From Chitinophaga terrae (ex Kim and Jung 2007) (GTDB lineage: Bacteria > Bacteroidota > Bacteroidia > Chitinophagales > Chitinophagaceae), in NCBI RefSeq assembly GCF_900107795.1, contig NZ_FNRL01000020.1:1-64000 (forward strand): a stretch of DNA of 64,000 nucleotides, read 5' to 3'. The translations under genes and the position numbers were made by a program. Position 1 is the stretch's first letter. Every line of letters begins with the position of its first letter. The notes under the pieces are model-generated. The model saw only the letters and a list, made by a program, of their open reading frames with translations. It searched no databases and was not told the origin of the DNA. Below are positions 1 through 64,000 of the stretch, one piece after another.

Positions 1-315
1 GGGCTTCAAAGCTTTTTTGCAATGACCTCCTTTGCCGCCTCCAAATCAAGGGCAAGATCAGCGTACATCCGCTTAAGCTTGCGGTTCTCTTCCTCCAGTT
101 CCTTTACGCGTTTCAGCTCGCTGCCCTCAAGGCCACCGTATCGCTGCCGCCATTTGTAAAATGAGGCCGGACTAACTCCGTGTTCGCGCGTAATCTCCTG
201 AACACTTTTACCCGCCTCGAATTCCTTAAGAATCTTACTGATCTGCTCCGGGTTGAATCGTTTACCTTTCATAATACACTGTTAAAGTTATCAATCATTT
301 TTCTATTCTCTAACA
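1..315 (-). mobile_element. IS3-family insertion sequence, orfA end only
   Basis: The left edge of the window holds one end of an insertion sequence transcribed leftward. Seen: an IS3-type orfA followed at its 3' end by the slippery heptamer AAAAAAG (minus strand, positions 18-12), in the A_AAA_AAG register used for -1 frameshifting into orfB. orfB itself would lie outside the window. The outer end is not defined experimentally. A terminal TG (minus strand TGTTAGAG...) at about 315 fits the TG...CA ends of the family, but the other end is not visible, so the inverted repeat and target duplication cannot be checked. Confidence 0.7.
6..272 (-). CDS. IS3-family transposase OrfA
   Basis: A small 88-residue DNA-binding subunit of an IS3-family transposase (HTH_Tnp_1 type). 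Residues 5-45 form the helix-turn-helix that starts with [18 protein letters not shown] and includes the typical [14 protein letters not shown] segment. Residues 52-80 are a charged leucine-zipper-like coiled coil used for subunit pairing. The length is normal for OrfA of the family. The ORF ends just after an A_AAA_AAG heptamer, so the active OrfAB fusion is expected to arise by -1 frameshifting into an orfB that lies off the left edge. Alone, OrfA binds the IS ends but cannot catalyse transposition. Confidence 0.85.
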
Positions 316-389
316 GTCTTTTTTTAAGGGAAGCTTACACACCCATTAAAACACCCATAACGAAATTTGGCCTATAAAAATTCATATGT

Positions 390-1394
390 ATGGTAACAAA
401 AAAAATTAACTTGGGAAGCGAAGGCTTAGTTGTTCCGATCATAGGCTTGGGTTGTATGGGGATGACAGGTTTTGAAGAAGGAAATATGTATGGAGAGGCC
501 GATGAGCAGGAAGCTATTGCCACAATTCACCGATCGCTGGAATTAGGCGGAAATTTCCTGGATACCGCGGATTTGTACGGCCCTTTGAAAAATGAGCAGT
601 TGATCGCTAAAGCAATAAATGGTAATAGGAGTAAATATATTATAGCCACGAAATTCGGTTGGGAAATAGATGATAACAACAAAGTGACCTGGGCTATTAA
701 TGGTAAAAAAGAATATGTGAAAACAGCGGTGGAACGTTCTCTTAAAAATCTTGATACCGATTATATTGATTTGTATTATATGCACAGGCTTGATAAGAAC
801 ACTCCCATCGAAGAAACCATTGAAGCAATGAGCAAGCTGGTAAAGGAAGGAAAAGTAGGGTATCTCGGCCTATCAGAAGTATCTTCAGAAACCATAAGAA
901 GAGCTCATGCAGTTCACCCGATTACTGCTGTACAAAGTGAATATTCGTTGTTTGAGCGTACAACAGAAGAACGTGGCATACAGAATACTTTAAAGGAACT
1001 TGGGATAGGTTTTGTTGCGTATTCCCCCTTAGGTCGCGGCTTTTTGTCCGGACAGATCCGAACCATAGACGACTTACCTGAAAATGATTTTCGCCGGGCG
1101 ATTCCCCGTTTCCAGGAAGCTCATTTTTACAAGAACCTTGAGCTGGTTAAAGCAATTGAGGCAATGGCCGAAGAGAAAAAAGTAACGGCATCACAGTTGG
1201 CGCTGGCCTGGATCATAAATAAAGGCATTGTACCTATTCCCGGCACTAAACGGAGAAAATATCTGGAACAGAACATTGCAGCCACCGAAATTGTATTAAG
1301 CGAGGCTGATATGTCGAAACTCGAAAGTATTGTGCCGTTGGGTACCGATACTGGTGACCCGTACGACGAGTTTAGCATGGGACTTATTGATTAG
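390..1394 (+). CDS. Aldo/keto reductase
   Basis: A cytoplasmic NADPH-dependent oxidoreductase of the aldo/keto reductase superfamily (334 residues, full length), probably reducing aldehydes or ketones; the substrate is unknown. The family's catalytic tetrad is visible as D58 and Y63 (FLDTADLYG), K88 (ATKFGW) and H132 (YMHR). Near the C-terminus IVPIPGTKRRKYLEQN is the NADPH-phosphate-binding segment (PGT-R/K-N). The overall pattern, starting with LGLGCMGM-like text, is closest to the AKR13/YakC-like group. An AraC-family regulator follows 69 bp downstream on the same strand, an arrangement often seen for stress-inducible reductases. The start lies about 75 bp from the presumed end of an IS element, so its natural promoter region may have been altered. 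Confidence 0.9.
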   Translation: MVTKKINLGSEGLVVPIIGLGCMGMTGFEEGNMYGEADEQEAIATIHRSLELGGNFLDTADLYGPLKNEQLIAKAINGNRSKYIIATKFGWEIDDNNKVTWAINGKKEYVKTAVERSLKNLDTDYIDLYYMHRLDKNTPIEETIEAMSKLVKEGKVGYLGLSEVSSETIRRAHAVHPITAVQSEYSLFERTTEERGIQNTLKELGIGFVAYSPLGRGFLSGQIRTIDDLPENDFRRAIPRFQEAHFYKNLELVKAIEAMAEEKKVTASQLALAWIINKGIVPIPGTKRRKYLEQNIAATEIVLSEADMSKLESIVPLGTDTGDPYDEFSMGLID

Positions 1395-1404
1395 CCTTTT
1401 CGTA

Positions 1405-1429
1405 CGGTTGCATTGTTAAAATGCAACCG
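1405..1429. other. Perfect inverted repeat between reductase and AraC gene
   Basis: A 9-bp perfect stem, CGGTTGCAT (1405-1413) and ATGCAACCG (1421-1429), with a 7-nt loop TGTTAAA. It lies 11 bp after the reductase stop codon and 34 bp before the AraC gene. No T-run follows on either strand, so it is a weak candidate for an intrinsic terminator and may instead be an mRNA-stabilising hairpin or a regulator-binding dyad. Confidence 0.45.
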
Positions 1430-1463
1430 CTACCTTTCACATTAAAATGTTTGAATCAGTGTT

Positions 1464-2360
1464 ATGAACGTCATTGGATCAATTTCAGAATTTCACCGGT
1501 TACTTTCTTTGCCGGAGCCACGCCATCCATTGGTAAGTGTAATTAACCTTGCCGAAAGCATTTTCCTGGAAGATGATGTATGGAAAGGTTTTGTGAATAA
1601 ATTTTATTGTGTTGCCCTCAAAAGGGAAGCCAGGGGGAAAATACGATATGGTCAGCAACATTATGATTACGACAAAGGTGTTCTGAGCTTTACCGCACCT
1701 AATCAGGTCCAATACCTGGATCTCAACAACATGGAATGCGGATCCGGTTACCTGCTTATTTTCCATCCCGACTTTTTACTGGCCCATCCTTTAGCAAGTA
1801 CTATCAACGATTATAACTTCTTCTCTTATGCTGTAAATGAAGCACTGCATCTGTCTGCCGAAGAAGAAGATGATCTTATTGCAATATTGAACAAGATCGA
1901 TAAAGAATGCCTGCATATAGATAAATATACCCAGGAAATTATCCTGTCGCAGATTGAGTTGTTGCTCAAATATTCCAATCGGTTTTACGAGCGGCAGTTT
2001 ATCACGCGAAAAAACCACAATAATCAGCTGCTTGCTAAATTTGAACGCCTGCTTGATGAGTATTTTGACAACAACACGGCAACGCAACCAGAACTACTAA
2101 CAGTACAACGTATAGCCGAACTCATGAACCTCTCTCCAAACTACCTGAGCGATCTGTTACGCATGCATACAGGGCAAAACACGCAACAACATATACATGA
2201 GAAGTTGATTGAAAAGGCAAAGGAAAAACTGTCGACTACCAATTTATCGGTAAGCGAAATTGCTTATGCATTGGGCTTTGAACACGCGCAGTCGTTCAGT
2301 ACTTTATTTAAGAAGAAAACCAGTTTGTCGCCTCTTCAATTCCGGCAGGCCTTTAATTAA
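1464..2360 (+). CDS. AraC-family transcriptional regulator
   Basis: A DNA-binding regulator (298 residues). The C-terminal 100 residues carry two helix-turn-helix motifs of the AraC/HTH_18 type: the first in IAELMNLSPNYLSDLLRMHTG, the second in VSEIAYALGFEHAQSFSTLFKKKTS with the family's xxPLQFRQ ending. The N-terminal 170 residues look like an effector-binding cupin-like domain and contain no membrane segment. The gene follows the aldo/keto reductase on the same strand and is a likely regulator of it, which is inferred from position only. Confidence 0.88.
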   Translation: MNVIGSISEFHRLLSLPEPRHPLVSVINLAESIFLEDDVWKGFVNKFYCVALKREARGKIRYGQQHYDYDKGVLSFTAPNQVQYLDLNNMECGSGYLLIFHPDFLLAHPLASTINDYNFFSYAVNEALHLSAEEEDDLIAILNKIDKECLHIDKYTQEIILSQIELLLKYSNRFYERQFITRKNHNNQLLAKFERLLDEYFDNNTATQPELLTVQRIAELMNLSPNYLSDLLRMHTGQNTQQHIHEKLIEKAKEKLSTTNLSVSEIAYALGFEHAQSFSTLFKKKTSLSPLQFRQAFN

Positions 2361-2405
2361 TTAATTAATAAATGCAATACAAAAGTTTCTAAACCATAAC
2401 TCCCC

Positions 2406-3044
2406 ATGAACTCTACAGACAAAATACTCCATTGCTACAACCAGGTAGCCGAAGACTATGCCATCGAACGTTGGGACGAACTATCCAGGAAACGCATTGA
2501 TCAACTGCTGCTAAAAGAGTTCGCATCTGTCAATAAAGACAAAGGACCGTGCGCCGATTTCGGCTGCGGCCCCGGACAAACAACAAAATTCCTGTACGAT
2601 AATGGTTTGGAGAACATTGTCGGTATCGACCTGTCGCCAGCCATGGTGAAGGTAGCGCAGCGGCTTTCTCCTCACATTAAATTTGAAACAGGCGATCTGT
2701 TGAACATCGCTTTTCCTTCCGGGTACCTGGGCAGTGCGTTGGCCTTCTATGCAATCGTTCATTTTAACCACAACCAGATCCGGACCTGTTTTACAGAAAT
2801 AAACCGGGTGCTGAAAACAGGAGGTGATTTCCTGTTCTCCTATCATGCAGGAGATGAAGTTGTGCATTTCGACAAGGCACATGACAAGGAAATTGATATT
2901 GACCTGTTTTTCTTTAAAACAGAGGATATTGTACAATTATTGAAGGAAACCGGTTTTAAAGTTATTGACGCCATAGAAAGGCGTCCGAATGAGGAAATGG
3001 AATATCCTACCAGGCGGGCTTATGTTTGGGCGGAGAAAAGATGA
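2406..3044 (+). CDS. Class I SAM-dependent methyltransferase
   Basis: A cytoplasmic methyltransferase of 212 residues with the Rossmann-like SAM-binding fold. Motif I is DFGCGPGQTT at residues 51-60. The acidic residue that binds the SAM ribose is in VGIDLSPAMV (about 74-83), and motif II/III lies around FYAIVHFN and the INRVLKTGGDFLFSYH segment typical of Methyltransf_11/25 enzymes. The methyl acceptor cannot be told from sequence. It starts 45 bp after the AraC gene in the same direction and may be cotranscribed. It ends tail-to-tail with another AraC-family gene. Confidence 0.85.
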   Translation: MNSTDKILHCYNQVAEDYAIERWDELSRKRIDQLLLKEFASVNKDKGPCADFGCGPGQTTKFLYDNGLENIVGIDLSPAMVKVAQRLSPHIKFETGDLLNIAFPSGYLGSALAFYAIVHFNHNQIRTCFTEINRVLKTGGDFLFSYHAGDEVVHFDKAHDKEIDIDLFFFKTEDIVQLLKETGFKVIDAIERRPNEEMEYPTRRAYVWAEKR

Positions 3045-3109
3045 TGTATCTTCCCGGCATCTCCTTATTAATTTCATCTCCTGAAAATCATCTCCCGTTA
3101 ATCAATTCC

Positions 3110-4009
3110 TCATCCTACTCTCTTCAACAACTGTTTGCTGTATTTCATTTTATACTCTTTTGGCGTACAGCCTTTATGCCTTTTAAATAGTTTATTGAAG
3201 TTAGCCATGTTATTGAAGCCGCAATGATAGGCTATTTCCGCAATGGTCAGCTGGGTGGTGACCAGCATCCTCGTAACGTGACCCAGGCGGAGCTCCACCA
3301 GGTTTTCTGTAAACGTCATCCCGGTTTGGGCCTTCATAAACCGGCTGAACGAGGCCTCCGACATATGCAGTACCCTCGCAATATCCGTCAGGGCAATGGC
3401 GCTTCCATAATGCCGGTTCATATATTCAAAGGCCCGTTCCAACTGCCCGCTGTCGGGGCTGACTTCTTCTCTTTTAAACAATACACTGGAAAGCAGGGTG
3501 CTGTTGCCAGCCACGGCAAGTTCCTGCAACAATAACAGCAAACCAATAAAAGCCTCGAAGCCCCTGGTCTTTTGCAACTTTACTAACCGCCTGTACACCG
3601 TTTCGGCAAGCGTCGGCGTAAACATGATACCCCTGCCCGCGTTTTCCAACAGCTTCCGGATATTATGTAACTGATCTTTATACAGGAAATCGTCTGAAAA
3701 CAGATCCTTCCTGAATTGCAGGGTTACTTCCAGGGCGTCGTCGTCCAGGTCGCCCTGCGTAAACCAGCCATGTGGGAGGTCCGGGCCCACCATCACCAGC
3801 TCGGCATGCCCGATATAACCAATATGGTCGCCTATGATCCTTTGTATACCCGCTCCTCCCAGCACCAGGTTTAACTCATATTCTTCATGGGTATGCAGCG
3901 GGAAGGTAAACTGTTTCTTATGGCGGAAATAAATAGAGAAACTTTCATGTTCGCTGATGGAGGTGATCTCGCGCAGCACCTTTTTCTGGAAAATAGTTGC
4001 GTTCAACAT
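3110..4009 (-). CDS. AraC-family transcriptional regulator with cupin domain
   Basis: A 299-residue one-component regulator. The N-terminal half has a sugar-sensing cupin-like fold with the FPLHTHEEYELNLVLGG segment, typical of AraC regulators that bind a small molecule in the cytoplasm. Two helix-turn-helix motifs fill the C-terminal third (TDIARVLHMSEASFSRFMKAQTG, and IAEIAYHCGFNNMANFNKLFKRHKG followed by TPKEYK). It is divergent from the hybrid two-component system of the adjacent PUL, with a 234-bp gap, so it may take part in controlling that locus or act on genes elsewhere. No membrane segment is present. Confidence 0.88.
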   Translation of the reverse strand: MLNATIFQKKVLREITSISEHESFSIYFRHKKQFTFPLHTHEEYELNLVLGGAGIQRIIGDHIGYIGHAELVMVGPDLPHGWFTQGDLDDDALEVTLQFRKDLFSDDFLYKDQLHNIRKLLENAGRGIMFTPTLAETVYRRLVKLQKTRGFEAFIGLLLLLQELAVAGNSTLLSSVLFKREEVSPDSGQLERAFEYMNRHYGSAIALTDIARVLHMSEASFSRFMKAQTGMTFTENLVELRLGHVTRMLVTTQLTIAEIAYHCGFNNMANFNKLFKRHKGCTPKEYKMKYSKQLLKRVG

Positions 4010-4155
4010 GGAATTCAGATTTTGTAGCTGCTCAATATTATTTCAGCTGCCCGACTCCCTGTTGAAACCGGGTTCAGGATACTTGAAAAATAGTTCAGAC
4101 AATAAATAATTTATTAATTATCAGTACCTTCAGTATTGATTTTTAAAAAATACCC

Positions 4156-4183
4156 GTGAATATAGGTGAGGTGAATATATTTG
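4156..4183 (+). promoter_or_regulatory. Candidate promoter of hybrid two-component gene
   Basis: The plus strand carries TATATTTG at 4176-4183, which matches the Bacteroidota -7 box TAnnTTTG, 60 bp before the start codon. A 9-bp direct repeat GTGAATATA (4156-4164 and 4171-4179) overlaps it. No good -33 TTG at the usual spacing was found, so the call is tentative. Confidence 0.4.
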
Positions 4184-4243
4184 AGATGACCAGGTAATCA
4201 GAAAGCTATTTTATCAACCAGCTCAATTCCACGGGAGAGTATA

Positions 4244-7200
4244 ATGAGACCAAGCGTGTGTATGCCTGCTTTTTTGCGGATCAGTGTCCTGATATTTATG
4301 ATATTTGTGGGAGCGCCGCTTGCGGCGTCGGGGCAATCATCGAACTTTAATATATACAGCATTTCTACAGACAATGGGTTGCCGACCAACGACTACCAGA
4401 AGATCTACTACGATTCAAAAGGTTTTCTGTGGCTGGCCTCTTTCGATGGTTTGTTTCGCTGGGATGGTTATTCCATTACCAAATATCTGCACCGGGAAAA
4501 CGATTCCCTGACCTTAAATAACAATATTGTCTATTCCATTTTCGAAGACAGTCATCAGCGGCTGTGGATCGGTACCATTGATGGACTGAACTGCTATGAC
4601 CCTGCCAGGAACGTGTTCCGGCGCATTCCATTGAACGGGGCAAACGATAAGATCCCTGTCAACGCCATCCTGGAAGACGACGATCATCAACTCTGGCTCG
4701 GAACCTCCAATGGCCTGTGCCGCTTTGATGCAGCACTGCAGAAAGCCACATGGTATGCAGGCCATGGCGATGAAAATATTATCTTCTGCCTGGCGCAGGG
4801 GCCCGATCATACTCTCTGGGCCGGTACATTTAATAAGGGAATTGTTCGCTTCAATACCCGTACTCACCGGTTCAATTACCTCCGTAACAGTCCTGGCACC
4901 CCTGAAATGCTACCCAGCAACAAGATTCAATGCATCCTTATCGACAAACAGCAGAGGGTTTGGGTTGGAACGGAAGACAGGGGGATTGCGGTGCTGGATC
5001 TCCAGGGCCGCCGGAAGGCCAGTTTTGATGGCATCAGCAGGCAATCTCTTTCTGCGCACAGCAACATCCGCTGTTTGTATGAAGACAAGGCTGGCGCCAT
5101 CTGGATCGGCATTGGGCGCGAACCCTTATGCTTTGTGCGGGATAATGAACTGGCGCCGGCCACCATCAGCTATACCCTCCAGAATGGCAATCTGCCCTTA
5201 GCTTCCATTACCTCTATCACGGAAGACGACTTTGGCAACACCTGGTTCGCGACCGGCGGCAACGGCATTTTCAGCACCAATAAAAACAAGAATCATTTTA
5301 CCAACCTGCTGGCCAGTACTGCCGCGCTGCCGGGCCTTGTGACCACCGTGGTAAGTGCCGTTCATGAAAGCCGCGACGGAACTATCTGGATAGGCACCGC
5401 CGGAAACGGGTTGGTGCGCTATAATATAAAAGGAAATACCCGCCCGCTGCAGCAAACGCCGTTGTTCGGCAACCTGGCCATCAACGATATACAGGAAGAC
5501 AAAAATGGAGATCTCTGGATTGCTACCTGGGCCGAAGGTCTTATCCGGTACACGCCGGGCAACGGACAGGTACAACGATATTACCATCAACCCAGCGATT
5601 CAAATTCTTTGATCAATAACGATGTAAAGGCCCTGTTGCCAGACGACAGCCTGTTATGGATAGGCACCCATGGCGAAGGACTGACGGTTTATCATCTCAG
5701 CAAAGGCACATTCACGAACTACCGGAATAACCATTCCTTCCCGTTTAATATGCAATTGCCCGCCTGGGTAAATCATATCTTTAAAGACCACCGGAACAGG
5801 ATCTGGATCAGTACCTACAGCGGGCTTTTTCGCTGGGACCGGAAAAAGTTTGTACAATTCAGCCATAATGCCGACAGCAGCAGCATCAACAGCAATTCAG
5901 TGAATATGGTCTGTTCCGACAGCAACGGGAATATATGGATAGTCACCGAACAAGGGTTAGACCGGTTCGATGAGCAAACGCAAAGCTTCATTCACCTGAA
6001 TCAGCAGTATGAACTGCCTGCCTATATGAAATCCATTGTCTGCGATTTGCAGGATAACCTCTGGTTGGGAACAAACGAAGGCCTCATATTTTTTCAACCA
6101 GCCACCCATAAACTGCTGCGATATGATAAGAACGATGGTTTGCCGGAAAAGACCTTCTTCCAGAAAGCAGCCATCAGGTCGAACGATGGAACCTTATATT
6201 TTGGCGGCCCCAAGGGATTAAGCGGCTTCAATCCGGCTACCATTACGGCGCTGGAACTACCTGCCAGGTTTTACTTCAGCCACCTGTATGTGCTCGGAGA
6301 GGAGCAGCAACCAGGGAAGGCGAATAGTATACTTAGCCGTAGCCTGCACCTGACCGATACCATTACGCTTACCCAGAAGCAGTCTTTTTTTACGATAGAA
6401 TTTGCCGCCATTAACCTGTATGCACCGCAGAAGATCAGGTACAGCTACAAATTGCTCAACCAGTTTTCTGACTGGATCAATGTGGTGGACGAACGAAAAA
6501 TTTCGTTTGCCCACTTGCCCCCGGGGATATACGAACTGCAGGTGCGATGCACGGATATCAACGGCAACTGGCTTCCTCCCGCAAAGGGGCTTACTATACA
6601 TATTCTGCCTTACTGGTGGCAAACATGGTGGTTTAAAGTATTGGCCATACTGGCAATCATTATCGGTATCACAGGCATGTTTTACTGGCGGGTGGCCAGC
6701 GTGAAGAAAAGAAACCGTCAACTGACGGCGGAAGTAAAGCGGCAGACCGCGCGCCTGGAGCAGTCTAATGCTTCGCTGGTAGAACAGCACGATAAAATTG
6801 CCCTGCAAAAAGAAAAACTGGAACACTCCTACGCGGAGATACTCCGGCAAACAGATAAGATACTGGAACAGCAACAGCAGATTTCCACGCAGAACAGGGA
6901 ACTGGAAATAGCTGTGCAGCAACTGGAAAAGCTGAATAAGTCCAAAGATTACTTTTTCTCCATACTGGCGCATGACCTGAAAAACCCGGTGGCGGCGCTG
7001 AAAGAACTTTCAGGTTACCTCTATGGTCATATGCCGGAAATAGAAAGCGGCGCCCTGCGGCAGTACCTGAAAAATATGCATAGTTCCTCCGTGCATGTGT
7101 TTGAACTGCTGGTTAACCTGCTAAGCTGGTCTATGTCGCAGTCGCGGCAAATGCAATTGCAGCCTGCCGCCTGTAACGTGGCGGCCATGACAAAGACTAT

Positions 7201-8488
7201 TGCCGCACTGCTGGAACCTGATCTTCATAAGAAAAACATTACCCTTATCAACCAGGTATCAGACTGCTGGATATACGCTGATCCGCAGATGCTGGAAGTC
7301 ATTCTCCGGAACCTGCTGTCCAACGCCCTTAAGTTCACCGATTACGGCGGCCATGTGAAGATCAGCGCCCGTATGGAGGAGCAACAGGGAGTGCTGACGG
7401 TGGAAGATAATGGTATAGGCATGTCCGGCAATACCCTGCAACATCTTTTTGATATAGATAAACAGGAAGTGAGCCGCGGTACAGCAGGCGAGAAGGGGAC
7501 GGGGCTGGGATTGGTGATCGTAAGAGATTTCCTGAACGCCAATAATGGTACTATCAGCGTAAGCAGCGAGGAGGGGAAAGGAAGTACTTTCCGTATCACG
7601 CTTCCGGCGGCCATCCCGGATGAAGATGAAAGTACGAAGGCGGTAGCTGTCCAACAGTCTATCGCGCTATGGCAGGACCTGCCTACAGAGAAATTCATGA
7701 AATTAAAAGGCCGGAAATTGTTGTTGGTGGAAGATAATAAGGAGATGCGCGATTACCTGCGACTGCTGCTTTCGGATATATTCGAAATTTTTGAAGCAGA
7801 AGACGGGCATGCAGGCTACGCCCTCGCCAAAGAAGTGATGCCGGCGCTGGTAATTGCCGACCTGCTGATGCCCGGCATCAACGGCATTGAATTTTGCCGG
7901 CAGCTGAAGGCCGATAGTGCATGCAGCCACATTCCTATCGTTATTCTCACCAGCCAGGAAAGCAGCGTTATGCAGGCATCCGGGTATGAAGCAGGGGCGG
8001 AGGCCTATCTTTCCAAACCGGTAAGCCCCGAATTGCTGGCACAGGTGCTGGTAAATATCCTTGGCAAACAGGATGCAACCTATCAGCGCCTGCGCGAACA
8101 GATATTCAGCGATATGCCGTTGACCGCCGAGCTACAGCAATTATCGGCTGCCGACCAGGAATTCCTCACACAGCTCATACGCCTGGTGGATGCGGAACTG
8201 GGTAACCAGGAACTTGATGCCACGCTGATTGCAAAGAAAATGTATGTTAGCCGAACCCTGTTATACAATAAAGTGAAAATGCTTACCGGGCAAACGGTAC
8301 ATGAATTCATTAAAGCGATCAGGCTGCGAAAGAGCGTACAGCTATTGCTGGAAGGAGATCTGAGCATCAGCCAGATTGCCTTTGAAGTAGGCTTCAACAG
8401 CCATTCCTATTTTAATAAATGTTTCATTCGTCAATATGGCGCAGGCCCAAAAGAGTACCTCAACCGCCGGAAAACAGGTATGAAATAG
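4244..8488 (+). CDS. Hybrid two-component system regulator (Y_Y_Y type)
   Basis: A one-polypeptide sensor/response regulator of 1414 residues that controls polysaccharide utilisation genes in Bacteroidota. In order: a signal peptide (about 1-30); a periplasmic two-bladed propeller array of Reg_prop repeats (about 35-690) with recurring LWIGT/IWIGT strands; the Y_Y_Y domain (about 700-790); a membrane helix near 797-817; a coiled coil (about 825-905); HisKA with phospho-acceptor H910 (LAHDLKNP); HATPase_c with G boxes (GTGLGLVIV); a receiver with D1206 (VIADLLMPG); and a C-terminal AraC-type HTH (about 1310-1410). It senses an oligosaccharide in the periplasm. Its neighbours, a GH-A hydrolase and a convergent susCD/GH26 operon, point to beta-mannan or a related glycan, which is inference from context. 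Confidence 0.93.
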   Translation: MRPSVCMPAFLRISVLIFMIFVGAPLAASGQSSNFNIYSISTDNGLPTNDYQKIYYDSKGFLWLASFDGLFRWDGYSITKYLHRENDSLTLNNNIVYSIFEDSHQRLWIGTIDGLNCYDPARNVFRRIPLNGANDKIPVNAILEDDDHQLWLGTSNGLCRFDAALQKATWYAGHGDENIIFCLAQGPDHTLWAGTFNKGIVRFNTRTHRFNYLRNSPGTPEMLPSNKIQCILIDKQQRVWVGTEDRGIAVLDLQGRRKASFDGISRQSLSAHSNIRCLYEDKAGAIWIGIGREPLCFVRDNELAPATISYTLQNGNLPLASITSITEDDFGNTWFATGGNGIFSTNKNKNHFTNLLASTAALPGLVTTVVSAVHESRDGTIWIGTAGNGLVRYNIKGNTRPLQQTPLFGNLAINDIQEDKNGDLWIATWAEGLIRYTPGNGQVQRYYHQPSDSNSLINNDVKALLPDDSLLWIGTHGEGLTVYHLSKGTFTNYRNNHSFPFNMQLPAWVNHIFKDHRNRIWISTYSGLFRWDRKKFVQFSHNADSSSINSNSVNMVCSDSNGNIWIVTEQGLDRFDEQTQSFIHLNQQYELPAYMKSIVCDLQDNLWLGTNEGLIFFQPATHKLLRYDKNDGLPEKTFFQKAAIRSNDGTLYFGGPKGLSGFNPATITALELPARFYFSHLYVLGEEQQPGKANSILSRSLHLTDTITLTQKQSFFTIEFAAINLYAPQKIRYSYKLLNQFSDWINVVDERKISFAHLPPGIYELQVRCTDINGNWLPPAKGLTIHILPYWWQTWWFKVLAILAIIIGITGMFYWRVASVKKRNRQLTAEVKRQTARLEQSNASLVEQHDKIALQKEKLEHSYAEILRQTDKILEQQQQISTQNRELEIAVQQLEKLNKSKDYFFSILAHDLKNPVAALKELSGYLYGHMPEIESGALRQYLKNMHSSSVHVFELLVNLLSWSMSQSRQMQLQPAACNVAAMTKTIAALLEPDLHKKNITLINQVSDCWIYADPQMLEVILRNLLSNALKFTDYGGHVKISARMEEQQGVLTVEDNGIGMSGNTLQHLFDIDKQEVSRGTAGEKGTGLGLVIVRDFLNANNGTISVSSEEGKGSTFRITLPAAIPDEDESTKAVAVQQSIALWQDLPTEKFMKLKGRKLLLVEDNKEMRDYLRLLLSDIFEIFEAEDGHAGYALAKEVMPALVIADLLMPGINGIEFCRQLKADSACSHIPIVILTSQESSVMQASGYEAGAEAYLSKPVSPELLAQVLVNILGKQDATYQRLREQIFSDMPLTAELQQLSAADQEFLTQLIRLVDAELGNQELDATLIAKKMYVSRTLLYNKVKMLTGQTVHEFIKAIRLRKSVQLLLEGDLSISQIAFEVGFNSHSYFNKCFIRQYGAGPKEYLNRRKTGMK

Positions 8489-8541
8489 GTTAAACATCAT
8501 AAACAGACAATTCAGCATTAATCGCCAGTTGCCTCTGCTGC

Positions 8542-8549
8542 TACCTTTG
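8542..8549 (+). promoter_or_regulatory. Candidate -7 box before GH-A hydrolase
   Basis: TACCTTTG matches TAnnTTTG and lies only 5 bp before the ATG at 8555, implying a very short leader. A TTG lies 10 bp upstream, too close for a standard -33 box, so only the -7 element is supported. Confidence 0.4.
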
Positions 8550-8554
8550 GCAGC

Positions 8555-10237
8555 ATGAAAAACTATGTATACGCCCTTCCATGTTATGTGCTGCTGATGC
8601 TAACTGCGGCGGCTTACGCCAACGAATATACGAAGCTGCGGAATATTACACCGCCTCCCGCTCCTGTAAATCAATATGAGAAGGCCGAATGGAATATTGA
8701 TCTCACTGCCGGGTATGACAATCCCTATGATCAACGGCAGGTGAAGCTGGACATGCTGCTGGTATCTCCCTCAGGGAAACCACTGCAACTGCCCGCCTAT
8801 TTTGATCAGGCGGCAGGAAACTGGAAGTCGCGCTTTACCCCACAGGAGGCAGGCAGGTATCAATACTGTTTTGAGCTGGTTGCCGGGGGCGATACCGTAA
8901 AAAGCAGCACCGCTGTATTTACCGCAAATAAAAGCCAGCGGAAAGGTTTTCTTCATAAAAACGACCTGTGGACATTTCGATTCGACAACGGCGAATTATT
9001 CCGCGGCATCGGCGAAAACGTTGCCTGGGAATCCCGTTCCTTTGAAAACGATAAATGGACATACGATTACCTGCTCCCTTCACTGGCAAAAAATGGCGCT
9101 AACTTTTTCCGCACCTGGATGTGTTACTGGAACCTGCCCCTGGAATGGAAGCAGCCGCGCAATACCAAAAGATATCAGCCATCCGCCGACTACTTTCACC
9201 CCGGCGCTATCCGCCGTATGGATCAACTGGTAGAACTATGCGATTCGCTGGGCCTTTATTTCATGCTCACGCTCGACTGGCATGGCCACCTGATGGAACA
9301 GGGAGGATGGAAACACAGCAGCTACAACAAGGCTAACGGCGGCCCGGCCCACAATCCCACTGCCTTTTTCACCAGCCGGGAAGCAATGGAAAAGTATAAG
9401 AACAAGCTGCGTTACGTGGTAGCCCGCTGGGGATGCAGCACAAGTATAGCGGTGTGGGAGTTTTTCAACGAGGTGGATAATGCCGCGTTTACAGCATCCG
9501 ACAGCATACTGATTCCGCCGCCGGTTATTGCACAATGGCACCTGGAAATGAGCCGCTATTTGAAAGATATCGACCCCTATGGGCACCTGGTCAGCACAAG
9601 CGTTTCACACCGGGATATTATCGGGATGAATTCTATTCCCTACATCGATTTCAACCAGAAACATATTTATAAGCATACAGAAAAAATACCGGGCATTTAC
9701 CCTGAGTATATCCAGACCTATGGCAAACCATACGTGGTAGGCGAATTCGGTTACCGGTGGGAAGACCAGGACCCCAGGTATGCTGCCGAAGCGAATTATG
9801 ACTACCGCCGTGGTTTATGGTATGGTATGTTTAGTCCTACGCCCATACTTCCCATGTCGTGGTGGTGGGAGCTGTTTGACGATCAGCATATGACACCTTA
9901 CCTGCAAAGCGCAGCCACGATCAGCAATATGATGTTGCAGGCAGGTAATGGGCATTTTGAACAAATACCTGTACGGGCCGGGCTGCTGGAAGCGTACGCA
10001 CTGAAATGCGGCGATACATTTTTTATATACGCGCTGAATAATACAAACAGTGAACAACCCGCCGAAATGCAGGTAGCCATTCCTTCCGCTTATTCTATGC
10101 AATATTTTCAACCCCTGCAACACAGCTGGCGTAAAACGACATACAGGCAGGCCGGTGGAAAGGTGACAATCAATAATATCGCGGTTCCCCCGAAGGAAGA
10201 GATAGTATTTGTCTTTACGCCGCAGAGCAAATTCTGA
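8555..10237 (+). CDS. Clan GH-A glycoside hydrolase with DUF5060-like N-domain
   Basis: A secreted retaining glycoside hydrolase (560 residues). It has a signal peptide ending near AAAYA (residue 22), an N-terminal immunoglobulin-like domain (about 30-125) of the DUF5060 type, and a TIM barrel (about 135-470) related to GH5-like enzymes. The expected catalytic pair is visible: acid/base E306 in WEFFNEVDN and nucleophile E397 in VVGEFGY. The last 90 residues form a beta-sandwich. It sits 66 bp after the hybrid regulator and faces an operon with a GH26 enzyme, so a mannan- or glucomannan-type substrate is likely. The exact family and bond are not certain from sequence. There is no lipobox, so the enzyme is probably periplasmic. 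Confidence 0.78.
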   Translation: MKNYVYALPCYVLLMLTAAAYANEYTKLRNITPPPAPVNQYEKAEWNIDLTAGYDNPYDQRQVKLDMLLVSPSGKPLQLPAYFDQAAGNWKSRFTPQEAGRYQYCFELVAGGDTVKSSTAVFTANKSQRKGFLHKNDLWTFRFDNGELFRGIGENVAWESRSFENDKWTYDYLLPSLAKNGANFFRTWMCYWNLPLEWKQPRNTKRYQPSADYFHPGAIRRMDQLVELCDSLGLYFMLTLDWHGHLMEQGGWKHSSYNKANGGPAHNPTAFFTSREAMEKYKNKLRYVVARWGCSTSIAVWEFFNEVDNAAFTASDSILIPPPVIAQWHLEMSRYLKDIDPYGHLVSTSVSHRDIIGMNSIPYIDFNQKHIYKHTEKIPGIYPEYIQTYGKPYVVGEFGYRWEDQDPRYAAEANYDYRRGLWYGMFSPTPILPMSWWWELFDDQHMTPYLQSAATISNMMLQAGNGHFEQIPVRAGLLEAYALKCGDTFFIYALNNTNSEQPAEMQVAIPSAYSMQYFQPLQHSWRKTTYRQAGGKVTINNIAVPPKEEIVFVFTPQSKF

Positions 10238-10286
10238 ACGCCCTGAACAACCCTATAATTTGATCATTCCACAAAAATTAAATGTT

Positions 10287-10952
10287 ATGAAAAAAATCTC
10301 AGTAGTAATGCTTGCATTCTCCTTATGCGTTGCTGTTGGCTGTAAAAAAGATGTAGCAGCAGATGGTGGTAAGGAAAAATCCCAGCCCCGCGCTGCGTTG
10401 CCTCAAAGTGCATTCAACCTGTGGAGCACCTGTAATGGCCATCCATACCTGATTTCAGGCAGCAACGGCATATGCGTACCCGTTGGCAACTGCAGTACCG
10501 ACATTGATGCGGCGCAGCAAAATGGCGGTCAGAATGCCACCGGCCTGCAATTCTATGGTTGCTTCAAAGGAGGCAGCAACGCCTACAGCAGCGCCAGCGA
10601 ACAGGCAGTGTTTGTATGCGACAATATTACCCAATGGAACGGTAATGAAATGGGCTTTGTAAAAACGCTCAACGATAATGTATTGAAAGGATATCTGCAG
10701 GGTGGGGGACAGTATATTTATCAAACCATCTCGGTAAATGACAACGGCTACCATACTTTCAAATGCCAGGCCAGGAGCACGAATACACACCAGGTTGATT
10801 TCTATGTAGACGGTACCTATAAGTTCACCCTTACCAACAACAGCGGTACCTATTACAACAACTGGTACTACTTTGTAGGTACGAACCACTGGTACGGGGG
10901 AAGCGACCCTACCGGCCAGCAGATTGAAATGTATAACATGACCACTTTCTGA
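10287..10952 (+). CDS. PUL-associated lipoprotein of unknown family
   Basis: A lipoprotein of 221 residues, read from the ATG at 10287, which gives a clean type II signal peptide (VAVGC, then KKD). An in-frame start 78 bp upstream would overlap the preceding gene and bury the signal. I do not recognise the mature domain. It is rich in Gly, Asn, Tyr and Trp, and has several Cys residues in the first half that could form disulfides. The stretch VDFYVDGTYKFTL near the C-terminus resembles strands in concanavalin-like (LamG or GH16) jelly rolls, so a glycan-binding or lyase-like role is possible. It lies 49 bp after the GH-A hydrolase and ends at a terminator. Confidence 0.7.
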   Translation: MKKISVVMLAFSLCVAVGCKKDVAADGGKEKSQPRAALPQSAFNLWSTCNGHPYLISGSNGICVPVGNCSTDIDAAQQNGGQNATGLQFYGCFKGGSNAYSSASEQAVFVCDNITQWNGNEMGFVKTLNDNVLKGYLQGGGQYIYQTISVNDNGYHTFKCQARSTNTHQVDFYVDGTYKFTLTNNSGTYYNNWYYFVGTNHWYGGSDPTGQQIEMYNMTTF

Positions 10953-10971
10953 TAATCTTTATTACGGGGCG

Positions 10972-11004
10972 AAGGGATGTATCTTTTGGATGCATCCCTT
11001 TTTT
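10972..11004 (+). terminator. Rho-independent terminator
   Basis: The stem AAGGGATGTATC (10972-10983) pairs with GATGCATCCCTT (10989-11000), with one G-U pair. A TTTTT loop region separates the arms and a T-run follows on the plus strand. It closes the plus-strand gene group and touches the 3' end of the convergent outer membrane protein gene. Confidence 0.8.
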
Positions 11005-11929
11005 AATGGATCAGGGTGAAGGGCAAGCCTGCGTGCAATGTCCAGCAACTGCTTCTCACATTGTTGAGGCGTGTAACGGCCACATCACCGTTATGCAGGT
11101 AGAGATGTTCTGCTCCATACCCGGTAACGCGGTAGTCGTAAGCCAGTTCCAGGTTTAGGTATGCCTTCCCGAACATCCGCATCTTCGCCTCGATCGTCGG
11201 ATGAACTGCATAACCTTTTGCGGCATGCATGAAACTCAGCGGATGGCGAAAGCTGGGGATAAGGTTCCAGTCGGCTTCGGCATGGTACCACAGCTGGCTG
11301 TAAGCCATGCCGGCTACCAGTGAAGTATTGCCTGATACAAGCCATTCAGCGGTTGTTTTCATTATCAGTCCTTTCCATTTACTGGCATAAGTAGACCGCA
11401 GATCCGAAGGAGTGAACTGGTCTGCCGGCAGCAGGTAATTCAACTGCTGCTGATTCGTATAGCCGGACTGTATAAGCCATTTCAATTGCGGGGAAGCATG
11501 CAATACAAAACCGATCGTGCTGTTAAAATCGCGGAAGTATCCTTTATTGGCACTGAAACGGCCGGCATAGCTGGGATATTGCCGGTTATCTTCCTGGTAA
11601 TCGTTATCTGTGGCATGGCCGCCTGCATATCCCATCCCGGCAAAACCAAGCGTGGCATACCATCTTCGTAAGGGCTGAAACGTAAGCCTGCTGTACATGC
11701 CGGCGCCCAGCAGGTTATGCCATTGTAATTCCGACATGATATTGGGAGATGTACCTGCGCTGTTTCCGGCCACTGACCACGAAAGGTTCGCGGTTGTTCC
11801 GGCGGCGCCAACTTCCGCACGCAGCAGGGGCTCAAGCGCAGCAGCCTGTTGCGCGGCTGCCGATGTAAAACATCCGCAGCACACACAACAGGCTGTAATT
11901 AGTTTTCCCAGCCGAGGTATTATTTCCAT
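11003..11929 (-). CDS. Outer membrane beta-barrel protein, omptin-like
   Basis: A 308-residue protein with a Cys-rich signal peptide (about 1-26, ending in SAAAQQ) and alternating amphipathic strands ending in an aromatic/hydrophobic residue pattern, as in outer membrane barrels. The segments WSVAGNSAGTSPNIMSEL and GGHATDNDYQEDN recall the omptin/Protochlamydia-porin type of barrel, where acidic loop residues are important. No catalytic pair could be confirmed. Its ATG overlaps the end of the upstream GH26 gene by 10 bp, which suggests translational coupling and a role in the same PUL, for example in substrate or product passage. This role is inferred from position. Confidence 0.6.
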   Translation of the reverse strand: MEIIPRLGKLITACCVCCGCFTSAAAQQAAALEPLLRAEVGAAGTTANLSWSVAGNSAGTSPNIMSELQWHNLLGAGMYSRLTFQPLRRWYATLGFAGMGYAGGHATDNDYQEDNRQYPSYAGRFSANKGYFRDFNSTIGFVLHASPQLKWLIQSGYTNQQQLNYLLPADQFTPSDLRSTYASKWKGLIMKTTAEWLVSGNTSLVAGMAYSQLWYHAEADWNLIPSFRHPLSFMHAAKGYAVHPTIEAKMRMFGKAYLNLELAYDYRVTGYGAEHLYLHNGDVAVTRLNNVRSSCWTLHAGLPFTLIH

Positions 11930-12948
11930 CCGGGCATTCTTTCTAATGTGACAACATTATCTGCGTTATATAATTGTTTGAGATCAGCATTCGTATTTTT
12001 CTCATAAGTGAGTTCGGACCAGCTCATGAAAAACACCCAGCTGGGTTGGTTCATCAGCGTTGCCGCTGAAGGCAGCTTATCACACTCGCCTATGGCAACA
12101 GGCTTTCCACGCGCCGCGCGCAGCATCGCTTCATATTTGGCCTGCGTATAGCCCGAACCGTCGTATACGTCCAGTGCTGCAATATCAAAGTATTCATCGC
12201 CAGGGTAGTAGTTCACTGCATCGGCCGAAAGAGAACCGAAGTCCTGTATATCCCATACCCAGATGAGGTTATTCAGCCCTTTCACTTTGGTCATGTAATC
12301 GTGCAGCATACGATACAGCTTCACAGTGCCTTCTGCTCCGGGGCGGCCGCCCCACCAGAATTTGCCCTGGTTCATTTCATGCATGGGCCGCCACAGCACT
12401 TCCACGCCTTTGCTTTTGAGCTGCTGCAGGAAAACGCAGATCTCATCTACTCTCAATTTCCAACGCTGGTTCAATGCACTCCCATCAGTACACAGTTCTC
12501 TCCATTGCGCATCCGAGAGGCGGCTCAACACCCCCGCACCATCATCCCAGGCGCAAGGTTCATCGTTTGCTGGGTTACAGGCATGCCACATGATGTTAAC
12601 AACGGCGCCGCGTTCCCATTGTTTCACAGCTTCATCTATCATCAGCTGGCGGTTATTGATGTTATCCTGCTGAAACAGGAAGTCGCCGCTCCACAAAGCG
12701 GGGTAACGGCCGGTAGTATTGTATATCTCGTTGGTCCACCTGGCGGGAGTGCTATTCGGTTCGCGGTTGTGCATGCCCGACAGGGTCTTTTTTCCTGCGA
12801 TGCTATATAAATACCGCATGGTGCGGAACGGACTTTTTACTGTATCCTTGCCTGGCTCGTTGCCCGGCGTACTGCCGGCATTTTTCGAACAGGCGCCAAA
12901 GGCCATCAGTACAGAAAGTATAATAATATTCAGGCTCATAATTTTCAT
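11920..12948 (-). CDS. GH26 beta-mannanase-family lipoprotein
   Basis: A glycoside hydrolase of family 26 (342 residues), a family dominated by endo-beta-1,4-mannanases. The signal peptide ends in a lipobox (AFGAC, C20), so the enzyme is membrane-anchored and may face the cell surface. The TIM barrel shows the family signatures: acid/base E191 in WRPMHEMN with the following FWWG, and nucleophile E288 in VAIGECD. It is the fourth gene of the susC-susD-lipoprotein-GH26-barrel operon and the main clue that the locus targets mannan. GH26 also contains a few beta-1,3-xylanases and lichenases, so the substrate is probable rather than proven. Confidence 0.9.
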   Translation of the reverse strand: MKIMSLNIIILSVLMAFGACSKNAGSTPGNEPGKDTVKSPFRTMRYLYSIAGKKTLSGMHNREPNSTPARWTNEIYNTTGRYPALWSGDFLFQQDNINNRQLMIDEAVKQWERGAVVNIMWHACNPANDEPCAWDDGAGVLSRLSDAQWRELCTDGSALNQRWKLRVDEICVFLQQLKSKGVEVLWRPMHEMNQGKFWWGGRPGAEGTVKLYRMLHDYMTKVKGLNNLIWVWDIQDFGSLSADAVNYYPGDEYFDIAALDVYDGSGYTQAKYEAMLRAARGKPVAIGECDKLPSAATLMNQPSWVFFMSWSELTYEKNTNADLKQLYNADNVVTLERMPGWK

Positions 12949-12957
12949 ACCTCTTGG

Positions 12958-13881
12958 TTATTGGTTCTTTTTAATATCTATCCAGAATCTGCGCGGGCGT
13001 TTTACAAACTTATCCAAATCGGAGTAGATATTCCCCCAGTCATCGGTTCCGCTGAGTGTAAAGTCAAGGGAATTATCCGTAACCGTTTTACTTAATCCAT
13101 TTCCCAGGTCAATAGTGGTGGCGCCCAGGAAAGTACCGGTGGTTCTTTTGCCTGCTTTACTGATGAAAGTGACGGTGTTGTTTACATAATCTCTTTCCCA
13201 GGTGCTTTCGCCTGTGGGAATAAGGCGGTAAACATTATCCAGGTCCATAGCCGGGTTACTGAACATAAAGCTGGCATATAAGCCGTCGGGTCCTGCGTTA
13301 TTGGTTACCTTACCGGTAGTTTTACCGTCTGCGGTAACGCCGCTAAATTCGAAGGTGATGGTATTGTCCAGTTCCTTATCAGGCGTATTGTTGCCTGCCC
13401 ATACCCAGGGTTTATCTTTCAGGTTAATAACTGCGCCGCCGCCATATTCCGGTCCGGTGCCGCCATATAACACTAACGCCTGTACGGAGTAGGAGCCCAG
13501 CAGTGTTTCCGTGAAAGGAATGATCTCTACCGTCCATTCCCGGGTTGTGCCGGCTTCGGAGGTAATGGTGAACTTTGCCTGGTTGTTATTGCCGGAGAAG
13601 TTGATCGGCGTGCCGTTTGCCGGCGAAATATCCGACTTGTATGAAGTCTGGATCTGAGCAACCACGTTACTCAGATCAGTGCCTGGTTGCACCAGTACTT
13701 TCACGGTAGCCTTGGCCGCCGTTCTGTCGATAGCGGCTGGCCCAATCTGCACCAGCCCTCCGCCAAGGGTAATGGCTTCAATAGATCTTTCGTTGCTGGT
13801 AACGCCCCCGAAAGGGTCTTTGGTACAGGCGCAGCAGCAGGCGATCAGCAAAAAGGATATATAAAGAGATAAATGTTTCAT
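12958..13881 (-). CDS. Putative surface glycan-binding lipoprotein (DUF5018-like)
   Basis: A 307-residue lipoprotein (signal ending in a CCCAC lipobox, then TKDPFGG) directly after SusD, the usual place for a SusE/SusF-like surface glycan-binding protein. Residues 30-125 form an Ig-like domain of the DUF5018 kind (SIEAITLGG ... WTVEIIPF), also seen duplicated in the DUF4960 protein of the fructan locus in this window. The C-terminal 180 residues, rich in Trp, Asn and Gly, form a beta-sandwich of a family I cannot name and are the likely sugar-binding part. Five base pairs separate it from susD. Confidence 0.7.
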   Translation of the reverse strand: MKHLSLYISFLLIACCCACTKDPFGGVTSNERSIEAITLGGGLVQIGPAAIDRTAAKATVKVLVQPGTDLSNVVAQIQTSYKSDISPANGTPINFSGNNNQAKFTITSEAGTTREWTVEIIPFTETLLGSYSVQALVLYGGTGPEYGGGAVINLKDKPWVWAGNNTPDKELDNTITFEFSGVTADGKTTGKVTNNAGPDGLYASFMFSNPAMDLDNVYRLIPTGESTWERDYVNNTVTFISKAGKRTTGTFLGATTIDLGNGLSKTVTDNSLDFTLSGTDDWGNIYSDLDKFVKRPRRFWIDIKKNQ

Positions 13882-13886
13882 GACAA

Positions 13887-15410
13887 TTATTTATTTATTA
13901 AAGGATTCGTATCCAGCTCCCTTTGAGGAATAGGGAAGAAATAGGCGCCGCTGGTAATGACCTTGCCATATTGCTGTACCAGTACTTTTTCCATGTTATG
14001 TGTTCTGCGCAGGTCGAACAGCCGGTTGCCTTCAAAGGCAAGTTCCCATGCGCGTTCCTGCAATACTGCATTCCGGAAGGTGGCCGCATTCAGCCCCGGC
14101 TGCAGGTCGCCGATCCCTGCCCGGGCGCGTATTTTATTGATGGCAGCATAACCATCCGCAGTGGGGCCGCAGGCCTCAGCGTATACCAGCAGTATGTCGC
14201 TGTACCTGATAATAGGCGAATTAGCGCTGGTGGCATCGCCTATACGCGCGGGATCTATAAACTTGCGGGTAAACGGCCGGGAACTGCTGTTGATGTCGAG
14301 TTGATAGGTTTGCCCGTTGTTGGTGTAAGACGATACGATCAATTGCGTTTTACGCCTGTCGTTATCTGCATAACTGAAGTAAATGCCGGGCTCCGTCCGG
14401 AAGTGCCCCCAGCCCTGGCCGATATTGATGGTAGCACTGTCGGGCTTCAACTGGTTGTATGGAATGGTCATGGGCCTGTCTGCCGGCAGGAACATGTTTG
14501 GCAACTTTGAGAAACTTCCTTCCCGGTCCCCGCTTCTGTCTACAGCGGCATCAAAGATGTGTTCAGTAACTGCTGCTTTCTTGTAAATATCAATATTGAA
14601 GATATCAGGCAATACCGGCGTTAGTGCAAAGGCAGTTTGTCCCGTCACCACCTTTTCTGCATATGCTTTTGCCAGCGCATACATTTCATCGGGGTTAGCC
14701 ACAAAATCATAACCCGGAGAAGCAGATGCCTTTGATGATGCCAGATGCAAATATACTTTTGCCAGTAAGGCCTGTGCGGCAGGGCGGTTAGCCCGTCCTT
14801 CGCTGATGCGTTCCTGCGTAATAAGAGAGTCTGCTGCTTTAAGATCGCTGATAACCTGGTTATACACGTCGCGGACCGGCGATTTGGCAATAGGTATCTG
14901 GGAAGCGTCATCTATCGTAGTTGTACGTAATGGCACTTCTCCGAACATGCGAACCAGGTTGAAAAAATGCAGTCCGCGCAGGAAGTATCCTTCGCCGGTG
15001 ATCTGGTTGCGTTCTGCATCCGTCATACCTGGTATACCCGGCACGTTTGCAATTACCGCGTTGGCCCTGGCAATACCGCGGTAGAGGTATGTCCAGATAT
15101 TATCCAGGTCAGGATTGGTAGAAGTGGTACGCAGTTCGTCCAGTTCGAAGTTGCCTACGCCTGCATCTCCCTTCTGCGTCAGATTTTCTGTAGGCAGTTC
15201 GGTGATGATATAGTAACCCCTGGAGTAGTAACCTACTTCAGGTAATATTGAATAGGCATAGATGATAGCCGCCCTGGCATCGTCGGCCGTTTTATAATAG
15301 GAACGGGAATTGATCATACCGTATGGCTGCTCCTCCATTTTAGAACAGGCAGGTAGTATTGTTGAGCCCAGGACGGCAGCCAGTATATATCTGTAAACAA
15401 TCTTTTTCAT
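13887..15410 (-). CDS. SusD/RagB-like nutrient-binding lipoprotein
   Basis: A 507-residue SusD-family protein that caps the TonB-dependent channel on the cell surface and binds the oligosaccharide before import. It has a lipobox (ILPAC then SKMEEQ), an N-terminal SusD-like_3 part with TPR helices (about 25-230, including the YFLRGLHFFNLVRMFGEVPL segment), and the C-terminal RagB/SusD part ending in WELAFEGNRLFDLRRT and FFPIPQRELDTNP, which are hallmarks of the family. It lies 18 bp downstream of its SusC partner. Its partner and the downstream GH26 enzyme suggest mannan fragments as ligand. Confidence 0.95.
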   Translation of the reverse strand: MKKIVYRYILAAVLGSTILPACSKMEEQPYGMINSRSYYKTADDARAAIIYAYSILPEVGYYSRGYYIITELPTENLTQKGDAGVGNFELDELRTTSTNPDLDNIWTYLYRGIARANAVIANVPGIPGMTDAERNQITGEGYFLRGLHFFNLVRMFGEVPLRTTTIDDASQIPIAKSPVRDVYNQVISDLKAADSLITQERISEGRANRPAAQALLAKVYLHLASSKASASPGYDFVANPDEMYALAKAYAEKVVTGQTAFALTPVLPDIFNIDIYKKAAVTEHIFDAAVDRSGDREGSFSKLPNMFLPADRPMTIPYNQLKPDSATINIGQGWGHFRTEPGIYFSYADNDRRKTQLIVSSYTNNGQTYQLDINSSSRPFTRKFIDPARIGDATSANSPIIRYSDILLVYAEACGPTADGYAAINKIRARAGIGDLQPGLNAATFRNAVLQERAWELAFEGNRLFDLRRTHNMEKVLVQQYGKVITSGAYFFPIPQRELDTNPLINK

Positions 15411-15428
15411 GTCTTTGATTTTAGCTGA

Positions 15429-18400
15429 TTAGAAAACTACGTTAGCTCCCAGCGATACGGCGCGGGGGCGTGGATAGGCTCCGTTGTTGATACCATTTTC
15501 TCCAACCTCCGGATCAAAGCCTTTGTTAAAACCGGTGAAGGTGTATAGGTTGTTGCCGGAGAGATAGATGCGAAGACTTTTTACAAATTTCACTGCATCT
15601 GTTTTCAGGTTGTATCCCAGGGTGATATTCTGTATTCTCAGGAAAGAACCATCAGTAAGGTAGAAGTCAGATGCTCTCCATCCGCGGGTACCGTTGGCCC
15701 TCGGGTATTCCGTGCTGGGGTTATCAGGCGTCCAGCGTTGCAGCCAGCGGCTGGCGGTCATTTTCTGGAAATCCCATACCTGTCCCCCCTGTACGCCATA
15801 GAGCTGCATTGAAAGATCAAATTGCCTGTAACGCAGGTTCGTATTCAGGCTATATATAAAATCGGGGTTTGGATTGCCGATAATGGTTCGGTCGTAAGAA
15901 TCTACAATGCCATCGGGCTTGCCGCCGGGACCCGATAGATCCAGGTATTTGACTTCACCGGGTTGGGCATCCACGCCGGTCAGTCCTGCTTTAATACCTT
16001 CGTCGAGTGTTTGTATAATGCCTGCGGTTTTATAGCCGTAAAAAGAAAACATAGGTTGCCCAACCGTATAAGTGCTGATCTGCTGGCGTACAGATTCGTA
16101 GAGCGTTCCGATGAATACCTGGTTGCTCTCGCCCATCGACACTACCTTGTTGGTGTTTTTGGTGAACATTCCTCCCAGGCTCCAGGTGAAATTTGCCTGG
16201 TTAATGACGTTTGCATTCAAACCTATTTCGATACCGCGGTTCTCGATTTCGCCGTCGTTGATCCATTGCTGATCATAACCTGCGCTGGGGGCAATTGTTT
16301 TAAGGCGCAGCAGATCGCTGGTATGTTTGATATAATAATCTGCGCTGAGGGTCAGCCGTTGATCCAGGAAACCGAGATCCACACCAACATCCAGGGAGCG
16401 GGTGGTTTCCCATTTGAGGCTGTTGTTACCCAGTCCGCCAACAATAGTACGTCCCTGTTCATCGTTTGCGCCTGCAAGGCCAGGTCCGAAGCCTGTTTCA
16501 AAAACGGCGCCGGTGAAATACTTATTGGAACCATAGCGGTCCAGCGTTTGGTAAGGACTGATACCCTGGTTGCCTGTCAGGCCGTAGCTGGCCCTTACTT
16601 TTAATTCGGAAAAGAGGCCCAGGTTCCTGATAAACTGTTCTTCCCCTGCTTTCCAGGCCAGTGCGGCAGAAGGGAAGAAAGCCCATTTGTTGTTTGAACC
16701 GAATTTCGTGGATCCGTCGGCCCTGGCGGTAATGGTGAGCAGGTATTTATCATTGAATGTATAGTTGCCGCGTCCATACCAGGAGGCCAGGTCGAAACGC
16801 TGAAGCGAGTTTGAAATCAGCATCGTGCTTGCTGTTGCCAGGTTTTCGTTCTGCATCACGTCATTTACAAAGTTCTGACCGGTGAGAGTGCTGAACCTGT
16901 TTTCCGTTTTCTGGTAGGAGAAACCTGCAACGAGATTGGTTTTATGCCGTTTCCCGAAATCTTTGGTGATGGTAAAATAGTTTTCATTCAGCAGGTCGAA
17001 ATAGTTGCCGTTCGATATGCTGCCATAACTTCCTTTGTTGTCCAGCGCCCGTTGGGTACTGTTTTTAGGATCGTACTGGTCCTGTATGCTGTTGCCGGAT
17101 TTGGCATTAATGGAAGTTCGGAACTGCAACCAGCTGTTAATCCTGAAATTAACATAAAGGTTTCCCATTACGTCAGTTGTTTTTGTTTTATTCAGCAGCT
17201 GGTTGGCCAGTGCTATAGGATTACCGAAATCGGTATTGCTGTTGCGGAAATAGTTGCCGGTAGAATCATATACCGGCCAGATTCTTGACCTGCCCACACC
17301 GAGTTGTTGCCCGTAGGCTTTTGTATAAGCCAGGATTACGTTGGTACCTGCGGTGATGGCGTTGGTGAGTTTTTGTTCCAGGTTTAAACGGGAAGTATAT
17401 TTTTCATACCCGTTTTTTATAACCATTCCCTGTTCATTATAATAATTGCCGGAGATGGCATACCTGGTTTTATCACTGCCGCCATCTGCTGTTAGGGTAT
17501 AGTTCTGCGAATAAGGATGACGGTATACAAGGTCCACCCAATCCGTATTTACCGGCCATTTAGGCTTATTGGGGTCCAGTCCCCGGAGTTCTGCAATAGA
17601 GGGGAAATATACCATGCCTGTACCAACAGGCCTGTAAATACCGATGTAGGGCACATCTGTCGCAATAGCTCCTCCATTGATAGCAGCTTCGTTGGCAAAA
17701 GTGGCATCTTCTACGGGATCGCGCCATACGTCTGGTTTATTAGCGAGGAAGGAGACGGTTTGCAGGGTATTGAATGAAATACGGTGCTGCCCCTGTTTGC
17801 CTTTCCGGGTGGTTATCACTATAACCCCATTGGCGCCACGGGAACCGTAAATAGCCGCGCTGGACGCATCTTTCAGTACTTCTATCGACTCGATATCTTC
17901 GGGGTTTATCTGTTTCAGGTTGCCCGCATCGCCCCATGGATAACCATCTACTACTACCAGCGGATCTTTGGACCCATTGAGGGAACTGGCGCCGCGGATA
18001 CGGATAGTGGCGCCAGCGCCAGGCGCGCCGCCGCCGGTTGTAACCTGCACACCCGCTATCTTTCCCTGTAAAAGCTGATCAACGGAAGAAGAAGGCGTTC
18101 TGTTCAGATCGCTGCCTTTGAGTGTAGCAACAGCGCCGGTAAGGTCGCTCTTTTTTACAGCGCCGTAACCTACTACCACTACGTCGTTCAGGTTGCCCGG
18201 AGCCAGCTGCATGTGAACAGTGATGTCTGACTGCGCACCCAGCGGGATTTCTTTGGTTTGCATACCAACATAAGAGACCAGCAATATTTTACCGCTGGGA
18301 GGAATACTAAGGACAAATTTGCCATCGCCATCGCTGACGGTAGCCGTCTTTGTCTCTTTTACGACCACGGTAGCACCCGGGAGTGGTTTGGCCTGTTCAT

Positions 18401-18500
18401 CAAAGACCGTCCCGGTAATTTTTCGTTGCTGCGCATGCACTATAATGGTTGGCAGGCATAGGAATAAGACCACACTACAGCGTGCAATGAAATTTTTCAT
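15429..18500 (-). CDS. SusC-type TonB-dependent outer membrane transporter
   Basis: A 1023-residue SusC/RagA transporter that imports the glycan fragments captured by SusD, powered by TonB. The start at 18500 is chosen because it gives a proper signal peptide (MKNFIARCSVV ... HAQQ); an upstream in-frame ATG at 18560 would add an unlikely leader. Domains: a carboxypeptidase-like beta-sandwich (about 25-110, with GTVFDEQAKPLPGATVVVKET), the plug domain (about 115-225, with IRGASSLNGSKDPLVVVDGYP and ILKDASSAAIYGSRGANGVI) and the 22-strand barrel ending in an aromatic-terminated strand (NVVF). There is no STN domain, so it should not signal to a sigma/FecR pair, which fits control by the nearby hybrid two-component system. 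Confidence 0.95.
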   Translation of the reverse strand: MKNFIARCSVVLFLCLPTIIVHAQQRKITGTVFDEQAKPLPGATVVVKETKTATVSDGDGKFVLSIPPSGKILLVSYVGMQTKEIPLGAQSDITVHMQLAPGNLNDVVVVGYGAVKKSDLTGAVATLKGSDLNRTPSSSVDQLLQGKIAGVQVTTGGGAPGAGATIRIRGASSLNGSKDPLVVVDGYPWGDAGNLKQINPEDIESIEVLKDASSAAIYGSRGANGVIVITTRKGKQGQHRISFNTLQTVSFLANKPDVWRDPVEDATFANEAAINGGAIATDVPYIGIYRPVGTGMVYFPSIAELRGLDPNKPKWPVNTDWVDLVYRHPYSQNYTLTADGGSDKTRYAISGNYYNEQGMVIKNGYEKYTSRLNLEQKLTNAITAGTNVILAYTKAYGQQLGVGRSRIWPVYDSTGNYFRNSNTDFGNPIALANQLLNKTKTTDVMGNLYVNFRINSWLQFRTSINAKSGNSIQDQYDPKNSTQRALDNKGSYGSISNGNYFDLLNENYFTITKDFGKRHKTNLVAGFSYQKTENRFSTLTGQNFVNDVMQNENLATASTMLISNSLQRFDLASWYGRGNYTFNDKYLLTITARADGSTKFGSNNKWAFFPSAALAWKAGEEQFIRNLGLFSELKVRASYGLTGNQGISPYQTLDRYGSNKYFTGAVFETGFGPGLAGANDEQGRTIVGGLGNNSLKWETTRSLDVGVDLGFLDQRLTLSADYYIKHTSDLLRLKTIAPSAGYDQQWINDGEIENRGIEIGLNANVINQANFTWSLGGMFTKNTNKVVSMGESNQVFIGTLYESVRQQISTYTVGQPMFSFYGYKTAGIIQTLDEGIKAGLTGVDAQPGEVKYLDLSGPGGKPDGIVDSYDRTIIGNPNPDFIYSLNTNLRYRQFDLSMQLYGVQGGQVWDFQKMTASRWLQRWTPDNPSTEYPRANGTRGWRASDFYLTDGSFLRIQNITLGYNLKTDAVKFVKSLRIYLSGNNLYTFTGFNKGFDPEVGENGINNGAYPRPRAVSLGANVVF

Positions 18501-18904
18501 AACGCATTCAGTTTTAAACGTAGAAACAATGCAGCAAAAGTAATGGGCATTACCAGGCATTTCTGGTGTTATTCCGTCATATCATGATCCTGAAACGATA
18601 TAGGCGTTAGAAATAGTGGTTTCAGCATTGCTTGCCGGATTTGCAGGTAGGGTGATTTTGAGGCAGGCAACTCCTTGTAGCGGATTTTATAGAGGGGCCT
18701 GAATGATGCCCACCATGGAGGGGTGTTTATATTTCGCAACATGGCTTATGCCATACCTGCATTTGGTAGCCGTCTAAAGTAAAAGAAGCTGTTTTCCAAA
18801 TACAATAGCATTTTATTGAATCTTTAATTATTGCTAATCCATAAAGAAGGATTACCAGTTACGATTTTATTCTTATGCATATTAATGTATGCAATAGCGA
18901 ATAA
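18501..18904. other. Non-coding upstream region of the susC operon
   Basis: About 400 bp without a convincing gene. It must contain the promoter of the minus-strand susC operon. On the minus strand TACTTTTG (18542-18535) fits the -7 box TAnnTTTG and sits 35 bp before the susC ATG, but no -33 TTG lies at the expected distance. No direct repeat with 21-bp spacing was found here, unlike the regions near the fructan regulator. Confidence 0.45.
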
Positions 18905-18946
18905 CGCTACTGTTCCGACATTAATTGGAATATCGGGACAGTAGCG
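18905..18946 (-). terminator. Hairpin downstream of tailspike-like gene
   Basis: The 14-bp arms CGCTACTGTTCCGA (18905-18918) and TCGGGACAGTAGCG (18933-18946) pair with one G-U pair around a 14-nt loop. The hairpin begins 18 bp after the stop codon of the minus-strand tailspike-like gene. The following T-run is poor, so termination efficiency is uncertain. Confidence 0.55.
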
Positions 18947-18964
18947 AAAACAAATGACCATTTA

Positions 18965-20629
18965 TTAAACCTGGTAAATAATAGTACCAGTAATAGAAAA
19001 TCCGTTAACACAACCAGCTGCGGGTAAAAGAAGCGCTGGGCTGCCACTACCATTTTGCATAAAATGAAGGTTGGGAGTACCACTAGCTACACCAATTCCT
19101 AATTGTGTAAATCCCGTTTGCAAGGTAACGCCACTGTAGTTATAAATAGAACCAGAATAAGCTTCATGAGTAACGGTTTTGGCAGCAGGAAGGTTGTTTA
19201 GCAAAATATAGGCTACACCTGCCCTTGCGGTATCGACAGTGGTGACTTTAACTTTGAAGCTGGCAGTTATCATATTGCCACTTCGGGTATAGGTGCCTGA
19301 TTGGATTTCATAAATGTTATTGCTGGTTCCGGATGTGAACTTAAGTTCCGGGGTCCATGTACCTTCTTCCGGAAATATTTGCCCCTGCTTGGGATAGCTG
19401 GATGAAGGGGTACCAGAAATTCTGTTGCCTGCGAAACATGAAAAACCTTTGTTGTCTCCTCCTATTCCGCTACTTATATTTTTGTTATCAAGATTAGTTA
19501 GACGGTTGTTATTGAAAATGATACCGCCAACTGCACCCAACATACGTACGAATGAAAGATTGTTAGGACTTAATTGTGCGTAGGAACCGGTAATAGACAC
19601 TGCATAGCATGATGTAGCGTTGGTTGAGTCATTGCTAAGTATTATGGGATACAAGGTTCCAATACCGTTGCAATTTTCAAAATAGCAATCGCTGATATTA
19701 ACTTTTGCGATACCAAGACAACGAATTGTTGCGTCGGCGAAACAAGATTCAAAGCGGCACTCCCTAATAACAAGATCTGTACCTGCCTCAAAATATATGG
19801 TGTCACTCCCTCCGGAATGTAGAATATAACAACCCTCGACTGTATTCGCATTACTCTGCAAAGCGGAAATATTACCTTTTGAATATATAGGTAAAAACGA
19901 TGTTGGTTTGGTATTGCCCAGGTACCCAAAAATGCAGTTAATCCATTTTGTAAGAATGAAATTCCCGTAAAATCCTCCAGCCATATCAGACCAGATATTA
20001 CAGTTATCGAACAAGCATCTTGCAGAATAAAGAGTAAGGTTGCTTTGCTTGTAAGCATATGCGACGCCTTTCCCTGCACCGACGGCAGTGAATCCTATTG
20101 ATTTAATACTGACTGATTGCATGGAGGCTGCTGTGAAAACTGCGGTATTGTTGTTTGCTACAAGTAGGGTTGGGTATAAACCTGCTGCACCGTTGCTGTC
20201 ACCAATCAATGTAAGGAAACTAGGCAACGTAACCGCACTGTTAAAGAGGTATCTGCCTGCTGGAACATATAGCGTGTCAGTGTGAGTTGCTGCAAGAAAG
20301 CTGAATGCCCTTTGAAAATATAAAACGTCATCATTGCCCGAAGTGCCGTTCCAGTTGCCTCTCGCGCCAAACCATTTTACATTCACAGGTTCATTGTATA
20401 AACGTTTCCATCTACCGGTAAGGTTAGGCGAAATTGTTTGAGTTTCACAAACTGCATTTGTATCAGTATCAAATATAGTCCCGTAGTCAGGAGTCTCATT
20501 TGATGTGGCATCCCAATAAAAATCGCCACCGCCACCATCTCCTGGTTTATAGTAACCTAATACATGGTATACCTCATTGGCAATAGGGGTTGGCGTAGCG
20601 AGTAATGCACAAATGTTTTGCACCGTCAT
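18965..20629 (-). CDS. Tailspike-like right-handed beta-helix protein
   Basis: A 554-residue protein without a signal peptide. The N-terminal part contains GYYKPGDGGGGDFYWD and VKWFGARGN, a module found at the start of phage tailspikes and GH28-related/Pectate_lyase_3 proteins. Residues from about 85 to 430 show short repeated strands with Asn/Cys/Ile ladders (SDCYFENCNG, ECRFESC), as in a right-handed parallel beta-helix. The C-terminal 120 residues (GTWTPELKF ... GTYTRSGNMI) look like the tip domain of phage tail fibres. No phage structural gene is nearby. The DNA appears more AT-rich than the flanking PULs, which suggests transfer. It may cleave or bind a surface polysaccharide; no catalytic residues could be assigned. 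Confidence 0.65.
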   Translation of the reverse strand: MTVQNICALLATPTPIANEVYHVLGYYKPGDGGGGDFYWDATSNETPDYGTIFDTDTNAVCETQTISPNLTGRWKRLYNEPVNVKWFGARGNWNGTSGNDDVLYFQRAFSFLAATHTDTLYVPAGRYLFNSAVTLPSFLTLIGDSNGAAGLYPTLLVANNNTAVFTAASMQSVSIKSIGFTAVGAGKGVAYAYKQSNLTLYSARCLFDNCNIWSDMAGGFYGNFILTKWINCIFGYLGNTKPTSFLPIYSKGNISALQSNANTVEGCYILHSGGSDTIYFEAGTDLVIRECRFESCFADATIRCLGIAKVNISDCYFENCNGIGTLYPIILSNDSTNATSCYAVSITGSYAQLSPNNLSFVRMLGAVGGIIFNNNRLTNLDNKNISSGIGGDNKGFSCFAGNRISGTPSSSYPKQGQIFPEEGTWTPELKFTSGTSNNIYEIQSGTYTRSGNMITASFKVKVTTVDTARAGVAYILLNNLPAAKTVTHEAYSGSIYNYSGVTLQTGFTQLGIGVASGTPNLHFMQNGSGSPALLLPAAGCVNGFSITGTIIYQV

Positions 20630-20761
20630 AGAATAAATATTTGGTTAACAATAACCTAAATTAACACATTGATACGCATTGGAAATACGCAGAGAAAGTG
20701 CCGATATTTATTCTGAAACTCCTTCCTGGCTTTTGCTGGACATGCATATCCCGACGCATGA

Positions 20762-21631
20762 TCAAAGCCTGTAATACGGCTTATATCTCCCTTCGGCCAA
20801 CCCAACAACCTCCTCGAAAAGTTTTTTTAACAACACAACATTATCTGTCAACCCGCCTTCAATACAACATAAAATTTTATTGATCCTTTGTGAAAAATCC
20901 TCGGGTTTGGTTGTCGACTGCTCAAGGATGTTGATAGCTCTTTTGTCGCCCATCGGATAGCGTTCATTGATGGCAAAAAGCGCCATTACGATATTTTTCA
21001 CCGCTCTTGTCAGGCAACCAACGGTATTATAGGTATCATCTTTTGCTGCAAAGCTTTCCGCTTGCCAGATAGTAAAGTCTGCCGACCAAAGTGATTGCTG
21101 AACAACAGATTGTTTCAGCTTCGGAGGATATTCTATTACGCGTTCCTTTAATTTCTTAATTAAATTATCAGGGTCATAAACGGGGATACAGTTGTTTGTT
21201 TCGGCAAGAAAAATAAGGGATGAAAATCCATAAGGAGGTTGTTGTTCAAAATCATTCTCCCAAATACCCTCTTTTGCTTTCTCTATAGTCCTGGAAATCT
21301 GGTCTATGTTTTTATAGAGAAAATCTACTTTGCCATATTTCGTTTTAATCCATGCCCCGCCGTTCACCCAGGGCCCCCATTCGTAAAAAGCAGTGACAAC
21401 CGGTTGTTCCTTATCTGCGATTTTCTCAGCTATCAATTTTATGCTTTCAATATCAAAAGGGTTCTGTTCAGAATAATAAATACCAATATCAAGGTCGGAG
21501 GTCTCCGTTGCCATACCCATTGCAAAGGAACCTCCAAGAACAACTGCCTTAACGCCTTCGATGTTTTTAAGTTCGTTAGTAATGCCGTCTAGCAGTTGAT
21601 GCTGGTCGTTCGATAATTGGGTTAGCGCCAT
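20762..21631 (-). CDS. Nucleotidyltransferase-fold protein (DUF4037-like)
   Basis: A soluble 289-residue protein with the polymerase-beta-like nucleotidyltransferase signature: GGS at residues 33-35 followed by the metal-binding pair D46 and D48 (SDLDIG). The rest is helical and ends with a region like that of DUF4037 or kanamycin-nucleotidyltransferase-type proteins. It may transfer a nucleotide to a small molecule or protein, but the substrate cannot be inferred. It stands alone between the tailspike-like gene and the GH51 gene and shows no link to either. Confidence 0.75.
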   Translation of the reverse strand: MALTQLSNDQHQLLDGITNELKNIEGVKAVVLGGSFAMGMATETSDLDIGIYYSEQNPFDIESIKLIAEKIADKEQPVVTAFYEWGPWVNGGAWIKTKYGKVDFLYKNIDQISRTIEKAKEGIWENDFEQQPPYGFSSLIFLAETNNCIPVYDPDNLIKKLKERVIEYPPKLKQSVVQQSLWSADFTIWQAESFAAKDDTYNTVGCLTRAVKNIVMALFAINERYPMGDKRAINILEQSTTKPEDFSQRINKILCCIEGGLTDNVVLLKKLFEEVVGLAEGRYKPYYRL

Positions 21632-21673
21632 ATCATTTATCCGTTTAATGTAAATAGGAGCGGTTCATAGAAA

Positions 21674-23623
21674 CTACGGCTTCCTGGTTTTGATCCGGAT
21701 CACCGTTAGCGACATTGGAGGCGCCTCATACCTGAGATCTTTCTTCACTTCAAGAGTTGATCTTACAGGAACAACAGCATTCGGTTTATCCATGCTATTG
21801 ATCGCTGCCGGGTCGCCTTGCAGTATGGTGCAATCCGCGTTTGAAACGATATTCCCGAACTTCGACAGGTTCGCGTTCACTTTTTTAACGGTTGAGCCGG
21901 CGTTAACCAGTTTCAGGATAATATCACCGGTTCTTTTATCCTGTACGCATCCCCCCGCAAAGAGTGAATCTGCAGTCTCATATTTTACCACATTATCAAA
22001 GTAGGTATCGCCCTGGTTGGTTGAAAACAGTTGCTGTACATAATAGTTAACGCTTGGGCTAACACGGGTATTATCGAAATAGATCATATCCGGCTTCCAT
22101 TGTGTAAAGCCATTTTTAGCCAATAAAGGCGCATAGGAAGCCATTGCTACCACATCGCCATTCCGCTCAAGGGAGATCATATACAATGCCTCTGCAATCG
22201 CGTTTTTGACGGTATTGCCCCATGAAGCATATTCGCCGATATACACTCTTGTTGCATTCCGCTTGTAGGTATCGTACCTGTACTGGTTCGATACAAACCA
22301 TTCAGGTTTGCTGTAATAATGTTCGTCCACCACCGGCAAACTCAATGATTTGGCAATTTCCCAGCCTTTGGAGAAATCTTCTCCCTCGGGGAACGGTCCC
22401 ACAGTGCCAACAATGGTGATCTCGGGGTGTTTTGCTTTTACCGCCTGGTAGATCATTTCAAAGCGTTGTTGAAACTCCGGGGTGATCTTGTCTTCATTCC
22501 CGATGCCAATATATTGCAGGTTGAAAGGAGCGGGGTGACCTGCTGCCACGCGTTTGCTTCCCCAGAAGGAGGTGGCCGGTCCGTTTGCCCATTCAACAAG
22601 GTCCAGCACTTCCTGGATGTAGCTTTGCATGCTGTCCATAGGTAATGCCTGCTGGCCCGTGCTGCCGATCCGCCAGGTACCGCCGGAGTTCTGGCAGCTT
22701 ACTGCCGCCGGTAGCACAGGCAACGGTTTAGCGCCTATATCTTCACAGAACTGGAAGTACTCGTAATACCCAAGGCCCATGGTTTGGTGATATCCCCAGA
22801 TATTTCTCTGTTCCAGCCGTTCTTCAATCGGGCCTATTGTATTCTTCCAGCGATACATATTCCCAAGTCCATCCCCATGCACCAGGCAGCCGCCGGGGAA
22901 GCGGATGAATTTCGGATGAATATCAGCCAGGAGTTGCGCCAGGTCTGCACGTAAGCCATTAGCACGGTTTTTAAAGGTCTTTTGAGGAAAGAGGGAGATG
23001 ACATCCAACGCAAGTTTCCCCTTGCTGGTAGCGAGAACAACTAACGTGGCGCTATCGTCTGTCTCCGAAGGAACAAGGCTGCAATTATATTGCTTCCATT
23101 CACTGGCTGCAATTTCAAAAACATGCTGCGCCAGCATCTTTCCATTCTTTCCTTCTATACTAACCTGCAAGCTCACCGGCGCGCCGCTCATTCTTTTGGC
23201 GAAAAGCGACAGGTTATAACCGTCGCCCGCCCTGACCGGAATTTTGCCGAACCCCTGGTTCCTGATCCCAACACCGCTATCGCCAACATGCTCCGCATTC
23301 AATACCAGGTAGTGCGGGTTATTAGGATGAATGGGAGACGAAGTTTCAACACTCACTGTGCCATAGGAATAGCCAGGCGTGATATATTGCCAGAACGAGA
23401 AAGGATGCCAGTCCCTCCTGTCGCCGGGCGCGTATTCAAAAGACCGGTTCTGCACCAGCTCGGCATACAAACCGCCATCGGCCGCGTAGTTGATGTCTTC
23501 AAAAAAAAGTCCGAATAAGTCAGCGCTGATTTTCCTGCCGCCCGGTGATTTTTTCTTCGATATATCCTGTGCCCAGGTACAACAGGTACTTAGCAAACAG
23601 GCTGCGAACAAGAGTGCTTTCAT
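21674..23623 (-). CDS. GH51 alpha-L-arabinofuranosidase
   Basis: A secreted retaining alpha-L-arabinofuranosidase that removes arabinose side chains from arabinoxylan or arabinan. The start at 23623 gives a compact signal peptide (MKALLFAACLLSTCCTWAQ); an in-frame ATG 48 bp upstream would add a long N-region. Numbered from that upstream ATG, the acid/base is E393 in YIGIGNEDK and the nucleophile E480 in YIGEYASWG, both canonical for GH51. A carbohydrate-binding-like insertion lies at about 90-230, before the barrel (IRFPGGC). The C-terminal domain is the usual beta-sandwich. There is no SusCD pair next to it, so it works as a stand-alone enzyme or belongs functionally with the hemicellulase genes further along. 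Confidence 0.92.
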   Translation of the reverse strand: MKALLFAACLLSTCCTWAQDISKKKSPGGRKISADLFGLFFEDINYAADGGLYAELVQNRSFEYAPGDRRDWHPFSFWQYITPGYSYGTVSVETSSPIHPNNPHYLVLNAEHVGDSGVGIRNQGFGKIPVRAGDGYNLSLFAKRMSGAPVSLQVSIEGKNGKMLAQHVFEIAASEWKQYNCSLVPSETDDSATLVVLATSKGKLALDVISLFPQKTFKNRANGLRADLAQLLADIHPKFIRFPGGCLVHGDGLGNMYRWKNTIGPIEERLEQRNIWGYHQTMGLGYYEYFQFCEDIGAKPLPVLPAAVSCQNSGGTWRIGSTGQQALPMDSMQSYIQEVLDLVEWANGPATSFWGSKRVAAGHPAPFNLQYIGIGNEDKITPEFQQRFEMIYQAVKAKHPEITIVGTVGPFPEGEDFSKGWEIAKSLSLPVVDEHYYSKPEWFVSNQYRYDTYKRNATRVYIGEYASWGNTVKNAIAEALYMISLERNGDVVAMASYAPLLAKNGFTQWKPDMIYFDNTRVSPSVNYYVQQLFSTNQGDTYFDNVVKYETADSLFAGGCVQDKRTGDIILKLVNAGSTVKKVNANLSKFGNIVSNADCTILQGDPAAINSMDKPNAVVPVRSTLEVKKDLRYEAPPMSLTVIRIKTRKP

Positions 23624-23874
23624 TCTTTTTATGGGGAGTGTGTGGGCCGTGGAATATTTAGACTTATTCATTCTGATTGTTTATTTAAAAAAAAGCGTGG
23701 GATAATATATAAAAAGATTATGAGAAATAATATTCATCAGGTGAGAACTTAGGACTCAGACAGGCATTCTACCAGGTTTATCTGCATATGCCACTAGAAA
23801 AGTTTAAAACAAGCGATTGAAAGCGCCTGTAACATTTTACGGTACCGGCACGCTTTACGATCAAACAAAACGTT

Positions 23875-24366
23875 ATGAAATTCGTATCTGTACTTATCGT
23901 AAGTGTATTTTTAATGACTGCCTGCAGCAAACCAGCCGTCAGGCCCGAGCCTATAAAATCAACACTCACTATACAAAAGAATGATAGTACCTGGGCGCAG
24001 GACGGCGTTGTAGCCAATTATAACGTGGACGAGGATATCGTTCATGTAACGACGGGGAAGGATAATGAAACGCTTATTATTTCATTAAAAAAGGGAAGTA
24101 TTCCATTTGACGGCAACATAAAAGATTATTCTGCGAGTGTGTTGGTTGCACCTTTTAAAGGCAGCGCAGCTATTTCAGCAGGCTATTTGCTGGATTCAAC
24201 AAAAGCAAATAAGCTCAGGTTACTGGTTATTGATAATCCAGAGAAACGTGTGGCCTGCGATTTTGTTTTACATTTTAAGAAAGATGATCGCTATCCCAAC
24301 GGAGAAGATACCCTGATGTTTAAGGGACGGTTTGATGTGCGGTATAAGGAATTTTCTTTAAGGTGA
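23875..24366 (+). CDS. Small lipoprotein of unknown function
   Basis: A 163-residue lipoprotein with a clear type II signal (VFLMTAC, then SKPA). The mature part is mostly beta-structure with alternating hydrophobic residues (TLTIQKNDST, ETLIISLKKG, FDVRYKEF) and no conserved motif that I can name. It stands alone, divergent from the GH51 gene and convergent with the next gene. Confidence 0.65.
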   Translation: MKFVSVLIVSVFLMTACSKPAVRPEPIKSTLTIQKNDSTWAQDGVVANYNVDEDIVHVTTGKDNETLIISLKKGSIPFDGNIKDYSASVLVAPFKGSAAISAGYLLDSTKANKLRLLVIDNPEKRVACDFVLHFKKDDRYPNGEDTLMFKGRFDVRYKEFSLR

Positions 24367-24368
24367 TC

Positions 24369-24420
24369 ATACAGGGCGCTCCTTTCAATAACCATTTAGT
24401 TGTTGGTGAAGCGCCCGTAT
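24369..24420. terminator. Candidate bidirectional terminator
   Basis: ATACAGGGCGCT (24369-24380) pairs with AGCGCCCGTAT (24410-24420), with one bulged base and a long loop, between two convergent genes. There is no strong T-run, so this is only a moderate candidate. Confidence 0.35.
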
Positions 24421-24436
24421 CTGGCTTCGCTCGTTG

Positions 24437-25336
24437 TTAGATCGCTTCTGCAATAATCCCTTTCTCTGCCAACTGCGCCTGTATTTCTGCTAGATTATCA
24501 GCATAAAAAAGATTCATTCGCTTCAAATTAGGGAAGTGCTTTACATCCTCAAAATTCTGAATATTGAAAGTATCATCTTCCCCGTCCCAGAACCGTAATA
24601 GCTGACCGTATATATCATCTCCGCCGTCCTGTGACAGTTCTGTGATTTCAGGAGCAAACTTCTTGTCGATCTCCAACGCTTCGAAGTAGGCAGTCACTTC
24701 AGGTATAAATTCATACCCTTCTTCCTCTATATCAATTTCACGGGCCGCATAGTTCTCCACAAATTCATACAAATCAAACTTAGGCTTCAGCAGCTCTTTG
24801 TTATACATCAGTTCCTGTATTACAGCCAGCTTGAAGTTAAAGTCCGCGAATTCGATCTTGTCTCCCGCAATGGGCTGATATTTATATTTGTCGGAGTATA
24901 CCTTAGGCGCCGGGGGCACATGCCGGCTGATGGCTACTGTAGTCATCACGCCGTCTTCAACATCTATCCACACATCAAAATCGCCGACCGTAAGGGTTCC
25001 GCCTTCATCCCGCTTATTAACCTTCCTGGCCGATGATTTATGCTGTTCAAAGTATGTACGATACCCTGTTTCGTTGATCGTAAACGAGGCTGTGAAAATG
25101 CTTGCCGGTGAGAAATCATATTTAGTGGGTGTAAGCTCCAGCACAAAGCTCTCCACTTCCTTGCCATTCTTTGAATAAGCCAGTATGCCTAACGTATCCC
25201 AGGTATAAATGTGATTGTATTTTTTGGCAACGTGCCGGGCTTCACCCAATATGCTTCTTAATTGCTGTATATCCAACGGAAACTGCACCTCTACGCCATT
25301 CAGGGCAAACCGGTTATCTGCGATTGTTAGTTGCAT
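24437..25336 (-). CDS. Conserved soluble protein, DUF6892-like
   Basis: A cytoplasmic protein of 299 residues counted from the ATG at 25336, which starts right at the first beta-strand (MQLTIADNRFALNGVEV). An in-frame ATG 33 bp upstream lies too close to the promoter box. The N-terminal half (about 1-150) is a beta-rich domain resembling DUF7738. The C-terminal half contains DFNFKLAVIQELMYNKELLKP and FDLYEFVENYAAREIDIEEEGYEF, which I associate with DUF6892, plus acidic patches. Family names are from memory and function is unknown. Related proteins are often seen as stand-alone or immunity-like genes. It is preceded by its own promoter. Confidence 0.6.
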   Translation of the reverse strand: MQLTIADNRFALNGVEVQFPLDIQQLRSILGEARHVAKKYNHIYTWDTLGILAYSKNGKEVESFVLELTPTKYDFSPASIFTASFTINETGYRTYFEQHKSSARKVNKRDEGGTLTVGDFDVWIDVEDGVMTTVAISRHVPPAPKVYSDKYKYQPIAGDKIEFADFNFKLAVIQELMYNKELLKPKFDLYEFVENYAAREIDIEEEGYEFIPEVTAYFEALEIDKKFAPEITELSQDGGDDIYGQLLRFWDGEDDTFNIQNFEDVKHFPNLKRMNLFYADNLAEIQAQLAEKGIIAEAI

Positions 25337-25366
25337 AACTAAATTGTTTTTGGTAACAAACTGGCG

Positions 25367-25395
25367 CAAATATAGAATATTTACGAAAACTGCAA
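25367..25395 (-). promoter_or_regulatory. Bacteroidota-type promoter
   Basis: On the minus strand a TTG at 25395-25393 (-33) and TATATTTG at 25374-25367 (-7) are 18 bp apart, close to the consensus TTG-N19-TAnnTTTG. The box lies 30 bp before the ATG of the DUF6892-like gene. Confidence 0.6.
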
Positions 25396-25542
25396 CCGGG
25401 GGTTACTGCTCCGGGATACCAGCAACACGCGTCAGCCAGGAACGCTTTTATTTATATAATAATCGGGCATGATTCAAATGGAGACAGAATTATTCTTTGC
25501 CAGAAAAAGTGCCGCCGGGCGTGAAGGCGCCCAAAACATTTA

Positions 25543-26601
25543 TCACACCGGCAGGTCATAACTCCGCAACTGTCCTTCGCTCGTCGTCAGCAACAGCTTG
25601 TCATGCACGATCAGCACATTGATAATATTGCTGCTGTAATCGTAAATGTAATCGGGGTTGGTCGTAGGATTGCCTTCCTCGTCATAAGCTGTAAACTCAA
25701 TGCCCTCCGGCATTACTTCTGCTTTGCAACGAAGGTCGTTTCTATCCAGCAATAACAATCTTCCAAACCGAGATACAACCAGGATGTTGCTGTCATCTAC
25801 AAAGAAAACGCTATAGTTGATGTAATCCGGCTCGGAAGAGGGAAAATCTTTACTGCCATCGAAAATGGCTTCCTGGCTTTGTTCCGCCAGCTTGGCGATT
25901 TCAGGGAAGGAGTATACTTCCAGCGGTCCGTCATAATGCGGAGCCATCACAAACTCTTTGCCTGATGGCGCAAAATTCCCCATGATCACATCGTCGCATT
26001 GAGGAAATTCGGTCAGGGAGATAACGTTGTTTTTCAGCTGCAACTGCATCAGGATGCACTGTTCCTGGCCTGCGGCGGCTTCCAGCAGGATCGTATCGTT
26101 TTCCGGTGTTGCATGAAATAAATACGCGTATTGCTGGCTTTCCAGCAGCGGGTAAGATGCAATTATTTCAAAAGTAAAGGCATCCATTACCTGCAGTTCG
26201 TCGGTGTCGTTTTCGTTGCCCGGCAGGGTGTACCAGATTGTTTTATTATCTTTCGAAAAATAACAGGCCGCCCCCAGGAACCAGCTCCAGGAACCATGTT
26301 CCACTGTGTGCAGGATCTTTGTTCCTTCGGCATCCAGAATACGGATGTCTGTCATACCTGCAATGGCGATCAGCCGGCCATCAGGAGAGGCAGACAGCTT
26401 ACTGCTTACATAATTGGCATTCTGTCCAAGTATGATCTTCTCCCAGATAATTTCAAGATTGCCACTGAGCTTTGTGATCAGCGGCTGACTGGCAAAGTTC
26501 ATCAGCATCTCCCCATTCGGTAATGGCGCTACGTTTACCGGGTTGGCGGTGAATGTTAGTTTGCTTTTTAAAGGCAGGTTTATATGTAGAAATTGACTCA
26601 T
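25543..26601 (-). CDS. WD40-like beta-propeller protein
   Basis: A soluble 352-residue protein with no signal peptide. It consists of repeated four-stranded units (SPDGRLIAIAGMTDIRILD, SKDNKTIWYTLPG, VVSRFGRLLLLD, LLLTTSEGQLRSYD) that fit a seven-bladed propeller of the WD40/YVTN type. No enzymatic motif is visible, so it is probably a protein-binding scaffold. It is read in the same direction as the DUF6892-like gene 173 bp further on, but both have their own promoter boxes. Confidence 0.6.
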   Translation of the reverse strand: MSQFLHINLPLKSKLTFTANPVNVAPLPNGEMLMNFASQPLITKLSGNLEIIWEKIILGQNANYVSSKLSASPDGRLIAIAGMTDIRILDAEGTKILHTVEHGSWSWFLGAACYFSKDNKTIWYTLPGNENDTDELQVMDAFTFEIIASYPLLESQQYAYLFHATPENDTILLEAAAGQEQCILMQLQLKNNVISLTEFPQCDDVIMGNFAPSGKEFVMAPHYDGPLEVYSFPEIAKLAEQSQEAIFDGSKDFPSSEPDYINYSVFFVDDSNILVVSRFGRLLLLDRNDLRCKAEVMPEGIEFTAYDEEGNPTTNPDYIYDYSSNIINVLIVHDKLLLTTSEGQLRSYDLPV

Positions 26602-26621
26602 ATCTTTTGATTAAACCGTCG

Positions 26622-26653
26622 CAAAGGTAATACACAAACCACTTTTCTGGCAA
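26622..26653 (-). promoter_or_regulatory. Bacteroidota-type promoter
   Basis: On the minus strand TTG (26653-26651) and TACCTTTG (26629-26622) are separated by 21 bp, a good match to TTG-N19/21-TAnnTTTG. It sits 20 bp before the start codon of the propeller gene. Confidence 0.7.
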
Positions 26654-26777
26654 CCTCATCTATTAAGAATATTCATTTCAGGTTATATCTCCCACATCTG
26701 ATATTTCCTGGTTATCTTTTTCTTAATTTTAGAAACCGCCCTTCCATTTTCCTCCCGGAATCTATAATTATGCTCCT

Positions 26778-29225
26778 ATGAAAAATATAAAAGGTTTATT
26801 GCTGGCCAAATGTTTTTTGGTATTGCCTTCTTTGCTTTGGGCGCAGGACAGGATAAAACAGGAATTGGAAACACGGAAAACCGGGCTGCCTAACGGATGG
26901 ACGATCACGCCCGCCGGCGCCCAGCTTCAACTGGGAGATCTGCCCTTAAACCTCGTGATCAGCCATAATAAAAAACTGGCTGCGGTTACCAACAACGGGC
27001 AAAGTACGCAGACCATTGAACTGATAGATATTGCTCAAAAAAAGAAGGTCGACAGCATCGTGATTGCAAAATCGTGGTATGGACTGGCTTTCTCGTCTAA
27101 AGACGACCTGTTGTATGCATCCGGGGGGCACGACAATATGATCAGGATCTATGGCATCAACAAGGGCAAATTATCCCTGAACGATTCCATTGTATTAGGT
27201 AAGCCCTGGCCCAACAAAATTGGTATAGCCGGGCTGGAGATCGACGACAAGATCCGGAAAGAGTTGTATGTAGTCACCAGGGAAGATAAACAGCTTTATG
27301 TGATAGATCTTCTTCATAAAACAATAAAAACAAAGATCGATCTAGGAGCGGAAGGTTATACCTGTAAACTGTCGCCCGATCTCAAACGTTTATACGTCAG
27401 TGTTTGGGGCGCGAAAAAATTGCTGGTATGGGATACAGACCAGGGAAAAGTAGTGCAGGAGATTGCCGTAGGAAGCCATCCGAACGAAATTACCTTCAGC
27501 AGGAATGGCAAATGGTTATATGTTGCGAATGCAAACGATAACTCTGTTTCTGTGATCAATACCGCGAAAGGCCAGGTGGTGGAAACCCTGAATGCAGCTT
27601 TGTACCCAAACGCGCCTAGCGGTTCTACAAGTAATGGAGTAGCGCTGTCTGACGATGGAAAAACATTGTATATAGCTAATGCAGATAATAATTGCCTGGC
27701 GGTTTTTGATGTCAGTCAACCTGGCAAGTCGCAGTCTAAAGGCTTTATTCCTGTAGGCTGGTACCCTACCAACGTGAAAGTGGTGAATAAGGAGATATTG
27801 GTAACCAATGGCAAGGGGATGTCTTCCATGGCTAATCCGCATGGTCCGAATCCGACCGACAGAAAGGAGAAGGTGGATAGGCATGCCGGCGACAGGAACA
27901 AGCCGCAGGAAATTCAATATATAGCCGGTCTTTTTAAAGGAACACTGAGTTTTATTGACCAACCGGGACCAGGAGTACTGTCGGTCTATTCGCAGGCTGT
28001 TTACCGGAATACGCCTTACTCGAAAGATAAGGAGCTTAATGCAGAAGGCGAAGTGGGGAACCCGGTACCGATGAAGGTGGGAGAGCCTTCGCCGATCAAA
28101 TATATTTTTTATGTGATCAAGGAGAACCGGACTTACGACCAGGTGTTGGGAGATCTGGCCCAGGGAAACGGTGATCCGAACCTTTGCCTGTTCGGTGAAA
28201 AGATAACGCCTAATCAGCATAAGATAGTTAGGGACTTTGTATTGCTGGATAATTTTTATGTAGATGCAGAAGTGAGTGCAGATGGACATAACTGGAGCAT
28301 GGGCGCCTATGCGACGGATTACCTGGAAAAAACCTGGCCTTCAAGTTATGGAGGCAGGGGAGGAACCTATGGAGGAGAAGGGGAAAGGGAGATAGCCAAC
28401 AACAGGGACGGTTTCATCTGGGACAATGCAAAACGTCATAATATCACATACCGGTCGTATGGCGAATTTGCGGACGATGGAAAAGCGAATGTCAAATCGC
28501 TGGAAGGTCATTTTGCAACGAACTATTCGGGCTACGATCTCAGCATCGCCGATACCACCCGTTTCAGGCAGTGGAAAGCCGATTTTGATGAATTGATTAA
28601 AGAAGGAAGAGTACCGCAATTGACTACCCTTCGTTTCGGTAACGATCATACCGAGGGAATGAGAGCCGGCAAAAAAACGCCTTATGCACATGTTGCAGAC
28701 AATGACCTGGCGGTAGGTATGTTCGTTGATTATATCAGTAAAAGCCCGGTTTGGAAAGAATGTGTAATTTTTATCCTGGAAGATGATGCGCAGAATGGGC
28801 CCGATCATGTGGATGCGCATCGGAGCCCGGCCTATGTGATCAGCCCTTACGTTAAAAGAAAATACGTTGATCATACCATGTACTCAACTTCAGGAATGCT
28901 GAGAACCATTGAACTGATCCTGGGAATGAAACCAATGACCCAGTTCGATGCCGCCGCAAAACCAATGTGGAGAGCGTTTACGAATACGCCTGATTATACG
29001 GCGTTTGATCATCTTCCGGCCAATGTTGATCTTACCGAAAGAAACCCGGAAAGCGGGAAACTCGCGCAGTTAAGCAGCAAGTTCGACTGGTCTAAGGAAG
29101 ATGCGGTTCCGGACCTGATCTTTAACGAGATCCTCTGGCAGGGTTTGAAAGGCGAAAGCGCGCCGTCTCCCACACGGGCAGCCTTCTTAAAGGTGAACAG
29201 CAAAAAGGAGGAGGATGATGATTGA
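26778..29225 (+). CDS. YncE-like propeller/phosphoesterase fusion protein
   Basis: An exported 815-residue protein. It has a signal peptide (about 1-22, LPSLLWAQ) and an N-terminal seven-bladed propeller of the YncE/cytochrome-D1 type (about 40-400, with repeats such as LYVANANDNSVSVINTAKG and LYIANADNNCLAVFD). A phosphoesterase domain of the phospholipase C/acid phosphatase family (PF04185) follows at about 440-770, with VIKENRTYDQVLGD at its start and the metal-binding EDDAQNGPDHVDAHRSP near its end. It probably hydrolyses a phosphodiester or phosphomonoester in the periplasm or outside the cell; the substrate is unknown. It is a single gene with its own terminator. Confidence 0.87.
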   Translation: MKNIKGLLLAKCFLVLPSLLWAQDRIKQELETRKTGLPNGWTITPAGAQLQLGDLPLNLVISHNKKLAAVTNNGQSTQTIELIDIAQKKKVDSIVIAKSWYGLAFSSKDDLLYASGGHDNMIRIYGINKGKLSLNDSIVLGKPWPNKIGIAGLEIDDKIRKELYVVTREDKQLYVIDLLHKTIKTKIDLGAEGYTCKLSPDLKRLYVSVWGAKKLLVWDTDQGKVVQEIAVGSHPNEITFSRNGKWLYVANANDNSVSVINTAKGQVVETLNAALYPNAPSGSTSNGVALSDDGKTLYIANADNNCLAVFDVSQPGKSQSKGFIPVGWYPTNVKVVNKEILVTNGKGMSSMANPHGPNPTDRKEKVDRHAGDRNKPQEIQYIAGLFKGTLSFIDQPGPGVLSVYSQAVYRNTPYSKDKELNAEGEVGNPVPMKVGEPSPIKYIFYVIKENRTYDQVLGDLAQGNGDPNLCLFGEKITPNQHKIVRDFVLLDNFYVDAEVSADGHNWSMGAYATDYLEKTWPSSYGGRGGTYGGEGEREIANNRDGFIWDNAKRHNITYRSYGEFADDGKANVKSLEGHFATNYSGYDLSIADTTRFRQWKADFDELIKEGRVPQLTTLRFGNDHTEGMRAGKKTPYAHVADNDLAVGMFVDYISKSPVWKECVIFILEDDAQNGPDHVDAHRSPAYVISPYVKRKYVDHTMYSTSGMLRTIELILGMKPMTQFDAAAKPMWRAFTNTPDYTAFDHLPANVDLTERNPESGKLAQLSSKFDWSKEDAVPDLIFNEILWQGLKGESAPSPTRAAFLKVNSKKEEDDD

Positions 29226-29240
29226 TAAACGATAAAAAAG

Positions 29241-29275
29241 AGCCGCTTAGACTTCGTAAGTTAAGCGGCTTTTTT
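29241..29275. terminator. Strong bidirectional terminator
   Basis: The stem AGCCGCTTA (29241-29249) with TAAGCGGCT (29262-29270) is extended inward by ACTT/AAGT with one bulged G. It is flanked by an A-run on the left and TTTTTATT on the right, and lies between two convergent genes. It should work in both directions. Confidence 0.9.
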
Positions 29276-29280
29276 ATTAC

Positions 29281-29727
29281 TTAATTCCAGTTATCGATCT
29301 TGACATCAAACGGGTGGGGATTGCCTTTCCCTGTTTCAACCAACGACTTCAGGCTCATAAGAAATATAGCCCATTTAGTGCTGCAATGATACATGAACTC
29401 AACCGGCTCTCTCCAGTTTTGTTGACTGAATAAGAGGATCACATAGTCGCCGTCCTTTTTCAGTTCAAAATTCAGGGTTGTACCTACCCATTCCCGGGGG
29501 CCGGCTACTACTTCCCATTGAACCAGGCGGTTAGTATCGAGCTTCGTAACTTCCATATCAAACCCATCTGTACCGAACCTGAATTCGATAACATTCCCTA
29601 CTTTGTCGCCTTCCCCTTTAGTGTCGGTAGTCCACCAGCCTGCGAGGCCATCCCTGGTCGTCAACGCGCGGTAAACATCATCGATTGATGCGTTTTTAAA
29701 CCCTATACGGTGTAAGATATTTGCCAT
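29281..29727 (-). CDS. SRPBCC (AHSA1-type) domain protein
   Basis: A small soluble protein of 148 residues with the START/Bet v1-like fold of the AHSA1 family. Typical features are the N-terminal strand and helix IDDVYRALTTRDGLAGWWT, the strand GNVIEFRFG and a C-terminal long helix (WAIFLMSLKSLVETGKG). Such proteins bind hydrophobic ligands or polyketide-like molecules, or act as stress proteins; no ligand can be inferred. It stands alone after the terminator shared with the phosphoesterase gene. Confidence 0.85.
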   Translation of the reverse strand: MANILHRIGFKNASIDDVYRALTTRDGLAGWWTTDTKGEGDKVGNVIEFRFGTDGFDMEVTKLDTNRLVQWEVVAGPREWVGTTLNFELKKDGDYVILLFSQQNWREPVEFMYHCSTKWAIFLMSLKSLVETGKGNPHPFDVKIDNWN

Positions 29728-29823
29728 CGGTCATTGTTTTTATAAAGGTATTTTTTTAAATGATAGTACATGGGGGTAAAATGGACAATGTTAGGGGGGA
29801 GGATGGACAAGTGCGGGAAAGCA

Positions 29824-29894
29824 AAACCCTATCAACTATTTCTGTTCATCATCTTTTAAGATCAGATGTTGAAAAAAGAATGTTGATAGGGTTT
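29824..29894 (-). terminator. 13-bp inverted repeat after GH39 pseudogene
   Basis: AAACCCTATCAAC (29824-29836) and GTTGATAGGGTTT (29882-29894) are perfect 13-bp arms around 45 nt that contain a second small palindrome (ATCTTTTAAGAT). It lies 33 bp after the stop codon of the GH39 pseudogene and ends in TTTT on the minus strand. It is either a branched terminator or the footprint of a small mobile element. Confidence 0.45.
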
Positions 29895-29927
29895 ATAAGT
29901 AGGAGTTCGACTATGCAGCTATGACAT

Positions 29928-31186
29928 TTACAGCCTCACAATATTCACCAGGCAAACATCATTCTCCCGCATATCAATCGTTTCTGCAAACGATTCGTTT
30001 TTATTGATTGTTACAATCTTTCTATAGATAGCCGCTCCGTCGTTCTGCTTTTTGATCTGCTCTACCGCTGTCCTGTTAAGCTGTGCAGGCCGGCCCATCG
30101 CCAGGTAGGTGGTATACGCGTCGTTGCATCCATAGCCGACTTTATAGAGCTCTACTGAATAGGCGCCTGCGGGAAGCTCTTTGATATTGAGTCTGAGCTT
30201 TCCTTTAGATTTTGAAGGCAGGTCGCGGATATAATATTTCTGGTTATGTACCGAGTCGCCCGGATGGGTGTTGGTAAAATCCCATACCAATGCCTGTACA
30301 TTACCTGAACTGTCGCGGCACACCCAGGACGACGAATCTTTATTCGTAAGTTCCGTACTTCCCAGGCGGTTCATAAACTGGTAGGCGTAGAACACAGGTT
30401 TATTAATGCCCTGGATGGTCAGCATACCGAAGCCCCCATGGAAAGGAGTGAAACGCGGCCCAGGTTCTTCGAAGATATCTGTGAACACCCAGTACGACAT
30501 GGAATTAGCCGCATGCCCTACTTGCTTGAGTTTTTGCAACACATATGCTGCTTCATGGTAACTGTCGTGGATCGGATCGGCAGGCGTATAGGAGGCGCTC
30601 CATTCTGTATAATGCAGTTCCAGTTCAGGCATGCCGGCTGCCTGGATTTCGGACCTCGACTGGAGTACTTCTCCACTTACACTCATCGGGTTTTTGTCGA
30701 GCACCGTTCCCGATTGACCGAATTTGGCGGCGTTACATTTCCCCGCCACCAGAAGATGGTCTTGTTTCCGCTGGCCAGCCTGGATGGCATGAAACCCAGT
30801 TCAACGAAGGGCTTCATGCCTATGCTATGCAGGAAGTCGAACAAGGCGTCTACATACATAAAGTTATACTGCGGGTTTCCTTTTTCATCTTCTGTATAAA
30901 TAGCCATTTCATCCCCCAATAAACCATGCATACGGATATACCTGAAACCACATTCTTTCCTGACATAAGCCAGCTGCTGCTGCCAGTCGGCCCGTAATCC
31001 TTCCGCTGCGCGTCCCGCGCCCACGCATTCATTCAGCATAGTGGTAAGTGGTCCTGCAACGGCGTTGTAGTTTACATCCACTATCCGTTCTGGTTGGGTT
31101 GCTGCACGTTTCCCGTGGTTTTGCGCCAGGAGGCTGTTTGTTGCCATTACCAGCGTCATTACCATCAAACTTAATTTTCTATTCAT
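29928..31186 (-). pseudogene. GH39 beta-xylosidase, internally deleted and frameshifted
   Basis: Two reading frames encode parts of one secreted GH39 beta-xylosidase. The first part (31186 to about 30730) has the signal peptide (ending SLLAQ) and the barrel start (FRYIRMHGLLGDEM, FVELGFMPS, WWRGNVTPP). The second part (about 30728 to 29928, a different frame) resumes at FGQSGTVLDKNPMSVSG and continues through the nucleophile region LHYTEWSASYTP, SYWVFTDIFEEPGP and the C-terminal beta-domain. In full-length GH39 proteins (about 500 residues) these points are separated by some 120-150 residues that contain the acid/base NEP motif, which is missing here. The break lies at about 30721-30730. No functional enzyme is expected. 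The gene follows the GH5 gene by 80 bp. Confidence 0.85.
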
Positions 31187-31266
31187 TTGTTTATTATTAA
31201 TTAATCTCTACCACTCAGCGAGCCATTGATCTGTCTTGCAGCTTTAACAGCAGGCAATGCCTGTTG

Positions 31267-32727
31267 TTATTTCGTTCCTGCCATAATCGCATTAATAGTA
31301 CGTTGGTCGCGAACTGTATTATTACGTCTGTCCAGCGCCCCGCCCGTATCCCAGAAGAACGGTTTTAATCCATTGGAGACAGCCTGTTTTGTTGAGAAGG
31401 TAATCCAGTAATCAACTGATGCGTTGTGTTTATCCAGCTCCTTGGGCGTGGTTCGGCGATACGCTCCGTATTCGCCCAGCAGAACGGGGATCTCTTTATC
31501 TATGAACTGTTGTTTTATTTGGCGGTAGTAGGCGATCAAATCCGGTTCTTCGCCATAGGTAGGATTTCTATCGGGTTCAATGGCAGAATGGTTGCCCTCA
31601 CCCCAATAATAAACCATCTTGCCCCATGATACGTCTTCATTCAGGAAGGTGAACTGGGAAGGGGTATAGTTATGATCTTCATACATCAGGCGTTTGGGAG
31701 TGGAATCTGCAGGCATGGATTTAAAATAATGCGGAGAGCCCTGTACAACTAATGCACGGTACGTATTTCGGCCGCCGGTGGAGCGAACGGCATCAACAAA
31801 GGTCTGGTGGTAGGTTGCGAGTACCGCCATGTTCGTTGGGTTGTCGGCGTTCGGCTCATTGGCGCTGGCAAACATCAGGTGTTCGTCAAAGTCGCGCATC
31901 GCGGTGGCAATCTGTTCCCAGAAAGCCTTTTGCTTGGCGTTTACAGAATCCTGTTTCGCCGGGGTACAGTTGTTTTCCAGCCAGCCGCCATCCCAGTGAA
32001 TGTTAAGCAAAACATACATGTCGTTATTGACGCAGTATTGCACTACCTGTTTTACCCTGTTCATCCAGTTGTCGTCTATCTTCCCTGTGAGTTTGTCTGA
32101 ATACTGGTTCCATGAACATGGAAGTCTTATGGCATTGAACCCTTGTTGCTTAACGAATTTTATATAGCTCTCCGAGATCAGCGGATTGCCCCAGGCTGTT
32201 TCGCCGCCTATTGCTTCGAGGGTGTTGCCGATATTCCATCCGACTTTGATCTTTGCTGCAAGTTGAACGGCGTTGCTTTCCATACCGTTGATATCCGCAG
32301 GCTTGGGAGATGTATTATAACTCGGATATAACCTGCCTGGCTGGCTAACGGAAACTCTCTGGGCCAGGCCGTTATCTGCCGAAATTGTTAAGATCACAGA
32401 CCGTGTAGTGCCTGATGTATTGGGCGATGCGGTTAGTTTTATGCTGGTTTTCGGACCGCTTCCTTTTGTTGAACTGACTTCCAGCCAGGAAGCCATGTTT
32501 ACGATATTCCATTGTGCGTTTGCGGATACCACCAGGTCCGATGTTCCTCCCTCGGGAAGGAACGAGATCTCTGTCGCGGAAACTCCCAATTCGGGTGCGG
32601 GGTTTCCTTTCTTCCCGCATTGAATGGAAGAAATAATGGCAATGAGGAAAAAGAAGAATGTGATTGCAGCGGGTATGCGGATACGCATTTGAGTCACTAA
32701 ACTGGCGCTTAGGAGGTTTTTTTTCAT
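31267..32727 (-). CDS. BACON-GH5 endoglycanase lipoprotein
   Basis: A glycoside hydrolase of family 5 (486 residues) with a lipoprotein-type signal (ISSIQC, C37). An in-frame ATG at 32688 would give a shorter, equally good signal. Residues 45-132 form a BACON domain (Ig-like, seen in Bacteroidota glycanases as spacer or mucin binder). The TIM barrel spans 150-485 with IGNTLEAIGGETAWGNP, acid/base E291 in SANEP, and nucleophile E419 in LLGEYGA. It most resembles endo-beta-1,4-glucanases, xyloglucanases or xylanases of the GH5_4 kind; the substrate is uncertain. It is followed by the broken GH39 gene, and a 21-bp direct repeat lies upstream. Confidence 0.9.
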   Translation of the reverse strand: MKKNLLSASLVTQMRIRIPAAITFFFFLIAIISSIQCGKKGNPAPELGVSATEISFLPEGGTSDLVVSANAQWNIVNMASWLEVSSTKGSGPKTSIKLTASPNTSGTTRSVILTISADNGLAQRVSVSQPGRLYPSYNTSPKPADINGMESNAVQLAAKIKVGWNIGNTLEAIGGETAWGNPLISESYIKFVKQQGFNAIRLPCSWNQYSDKLTGKIDDNWMNRVKQVVQYCVNNDMYVLLNIHWDGGWLENNCTPAKQDSVNAKQKAFWEQIATAMRDFDEHLMFASANEPNADNPTNMAVLATYHQTFVDAVRSTGGRNTYRALVVQGSPHYFKSMPADSTPKRLMYEDHNYTPSQFTFLNEDVSWGKMVYYWGEGNHSAIEPDRNPTYGEEPDLIAYYRQIKQQFIDKEIPVLLGEYGAYRRTTPKELDKHNASVDYWITFSTKQAVSNGLKPFFWDTGGALDRRNNTVRDQRTINAIMAGTK

Positions 32728-32784
32728 GTACGTGGATTTTTTGGGGTAAATCTATAATGCAGGCGGCTCAAACAGGGTCGTGTA

Positions 32785-32817
32785 ATGTTTCAAATCGGGG
32801 TATAAATGTTGCAAATC
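32785..32817 (-). promoter_or_regulatory. 21-bp-periodic direct repeat upstream of GH5 gene
   Basis: ATGTTTCAAATC (32785-32796) and ATGTTGCAAATC (32806-32817) match at 11 of 12 bases with start points exactly 21 bp apart, two DNA turns. This is the geometry expected for a dimeric AraC-type binding site, placed 58-90 bp before the GH5 start codon and just after the 3' end of the hybrid regulator gene. A regulator-binding role is inference. Confidence 0.5.
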
Positions 32818-32823
32818 CATTTT

Positions 32824-35592
32824 CTACATCTTCGCTCCATACTTCTCCTTATACGCTTTCGGCGTCATTCCTGTAATTTTTTTAAAGGAAGTAGAAAAAT
32901 AAGAAGGAGTAGAGAAACCTGTTTCGTAAGCTATTTCAGCAAAAGACAGGTTATCGTACTGTATCAGGTACTTCGCTTTTTGTACCCGTTGTAAAAGAAT
33001 GTATTCTGTAATGCTTACATCCAGCAAAGGTTTGGTTTTCCTGTACAACTGGATCTTGGAAAGTCCCATTTCATCGCAGAGATCCTGGATCGAGAAATTC
33101 TCGTTCGAGAGGTTCTTTTCTATGATCGCGTTGAAACCGGAGAGGAACGCTTTTTCACTTTTGTTGGCCTGTGGCAGCGCCTCCCTGGGTATGTCGGCTG
33201 TCAGGTGGGTTTTCAACCGCTGGCGGTTTTCCAGCAGGTTGTTAATGGTTTCTTCTAATACTTCGCTGTTGAATGGTTTGGTGATATAGGCGTCGACGTT
33301 TGTTTTCAGTCCTGCAACTTTTTGTTCGTCGGTTGTTTTAGCCGTTAACAGGATGATGGGAATATGAGAGGTCCGGATATCTGCTTTCAGTACCTGGGCC
33401 ATTTCCAAACCATCGGTTTGCGGCATCATGATATCTGAAATGACCAGGTCGGGCATTTCTTCGAACGTCAGGCGGGCGCCTTCGGTACCGTTTTTTGCTG
33501 TGATAACTGCAAACCTGGAACTGAGGCGGTTAGCGAGGAAGGCCCTCAGGTCGTCGTTGTCTTCCACGATAAGGATAGTGTTGCCGGTAGAAGAACCGTG
33601 TTCGGCGGGTTGCGGATGAATGGCCTGTGGAATAGCGCCTATGTTGTAATCGGCGATCCAGGTATCCATTTCGCTGTTGTAGCCCCAGTCTTTGACCGGT
33701 ACGATCTGGTCGTCGGTGTACTGGTCTTTTCCCATAGGAAGGGTAATGGTAAATGCGGTGCCCTTGTTCTTTTCGCTGTCAGCCACAATGGTTCCGTGGT
33801 GCAGTTCTACCAACTCTTTCGAAAGCGCAAGACCGATGCCGCTGCCATTTTGATTATGCACATCTCCATAGTAAAAGAAATCGAAAATCCGTTCTTTATC
33901 CTGTGCGCTTAACCCGAACCCCGAATCTGCCACTTTTATGGATACGGTGTTCGAGTCGTCATGTTTTTCCACGATCACATAAATATGCCCCGCGTCGGCG
34001 GTGAACTTAAAGGCATTGGATAATATATTGAAGAATACTTTCTCGATTTTCTCGGGGTCGATCCAGAGTTTGACAGATGATTCTTTGGTGATCATCCGGC
34101 AGTCGATCTGGTGCTGCCTGGCCAGTCCTTTAAATGCGTCGATAATGTCGTTAATGAAAGGAAGCATATCCACTTCCTGTATCTTCAGCCGCATTTTGTT
34201 CAACTCCAGCTTGCGGAAATCCATCAATTGGTTTACCAGCAGCGAGAGGCGGGATGCGCTTTTCTTGATGAGGGCAAACTGCGAGCGTATATGCGGAGGC
34301 GTTCTAGGATTTTGCAGGCATTCGTCTGTTGGCGCAAGGATGAGGGTAAGCGGTGTTTTTAATTCGTGCGAGATATTAGTGAAAAAGTTGCTCTTTTGTT
34401 CGCTGGCTTGTTGCACCTGCTGGGCCATTTCCTTAATCTGCTCGCTCTGGGAGCGGATTTCATGGTTTTGCGACTGAAGCAGCTTATATGCTTTTATATT
34501 CTTCCTTCTTAAATAGATCAACAGGCCGGAGAGCATCAGGAGCAGGGCCAGGTTGCCAATTAATATAAGGATGAGGTTTTTCTGCGTCCTGAACGTTCTT
34601 GCCTGTTCTTTTAGCAGGCCGTCCTGGCGTACAATGTCCTTCTGTTGGGCAATCACCCTGTTGAACTGCTGTTGCAGCATTACCACGTTGGTACTGTCTA
34701 CGATAATGGTTCTCAGGAAATCGCGTTTCGGCGCTTCCTGCCCGTGAAGGATCTTTGCGGCTGCCCTGATAGCCTCGCCTCCCCCGGTCGGGTAGAGTAC
34801 CGAAGCCAATAATGACCTGTTTTCCACGAATTCCAGGCCTGTCCGGGGCTGTGCATCTACCCCGATAACCTTGATACCCGGAAATCCCAGTTCTTTACAG
34901 ATGGCGGCGGCAGTATTGGCCATCACATCGTTATGGGCAAATATCAGCCTGGTGTTCTGCAGCTCTTTTTTCATCCGGGGAAGCTGCCGTTGCACGCTGC
35001 CTTCCAGCCAGTCGCCCTGTATTACAGTAACGTTGATATGCGGGTAACGGGCAATTTCATCCCCGAATCCTTTTTCCCTTTGCAGGGCGGGAGTAGAGGA
35101 AGGAAGCCCGGTGATCTCTATAATATTGCCTGTTTTATCCAGGTAGCTTGCGGCATACTGCCCTGCCAGCCTGCCCACTTCAATATTATCGGCCCCGATA
35201 AATGAATTATAGGAATCAGAAGAAATGTTCCGGTCAACCACTACAACAGGGATACCTTGTTTATATAAACTGTCTATAACCGGTGTTAACGGCGCCGCCT
35301 CATTGGGCGAAACGATCAGCAGGTCTATTTTCCTGGCAGCCAGCTCCCTGATCTGCTGCACCTGTTCGGCGCTATTGTAGTTAGCCTGCCTGTAAAGAAT
35401 TTTCAGGTCTGGGTTAAATACCAGTTCCCGGTCGATCTCCTCCTTCATTTCCCTGCGCCAGGCATCCGCATCTCCCAGTTGGGAGATACCTATTAAATAA
35501 ATCTTCTCCTGCTTTTCCTGGCAGGCCGGAAGCAGCAGGAGAGAAAGCAGGGAAACCCATAGCAGGCGCCTAAAAGCTGTTTTGGAGATCAT
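32824..35592 (-). CDS. Hybrid two-component system with sugar-binding ectodomain (fructan regulator)
   Basis: A one-protein sensor/regulator of 922 residues. The start at 35592 (ATG) is preferred over an in-frame TTG 9 bp upstream. In order: a signal sequence with a Cys (LLLPAC), a periplasmic type I sugar-binding-protein domain (about 30-300, Peripla_BP_4, LacI-like), a membrane helix (340-362), a coiled coil, HisKA with H409 (ISHELKTP), HATPase_c (GSGIGLALS), a receiver with D720 (VISDIMMP) and an AraC-type HTH at the C-terminus. The architecture and the adjacent fructan operon match BT1754 of B. thetaiotaomicron, whose ectodomain binds fructose. It is read divergently from the operon it presumably activates. 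Confidence 0.93.
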   Translation of the reverse strand: MISKTAFRRLLWVSLLSLLLLPACQEKQEKIYLIGISQLGDADAWRREMKEEIDRELVFNPDLKILYRQANYNSAEQVQQIRELAARKIDLLIVSPNEAAPLTPVIDSLYKQGIPVVVVDRNISSDSYNSFIGADNIEVGRLAGQYAASYLDKTGNIIEITGLPSSTPALQREKGFGDEIARYPHINVTVIQGDWLEGSVQRQLPRMKKELQNTRLIFAHNDVMANTAAAICKELGFPGIKVIGVDAQPRTGLEFVENRSLLASVLYPTGGGEAIRAAAKILHGQEAPKRDFLRTIIVDSTNVVMLQQQFNRVIAQQKDIVRQDGLLKEQARTFRTQKNLILILIGNLALLLMLSGLLIYLRRKNIKAYKLLQSQNHEIRSQSEQIKEMAQQVQQASEQKSNFFTNISHELKTPLTLILAPTDECLQNPRTPPHIRSQFALIKKSASRLSLLVNQLMDFRKLELNKMRLKIQEVDMLPFINDIIDAFKGLARQHQIDCRMITKESSVKLWIDPEKIEKVFFNILSNAFKFTADAGHIYVIVEKHDDSNTVSIKVADSGFGLSAQDKERIFDFFYYGDVHNQNGSGIGLALSKELVELHHGTIVADSEKNKGTAFTITLPMGKDQYTDDQIVPVKDWGYNSEMDTWIADYNIGAIPQAIHPQPAEHGSSTGNTILIVEDNDDLRAFLANRLSSRFAVITAKNGTEGARLTFEEMPDLVISDIMMPQTDGLEMAQVLKADIRTSHIPIILLTAKTTDEQKVAGLKTNVDAYITKPFNSEVLEETINNLLENRQRLKTHLTADIPREALPQANKSEKAFLSGFNAIIEKNLSNENFSIQDLCDEMGLSKIQLYRKTKPLLDVSITEYILLQRVQKAKYLIQYDNLSFAEIAYETGFSTPSYFSTSFKKITGMTPKAYKEKYGAKM

Positions 35593-35598
35593 CGTTGC

Positions 35599-35606
35599 CA
35601 AAAATA
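35599..35606 (-). promoter_or_regulatory. Candidate -7 box of fructan regulator gene
   Basis: On the minus strand TATTTTTG (35606-35599) fits TAnnTTTG and lies 6 bp before the ATG at 35592. The nearest TTG is only 14 bp upstream, so the -33 box is weak. Confidence 0.35.
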
Positions 35607-35616
35607 GAAATAAAGC

Positions 35617-35652
35617 GATACAATTTTAAAATCTGCTGATACAAAAATTAAA
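35617..35652. promoter_or_regulatory. 21-bp-periodic direct repeat between fructan regulator and operon
   Basis: GATACAATTTTAAAA begins at 35617 and GATACAAAAATTAAAA at 35638, again 21 bp apart. They lie in the 209-bp region between the divergent regulator and the permease gene, a fitting place for an operator of the AraC-type effector domain. Part of the match is A/T-rich, so chance cannot be excluded. Confidence 0.45.
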
Positions 35653-35801
35653 AACGCCTTTCTGTAATGATCATTAATGAATTGATAATCAAATATATAA
35701 CCTGTTTTTAAAAGTTTGTAAGTAATAGAAACAAAATTGAAATGAACGAGGAGCTGCCAGGGGTTATTTTCAGGCCATCAAAAGTGATTTATTTCAACGT
35801 T

Positions 35802-37163
35802 ATGAAAAACAGACTTTTATTTTGGAGCATAGTGATTGCTCTGGGAGGCTTACTCTTTGGAATGGATGTAGCGGTCATCTCCGGGGCCGAACAACAAATA
35901 CAGCATATCTGGAATTTAAGTGATGTCGTCCACGGCCAGGCTTTAGCAGCAGCATTATATGGAACCATTATAGGCGCTTTGCTGGGAGGTATTCCGGCAG
36001 AAAGATACGGGCGCAAAAAAGTACTGCTCTGGATAGGGATCATATTCTTTATATCTTCTGTAGGCTCCGCCCTGGCGCATGATGTTATCACCTTTATGGT
36101 TTTCCGCTTTATTGGGGGGCTGGGAGTAGGAGCATCTTCCGTAGTGGCGCCTATGTTTATTTCTGAAATTGCGCCGGCCAAAAGCAGGGGAAAACTGGTA
36201 GCCACTTTCCAGTTCAATATCGTATTCGGTATCTTACTCGCTTACTTTTCCAATTTCCTGTTAGCCTCGCAGGGCGATGAAGCCTGGCGCTGGATGCTGG
36301 GAGTACTCGCCATACCGGCAGCCCTCTTCGTTGCGCTGCTGTTCTTCGTACCTGAAAGTCCCCGTTGGCTGATGGTTCACAGGAACGACTATACCGCCGC
36401 CCGTAAAATCCTGGAAGTTTCTGATCCCGAAGGGGTCGACGACGCCATCCAGGCGATCCGCCAGGAAGTAGAGGCAGATAAAAAGAAAGCCAGTTTGTCC
36501 GCCTTCTTTTCAAAACGCTATGCCAGGCCTATTATCATGGCGGTATTAGTGGCCATGTTCAACCAGCTTTCCGGGATCAATGCCATTATCTATTTCGCGC
36601 CACGGGTCTTTGAACTGGCTGGTCTGGGAAAAAGCGCCGCTTTCCTCCAGAGTGCGGGAGTAGGTTTGGTAAACATGATCTTCACCATGCTGGGCCTCCG
36701 GTTAATCGACCAACTTGGCCGCAGAAGCCTGATGCTTATTGGTTCCATCGGGTATATCATCTCCCTGGGGGCTATTGCCGCCGCGTTCTACTTTCAATAC
36801 CTGGGCGGGATGGTAGTGCCGGTGCTGGTGTTCCTATTTATCGCTTCTCACGCCATCGGACAGGGCGCTGTGATCTGGGTATTTATTTCAGAAATATTTC
36901 CCAACCAGGTTCGTTCCTATGGTCAATCGCTGGGCAGCTCCGTTCACTGGATCATGGCGGCCATCATCACCAGCGTATTCCCATTCTTTGCCAACAACCC
37001 GGCTATCGGCCCTGCCAAGATCTTCCTCTTTTTCATGGTAATGATGACGGCCCAATTGCTTTGGGTCTTGTTCCGGATGCCTGAAACGAAAGGCGTGTCG
37101 CTGGAAGAGATGGAAGAGAAGTTAGGCGTAAAGAACACGGAAAGCGCCACCCAGCCGGTTTAA
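35802..37163 (+). CDS. MFS sugar permease (sugar porter family)
   Basis: An inner-membrane monosaccharide/proton symporter of 453 residues. The start at 35802 begins just before the first membrane helix (MKNRLLFWSIVIALGGLLFGMD); an upstream ATG at 35742 would add 20 residues without family support. Twelve membrane segments are evident. Family marks: the motif RYGRKK after helix 2, PESPRWL after helix 6, the second half QLGRRS, and PETKGVSLEEMEE at the C-terminus. First gene of the fructan operon and equivalent in position and role to BT1758, so fructose is the likely substrate. Confidence 0.92.
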   Translation: MKNRLLFWSIVIALGGLLFGMDVAVISGAEQQIQHIWNLSDVVHGQALAAALYGTIIGALLGGIPAERYGRKKVLLWIGIIFFISSVGSALAHDVITFMVFRFIGGLGVGASSVVAPMFISEIAPAKSRGKLVATFQFNIVFGILLAYFSNFLLASQGDEAWRWMLGVLAIPAALFVALLFFVPESPRWLMVHRNDYTAARKILEVSDPEGVDDAIQAIRQEVEADKKKASLSAFFSKRYARPIIMAVLVAMFNQLSGINAIIYFAPRVFELAGLGKSAAFLQSAGVGLVNMIFTMLGLRLIDQLGRRSLMLIGSIGYIISLGAIAAAFYFQYLGGMVVPVLVFLFIASHAIGQGAVIWVFISEIFPNQVRSYGQSLGSSVHWIMAAIITSVFPFFANNPAIGPAKIFLFFMVMMTAQLLWVLFRMPETKGVSLEEMEEKLGVKNTESATQPV

Positions 37164-37189
37164 GATTTTATTATTAAGAAACGATTATC

Positions 37190-38095
37190 ATGATGAATAA
37201 GAAAAACGAGGTTGTCTGTTTTGGTGAGATCCTCTGGGATGTACTGCCGGGCCAGGAACTGCCCGGAGGAGCGCCGATGAATGTTACTTACCACTTGTCC
37301 AAACTTGGACGTAAAGCCACGCTTATCTCCCGTTTAGGAAACGATGAAAGGGGAATTGCTTTAAGAAAGATCTTTGAAGACAAAGGTATCGACACCAGTT
37401 TTGTACAGGTAGATGCCCTTCACAAAACCAGTATTGTGCTTGCCACTCCCAACGAAGCGGGCGATATGAAATATGATATAGTGGAAGATGTAGCCTGGGA
37501 TTATATAGAAAAACAGCCCGATCATGAAACGCTCATTTCCCAATCCCGCTATTTTGTTTTTGGCAGCCTGGCCATGCGTAACAAAGGGTCCAGGGATACC
37601 CTGCTGGCTTTAATGGAACTTCCCTGCACCAAAGTATTGGACATCAACCTGCGGGCGCCTTTTATTAACAAGGAACATATCACCTACCTGTTGAGGAAGG
37701 CAGATATAGTTAAGATGAACGAGGAAGAGCTGGGACTTGTAACAGGCTGGTACGGCGACTATATCGGCATAGAAGAAAAGATGCAGCTGCTGCAACACAG
37801 GTTCAACATCGAAACGCTTATTGTCACCCGCGGCGCAAAAGGAGCGGCTATCAAACACCAGGATCATTCTTATTTACATGATGGCTTTAAAGTACAGGTT
37901 GCTGATACCATTGGGAGCGGCGACAGCTTCCTGGCGGCATTTCTTTCAAAATTTATGGAAAACAAAAATGTAGATGCAGCATTGACATTTGCCTGCAAAG
38001 TAGGGGCTTTCGTTGCTACAAAAAAAGGCGGCTGCCCTGATTACGATGTCAGTGAAATAGACAGGACTAATATCATCTGCTCCATTCCCGATTAA
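37190..38095 (+). CDS. PfkB-family fructokinase
   Basis: A cytoplasmic ATP-dependent sugar kinase of 301 residues in the ribokinase fold. The N-terminal sugar-binding signature is CFGEILWDVLP and PGGAPMNVTYHLSKLG. The C-terminal PfkB signature DTIGSGDSFLAA carries the catalytic base D245 and the anion hole. It phosphorylates the fructose brought in by the adjacent permease. A second Met follows the first; either may be used. It lies 26 bp after the permease and 35 bp before susC, so it is cotranscribed. Confidence 0.93.
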   Translation: MMNKKNEVVCFGEILWDVLPGQELPGGAPMNVTYHLSKLGRKATLISRLGNDERGIALRKIFEDKGIDTSFVQVDALHKTSIVLATPNEAGDMKYDIVEDVAWDYIEKQPDHETLISQSRYFVFGSLAMRNKGSRDTLLALMELPCTKVLDINLRAPFINKEHITYLLRKADIVKMNEEELGLVTGWYGDYIGIEEKMQLLQHRFNIETLIVTRGAKGAAIKHQDHSYLHDGFKVQVADTIGSGDSFLAAFLSKFMENKNVDAALTFACKVGAFVATKKGGCPDYDVSEIDRTNIICSIPD

Positions 38096-38130
38096 TTAAC
38101 ACTATTTCATTGTAAAACATTTCCACGACT

Positions 38131-41100
38131 ATGAAAAGATTTCTAACAATGATCTTTCTTGGCATCGCCATTCATGGTTTTGCCCAGCAAAAGAAGGTCG
38201 GAGGCCTGGTAACAGATAAGAATACACGCACACCTGTTATCGGCGCTACTGTGATCTCGCAGAAACAGACCGTTACTACAGACAGTACAGGGCATTTCTC
38301 CCTGGCAGCCGAGGCAAATGAACTGATCACCATCTCCTGTATCGGGATGAACACCATCAGGGTACCGGTGCCGGCATCCGGACAGATCGTAGCAGAGCTA
38401 TCGGCCAACATTTCAGATCTCAACCAGGTAGTGATCACGGGTTACCAGACGCAACGCAAAGCCGATCTTACCGGCGCTGTAAGCGTGGTGAACGTGGGCG
38501 ACCTGAAGAAACAGGCAGTGGCCAATCCTGTTAAAGCGTTGCAGGGACAGGTGTCCGGCGTCTTTATCACTTCCAGCGGTTCGCCCAGCGCGCCGGTAAC
38601 GGTGCGCATCAGGGGAGTTGGTACGCTGAACGATAACGACCCGTTATATATCATCGACGGCGTGCCAACCAAAGCGGGATTGCATGAGCTCAACTCCAGC
38701 GATATTGAAACCATGCAGGTGCTGAAAGATGCGTCGGCAGCCAGCATTTACGGCGCCCGCGCTGCCAACGGCGTGATTATCATTACAACCAAACAAGGCC
38801 GCTCCGGCCGCATGCAGGTTAACGTAAACGCCTATACCGCCGTACAAACCTATACAACCAAACCCAAAATGCTGAATGCGGGAGGCTATGGCCAGGCCTA
38901 TTGGCAGGCTGCCGTTAATACCGGCAGAGATCCTAATGCCAACAGCATCGGTTACAATTTCCAATGGCATGCGGATGACAACGGAACTCCTGTGCTGGAT
39001 AAGATCCTCTTGCCGGAATATATCGACGGCGACAGGAGAACAATGCGGACTTCCAACACCAACTGGTTCGACGAGATCTCACAGACTGGCATCGTGCAAT
39101 CGTACGACCTCTCTGTTACCAACGGAACAGAGAACGGGAGCTACCTGTTTTCTGTGGGGTACTTCGATAACAAAGGCGTGATAAAAACAACCAATTTCAA
39201 TCGTCTTTCCGCCCGCATGAATGCCAATTACAAACTCCTGAAAGGACGTTTGCAGGTAGGAGAGAACTTCACCATCAACCGTACAAAAGAAGTACAGGAC
39301 CCGGGCGTATTGAACCTCTCCCTGCAGGCATTGCCTATTGTGCCCGTGCATACCGTAGATGGCATCGGCTGGGGAGGCCCCTGGGGCGGGATGAACGACA
39401 GGCAAAACCCTGTGAGGCTATTGATGGATAACCAGCAGAACGGGTACAAGTACCTAAGGTTATTCGGCAACGTTTATGCGGACCTGTCCATCATTCCCGG
39501 CCTGAACCTCCGCACCAGCGCGGGTATTGACTACGGCAATTACCTGGCGGATAACTTCCTGAAAAAGTACCAGTCGGGATACCTGGTAGGGAACGAGAAC
39601 CAGCTAACAATGAACTATTCCAACAGCTCCAGGGTTACATGGACCAACACCCTGAACTATAACCGTACCATCGGCAAACACCTGGTGAACGCGGTATTGG
39701 GAACTGAATTCTATAAACAGAACGACCTCTCGTTCTGGGCCAGCAGGAAGAATTACGCGATAGAAGATCCGAACTATACATACCTGGATGCCGGAACCGG
39801 CGAGAAAAACAATGGAGGGGGCGGCGCTATCAACGCGTTGATGTCGTACTTCGGAAAAGTGAACTATACTTATGATTCAAGATACCTTGCTTCCTTTACC
39901 ATACGCCGGGACGGATCTTCCAGGTTTGGTATCCACAACCAGTTCGGTACTTTCCCAGCCTTCTCGCTTGGCTGGCGCGTAAGCCAGGAAGAGTTCTTCA
40001 GGAAAAATGCTCCTTCCTTCATCAGCGATCTTAAACTCCGCTATGGCTGGGGACAAACGGGCAACCAGGAGATCAGCAACGTGGGCGCTTACTCCATTTA
40101 TGTAACAGATTATAATGGCACCTCTTATGACATAGCGGGCGCGAATACGGGCACGCTTCCTTCCGGTTATCATATCACCCAACGGGGTAATGATAACCTC
40201 AAATGGGAAGCAACTACCATGAGCAACTACGGAATAGACGTGGGCTTCTGGGAACAGAAACTGACAGGAAGCTTCGAATACTTTACCAAAAAGACCAGCG
40301 ACATATTGGTACTGCCCCCTTACATCGCCGTACTGGGCGAAGCCGGCAACCAATGGGTGAACGGCGCATCAATGGAGAACAGGGGCTGGGAAGCGGCGCT
40401 TACTTATAACGGCAGTATCGGCGAAGTGGAATTCCAGGTATCCGGGAATATCTCGGGGTATAAAAATAAAGTCACCAAACTGCCGGAATCTGTCGTGAAC
40501 AATTACGGCGGCAATGGCCTGGACGATAATATTCTCGGGCGCCCTGTAAACTCCTACTACGGCTACGTAACAGATGGGTTGTTCAGAACGCAGAAAGAAG
40601 TGGACGAATCGGCCAGGCAGTTAGGCAAAGGCCTGGGCCGGATCCGGTACAAAGACCTGAACGACGATGGAGTGATCGACGACCGGGATCGCACCTGGAT
40701 AGGAGCGCCACATCCTGATTTTATTTATGGACTTAACCTGGCCGTACAATGGAAAGGCTTTGATCTTTCTGCTTTCTTCCAGGGAGTGCAGGGCAACGCT
40801 GTTATCAATGATGTAAAATACAATACGGATTTCTGGAGCGTGAGAGAAACAGGTTCCAACAAAGGAAGCCGCCTGCTGAACGCATGGTCGCCGCAAAACC
40901 CGAATTCGTCTATCCCTGCCATATCGGCAACCGACGACAACTTCGAGTCAAGGTTTTCTACCTACTTCATAGAACGGGGCGATTACCTGAAACTGCGGAA
41001 TATTCAACTGGGTTATACCTTCCCGAAACAACTGCTTAACAGGCTCAGTATCCAAAAATTAAGGGTGTATGTAGGTGGCGATAACGTATGGCTTGTGCAT

Positions 41101-41196
41101 AAGAACAAGTCATTCACCGGCCTGGATCCTGAGAACCCGGGCTTTGGATATCCCAATCCTGTTGTGTTTACAGGCGGTGTAAGTGTAACCTTTTAA
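38131..41196 (+). CDS. SusC-type TonB-dependent transporter of the fructan PUL
   Basis: A 1021-residue outer membrane transporter for fructo-oligosaccharides. It has a signal peptide (1-19, IAIHGFAQ), the carboxypeptidase-like domain (about 20-105), a TonB box region near VVITGYQTQ, the plug (about 110-215, with IRGVGTLNDNDPLYIIDGVP and MQVLKDASAASIYGARAANGVI) and a barrel ending in VSVTF. There is no STN signalling domain, in agreement with control by the hybrid two-component protein. It corresponds to BT1763. The SusD partner starts 23 bp downstream. Confidence 0.94.
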   Translation: MKRFLTMIFLGIAIHGFAQQKKVGGLVTDKNTRTPVIGATVISQKQTVTTDSTGHFSLAAEANELITISCIGMNTIRVPVPASGQIVAELSANISDLNQVVITGYQTQRKADLTGAVSVVNVGDLKKQAVANPVKALQGQVSGVFITSSGSPSAPVTVRIRGVGTLNDNDPLYIIDGVPTKAGLHELNSSDIETMQVLKDASAASIYGARAANGVIIITTKQGRSGRMQVNVNAYTAVQTYTTKPKMLNAGGYGQAYWQAAVNTGRDPNANSIGYNFQWHADDNGTPVLDKILLPEYIDGDRRTMRTSNTNWFDEISQTGIVQSYDLSVTNGTENGSYLFSVGYFDNKGVIKTTNFNRLSARMNANYKLLKGRLQVGENFTINRTKEVQDPGVLNLSLQALPIVPVHTVDGIGWGGPWGGMNDRQNPVRLLMDNQQNGYKYLRLFGNVYADLSIIPGLNLRTSAGIDYGNYLADNFLKKYQSGYLVGNENQLTMNYSNSSRVTWTNTLNYNRTIGKHLVNAVLGTEFYKQNDLSFWASRKNYAIEDPNYTYLDAGTGEKNNGGGGAINALMSYFGKVNYTYDSRYLASFTIRRDGSSRFGIHNQFGTFPAFSLGWRVSQEEFFRKNAPSFISDLKLRYGWGQTGNQEISNVGAYSIYVTDYNGTSYDIAGANTGTLPSGYHITQRGNDNLKWEATTMSNYGIDVGFWEQKLTGSFEYFTKKTSDILVLPPYIAVLGEAGNQWVNGASMENRGWEAALTYNGSIGEVEFQVSGNISGYKNKVTKLPESVVNNYGGNGLDDNILGRPVNSYYGYVTDGLFRTQKEVDESARQLGKGLGRIRYKDLNDDGVIDDRDRTWIGAPHPDFIYGLNLAVQWKGFDLSAFFQGVQGNAVINDVKYNTDFWSVRETGSNKGSRLLNAWSPQNPNSSIPAISATDDNFESRFSTYFIERGDYLKLRNIQLGYTFPKQLLNRLSIQKLRVYVGGDNVWLVHKNKSFTGLDPENPGFGYPNPVVFTGGVSVTF

Positions 41197-41219
41197 TCTT
41201 TACCAAGAACGTCTTTACC

Positions 41220-42917
41220 ATGAAACGATTAGTGTACAGTCTCGTTATCACGGGCTTTTTAATAACAAGCTGCAATAAGCAGTTGAATATAGTACCACAG
41301 GGAGTATTAAGTCCCGACCAGGTAGCGACACCTGAGAACGCGGATAAGTTTGTAACGGCAGCTTACGCGATCTTAACAAGCGGAGATATCAACGTGTCAT
41401 ACAGTTTGTGGGAGTATGGAGATGTACGGTCCGACGATGCGTATAAGGGAGGCCGTGATGAAGGCGATGGGCAGGAATTCCATTTTATGGAAACGTTTGC
41501 CAATACCCGTGCAGACTTCTGGCCTTTCGACGGGCAATGGTTTAAGATCTATACAGGCGTAGGCCGTGCCAATACTGCGTTATCGTATCTCAATAAGATA
41601 GATAAGTCGGTATTCCCGTTGAAAGAACAACGCATCGGTGAAGCCAGGTTCCTGAGAGGCCTGTATTATTTTATGCTGAAAGAATTGTTTAACAGGATAC
41701 CATACCTGGATGAGAATGTGCCATTGGATGATTATGGAAAAGTATCTAATACTGCTTTGAGCAGCGACAGCCTTTGGGAAAAGATCGCGGGCGATTTTCA
41801 ATATGCCGCCGATCATTTGCCGGATATACAGGCAGATAAAGGCAGGGTTTCGAAAGCCGCCGCGTATGCCTTCCTGGCTAAAACAAGGCTCTACCAGGGA
41901 TTCAGGCAGGACGAGCATTATAATGTTACAGGCGTGGATATGCAGAAGATGCAGCAGGTAATAGACGCCTGCGACCAGGCTATGACTTCATCCTATCGCC
42001 TGGAAGATGATTATGCTGCCAACTTTTTACCCGGCAGGTACGAAAACGGGCCGGAAAGCATGTTTGCAATCCAGTTCTCACAGAATGACGGTACGGATGT
42101 AGGCCATCTCAATTTCGGAGATGCGTTGAGCGTACCGCAGGGATTGGGATGTTGCGATTTTCATAAACCCAGCCAGAATTTTGTAAATGCTTTCAGAACA
42201 GATGTGAACGGGCTTCCCCTGCTGGACGCCTTCAACGACGTGAATGTGAATCCCTACCAGGATAACGTTGATCCGCGTTTGAACCATACTGTAGGCATCC
42301 CGGAATTTAACTGGAAGTACGAACCTGCAAGGGTGTATAAAGAAACCTGGAACCGCAACCCGGCTGTTTACGGGATCTACGCGTCGATGAAAGAAAACGT
42401 ATCGCCGGATGGGGAATATTTTGTAGCCCGTCCTCCTTTCTTCCCAAATTCAAAGAACAAAATACTGATGCGTTTTGCAGAAGTGCTTTTAATGAAGGCA
42501 GAAGCGCAGATAGAGATGGGACGCCAGGCCGATGCGCTGCCGCTGATCAATGCAATACGCCAGCGGGCCGCCAATAGTACCGGGCGGTTGAAGAAGGCCG
42601 ATGGCAGCTATGAAGCCCATTACAAAGTAGGTTTATATGTACCGGGAGTGAATGTTACCTGGGACCAGGCAACAGCACGAAAAGCATTGCGGTTTGAACG
42701 CCGCCTCGAACTGGGGCAGGAGAACCAACGTTTCTTCGATCTTGTTCGCTGGGGCATTGCGGCCGAAACATTGAACAAATATTTCCTCGTTGAAAAAACA
42801 CGGCGTTCTTTCCTGAACAGCGCGAATTTCACGAAGAACAAACATGAATACCTGCCTATTCCGCAGAATCAACTGAACTTCAGCAGGGGCGTGTACAAAC
42901 AGAATATCAACTACTAA
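41220..42917 (+). CDS. SusD/RagB-like fructan-binding lipoprotein
   Basis: A 565-residue SusD-family surface lipoprotein with a lipobox (FLITSC, then NKQLN). Helical TPR core segments include AYAILTSGDIN, RFLRGLYYFMLKELFNRIPY and YAFLAKTRLYQGF. The C-terminal family signature is RFAEVLLMKAEAQIEMGR, RFERRLELGQENQRFFDLVRWG and EYLPIPQNQ. It binds fructan oligomers and forms the lid of the upstream SusC. Equivalent to BT1762 by position. Confidence 0.94.
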   Translation: MKRLVYSLVITGFLITSCNKQLNIVPQGVLSPDQVATPENADKFVTAAYAILTSGDINVSYSLWEYGDVRSDDAYKGGRDEGDGQEFHFMETFANTRADFWPFDGQWFKIYTGVGRANTALSYLNKIDKSVFPLKEQRIGEARFLRGLYYFMLKELFNRIPYLDENVPLDDYGKVSNTALSSDSLWEKIAGDFQYAADHLPDIQADKGRVSKAAAYAFLAKTRLYQGFRQDEHYNVTGVDMQKMQQVIDACDQAMTSSYRLEDDYAANFLPGRYENGPESMFAIQFSQNDGTDVGHLNFGDALSVPQGLGCCDFHKPSQNFVNAFRTDVNGLPLLDAFNDVNVNPYQDNVDPRLNHTVGIPEFNWKYEPARVYKETWNRNPAVYGIYASMKENVSPDGEYFVARPPFFPNSKNKILMRFAEVLLMKAEAQIEMGRQADALPLINAIRQRAANSTGRLKKADGSYEAHYKVGLYVPGVNVTWDQATARKALRFERRLELGQENQRFFDLVRWGIAAETLNKYFLVEKTRRSFLNSANFTKNKHEYLPIPQNQLNFSRGVYKQNINY

Positions 42918-42940
42918 GTAAACTGACAAATCGCTGCGTT

Positions 42941-44329
42941 ATGAAAAGATTCCTGTCTTATATGACAGCTGTTTGCCAGCTGTTGCTGCTCTTCTCCTGC
43001 GAACGGAATGACGGAGGCATAGCCCTGGACCTTTCCGGCAATACGGCTATTACCTCTTTTGAGGTAGCAGGGGCAAAGGGCGCTATTGATACAATAAAAG
43101 GAACCATTGACATCACATTGCCCTTCGGAACCGATTTCACCAAAGTGATACCAACTATCACATTGCCCCAGGGAGCCAGTGTAACGCCGGCATCCGGCGC
43201 AACTGTGAACCTGAAGAACGCGGTACGCTTCAGGGTGATCAACGGTAATATTTATAAAGATTACACGGTGACAGCTTCTGAAGAAAAAGTCATCCAGTCG
43301 TTCGTGGTAAAGGGAGTGAATGCAGATATCGACAATAATGCCCGCACGATAAGGGCGGTAGTGCCATCCGGTACTGACCTGACAGCGCTGACGCCGGAAA
43401 TAAAACTGGCGGCCGGCGCAACTGTTGATCCTGCCAGCGGCCAGGCTACAGATTTCACCAACCCGGTGGTATACAGGATCAGCAAAGGGCAGGTAGCTAT
43501 CGATTATACAGTAACTGTTACCACGCCCGTAAAAGTGGCCTTCCTGAGCACTGCCGCTACGGCAAATGATATTACCAATCCTGATGAGAAAGCAGCCTGG
43601 GTATGGTTGAGCGGAGATAACCCGGAAGCGCAGTTCCTGTCTTTCGATCACGTCAAAGATCATAGCGTTGATCTGGGCGTGTTCGCAGCAATCTGGTGGC
43701 ATGAAGATAATACCCAGGACCTGCCTGCCATCGCGTTGGATGCAGATATACTTGCTGCGCTGAAAACCTACTACTCGAAAGGCGGATCGTTCCTCCTTAC
43801 TTCTTATGGCGCCAGGTATGTGGAAGCATTGGGTATAGTGCCCGCAGGAAAAGCGCCTAACAATAATTTTGGCGACCCAACAGGCAAACAATGGCTGGAG
43901 CCAAATTGGGCCTGGGGTATATCTTTTAAAGGGCATGAAAACCATCCGGCCTTTGCCGGGCTTTCCCTCACGCCCGATAAACCTTATGCCACGGTGTATA
44001 TGCTTTCCAATGGCGTTTACCGCCTCAATCATACCGCCCAGTGGTATGTGCCTGATTGGGGAGGTTATGGAACTATTGCCAACTGGCGCGCGCAAACAGG
44101 CGGTATCGACCTGGGAAGTACAGAGTGGGACGGCGATCATAATACCGTTGTAACAATGGCCGAATTTCCTAGAACTGCCGCGCATGGTAAAACTATTACC
44201 ATCAGTTCCGGGTGTTACGACTGGTATTCAGAACCCGATCCATCCAACAGCGGCAACCAGCCTGCGAACAGTTATCTTCCCAACATAAAGAAGATGACGG
44301 CCAACACCCTGAAGTACCTGAGCAAATAA
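42941..44329 (+). CDS. Fructan surface glycan-binding lipoprotein (DUF4960)
   Basis: A 462-residue lipoprotein (lipobox LLFSC, then ERNDGG) placed just after SusD. Two Ig-like DUF5018-type repeats follow: about 25-110 and 111-205, each ending in a DYTVT strand and sharing the pattern SGTDLT/FGTDFT ... GATVDPASG. The C-terminal 250 residues are the DUF4960 domain (VAFLSTAATANDI ... WVWLSGDNPEA), known from the levan-binding protein BT1761. It probably helps hold fructan at the cell surface. A long antisense ORF over this gene is a shadow. Confidence 0.88.
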   Translation: MKRFLSYMTAVCQLLLLFSCERNDGGIALDLSGNTAITSFEVAGAKGAIDTIKGTIDITLPFGTDFTKVIPTITLPQGASVTPASGATVNLKNAVRFRVINGNIYKDYTVTASEEKVIQSFVVKGVNADIDNNARTIRAVVPSGTDLTALTPEIKLAAGATVDPASGQATDFTNPVVYRISKGQVAIDYTVTVTTPVKVAFLSTAATANDITNPDEKAAWVWLSGDNPEAQFLSFDHVKDHSVDLGVFAAIWWHEDNTQDLPAIALDADILAALKTYYSKGGSFLLTSYGARYVEALGIVPAGKAPNNNFGDPTGKQWLEPNWAWGISFKGHENHPAFAGLSLTPDKPYATVYMLSNGVYRLNHTAQWYVPDWGGYGTIANWRAQTGGIDLGSTEWDGDHNTVVTMAEFPRTAAHGKTITISSGCYDWYSEPDPSNSGNQPANSYLPNIKKMTANTLKYLSK

Positions 44330-44357
44330 GTTATTTATAACAATAAATCTTAACGGT

Positions 44358-46001
44358 ATGAATATACATCTCTTTCATTTTGCGTTGTTGGTTACAGTGG
44401 CGTTGAACGCCTGCAACAAACGGTCATACGACCCTATGGCATCCGACAACAGGAAGACGTTAAGCAGCGTTGCCACCAGCGCCACAACGCTTCAGTGCAC
44501 GGCCATGCCGGAGAGCATCAATTATTCCATCTACCGCATGTGCTCCGATAATGTTCGGGTAGGCGATATTACCCCGTTCTATGATTCTGTTGCCGGTAAT
44601 TATAAACTGTATTTTTTAAAGAATATCTGGAGCGCCGCGGGTCAGAAACACCCCTGGTTCGGCTTTGTAACTTCCGACTTTCATAACTATACGGAAACTG
44701 CTTCCATTATTGCATCGGCCAGCGATCCGTGCGCCCAGGATAACTCCATAGGCGCAGGCAGCCTGGTTAAGAACGGCAACACTTACTACGCATTCTATAC
44801 AGGTCATAACCCCGACATTACAGGATGTACGAATGGGGTGAGGAGAGAAGGCGTTATGCTGGCCACTTCCTCCAACCCGGTATCCGGCTTTGTGAAGAAC
44901 GCCGGTTTTGCTACTATCAATACGCCGGCCGGTATCGGGTATGATGAAAACGATAACTGGCGCGATCCGTTCGTGATCCGCGATAATGTAAACAACAACT
45001 GGCTGATGCTGATCACCGCCCGCAAGAACCACAATGGTGCATGGCGCGGCGTGATAGCGAAGTATACGTCCACCGACCTGCTGAACTGGAGCTACCAGGG
45101 CGTTTTTTATGATGGAGGCAGCAATAATTACTTCAACATGGAATGCCCTTCCGTTTTTAAATATGGCAGTTATTATTACCTGATGTTCTCGGACCAGAGT
45201 GTGAATGATGCCAGCCAACGCTATGTTCATTACAGGAAAAGCACGTCGCTGAACGGCCCCTGGAGCATGCCCGCAGGGCCCGACCGGATAGATGGTAACG
45301 CATATTATGCCGCTAAAGCCGTTCCGGATGGCTACGGCGATGCCTATATATTTGCCTGGTGTCATACCTTGTCGGGGAATACGGATAGCGGCACTCCCGA
45401 TTGGGGCGGCAACCTGGTGACCCATAAGATATACGCCTTGCCCAACGGCGATCTCGCTACCGCGATCCCTCACACTGTAAAAGCCTGGCTGGAAACGGCA
45501 TCGGAACCATTCACCAAAAACAGCCAATGGGGAAATGTAACGAATACAGTGCCGGGTACGGAATCATACCGCCTTATCAGCAATGCAGACCTGGATGTGG
45601 CCAACGTGTTATACAATCCCGTTAACAGGGATCAGTACATGATCACTGCCACTGTATCGTATGCCAGTTCATCAAAAGATTTCGGGTTTTTCATCGGCGC
45701 CTGCGATGGGTATGAAAATACCTACCAGCTTCGTTTTGTACCCTCGCTCAATAAATTCAAGTTCGAGACGAAGCCCAGGAGCCAGTTGGATAGCACGCCG
45801 GTAAACGATGTGCCGGTAACGCTTGCGCCGAATACGAACTATAAAATCCAGATTGTAGTAGAACACTCGGTTGTTGTGGTATACATCAACGACCAGGTAG
45901 CTTTTACCAACCGGATTTACCGTGCGCCAAATACTAACTGGGGCATCTTTGTTGATCACAGCGATGCTACTTTCAGCAATATCACGGTAACGCATCCTTA
46001 A
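44358..46001 (+). CDS. GH32-like fructanase lipoprotein, atypical motifs
   Basis: A 547-residue clan GH-J enzyme with a lipobox (ALNAC, C19), thus anchored and possibly surface-exposed. A five-bladed propeller spans about 55-375 and a C-terminal beta-sandwich (DUF4975-like) about 390-547. Expected catalytic residues: nucleophile D70 in RVGDITPFYD, replacing the family's WMNDPNG; stabiliser D203 in WRDPFV; acid/base E262 in MECPSVF. The changed first motif separates it from standard invertases and suggests an endo-acting or otherwise specialised fructanase. The order in the operon resembles the BT1759/BT1760 position of the levan locus. Confidence 0.8.
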   Translation: MNIHLFHFALLVTVALNACNKRSYDPMASDNRKTLSSVATSATTLQCTAMPESINYSIYRMCSDNVRVGDITPFYDSVAGNYKLYFLKNIWSAAGQKHPWFGFVTSDFHNYTETASIIASASDPCAQDNSIGAGSLVKNGNTYYAFYTGHNPDITGCTNGVRREGVMLATSSNPVSGFVKNAGFATINTPAGIGYDENDNWRDPFVIRDNVNNNWLMLITARKNHNGAWRGVIAKYTSTDLLNWSYQGVFYDGGSNNYFNMECPSVFKYGSYYYLMFSDQSVNDASQRYVHYRKSTSLNGPWSMPAGPDRIDGNAYYAAKAVPDGYGDAYIFAWCHTLSGNTDSGTPDWGGNLVTHKIYALPNGDLATAIPHTVKAWLETASEPFTKNSQWGNVTNTVPGTESYRLISNADLDVANVLYNPVNRDQYMITATVSYASSSKDFGFFIGACDGYENTYQLRFVPSLNKFKFETKPRSQLDSTPVNDVPVTLAPNTNYKIQIVVEHSVVVVYINDQVAFTNRIYRAPNTNWGIFVDHSDATFSNITVTHP

Positions 46002-46025
46002 AAATATTTGTACGAAAACGAGAAC

Positions 46026-47591
46026 ATGAAAAGTAGTCTGTATATCACATATAAACATCTTTGGTGCTTATGCACTGTAGTAGCTTTATTTGCCTGCAAG
46101 AAAAGCGGGAAGGGAGGGCTGACGCCCGATGTTATCGCCGGAAGCCCGGTGTACCCTGCGCCCCCGGCCATGTGGATGCAACCTGCCGGCGGCCAGCCAT
46201 ATTATTCTTCCGGCTTTGCAGGGGATCCCATGCCCTTTTATGATAATGGCGTTTACCATATTTTTTACCTGCACGACGGCGACTGGACCTCTTACGGTTA
46301 CCATCCCATTCATACTTTTGAAACGAACGATTTTTCCCGCTACCAGTATAAAGGAAGAGTAATGCCTTTTGGAAATGCAGACCAGCCGGATACAAAGATC
46401 GGAACAGGATCGGTGATCAAAGCAGGGGATAAGTATTACATGTATTATACTTATTCGGATGAAAAGAACTGGGCTTTCGGGAAATCGAGAGAATGTATCA
46501 TGTATGCTACCAGCACCGACCTGAAGAGCTGGACTAAACATTACGGTTATACGATCTATTCGCCGGAGGGATTTACGGACCTGTATAATTTCAGGGATGC
46601 AGAAGTTATATACAACAAAGAAGCCAACGAGTACCTGATGCTGGTTGCCTCCAGGTATAATAACAGGGCCGTTATCACGCAATTCACTACAAAAGATCCG
46701 GCGGCGGATAACTGGACCTACAAGGGTTTGTTTTATACGGCGGATGTTGATAATTATGTGATGATGGAATGTCCTAACCTGTTTAAATTCGGTAATTACT
46801 GGTATCTTGTATTCTCCGAAAACGGCGCGCATCCTATGGTGCATTATCGCTACAGCAATTCAATGAACGGGCCATGGACCAAACCGGCGAACGATATATT
46901 GGACGGTTCCTATTTTTACGCGGGTAAAACTGCCGGTAATGAAACGGAACGCTACCTCGTTGGTTGGACGCCCCGGAATGCCGACAACGGCGACAATGGC
47001 GACAGGCTTTGGGGCGGCAACCTGGTTTCGCACCAATTGTCGCAGAACCCCGATGGTACGCTGAATGTAAAACTGCCGGCGGCGACAGAGAAAAGGATTT
47101 CAGATCCGATCGCTCCACGTACGGTATTTAAAGATGCGGCAATCCAGCAGGACCAGGAAAATATTATTTTTAAAACGGCTGCTGATCCTGCATACATCGT
47201 TTTCGACCAGGTAAGCGGGAAGAAAATGATAACAGCCACCATTACGGGAGCAGATATCAATGCACAGTTTGGCCTGGCTTTCGGGATGGATAAATCGTTT
47301 GGCCAGGGTAACCGTTACATACTTGACATCAATGGGGTGGCGAAGCGTATTGCCAGCGTTTATATGAATGGCGGCGCAGCGCGCACCAATGCCGCTGTAA
47401 ATTATTCCCTGGCCCCGGGAAGGGAGTACCAATTGAAGGTCGTGATAGATGGCACTGTTTGTACCCTGTATATAGATGATAAAGTGGCGCTGACTTCCAG
47501 GATCTATTCGTTGTCTAACAGCTTTTGGGGAATTTACGCCGCCAACAGCAACCTGCAGGTTAAAAATTTGAAATTATACCAGATCAACTAA
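46026..47591 (+). CDS. GH32-like fructanase lipoprotein, RDA variant
   Basis: A 521-residue paralogue of the preceding gene, read from the ATG at 46026 so that the signal peptide (MKSSLYITYK ... ALFAC, C24) is intact; an upstream ATG adds six residues. The five-bladed propeller carries nucleophile D67 (AGDPMPFYD), D191 in FRDAEV (RDA where the family has RDP) and acid/base E248 in MMECPNLF. The C-terminal beta-sandwich ends with SFWGIYAANSN, a motif shared with the neighbour's NWGIFVDHSD. It probably acts with the other GH32 proteins on levan or inulin at the cell surface. Confidence 0.8.
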   Translation: MKSSLYITYKHLWCLCTVVALFACKKSGKGGLTPDVIAGSPVYPAPPAMWMQPAGGQPYYSSGFAGDPMPFYDNGVYHIFYLHDGDWTSYGYHPIHTFETNDFSRYQYKGRVMPFGNADQPDTKIGTGSVIKAGDKYYMYYTYSDEKNWAFGKSRECIMYATSTDLKSWTKHYGYTIYSPEGFTDLYNFRDAEVIYNKEANEYLMLVASRYNNRAVITQFTTKDPAADNWTYKGLFYTADVDNYVMMECPNLFKFGNYWYLVFSENGAHPMVHYRYSNSMNGPWTKPANDILDGSYFYAGKTAGNETERYLVGWTPRNADNGDNGDRLWGGNLVSHQLSQNPDGTLNVKLPAATEKRISDPIAPRTVFKDAAIQQDQENIIFKTAADPAYIVFDQVSGKKMITATITGADINAQFGLAFGMDKSFGQGNRYILDINGVAKRIASVYMNGGAARTNAAVNYSLAPGREYQLKVVIDGTVCTLYIDDKVALTSRIYSLSNSFWGIYAANSNLQVKNLKLYQIN

Positions 47592-47601
47592 TTTATATGC
47601 T

Positions 47602-49074
47602 ATGAGAATACGACACGTTATTATCGCATTGCTTTTGCCGGCACTGGCCTGGGCGCAGGATAAGACAGGGGAATTGCATCGCCCGAAGATCCATTTCAGC
47701 CCTAAGAAGGGATGGATGAACGATCCCAACGGCATGGTTTATTTCAACGGAACCTACCACCTTTTCTTCCAGCATAATCCTCATAACACGGTTTGGGGAC
47801 CTATGCACTGGGGCCATGCTACCAGTAAAGACCTTATTCACTGGAAAGAGCAACCCATCGCACTCTATCCCGACACCCTGGGAACTATTTTTTCCGGAAG
47901 CGCGGTGATAGATACAAAGAATACCGCAGGTTTTGGAAAGAACGCAATGGTAGCGATCTATACCAATCACAATCATAGCCAGGAGCAGGCGGGATCTGAT
48001 AAGTTCCAGAACCAGAGTATTGCGTATAGCCTTGATGAAGGAAAGACCTGGACAAAGTATAAAGGCAACCCCGTATTATCTAACCCGGGCATCCGCGATT
48101 TCCGCGATCCTAAAGTCTCCTGGTATGAAGCCGGTAAGAAGTGGATCATGACGCTGGCTACGAAAGATCACATCACCTTCTATTCTTCCCCTGATCTGAA
48201 ACAATGGAAAGAAGAAAGCCGGTTTGGTGAGAACCTGGGAGCGCATGGCGGGGTGTGGGAATGCCCTGACCTTTTCCCTTTAAATGATAAAGGAAAGGAG
48301 ATATGGGTATTGATCGTGAACATCAATCCCGGCGGGCCTAACGGCGGATCTGCTACCCAGTATTTTACAGGAAGTTTCGACGGGCATGTATTTAAGGCTG
48401 ACCATACGGACATTAAATGGTTGGATTACGGGCCTGATGAATATGCAGGTATCACCTGGTCCAATACGCCTGGCCGCAGGATATTTCTTGGTTGGATGAG
48501 CAACTGGCAATATGCGAATGTTGTTCCTACCGGCAACTGGCGCAGTGCTACTACCATTGCCAGGGATCTGAAACTGGTTAAAACAGGAAAGGGATACCTG
48601 GTAGCTTCCGAGCCGGTGAGGGAATTTAACCGTATCGGCGGCAAGGTATTTAAGGCAGAAAATGTGAGTGCGGATAATTACCAGCTCACCTCGAAAGCAG
48701 GTAAACTGGCTGGCGCTGCCAGGGTAAGCGTATCGCTTCCCAAAGCAGCATCCTTTACCATCACATTGTCGAACAACCAGGGCGAACAAACGGTGATAGG
48801 GTATGATGAGGGAAAACAGGAATATTTCATTGACAGGACGAAATCGGGGGAAACTGGTTTCGAAAAAGGTTTCGCTGGCCGGCACACTGTTCCCCGTTTC
48901 GCAACCGGCGATCCTATGAACCTGACATTGGTTATCGACGATGCATCGGTTGAGTTATTTGCCGACAACGGATTGTCTGTTATGACCAGCATATTTTTCC
49001 CGAAGAATACCTATACGGATATTACGATTTCCGGAGGAGCTCAACTCGGTAAGGTAACTTACCAGGCTTTATAA
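47602..49074 (+). CDS. GH32 exo-fructanase (levanase/inulinase)
   Basis: A canonical GH32 enzyme of 490 residues. The signal peptide (1-18, LPALAWA) has no lipobox, so it is periplasmic. All three motifs are standard: nucleophile D41 in WMNDPNG, D169 in FRDPKV, acid/base E220 in WECPDLF. The C-terminal beta-sandwich (about 345-490) contains the typical DDASVELFADNG segment. It is expected to release fructose from imported oligomers, which supplies both the regulator's ligand and the permease's substrate. Last gene of the operon; a strong terminator follows. Confidence 0.94.
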   Translation: MRIRHVIIALLLPALAWAQDKTGELHRPKIHFSPKKGWMNDPNGMVYFNGTYHLFFQHNPHNTVWGPMHWGHATSKDLIHWKEQPIALYPDTLGTIFSGSAVIDTKNTAGFGKNAMVAIYTNHNHSQEQAGSDKFQNQSIAYSLDEGKTWTKYKGNPVLSNPGIRDFRDPKVSWYEAGKKWIMTLATKDHITFYSSPDLKQWKEESRFGENLGAHGGVWECPDLFPLNDKGKEIWVLIVNINPGGPNGGSATQYFTGSFDGHVFKADHTDIKWLDYGPDEYAGITWSNTPGRRIFLGWMSNWQYANVVPTGNWRSATTIARDLKLVKTGKGYLVASEPVREFNRIGGKVFKAENVSADNYQLTSKAGKLAGAARVSVSLPKAASFTITLSNNQGEQTVIGYDEGKQEYFIDRTKSGETGFEKGFAGRHTVPRFATGDPMNLTLVIDDASVELFADNGLSVMTSIFFPKNTYTDITISGGAQLGKVTYQAL

Positions 49075-49089
49075 CAAACCCGGATCACG

Positions 49090-49128
49090 AAAAAGGGGAA
49101 AGTTGCGTAATGCAGCTTTCCCCTTTTT
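49090..49128. terminator. Strong terminator of fructan operon
   Basis: AAAAAGGGGAAAG (49090-49102) pairs perfectly with CTTTCCCCTTTTT (49116-49128), with an inner TTGC/GCA extension. A-runs and T-runs on the two sides make it bidirectional between the fructan operon and the convergent TlpA-like gene. Confidence 0.92.
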
Positions 49129-49152
49129 AGCTATGGATTCCGGTCCTTTCGT

Positions 49153-50622
49153 TTATTGCTTGTTTGCAAGCCAGATCATGGCAGCTACTTCTGCTACCGC
49201 AGCGTCATCGCCGCCGGCAAAGCCGGTAAAACGGAAACGGATATTCCCGTTCTTGTCTATTACGAACTTCGTAGGAATGCCTGATACTTTGTAACTTTCT
49301 ACGACTTTATTCGCACCGGTTTCAGGATCTTTCAGATCCATCAGCACTTCAAAAGGGTAGTTGTTTTGCGTGATGAATTTTTTTGCACTGGCAGTTGCAT
49401 TGGCTTCTTTTTCCCAGGTATGTACAAACAGGAATTTTACGTTAGGATCGTTCCTGAATTTTTCCTGCGCTTTTTTCATTGCCGGGAAAGAAGCTTTGCA
49501 TGGACCGCACCAGGTTGCCCAGAAGTCCAGTACCACTGTTTTACCTTTAAGTTCTGATAAGGTTACTTTGTTGCCATCTACATCTGTAAGGGTAAAGTCG
49601 GGCGCTTTCTCGTTGATGATCTGGCGGGCAAACTCTTCACGCATTTTAGCGTCAAGGCCTCCTCTCAGGGAGTCGAGATATGCTTCAAATCCGCTGCCGC
49701 CGCGAACTTTAGCATAGGCATCGGCCAGCATTTGCCTGCTGTTGTTGTTCAGCATACCGGCAGCGCCGATTTCAGACAGGCGTTGGAAAGCGCCGGCATC
49801 ATCTCCTTTCGCAAGAAGGATCTTGGCATATGTTTCATTCACAACCGGTCTTACAGGCGTTTCAGCTTCTATTGCACGTTTGATATATACGATCGCTGAA
49901 TCATACTGTTTTTCTTCAAACAGGACATTCACGTATGCGGCCAGGTAACCTGGATAGCCGGTAGCGGCAAACCTGGCCCCGTTTTCATCTTTCTTCGTTG
50001 TACGATAGGAGTAAGACAGATCAATGGCTTTCTTAAACAGTTCTGCGGCTTCTTTATAATGTTTGCCTTTCGCCAGCCGGTAAGCGGGTCCTGCCCAGCC
50101 TTCGCCTTTCCAAAGGTCTGTTTCCGTCATATTCGCATATTCCACTGCCTTGGCCACGTTATCGGCTTCCGCATAAGCGCTTGCCACACTGTTACGGGCG
50201 TAATCATAAGCAATCCTTTCTTTACCGAACTTTTCAGGAGGGAACTTTTTGATCCAGGCTTTGTACAGCGCTTCTTTTTTTACAGGGTCTTTCTCGTCAT
50301 ACACTACCTGTACTTCGTCGCCGCGTACCAGTTCTCCCATCGGGTAACGTTTTTTTGCTGCCACAAGGATAGAATCACTTGTTTTGTTCTTCTTCATTGC
50401 ATAGAACATGTTAGCGGCAAGTATGTAATCTTCTTCTTTTTTTGCCTGCTTTAACAAAGCATACATCTTTGTTTCCAGCAAAGCCTTGTCTTTATCTTCA
50501 CCTTGCGCCAGCTTAAAATAATATTGCCTGAGCGTGTCGGCATTGTTCTTTTGCTGGGCGCCTGCGGTAACCGCTGTAGTAAGCAGGCCTCCGCAGAGTA
50601 AAATAGGAATTAGCTTTTTCAT
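49153..50622 (-). CDS. TlpA-like thiol-disulfide oxidoreductase with TPR region
   Basis: A periplasmic protein of 489 residues read from the ATG at 50622, which gives a standard signal peptide (MKKLIPILLCGGLLTTAVTAGAQ); an ATG 72 bp upstream would hide it. The first 330 residues are helical TPR-like repeats (AVEYANMTETDLWKGEG, YKEAAELFKKAIDLS, YDSAIVYIKRAIEAE). The last 140 are an AhpC/TSA-thioredoxin domain with WCGPC at residues 371-375 and the cis-proline loop SGIPTKF. It could reduce disulfides of, or handle, the substrate imported by the upstream SusCD pair. Similar TPR-thioredoxin fusions are common next to SusCD in this phylum, but their role is not established. Confidence 0.88.
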   Translation of the reverse strand: MKKLIPILLCGGLLTTAVTAGAQQKNNADTLRQYYFKLAQGEDKDKALLETKMYALLKQAKKEEDYILAANMFYAMKKNKTSDSILVAAKKRYPMGELVRGDEVQVVYDEKDPVKKEALYKAWIKKFPPEKFGKERIAYDYARNSVASAYAEADNVAKAVEYANMTETDLWKGEGWAGPAYRLAKGKHYKEAAELFKKAIDLSYSYRTTKKDENGARFAATGYPGYLAAYVNVLFEEKQYDSAIVYIKRAIEAETPVRPVVNETYAKILLAKGDDAGAFQRLSEIGAAGMLNNNSRQMLADAYAKVRGGSGFEAYLDSLRGGLDAKMREEFARQIINEKAPDFTLTDVDGNKVTLSELKGKTVVLDFWATWCGPCKASFPAMKKAQEKFRNDPNVKFLFVHTWEKEANATASAKKFITQNNYPFEVLMDLKDPETGANKVVESYKVSGIPTKFVIDKNGNIRFRFTGFAGGDDAAVAEVAAMIWLANKQ

Positions 50623-50659
50623 AATTGGTGATTGGTTTATTGATAGTGTGATGAAATGA

Positions 50660-50701
50660 CCACTGGTTGTCGTTGTTCGAAGGAATGTTGACAACCAGTG
50701 G
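50660..50701 (-). other. Intercistronic hairpin between susD and tlpA-like gene
   Basis: CCACTGGTTGTC (50660-50671) pairs perfectly with GACAACCAGTGG (50690-50701) around an 18-nt loop, inside the 96-bp gap between the two minus-strand genes. No T-run follows, so it more likely protects the upstream susCD mRNA or lowers read-through than ends transcription. Confidence 0.6.
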
Positions 50702-50718
50702 CCGGAGCATGGTAATTA

Positions 50719-52152
50719 TTATTTGTAGCCCGGGTTCTGCGTGAGGGCAGGATTGGCTACCCGCTGAGCGTCAGGGATCGGGTACAGGATGTCTGTACTG
50801 TTCCATGTAGCAGGGCGCAGGACGCTCATAACGTCATCTGCCCTTGTTTTATCAGCGGGGCTCACCAGGCTTGGGGTACGTTTAAGGTCAAACCAGCGAT
50901 GTCCCCATTCCCCGAATAATTCAGCTTTGCGTTCCTGCTCCACTGCTGCCAGCAAAGCGGCTTTACCAAGACTATTGTCCAGCATTGGCAGTCCCGCCCG
51001 GCTGCGGATACTATCCAGGTCGGCAATGGCATTGGCGTTGGCGCCCAGTTGTGCGCGGGCCTCTGCGCGGATCAGGAACTGCTCTGCATAGCGCAGCATT
51101 ACATTAAATTCGGTTCCTGTTGTGGCGCCGCTGGGTAATACGCGCAGTTTATATTTGGTAATAACATTGTAGTTGCTGCCTGCAATCGGCGTACGGGCAA
51201 CCCAGTTAGCCTTGCGCAGGTCGCCGGCTTCAAATGTATTGTATATGGTATCTTTCAGCGTAACGCCGGGAATAGTACCTGCAGGTGCAGCAAAGCTGCC
51301 GCCTGAATTGTCGGCATTGGTAGTATAGATAGAAAGGCCTGTAATGGTTGCCAGTTGCCAGATGATCTCGTTGCTGGTGTTGCTGAAAACACTGTTAAGG
51401 TCTTTATTCAGGCTGTATAAACCGGAGTTGATCACCAGGCTGGCTGTTGCTTCTGCATTTTTATAATCCCTGGTGTAGAGATAAGCTCTTGCCAGCAGGG
51501 CATTGGCTACCTGTTTGTTGATCCTGCCTCTTAATGCGCTTGGATAGGCATCTGTCAGCAGGCCCTGGGCTTCTGTAAGGTCTTTGATCACCTGTGCCCA
51601 CACCGTAGCGGCAGGCGTACGCGCCAGCGTAGCGTTGCCGATAGGATCATCTGTTAACGGCATTGGCACATCGCCGAAGTAATTAACCAGTTGGAACAAT
51701 ACAAAAGCTCTCCATACCCTGGCTTCTCCCATCAGCTGATTCTTTACAGCCGTCGAAAGCGTGTTGCTTCGTTCAATACCGGCCAACATCGCATTTGCCT
51801 GGTTCAGGCTACCGTAGTTGTTATACCACAGCGTGTTTTCTACCAGGCTGTTGGTAATGGTAATAGCGCTGCTTCCAAATTCATCGTAAAAGGCAGAAGG
51901 TATATTGTTCTGCAATTCATCAGAAGAAAGGCCTGGTAATTCCGTCATCGGGAATAATACTGACCTGACGCTGCTGGCATTGTAAAGTCCCAGGATTGCG
52001 CTGGTTGCCGTTGCATCGGAGGCAAATACCTGGTCTAATCCTACCTGGTTCACAGGAGGACCAATTTCTACCAGTTTCCGGCAGGATGAAAGTGTACAGC
52101 CGCTCAGCAACAAAATTGCAATGGCTTTCTTATTTATTTTAAATGAAAACAT
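50719..52152 (-). CDS. SusD/RagB-like lipoprotein
   Basis: A 477-residue SusD-family lipoprotein with a lipobox (LLLSGC, then TLSSC; the second Cys follows closely) and the usual helical core (GEARVWRAFVLFQLVNYFGDVPMP, VANALLARAYLYTRDYKNAEA). The C-terminal signature is MLRYAEQFLIRAEARAQLG, AVEQERKAELFGEWGHRWFDLKRT and DILYPIPDAQR. It partners the STN-type SusC that ends 13 bp upstream. The substrate is unknown because no degradative enzyme other than the TlpA-like protein is linked. Confidence 0.93.
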   Translation of the reverse strand: MFSFKINKKAIAILLLSGCTLSSCRKLVEIGPPVNQVGLDQVFASDATATSAILGLYNASSVRSVLFPMTELPGLSSDELQNNIPSAFYDEFGSSAITITNSLVENTLWYNNYGSLNQANAMLAGIERSNTLSTAVKNQLMGEARVWRAFVLFQLVNYFGDVPMPLTDDPIGNATLARTPAATVWAQVIKDLTEAQGLLTDAYPSALRGRINKQVANALLARAYLYTRDYKNAEATASLVINSGLYSLNKDLNSVFSNTSNEIIWQLATITGLSIYTTNADNSGGSFAAPAGTIPGVTLKDTIYNTFEAGDLRKANWVARTPIAGSNYNVITKYKLRVLPSGATTGTEFNVMLRYAEQFLIRAEARAQLGANANAIADLDSIRSRAGLPMLDNSLGKAALLAAVEQERKAELFGEWGHRWFDLKRTPSLVSPADKTRADDVMSVLRPATWNSTDILYPIPDAQRVANPALTQNPGYK

Positions 52153-52165
52153 GAGTAATTAGATT

Positions 52166-55100
52166 TTAGAATGAACAGTTAATACCAAATACAATTGTTC
52201 TTAACGGCGGCATGGCAATAGCGCCGGTGCCCAGGCCGGGTGCGCCGCCGGAAACGCTGGTTTCAGGATCGTAAATGTATTTGTTCTTTGCCCAGGTGAA
52301 CAGGTTCTGCGCTTCTGCATATACCCTGAAGTTGCTGAACCGTATTGTTTTCAGCCATTCTTGCGGGAAGCTGTAGCTAAGACTCGCTGATCTGAGTTTC
52401 AGGTAACTGGCATCCCCCCATAATGCAGTAGAACTGCTGTATTGCGTATAGCCGTTATAGATAGGAGTGCCGGAAGTTGATGTGGCCGCCGGGAAGGTAG
52501 CTACATCCCCTTCTTTTCTCCACCTGTCCAGTACGCTGGTGTTCTGGTTGTTCCTGCTGCTGCCGATCGGGGTGGAGATGTTGTTGATAACTCCATTGCG
52601 GTGATTGAACTGCAGGAAGAAACTAAAGTCCCAGTTCTTGTAACTGATGGTATTGCTCATACCTCCGAAGAACGGGGTACCGGCGTTGATCACTTTCCGG
52701 TCGTTGTTAAAATCGATTGATCCGTCGCCGTTCTGGTCCTGGTATTGCGGGATACCTGTTTTAGGATCATAACCGGTGTATATATATCTTCTTACCACAT
52801 CAATAGGCTGGCCTATCAGGTAGCTGCTGGCATAAAAAGATTTCTCTATACCCGGGAAGCTAACCAGTTTATTTGCAGGGAAGGTGATGTTGAAGGAAGT
52901 GGTCCACCCGAAATCATAGCGTTTCAGGTTCAGTGTATTCAGTTCCAGTTCTATCCCGCTGTTCTGTACAAGCGCCGGCATGTTAGCAGCGTAACTGTTA
53001 TAACCCGATTGGGTAGGCAACGCGGCGTATAACAACTGATCGCCCGACCTGTTCCGGTAATAATCGCCGCTGAATTTGATCCTGTCGTTCAGCACATTGA
53101 ATTCAAGACCGAACTCGAGTTTTTTGGTAGTTTCCCATTTCACGCCGGGGTTAGGCAAGGTACCCCGGTAGAGTGCCAGTTGGTTCTGGTAGGTACCCGC
53201 GCTGGAAAGCAGTGCCAGGTAAGTGTAATTGGTGATCTGGTCATTACCCGTAGTTCCGTAACTGGCCCTTACTTTACCATAATCCAGCCAGCTTAAATGT
53301 TCCTTGAAGAAGTTTTCTTCTGTGAATATCCAGGCGGCTCCTACTGCGCCGAAGTTGCCAATGGCGTTATCAGGTCCGAACCTTGAACTGGCATCACGGC
53401 GGAAAGTTAAATTCAACAGGTATTTTTTATCCCAGTTATAATTAACACGGCCGTAGAGGGAAGCGAATTTATAATCGAAGTAGTTATTGTAACTAACGGT
53501 TACCAGGCCGGCTCCCATTAATGTGCCCAACAGCGCTTCGCTGCTGTAATTAGCGCCATTCAGGAAATTGCCGTTGGCGAGGCTGCGTTGTAAAGTACCG
53601 CCAACCATGGCATTCAGCGAAGATTTACCCCAGTCGTAAGAATAATCCAACGTTGGTTCTATGATGTAATTCTGTGTTTTGTTGGTAGTAAATACTGCTG
53701 AAGAAGTAGGGTTATTGGCAGGGTTGTATGAGGATGCAGGATTTCTTGTATTCTGTTCCAACCCTGTATTGGTATACCCCACGTTCAATTTGAAATTAAG
53801 GTTTTTGATAATGGTATAGCGGAGATTAGCGCTGGCCATGAAATTGGTGGTGGTATTATAGATCTTCCTGTTGAGCAGGGCGAGGGGATTGGTGAAACCG
53901 GTAACCCAGGCCAGCTTACCATCTTTGTCGTACAATGGCATGTTAGGAGGAAGATTATAGGAAGAAGTAAGATCGCTTGTCGGCAATACTCCTTTATCGT
54001 TGGAGTAATTGACAGTGGTGCTGATAGAGAATTTATTGTTGGCTGAAGTATGATCAGCAGATAACCTGCCCGTGAGCCGCATATCGTTGAAATCGCCGGG
54101 AAATACCGTTGTTTCTTTATGATAGCCGCCGCTCAGGAGGTAATGTGTTTTGGTATCGCCGCCTGAAACAGAGGCCTGTGCATCGGTTGACCTGGCAGTA
54201 CCGCCGATCAGGAGCCGTTGCCAGTCGGTATAGGCATTCTGATCCCACTGCGTCAGTTCAGGCGCATTGGCTGTAGTGGGGGTGAGGCCATCGTTGGCAA
54301 AAGCTTCTCTTCTCAGGTCCAGGTATTGCTGGGTGTTCATCATTGGGATGAAGCGGGCTACTTTTCCTGAACCGGTATATACGTTAGCGTTAACTTTTGT
54401 TTTGCCGGATTTACCTTTTTTAGTGGTAATGAGGATAACGCCATTGGCGCCCCTTGCTCCGTAGATAGCGGTAGCATCTGCATCTTTGAGGATGTCCATA
54501 CGCTCGATGTCATCCGGGTTGATCATGCTGAACGGGCTGATCCCGCCATTGGCGCCGCTGGTACCCCAGGCATTCAGGTTGTCTGTTACCGGCTGGCCTC
54601 CGCTGTAGTTGGTGAACGGAACGCCGTCGATCACGTACAACGGCAGGTTACCACTGTTCATAGAGCCCTGGCCGCGGATCTGCACTACTGCAGCGCTGCC
54701 CGGCAAACCGTTCTGCTGGGTGATCTGTACGCCGGGGATGCGGCCAGGCAACGCAGCCAGTACGTTAGACACAGGCTGGGTGCTGATCTCGGCGGCTGTG
54801 ATACTGCTCACTGAGCCGGTGTTCATACGTTTGGTGGTGGTGCCGTAACCGATCACCACTGCTTCGTCAAGCCCTTTTACCGCCTGCGTCAGCGCCTGGT
54901 CGATCACAGTGCGGTTGTTAACAGGAACGCGTACAACGTCGTACGATACATAGGAAAACACGATCTGTGCATTTGGCGGCACATTCCTGAGCGTATATTG
55001 TCCTGCGTCGTTCGTCATCGTGCCAAAAGGGGTTCCGGGGATAACAACGGATACAGAAGGCAAACGATTGCCCTTCTCGTCTGTTACCACACCGCTGACG

Positions 55101-55486
55101 GTGATCCCTTTTTCCTGTTGCGGCGCCGTTGCATTATGGGCGTCTTTGGCCCTGATAATAATAAAGTTGCCGGATCTTGAATAAGTGAACGGCTGGTTGC
55201 TGAACAACAACCTCAGTACTGTATTCAATTCCTCGTTCTTTACCAGGAGGGTAACAGGAGCCGCCTGTTTCAACTGGTTCTTACCATAAATGAAACTAAG
55301 TCCTGTCTTTTTCTCGATTTCCTGGATCGCCTTTTCCATGCTATCCCCGTTCAGGTTCATGGTTACTTTCTGGGCAAATGACTGTACTCCTGCAAGCAGG
55401 CAGCAACACAACAGGCATAAGCTGAAAATCGTTGTCTTTACTGATCGCTGCGAAAGGAGTCGTCTCCCTGGCTGTTTTACATGCAT
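52166..55486 (-). CDS. SusC-type TonB transporter with STN signalling domain
   Basis: A 1106-residue outer membrane transporter of the FecA-like SusC kind. After a signal peptide (about 1-38) comes an STN domain (about 40-110, VTMNLNGDSMEKAIQEIEKK ... FTYSRSGNFIII), which contacts a FecR anti-sigma factor when substrate is bound. Then come the carboxypeptidase-like domain (about 125-205), the plug (about 215-345) and the barrel ending in FGINCSF. The FecR and ECF sigma genes lie directly upstream, so uptake of its substrate should switch on its own transcription. Substrate unknown. Confidence 0.94.
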   Translation of the reverse strand: MHVKQPGRRLLSQRSVKTTIFSLCLLCCCLLAGVQSFAQKVTMNLNGDSMEKAIQEIEKKTGLSFIYGKNQLKQAAPVTLLVKNEELNTVLRLLFSNQPFTYSRSGNFIIIRAKDAHNATAPQQEKGITVSGVVTDEKGNRLPSVSVVIPGTPFGTMTNDAGQYTLRNVPPNAQIVFSYVSYDVVRVPVNNRTVIDQALTQAVKGLDEAVVIGYGTTTKRMNTGSVSSITAAEISTQPVSNVLAALPGRIPGVQITQQNGLPGSAAVVQIRGQGSMNSGNLPLYVIDGVPFTNYSGGQPVTDNLNAWGTSGANGGISPFSMINPDDIERMDILKDADATAIYGARGANGVILITTKKGKSGKTKVNANVYTGSGKVARFIPMMNTQQYLDLRREAFANDGLTPTTANAPELTQWDQNAYTDWQRLLIGGTARSTDAQASVSGGDTKTHYLLSGGYHKETTVFPGDFNDMRLTGRLSADHTSANNKFSISTTVNYSNDKGVLPTSDLTSSYNLPPNMPLYDKDGKLAWVTGFTNPLALLNRKIYNTTTNFMASANLRYTIIKNLNFKLNVGYTNTGLEQNTRNPASSYNPANNPTSSAVFTTNKTQNYIIEPTLDYSYDWGKSSLNAMVGGTLQRSLANGNFLNGANYSSEALLGTLMGAGLVTVSYNNYFDYKFASLYGRVNYNWDKKYLLNLTFRRDASSRFGPDNAIGNFGAVGAAWIFTEENFFKEHLSWLDYGKVRASYGTTGNDQITNYTYLALLSSAGTYQNQLALYRGTLPNPGVKWETTKKLEFGLEFNVLNDRIKFSGDYYRNRSGDQLLYAALPTQSGYNSYAANMPALVQNSGIELELNTLNLKRYDFGWTTSFNITFPANKLVSFPGIEKSFYASSYLIGQPIDVVRRYIYTGYDPKTGIPQYQDQNGDGSIDFNNDRKVINAGTPFFGGMSNTISYKNWDFSFFLQFNHRNGVINNISTPIGSSRNNQNTSVLDRWRKEGDVATFPAATSTSGTPIYNGYTQYSSSTALWGDASYLKLRSASLSYSFPQEWLKTIRFSNFRVYAEAQNLFTWAKNKYIYDPETSVSGGAPGLGTGAIAMPPLRTIVFGINCSF

Positions 55487-55613
55487 AGCTTTGTTTGGTT
55501 GATAATTGATTAAAATCCCGTTTGTTTTAACGGTTGGTTTTTGACAATACTTTCCCTGCCTTTAAAGCTTGGTGGACTTTATAGGAAGTAACCTGGTTTG
55601 GTGCATGCTTACG

Positions 55614-56750
55614 TTACTGAATAACTGTAATCTTTCGTCCTTCGATCTTGAAATGCACAAGATTTGTCATCTCCAGTAAATTCAATAGTTGAGAAACCGG
55701 GACATCTCTTGGGATTTTTGCGACGAACAGGTCGTTGACATTTGTTTGGTACACAACCTCTACGTTGTAGTACCGTTGAACTTCCGACATGATGGTGGTG
55801 ATGTCGGCTCCATTGAAATAGAAGAGACCTTCTTTCCACGCCAGTATGGCCGCTATATCGGTGGCTTCCTGGACGTTGATATTACCGTTGTTGCTGGTTA
55901 CGGCCTGTTGACCAGGTTCCAGTATACGCGTTGTTTTGGCGGTGTTCACCTTAATGGAACCGCTTACAAGTGTTACTTTGGTGGCGGAATCAGTGGCAAA
56001 GGCTTTTAAGTTGAAACTGGTTCCGAGTACTTCAATGGTTGTTCTGTCTGAGCTGTTATAAACTGTAAATGGTTGATTGCTGTTCTGTGCTACTTCGAAA
56101 TATACCTGGCCGGAAACCGTCACAGTACGTTTTTTTCCTGTGAAAGCAACCGGGTAGGTAAGCGAGGATCCGGCGTCGATACATACCTTCGTTCCGTCGC
56201 TCAGCATAATGGTCAATGCCCGGCTGCCCGCAGGCAGCTGGATGGTATTGTTCCCGATATCCTGGTCGGACCCTGTGTAAACAATAGTGCCGTCGGCGCC
56301 TTTTGCTACCTTGATCTTTCCCTGTATGGCCAGCATTCCAAGGCCGGCGCTATCCAGCATCACTTTTTGCCCGTTGCTGAGCGTAAGAACAGCATGGTTC
56401 CCGGTTGGCGCGGGGATATCGTTCCTGAAGCGTTCTACCTGCGGTAATAACCGCGGCTGTGTATAACGTTGTTCCAGCAAATAACCTCCCACACCCAGCA
56501 GTATGGCTACACTGGCTGCAGCTGCCCAGGTACGCCAGTTGTTTAACCTCCGCGTCCGCGACCGCCCGATCACAGGTTGCAAGCGTGCACGGATAGCCTG
56601 GCCTATCTCTTCTTCTTTGCCCAGCAACTCTTCATTCCATTGCTGCCCGCCGAAAGAATCGAATAACCTGTTAAATTGCACCAGCTCCGCATCTGTGGCG
56701 ATTCCTGTCGCAACTTTTTCTGCAAGTGATATGATTTCCTCTCTCGTCAT
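55614..56750 (-). CDS. FecR-type anti-sigma factor
   Basis: An inner-membrane anti-sigma protein of 378 residues. The cytoplasmic N-terminal helices (1-85) hold the sigma factor. A single membrane helix lies near 90-110 (WRTWAAAASVAILLGVGGYLL). The periplasmic FecR domain (about 175-275, with AGSRALTIMLSDGTKVCIDAGSSLTYP and FEVAQNSNQPFTVY) and a C-terminal DUF4974 domain (about 305-378) contact the STN domain of the transporter encoded downstream. It lies 73 bp after the ECF sigma gene and 127 bp before susC. Confidence 0.93.
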   Translation of the reverse strand: MTREEIISLAEKVATGIATDAELVQFNRLFDSFGGQQWNEELLGKEEEIGQAIRARLQPVIGRSRTRRLNNWRTWAAAASVAILLGVGGYLLEQRYTQPRLLPQVERFRNDIPAPTGNHAVLTLSNGQKVMLDSAGLGMLAIQGKIKVAKGADGTIVYTGSDQDIGNNTIQLPAGSRALTIMLSDGTKVCIDAGSSLTYPVAFTGKKRTVTVSGQVYFEVAQNSNQPFTVYNSSDRTTIEVLGTSFNLKAFATDSATKVTLVSGSIKVNTAKTTRILEPGQQAVTSNNGNINVQEATDIAAILAWKEGLFYFNGADITTIMSEVQRYYNVEVVYQTNVNDLFVAKIPRDVPVSQLLNLLEMTNLVHFKIEGRKITVIQ

Positions 56751-56823
56751 GTAAATGCTGTCATATACTTAGGCACTTATAAAATGCCTGACCCCTAAAA
56801 CAGGAAAAAAATTTTTCCGGAGC

Positions 56824-57456
56824 CTAATAATGGTAGTGGGTAAGGATAGGACAAAGTAACATCGCGAGCAGGTGAGGCTCCACTACGGCGCGGATCCTTT
56901 TAAGGGCGATGGTTTTCTGGGCTTCCACGGTTTTAATGGAAAGGCCCAGCAGATCGGCGATCTGTTGATTCGAAAGCTGCCTGTCCCGGCTTAGCAGGAA
57001 GATCTGCCTGCATTTTTCAGGAAGGGTATTGATGGCTTGCTGGATGATGGTTTTGAGGTCGTTCAGCTCCAGGAGTTCCTGGGAGCCGATGGTTGTTTCC
57101 GTTTCAAGTGTTGCCAGATCTGCATAAAATGACTCCCGTATTTTCCCCGAGCGGATGTAATTAGCTACTTTAAACCGGACTGCCGACCGCAGGTAAGAAG
57201 GAACTGCCTGGATGTCGAGCTCCCGGCGCTTCTCCCACAGCCATGTGAAAATGTCCTGCACAATATCCATGCAGGCTTCTTCATCTCTCAGCAGGTAAAA
57301 AGCAGACCTGTACATTGCTGACCAATGTCGTGCATACAACTGATCGAAAGCATAGGTATCGTCTCTTTTTAAAAGACTAATCAGCTCGAGGTCACTATGA
57401 GTACTGTCTATTCTCAAAATTTCGCTCTTTCTCGTGCGAAAATAAAGAAACAGCAA
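56824..57456 (-). CDS. ECF sigma factor (FecI-like)
   Basis: A 210-residue extracytoplasmic-function sigma factor. Region 2 spans about 35-105 (FDQLYARHWSAMYRSAFYLLRDEEACMDIVQDIFTWLWEKR, split here by normal family spacing), and region 4 about 135-190 (LPEKCRQIFLLSRDRQLSNQQIADLLGLSIKTVEAQ). It directs RNA polymerase to the downstream susCD operon when released from its FecR partner. First gene of the minus-strand cluster. Confidence 0.94.
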   Translation of the reverse strand: MLFLYFRTRKSEILRIDSTHSDLELISLLKRDDTYAFDQLYARHWSAMYRSAFYLLRDEEACMDIVQDIFTWLWEKRRELDIQAVPSYLRSAVRFKVANYIRSGKIRESFYADLATLETETTIGSQELLELNDLKTIIQQAINTLPEKCRQIFLLSRDRQLSNQQIADLLGLSIKTVEAQKTIALKRIRAVVEPHLLAMLLCPILTHYHY

Positions 57457-57604
57457 TATAATCAGGCATAGAAGTTAAAAAAATCAACCAGGCGGAAGGA
57501 TGACGTTATATTAAAGGCTAAATATAAATGTGTTAATTGTTATGTGTACAGTTATTCGTTCGGCTATTTGAAGATGCAGTTTGTTGCTGTCGGCACGGAT
57601 GTTG

Positions 57605-57633
57605 AAAAAGCTGGCGCGGAGGCGCGCTTTTTT
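57605..57633. terminator. Terminator-like hairpin upstream of GNAT gene
   Basis: AAAAAGC and GCGC (57605-57617, interrupted by TG) pair with GCGC and GCTTTTTT (57622-57633) around a GGAG loop, with T-runs on both strands. It lies between the divergent sigma and acetyltransferase genes, so it may be an attenuator or the remains of a lost gene's terminator. Confidence 0.5.
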
Positions 57634-57699
57634 GCTTGGCAAACGAAAAGCTTTCCTTTAATTTTAGCAGGTAACATCAATAAAATTGCAGGAAGTACA

Positions 57700-58284
57700 A
57701 TGTCGCCAGGAAATCATGAAATGATCAGGTTTGAAAGACTCTCATCTTTGAACGGTTTGCCAATCAACGAACCGGGGTATTGGGGCCATAACGGTTATGT
57801 TTCAGGATCAGTTTTCGAAGTAACTTCCCGGAGCGCCGGCGAAGGAGCTTCTTTTGAACTTAAGCTGCTTCCATTGCCGTCTGTTTTCCGGAAAGACTGG
57901 ACAATAACGGAAGAAGATTGGGAAGAATATGCAACTTTGATAGCGGAGGGTTATTCTTTTGCTGCATACGATGGAACCAGGGTAGCCGGAATGATCATCT
58001 GCGCGGCGCAACAATGGAATAATACCTTGCATATTGAGAACCTGTTGGTGGCCAGTCAATACCGGAAAAAGGGAATTGGCGGCGCGCTGATAAACAGGGT
58101 TATAAAGGAGGCTTCGCAAAGTAAATTCAGACAGGTAACGCTGGAGACGCAGAACACCAATGTACCGGCGGTCGCTTTTTACCGGAAACAGGGTTTCCGC
58201 ATAGATGGTCTGCGCCTGGGACTTTACGACCCTTCGGAAAACCCGGGAGAAATTGCCATATTTATGGCATACAGGATCGGATAA
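57700..58284 (+). CDS. GNAT-family N-acetyltransferase
   Basis: An acetyl-CoA-dependent acetyltransferase of 194 residues when started at 57700. The frame stays open further upstream to 57544, but that part contains a terminator-like hairpin and lacks family similarity, and an ATG at 57721 is also possible. The acetyl-CoA-binding motif A is in LLVASQYRKKGIGGALINRV, followed by TLETQNTNVPAVAFYRKQGFRIDG. The layout resembles streptothricin-type acetyltransferases and other small-molecule GNAT enzymes; the acceptor is unknown. Single gene. Confidence 0.82.
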   Translation: MSPGNHEMIRFERLSSLNGLPINEPGYWGHNGYVSGSVFEVTSRSAGEGASFELKLLPLPSVFRKDWTITEEDWEEYATLIAEGYSFAAYDGTRVAGMIICAAQQWNNTLHIENLLVASQYRKKGIGGALINRVIKEASQSKFRQVTLETQNTNVPAVAFYRKQGFRIDGLRLGLYDPSENPGEIAIFMAYRIG

Positions 58285-58422
58285 AAACATTATTTTGCTG
58301 AAATACCGGGAAGGGCAGATAAATCGGCAAATTTTCTCCTAATATTTCCTCAATGTTATATTTTTATATCCTGGTATAATTGCGCGATTAATTTTCTATT
58401 CTTGCGGTCGTATTTTCATAGC

Positions 58423-59004
58423 ATGAATCAGTATTGTCAATATTCCGATGCAGACTTATTGGCGTTCCTCAGGGAGGACAGTAAGGAGGCGTTTACTGAG
58501 ATCTATGACCGTTACTGGAAGAAATTACTTGCCATCGCATATATGCACAGCCGTGACAAGATCATGGCCGAGGAAATTGTGCAGGATATATTCATCAGTC
58601 TATGGAACAGGCGTAACGACCTGTTTATTGACAATGTAAGCGCTTACCTGGCTACAGCCGTCAGGTTATCTGTTTTCAAACAGTATGTCCGGCAGAAACG
58701 AAGAAGCGAACTTGCAGAACAGGCAGCCGATCCTCTACTGGCATCCTGGGACGAGGAAAAGATCTTTTCCCGCTTCATGCAGCAATATATTAACGGGATC
58801 GTGGAAGAACTGCCGGAAAAATGCCGCCTGGTCTTTAAACTGAGCAGGGAAGAGGGGCTTACCATCCCTGAAATTGCCCGGCGCATGGAGATAGCCGAAA
58901 AAACGGCGGAAGCTCATCTTACCAAAGCGCTGAAAGTACTTAAAGTTAACCTTGGCCGCCCATACATCTGGATCTTGATCCTCCTGTTCTTTTCTCAGCG
59001 TTAA
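58423..59004 (+). CDS. ECF sigma factor, first of a tandem pair
   Basis: A 193-residue ECF sigma factor of the FecI type, started at 58423 (an ATG 21 bp upstream is in frame). Region 2 is about 15-85 (FTEIYDRYWKKLLAIAYMHSRD, AEEIVQDIFISLWNRR), region 4 about 120-175 (LPEKCRLVFKLSREEGLTIPEIARRMEIAEKTAEAHLTKAL, shown in the usual spacing). It is closely related to the next gene, about three quarters identical by eye, and both precede one FecR gene. Whether the two factors read the same promoters is unknown. Confidence 0.92.
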   Translation: MNQYCQYSDADLLAFLREDSKEAFTEIYDRYWKKLLAIAYMHSRDKIMAEEIVQDIFISLWNRRNDLFIDNVSAYLATAVRLSVFKQYVRQKRRSELAEQAADPLLASWDEEKIFSRFMQQYINGIVEELPEKCRLVFKLSREEGLTIPEIARRMEIAEKTAEAHLTKALKVLKVNLGRPYIWILILLFFSQR

Positions 59005-59027
59005 AATCAAAAAAAAATCATTGGCCC

Positions 59028-59069
59028 CACTAAGGGTAATTAGGTCTCTTATGGTACATATTACCGTAA
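59028..59069 (+). promoter_or_regulatory. CACTAAGGGTAA element, copy A
   Basis: CACTAAGGGTAA (59028-59039) is followed after 16 bp by ACATATTACCGTAA (59056-59069). The same composite recurs upstream of the FecR gene at 59678-59718. It follows an A-run behind the first sigma gene and lies before the second. It may be an ECF-type promoter or operator; this is inferred from recurrence. Confidence 0.5.
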
Positions 59070-59124
59070 GATCCATGTTATGAAGGGTAAAGAACGGAAA
59101 CACGTTTACCCAACTACCTGTAAA

Positions 59125-59661
59125 ATGAAAGGGCGCCGGCAAGAACCTGATACAGCTTTACTATTGTCTCTACGCGGAGACAGCAGGGAGGCGTTTGCCG
59201 AAATCTATGAACGTTATTGGAAACCTATGCTGGCCATCGCCTACCTGCATAGTCGTGATAAGACCATTGCCGAGGAAATTGTACAGGAAGTATTTATCAG
59301 CCTGTGGAACAGGAGAAAAGATATATTAATAGATAATATCAGCGCTTACCTGGCAACCGCTGTACGATTGTCGGTATTTAAACAATACGTCAGGCAGCAA
59401 AGAAGATCCGAACTTGCGGGGCAGGTGGCTGCTCCGGCAGTGACAACTTGGGATGAGGAAAAAATACATACCAGGTTCCTGCAACAGCAGATCAATGGGA
59501 TCGTGGAGCGGCTGCCGGAAAAATGCCGGATGGTTTTTAAACTAAGCAGGACAGAGGGACTCACGACCCGCGAAATCGCCCGCCGTATGGGCATTGCGGA
59601 GAAAACAGCGGAAGCGCATCTCACGAAAGCATTAAAAGAATTGAAGTTAAAACTCCGCTAA
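59125..59661 (+). CDS. ECF sigma factor, second of a tandem pair
   Basis: A 178-residue ECF sigma factor. The start at 59125 aligns exactly with that of its neighbour (both have 24 residues up to the EAF motif); an in-frame ATG at 59080 would add 15 residues. Region 2 contains FAEIYERYWKPMLAIAYLHSRD and AEEIVQEVFISLWNRR; region 4 contains TTREIARRMGIAEKTAEAHL. The pair clearly arose by duplication. Divergence is concentrated at the N-terminus and the linker (AAPAVTTWDEEKIHTRF), while the region 4 helices are almost the same, so overlapping promoter choice is likely. Confidence 0.92.
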   Translation: MKGRRQEPDTALLLSLRGDSREAFAEIYERYWKPMLAIAYLHSRDKTIAEEIVQEVFISLWNRRKDILIDNISAYLATAVRLSVFKQYVRQQRRSELAGQVAAPAVTTWDEEKIHTRFLQQQINGIVERLPEKCRMVFKLSRTEGLTTREIARRMGIAEKTAEAHLTKALKELKLKLR

Positions 59662-59677
59662 AAAAAATTTCTGTTAA

Positions 59678-59718
59678 CACTAAGGGTAACGATATAATTA
59701 AGGAACATATCACTGTAA
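59678..59718 (+). promoter_or_regulatory. CACTAAGGGTAA element, copy B
   Basis: CACTAAGGGTAA (59678-59689) and ACATATCACTGTAA (59705-59718), 15 bp apart, repeat the arrangement found before the second sigma gene. It lies between the second sigma gene and the FecR gene and ends 16 bp before the TTG start codon. Confidence 0.5.
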
Positions 59719-59734
59719 CGATAAAATACATCCG

Positions 59735-60895
59735 TTGAAAAACAACATCATTCAACTCATTGAAAAATACCTGGATGGCGCCATCACACCTGCCGAAGAA
59801 GAGCAGCTGATGGCCTGGTACCAGGAATACAACGAAGCTGATGCCGAATGGTTATCGGAAAATGCCGACGAGGAAGAGCAGGTTCGTTTGCGCATGTTTG
59901 CACAGTTGCAACGGCATATAACTGTTTCTTCCGGGAAACCGGCTACGAACAGGCGCTGGTATTATTTCGCGGCAGCGGCATCTGTATTGCTGATAGTAGG
60001 ACTGGCAGGATATTTTTATTTCCCGGCGAAGCAGCAACCGCGGAATAAAGGCAATGTTCAATTTGCACACGATGTTGGACCTGGCAGCAACAAAGCTATC
60101 CTGACGCTGGGCAATGGAGAAAAAGTTGTGCTGGAAGACGCCAAAGACGGCGTGATCACAGAGCAGGGCAATGCGGCGGTAAATAAAACAGACAGCGGTC
60201 GTCTTCAATACAATAACATCAGCCAGGCCGAAGGCGCACCGATCGTCTATAACACGCTTGTTACGCCTTATGGCGGCCAATACCAGCTTACGCTGCAGGA
60301 TGGAACGAACGTTTGGCTGAATGCAGGATCTTCCCTGCGCTTCCCTGCTTCCTTTCCCCGTAACGAAAGAAAAGTGGTGCTCAGCGGGGAAGCTTATTTC
60401 GAAGTAAGCAAAGATGCGAAAAGACCTTTCTATGTCAGCATCAATTCCGGCACCGATACCGCTATGGACATCCGGGTATTGGGTACGCATTTCAATATCA
60501 AAGCGTATCCTGACGAACAGCAAAGCGTGGTGACCTTGCTGGAAGGCGCTGTGAATGTGAATTACCGGAAGGCCAGCGCCCTGCTGACCCCGGGCAAGGA
60601 AGTGGTACTGAACAAAACTTCAGGCAAAATGAATATAAGCGAAGTAGATACAGAAGGAGCAGTTGCCTGGAAGAATGGCTATTTCTTATTTGATAATGAA
60701 AAAATAGAAGACATCATGCGCCAGGTGAGCCGGTGGTATGACGTGGAGATCCGCTACCAGGGCAACCTTTCAGGCAAAGCTATTGCAGGTAGTTTGTCGC
60801 GCTACAAGAATGTATCAGAAGTATTAAATATGTTGGAATTAACAGGTACCGTTCACTTTAAACTAGAAGGAAGGAGGATTACAGTTATGCCTTAA
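59735..60895 (+). CDS. FecR-type anti-sigma factor (TTG start)
   Basis: An inner-membrane anti-sigma factor of 386 residues. The first codon is TTG (59735); no ATG in frame is close enough to keep the conserved N-terminal helix (KNNIIQLIEKYLDGAITPAEEEQL). A membrane helix lies at about 72-92 (WYYFAAAASVLLIVGLAGYFYF). The periplasmic FecR domain is about 175-275 (YQLTLQDGTNVWLNAGSSLRFP, FEVSKDAKRPFYV) and DUF4974 about 310-386. It follows the twin sigma genes and precedes an STN-type SusC, so it should relay the transporter's state to one or both sigma factors. Confidence 0.92.
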   Translation: MKNNIIQLIEKYLDGAITPAEEEQLMAWYQEYNEADAEWLSENADEEEQVRLRMFAQLQRHITVSSGKPATNRRWYYFAAAASVLLIVGLAGYFYFPAKQQPRNKGNVQFAHDVGPGSNKAILTLGNGEKVVLEDAKDGVITEQGNAAVNKTDSGRLQYNNISQAEGAPIVYNTLVTPYGGQYQLTLQDGTNVWLNAGSSLRFPASFPRNERKVVLSGEAYFEVSKDAKRPFYVSINSGTDTAMDIRVLGTHFNIKAYPDEQQSVVTLLEGAVNVNYRKASALLTPGKEVVLNKTSGKMNISEVDTEGAVAWKNGYFLFDNEKIEDIMRQVSRWYDVEIRYQGNLSGKAIAGSLSRYKNVSEVLNMLELTGTVHFKLEGRRITVMP

Positions 60896-60908
60896 AAAAA
60901 ATTAAAGA

Positions 60909-60969
60909 ACAGGGACCAAAAAAACCGGGAGCGTTCCAGCGCCCCCGGCAACAATTTGAGCTACCCTGT
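60909..60969 (+). promoter_or_regulatory. Nested stem-loop leader before susC
   Basis: An inner hairpin CCGGGAGCG (60925-60933) with CGCCCCCGG (60940-60948), one mismatch, is enclosed by an outer stem ACAGGG (60909-60914) with CCCTGT (60964-60969). It lies in the 139-bp leader between the FecR and SusC genes. With no T-run after it, it may be a leader structure that sets the relative level of susC. Confidence 0.45.
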
Positions 60970-61034
60970 GAAAGACAAATTCTTGCTTATCGTAGTCACA
61001 GTTATTAGATTTTTAACTCAAACATCCAAATGTA

Positions 61035-64000
61035 ATGAAATTTTACATACCTGTCGTACGCCAGGTGAAGGCCGGCGCTACGCGCAAAAAAATCCTGTTG
61101 GTTATGAAACTGACCGTTGTTTTAATGATCGCAGCATTAATGGAAGTCAGCGCCACCGGCTTTGCACAGAAAGTAACATTATCGGCAAAACAGATCACAT
61201 TAAAAGATGTATTCCGCCAGATCAGGAAGCAGACCGGCTATAACGTTTTGTGGAATGTAGATATACTGAAAGATGCCAGGCCGGTAGCATTGGAAGTAAC
61301 CGATGCCAGCGTGGAAGAAGTGCTTAGAAAAAGTTTTGCAAACCAGCCTTTCACATATACTATTCGTCAGAATACCATTGTAGTGACCCGTACTTCAGAA
61401 CAGGCCAGGGCAGCTGTTACCATTAAGGGCCGGGTTACCGACACAGAAAAGAACCCCTTGCCGGGAGTAGCGGTAAGGTTAAAGAATACACAAACCGGAA
61501 CTGCTACATTACCCGACGGTACTTACTCTCTCAACGTTCCCGACGGAACTGGGGTACTGGAATTCAGGCTCCTGGGATATACTCCTAAAGAAGTGTCTAT
61601 CAACGGGCAAACCGTGATCAATGTACAACTGGAAAAAGCATCTTCCCAGTTGGGAGAAATAGTAGTGGCCTACGGCAGGCAGAACGCCCGCGAGATCGTA
61701 GGTTCAGTGAGCAAACTGAATGCCTCTGAAATGAAAGACCAGCCTACAGGTACTTTTGCTGAAAGGCTGCAGGGTAAATTGCCAGGCGCACAGGTAGCGC
61801 AAACAACAGGAAGGCCAGGCCAGGGAATGGACCTGCGTATCCGCGGCGCTGCTTCCCTGACTTCAAAAGTTCGTCCTTTGGTGGTGGTAGACGGGCAGCC
61901 GATGATAGGCGACCCGGATAATATCAACAACATCAACCCGGATGAAATAGAAACATTTACCATCCTGAAAGATGCGGCAGCTACCTCCTTATATGGTTCA
62001 AGAGCGGCCAACGGGGTGATCATCATCACTACCAAACGTGGTAAGGCCGGCGCTACTCAGATCAATTTCAACTCGTATTATGGTACCGCCTCGCTGATGC
62101 GTGAACTGATCCCTCCTGTAATGAACGCCCGTCAACTGGCTACTTACATGAAAGGGTTTTATGAAGATAAGATCAAATATGAAGGCTATACAGGCGGCAT
62201 ACCAGCCGTTTACCAGAATCCTGAACAGTATGGAGAAGGTACCGACTGGTTCAGCGAACTTACCAGAACAGCGCCTGTGCAGAATTACAGCATCGCTATC
62301 AACGCCGGTACCGAAAAAGCTGCGTATAGCGTTATAGGCGGGTTTTTCGACCAGCAGGGAATCCTTAAGAACACAGGCTATAAACGTTTTTCGCTGCGTG
62401 TAAACGGTGATTTCAATCCTGGCAAAAGGGTGAAGATCGGTGTTGGCGTAGCGCCATCACTGCAACTGGAACATAATAACAGGCAGGGTACAGGATTTAA
62501 TGTTGATGGACAACGGGCTATTTTCGCTTCTGCATCCATGATCCCTACTATGGGTTCTCCTTACAACCCGGATGGCTCGCTGGCCCTGGGCATTACAGGG
62601 TTTACCAACCAGTTTGTTTGGGCTAATCCTTTGCGTCAGTTGCTGGAAGTAAGCGATGATGCCAACCGTTTGCGTGTATTGGCTAACGTGTTCGCGGAAG
62701 TGAAGCTGACAGATAACCTGACTTTCCGTACTTCCGGAAGTACAGATCTCGCTAACATGAACAGGAAAAGGTTCATTCCTTCTACTTCCATGGGAGGTTT
62801 CAACGCATTGCCAATGGAAAATCCTCCTCCGGGAAATAACTCCGCTTACGGGCAGTCTACTGTAAACAACGACAACACATGGCTGAACGAAAATACATTG
62901 AACTACCAGCAGCAATTTGGGAAAGATCATTCGTTGAGCGCCTTGGCCGGCTTCACTATTCAGCGGTCTACAGGTTATTTCAGTGATATGGTTGGCCGCG
63001 ACTATCCCGACAACAGCGTTCCTTATCTCAGTGCCGCTACCCGCTTTACTACCAATACTTCCAACTTTAACGCCTGGTCTATGGTTTCATTACTGGGAAG
63101 GGTGAACTACAGCTTTAAAGACAGGTACCTGGTACAGGCAGCGGTAAGACGCGATGGTTCTTCCAGGTTCGGCGACAATAACAAATGGGGAACATTCCCT
63201 TCCATTGGCGCAAGCTGGATCGCCAGCGACGAGCCATTCCTGAAAAATATCAAACAACTCAGCTTCCTGAAACTGAGAGCATCTTACGGTTTAACAGGTA
63301 TGAATGAAATCGGCAACTATACCCCCGCCGCCAGGATCGACAATGCCAACTATACTTTCTCCGGAAGTCTTGCGCCCGGTAAGGTACAGAGCACCTTTGG
63401 CAACGCTGACCTGGCCTGGGAACGCAACCGCCAGTTCGATGCCGGTATCGATATCGGGTTGCTCGATGGTCGCCTCACCCTGACCTACGACTACTATAAC
63501 AAACTCACAGAAGGGCTGTTATATGAGCTTCCTCTGCCTCAGAGTTCTGGTTTCAATAAAGTACAGGACAACCTGGGCGATATTCGCCAGTGGGGCCATG
63601 AGATCACCGTTAGCAGCAAAAATATGGTTGGAAAATTCAAATGGAACACTGACTTCAATATTTCCTTCAACCGGAATATCGTGAAACGTATAGGCCTGAA
63701 CAATATTCCTTTTGCTGCAGATCCTACTATCACATTATCAGAGTTTACAGATTTCCGTACCCTGGTGGGCAAGCCTATCGGCCAGTTCTATGGATATATA
63801 TTCGACGGTATATTCAAAAACCAGGCGGAAGCAGATGCTGGACCTAAATATTATGGCACCGGTTCTACCACTACCTCCCAGGCCGGAACTGTACGGTTCA
63901 AGGACCTGAACGGCGATGGCAAGATCACTTTCCCTGAAGATCAGACAGTGATCGGCGATCCTAATCCTAAATTCATTTTCGGTTTAACCAACAGTTTTCA
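61035..64000 (+). CDS. SusC-type TonB transporter with STN domain, partial
   Basis: An open frame from the ATG at 61035 to the window end (at least 988 residues, no stop seen). After a long N-terminal region with the signal segment (about 20-48) comes an STN domain (about 48-118, VTLSAKQITLKDVFRQIRK ... FTYTIRQNTIVVT), then the carboxypeptidase-like domain (about 130-210, with GRVTDTEKNPLPGVAVRLKN), the plug (about 215-335, IRGAASLTSKVRPLVVVDGQP and ILKDAAATSLYGSRAANGVI) and most of the barrel. The STN domain and the FecR gene just upstream show a surface-signalling system. A susD gene is expected right after the window. Substrate unknown. Confidence 0.93.
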   Translation, partial: MKFYIPVVRQVKAGATRKKILLVMKLTVVLMIAALMEVSATGFAQKVTLSAKQITLKDVFRQIRKQTGYNVLWNVDILKDARPVALEVTDASVEEVLRKSFANQPFTYTIRQNTIVVTRTSEQARAAVTIKGRVTDTEKNPLPGVAVRLKNTQTGTATLPDGTYSLNVPDGTGVLEFRLLGYTPKEVSINGQTVINVQLEKASSQLGEIVVAYGRQNAREIVGSVSKLNASEMKDQPTGTFAERLQGKLPGAQVAQTTGRPGQGMDLRIRGAASLTSKVRPLVVVDGQPMIGDPDNINNINPDEIETFTILKDAAATSLYGSRAANGVIIITTKRGKAGATQINFNSYYGTASLMRELIPPVMNARQLATYMKGFYEDKIKYEGYTGGIPAVYQNPEQYGEGTDWFSELTRTAPVQNYSIAINAGTEKAAYSVIGGFFDQQGILKNTGYKRFSLRVNGDFNPGKRVKIGVGVAPSLQLEHNNRQGTGFNVDGQRAIFASASMIPTMGSPYNPDGSLALGITGFTNQFVWANPLRQLLEVSDDANRLRVLANVFAEVKLTDNLTFRTSGSTDLANMNRKRFIPSTSMGGFNALPMENPPPGNNSAYGQSTVNNDNTWLNENTLNYQQQFGKDHSLSALAGFTIQRSTGYFSDMVGRDYPDNSVPYLSAATRFTTNTSNFNAWSMVSLLGRVNYSFKDRYLVQAAVRRDGSSRFGDNNKWGTFPSIGASWIASDEPFLKNIKQLSFLKLRASYGLTGMNEIGNYTPAARIDNANYTFSGSLAPGKVQSTFGNADLAWERNRQFDAGIDIGLLDGRLTLTYDYYNKLTEGLLYELPLPQSSGFNKVQDNLGDIRQWGHEITVSSKNMVGKFKWNTDFNISFNRNIVKRIGLNNIPFAADPTITLSEFTDFRTLVGKPIGQFYGYIFDGIFKNQAEADAGPKYYGTGSTTTSQAGTVRFKDLNGDGKITFPEDQTVIGDPNPKFIFGLTNSF

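Follow-up and report, generated by a model that had tools for sequence, protein, structure and literature searches.

On the minus strand of the 64,000-nucleotide stretch of Chitinophaga terrae DNA analyzed here (the window, which begins at the start of a contig of 123,281 bases), positions 29928 to 31186 carry a GH39 gene split between two reading frames, its parts matching positions 3-125 and 255-456 of the family model PF01229. Has this gene been broken, and if so how and how recently, or is it an intact gene misjoined in assembly, or a shortened gene put to some new use? We argue, with a probability of roughly 0.92, that it is the pseudogene of a secreted GH39 beta-xylosidase-like enzyme, produced by one recent 334-bp deletion.

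A GH39 gene in two frames

The 5' part of the gene (30727 to 31186, minus strand) opens with a stretch that, judged by eye, is signal-peptide-like, encodes barrel strands 1-3, and continues to WWRGNVTPP, matching PF01229 positions 3-125 with an E value of 1.4e-39. The N-terminal open reading frame as a whole spans 31186 to 30683 on the minus strand (167 amino acids), and the ORF list gives its remainder after the join (30683 to 30726, minus strand) as an out-of-frame run of 13 codons, terminal stop included. The 3' part (29928 to 30726, minus strand) belongs to a different frame, that of a C-terminal open reading frame of 273 amino acids running from 30749 to 29928 on the minus strand, for which the mechanical ORF list offers a GTG codon at 30749 as a possible start. 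In this frame the GH39 match restarts at FGQSGTVLDKNPMSV and extends to PF01229 position 456 (positions 255-456, E 5.6e-26), encompassing the nucleophile motif TEW, retained as HYTEWSASYTP, together with barrel strands 7-8 and the C-terminal domain. Both fragments score above the Pfam cut-off (136.7 and 91.8 bits versus 26), and PF01229 positions 126-254 are matched by neither. The original prediction had the family match ending after WWRGNVTPP and resuming in another frame, with the nucleophile region and C-terminal domain kept, and it described the layout correctly. A PF01229 search of the strain's own assembly (6.63 Mb in 64 contigs, scored 99.97% complete) at an E value of 0.001 found no second GH39 gene beyond the two fragments.

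The interruption is peculiar to this copy. We searched a genus set of 79 genomes, the query's included, with the gene's DNA and obtained a match in 28; the 51 that gave none lead us to regard the gene as patchy in the genus and probably dispensable. In each of the 27 other genus loci one open frame, 525-548 codons long when counted between stops, holds both the N-terminal and the C-terminal part. In a named collection, whose genomes overlap with the genus set, the best 80 of 249 relatives were kept and compared; the best matches come from Chitinophaga, and 79 of the 80 loci are uninterrupted, the remaining one (L108) being cut by a contig end. None of the 27 genus loci and none of these best 80 of 249 named loci carries the same deletion. 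The disabling change is therefore absent from orthologues, as expected of a pseudogene, in 27/27 genus loci and in 79 of the best 80 named ones. Intact Bacteroidota orthologues resemble our copy in the nucleophile region and C-terminal domain, yet they form a single open frame where this one is interrupted. One such orthologue, in Chitinophaga varians, shares 69% protein identity with the N-terminal fragment and 81% with the C-terminal fragment. The most divergent genus orthologue (L054) is also intact, at 56% and 58% identity to the query in the two parts, and perhaps represents a separate subgroup.

The beta-xylosidase-like name, and with it a probable role in trimming plant xylan, rests on similarity to GH39 beta-xylosidases with solved structures (8i0j, 6uqj, and 4ekj/4m29). 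An intact relative of 525 amino acids (L042) aligns with 8i0j from residue 11 to residue 515 of the 518 submitted (E 7.1e-135), with the NEP and TEW motifs included; the window's copy, in contrast to the solved enzymes, lacks 111 residues with the acid/base and changes frame.

The probable deletion and its breakpoints

Comparison with the relatives' DNA places the meeting point of two blocks at query positions 461-465, or about 30722-30726 in the window, in agreement with the predicted junction at about 30721-30730. We record the join at 30722 to 30727 on the minus strand, with 334 bp absent and the exact point ambiguous by a few bases. The missing stretch was measured against every genus relative except L054, in which the landmark pattern did not match: 24 of these 26 relatives have 334 bp that the query lacks, and the other 2 have 337 bp. 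When 12 relatives were aligned separately, 9 gave 334 bp and 3 gave 337 bp. Since 334 bp is 111 codons plus one base, the frame changes at the join. An internal deletion had indeed been proposed from the sequence, and that part stands; the proposed size of 120-150 residues was slightly too large, the loss being 111 residues plus one base.

In the 26 intact relatives the bases shared at the two breakpoints number 0 in one relative, 2 in 16, 3 in 7, and 4 in 2, and exact repeats shared by the two 36-bp regions around the breakpoints measure 3-7 bp at their longest. The short direct repeats suggested in the original prediction for the ends of the deletion were thus not seen, and sharing of only 0-4 bp fits an end-joining-like or slippage deletion and not recombination between repeats. 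In the query the join reads CCA and then AATTC. The relatives compared included no intact allele from the species itself, so the ancestral breakpoint sequence has to be read from relatives at 68-80% DNA identity. Many of these carry a lysine codon after the second proline, and if the ancestor did too, the query's breakpoints would have had at most about two bases (AA) in common. We therefore envisage an end-joining-like or slippage event, with no more than about 2 bp of shared sequence, that would have removed 334 bp and shifted the frame, leaving a truncated and presumably inactive product.

These same data bear on whether the join exists in the organism at all. In an assembly of 64 contigs, 334 bp might have been dropped from a contig while the strain's gene remained intact. 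Assembly collapse normally needs a direct repeat, however, and the breakpoints share 0-4 bp in the 26 intact relatives, with no exact repeat longer than 7 bp in the surrounding 36-bp stretches. The join also lies well inside its contig, with about 30 kb to the nearer end, and no stray copy of the missing part was found in the assembly. The latter result, which bears directly on the possibility that the lost segment resides elsewhere in the genome, comes from a search of the 6.63-Mb assembly for which the closest intact relative supplied the protein query. That search matched both known fragments (the 3' part at 81% identity over 265 residues) and, as a third match, a 1231-codon frame on contig C14 with weak similarity (25% identity over query positions 143-252, E 0.004). 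We consider an assembly error unlikely, and a genuine deletion remains the reading that we favor.

Loss of the probable acid/base residue and three predicted barrel strands

The NEP motif lies inside the missing stretch in 26/26 measured relatives, just as had been claimed when the acid/base region was said to be gone. It is present in 27/27 genus loci and in all 79 complete named loci, and TEW is likewise found in 27/27 genus loci. In XacXynB the acid/base is reported as Glu162, which follows Asn161, and the nucleophile as Glu279 (PMC7242879); mapping from that enzyme, we read the glutamate of NEP as the probable acid/base and that of TEW as the probable nucleophile.

The damage appears to extend to the fold. 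In L042 the lost stretch corresponds to about residues 150-261 and holds WYFEVWNEPN, RVGGPGTAG, and DFISTHAYGV. An AlphaFold2 model of this protein (mean pLDDT 73.6, pTM 0.79, several loops under 50) places three strands (179-181, 218-222, and 246-251) as well as four helices inside the missing stretch, with strands at 51-54, 78-82, and 120-124 before it and at 296-302 and 335-339 after it. By our own reading of the model, the three internal strands would be barrel strands 4, 5, and 6. The window's copy accordingly does not encode a complete (beta/alpha)8 barrel in one frame: three predicted strands are gone, and what is left occupies two frames. CmGH1, a member of GH39, is reported to be active although Gln and Tyr occupy its two catalytic positions (PMC6933502), so a missing acid/base is not by itself proof of inactivity. 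We nonetheless expect the shortened product to be inactive and probably misfolded, three predicted barrel strands having been lost besides the acid/base.

Could the locus instead be a functional split or recoded gene, in which ribosomal frameshifting or re-initiation yields a shortened protein, or separate pieces, serving some new role? In favor of this, each fragment is an open frame with no change at the invariant sites, the GTG at 30749 could open the 3' frame, and CmGH1 offers one reported instance of GH39 catalysis without the canonical glutamates. Against these points stand the absence of three of eight predicted barrel strands along with the acid/base motif, the fact that the arrangement occurs in no relative examined, and the expectation that a selected split would be older and shared. 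We regard such a gene as highly improbable. Equally improbable is a more specific version, in which the shortened gene would be expressed by frameshifting or re-initiation as a dead GH39 protein that binds xylan fragments or aids the neighboring GH5 enzyme. A deletion pseudogene thus remains our preferred account, and we know of no feature that distinguishes it from bacterial pseudogenes with a single internal deletion, which likewise show one frameshifting loss in an otherwise clean gene.

Age of the break and its genomic setting

Of the residues that never vary in 85 distinct relatives (alignment columns with two gaps or fewer were admitted), the query is changed at 0/46 in the N-terminal part and 0/71 in the C-terminal part; when relatives were left out singly, they carried a mean of 0.16 and 0.18 such changes, with a maximum of 2 and 3. 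The absence of change at 117 invariant codons argues that the break is recent. On the assumption that positions fixed in the 85 relatives drift freely in a dead gene, the Poisson 95% upper bound since inactivation comes to about 0.011 changes per nonsynonymous site, over 276 such sites. Synonymous changes were rejected as a means of dating, with pS between the query and each of eight relatives at 0.69-0.84 and the sites saturated, and the age estimate is for this reason taken from the invariant-codon bound only. Compared with these eight intact relatives, the query has a pN/pS of 0.25-0.29 in the N-terminal part and 0.13-0.19 in the C-terminal part; intact pairs with pS of at least 0.65 have 0.16-0.33 and 0.09-0.21, so that the query falls within the spread of intact pairs at similar distance.

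For the greater part of its separate history the gene was thus under selection, and its break is recent, unless the join is an assembly error and the gene is whole. The fragments lack decay at invariant sites exactly as an intact gene would, and the invariant-site and pN/pS tests return the same result for a just-broken gene as for an intact one (the relatives' means being 0.16 and 0.18), which is what an assembly error has in its favor. Along with the uninterrupted relatives, the clean invariant codons also agree with the original prediction of a recent deletion with little other decay.

Loss of the gene would have been tolerated because GH43-family genes were kept in the genome and because many members of the genus lack the gene anyway. 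A GH43 model matches 10 places in the strain's genome at more than 80 bits, and there is one GH10 match; going by their family names, these other xylan-active enzymes may cover the loss. The break is very likely a real but ordinary event, one more case of a well-known kind. It offers a clean view of a carbohydrate-enzyme gene just after inactivation and touches no open question. There is a practical consequence for annotation. Both fragments exceed the Pfam cut-off, one or two GH39 genes may be listed here, and a xylosidase capacity might be counted that this locus probably no longer gives the strain. None of the paper titles and abstract openings that we examined describes this gene.

Directly upstream on the same strand lies a GH5 (cellulase family) gene with a BACON domain (31267 to 32727, minus strand). 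It looks intact, as had been stated, with NEP and GEY motifs and a PF00150 match covering positions 7-269 of 272 (E 2.4e-52). Among 37 named loci (L056-L092), 20 have a tblastn match to the GH5 protein within about 5 kb of the GH39 gene, on its upstream side in some and on its downstream side in others. For RNA elements, a scan of 29225 to 35700 gave no Rfam match at the gathering threshold. A separate locus at 32824-49074 encodes a hybrid two-component sensor with a sugar-binding Peripla_BP_4 domain, a sugar transporter, a PfkB kinase, a SusC/SusD pair, a DUF4960 protein, and three GH32 genes, and from these family names it reads as a fructan-utilization locus. On the minus strand at 13887-23671, another SusC/SusD pair lies near a pectate-lyase-like protein and an alpha-L-arabinofuranosidase (ASD1_dom plus Alpha-L-AF_C).
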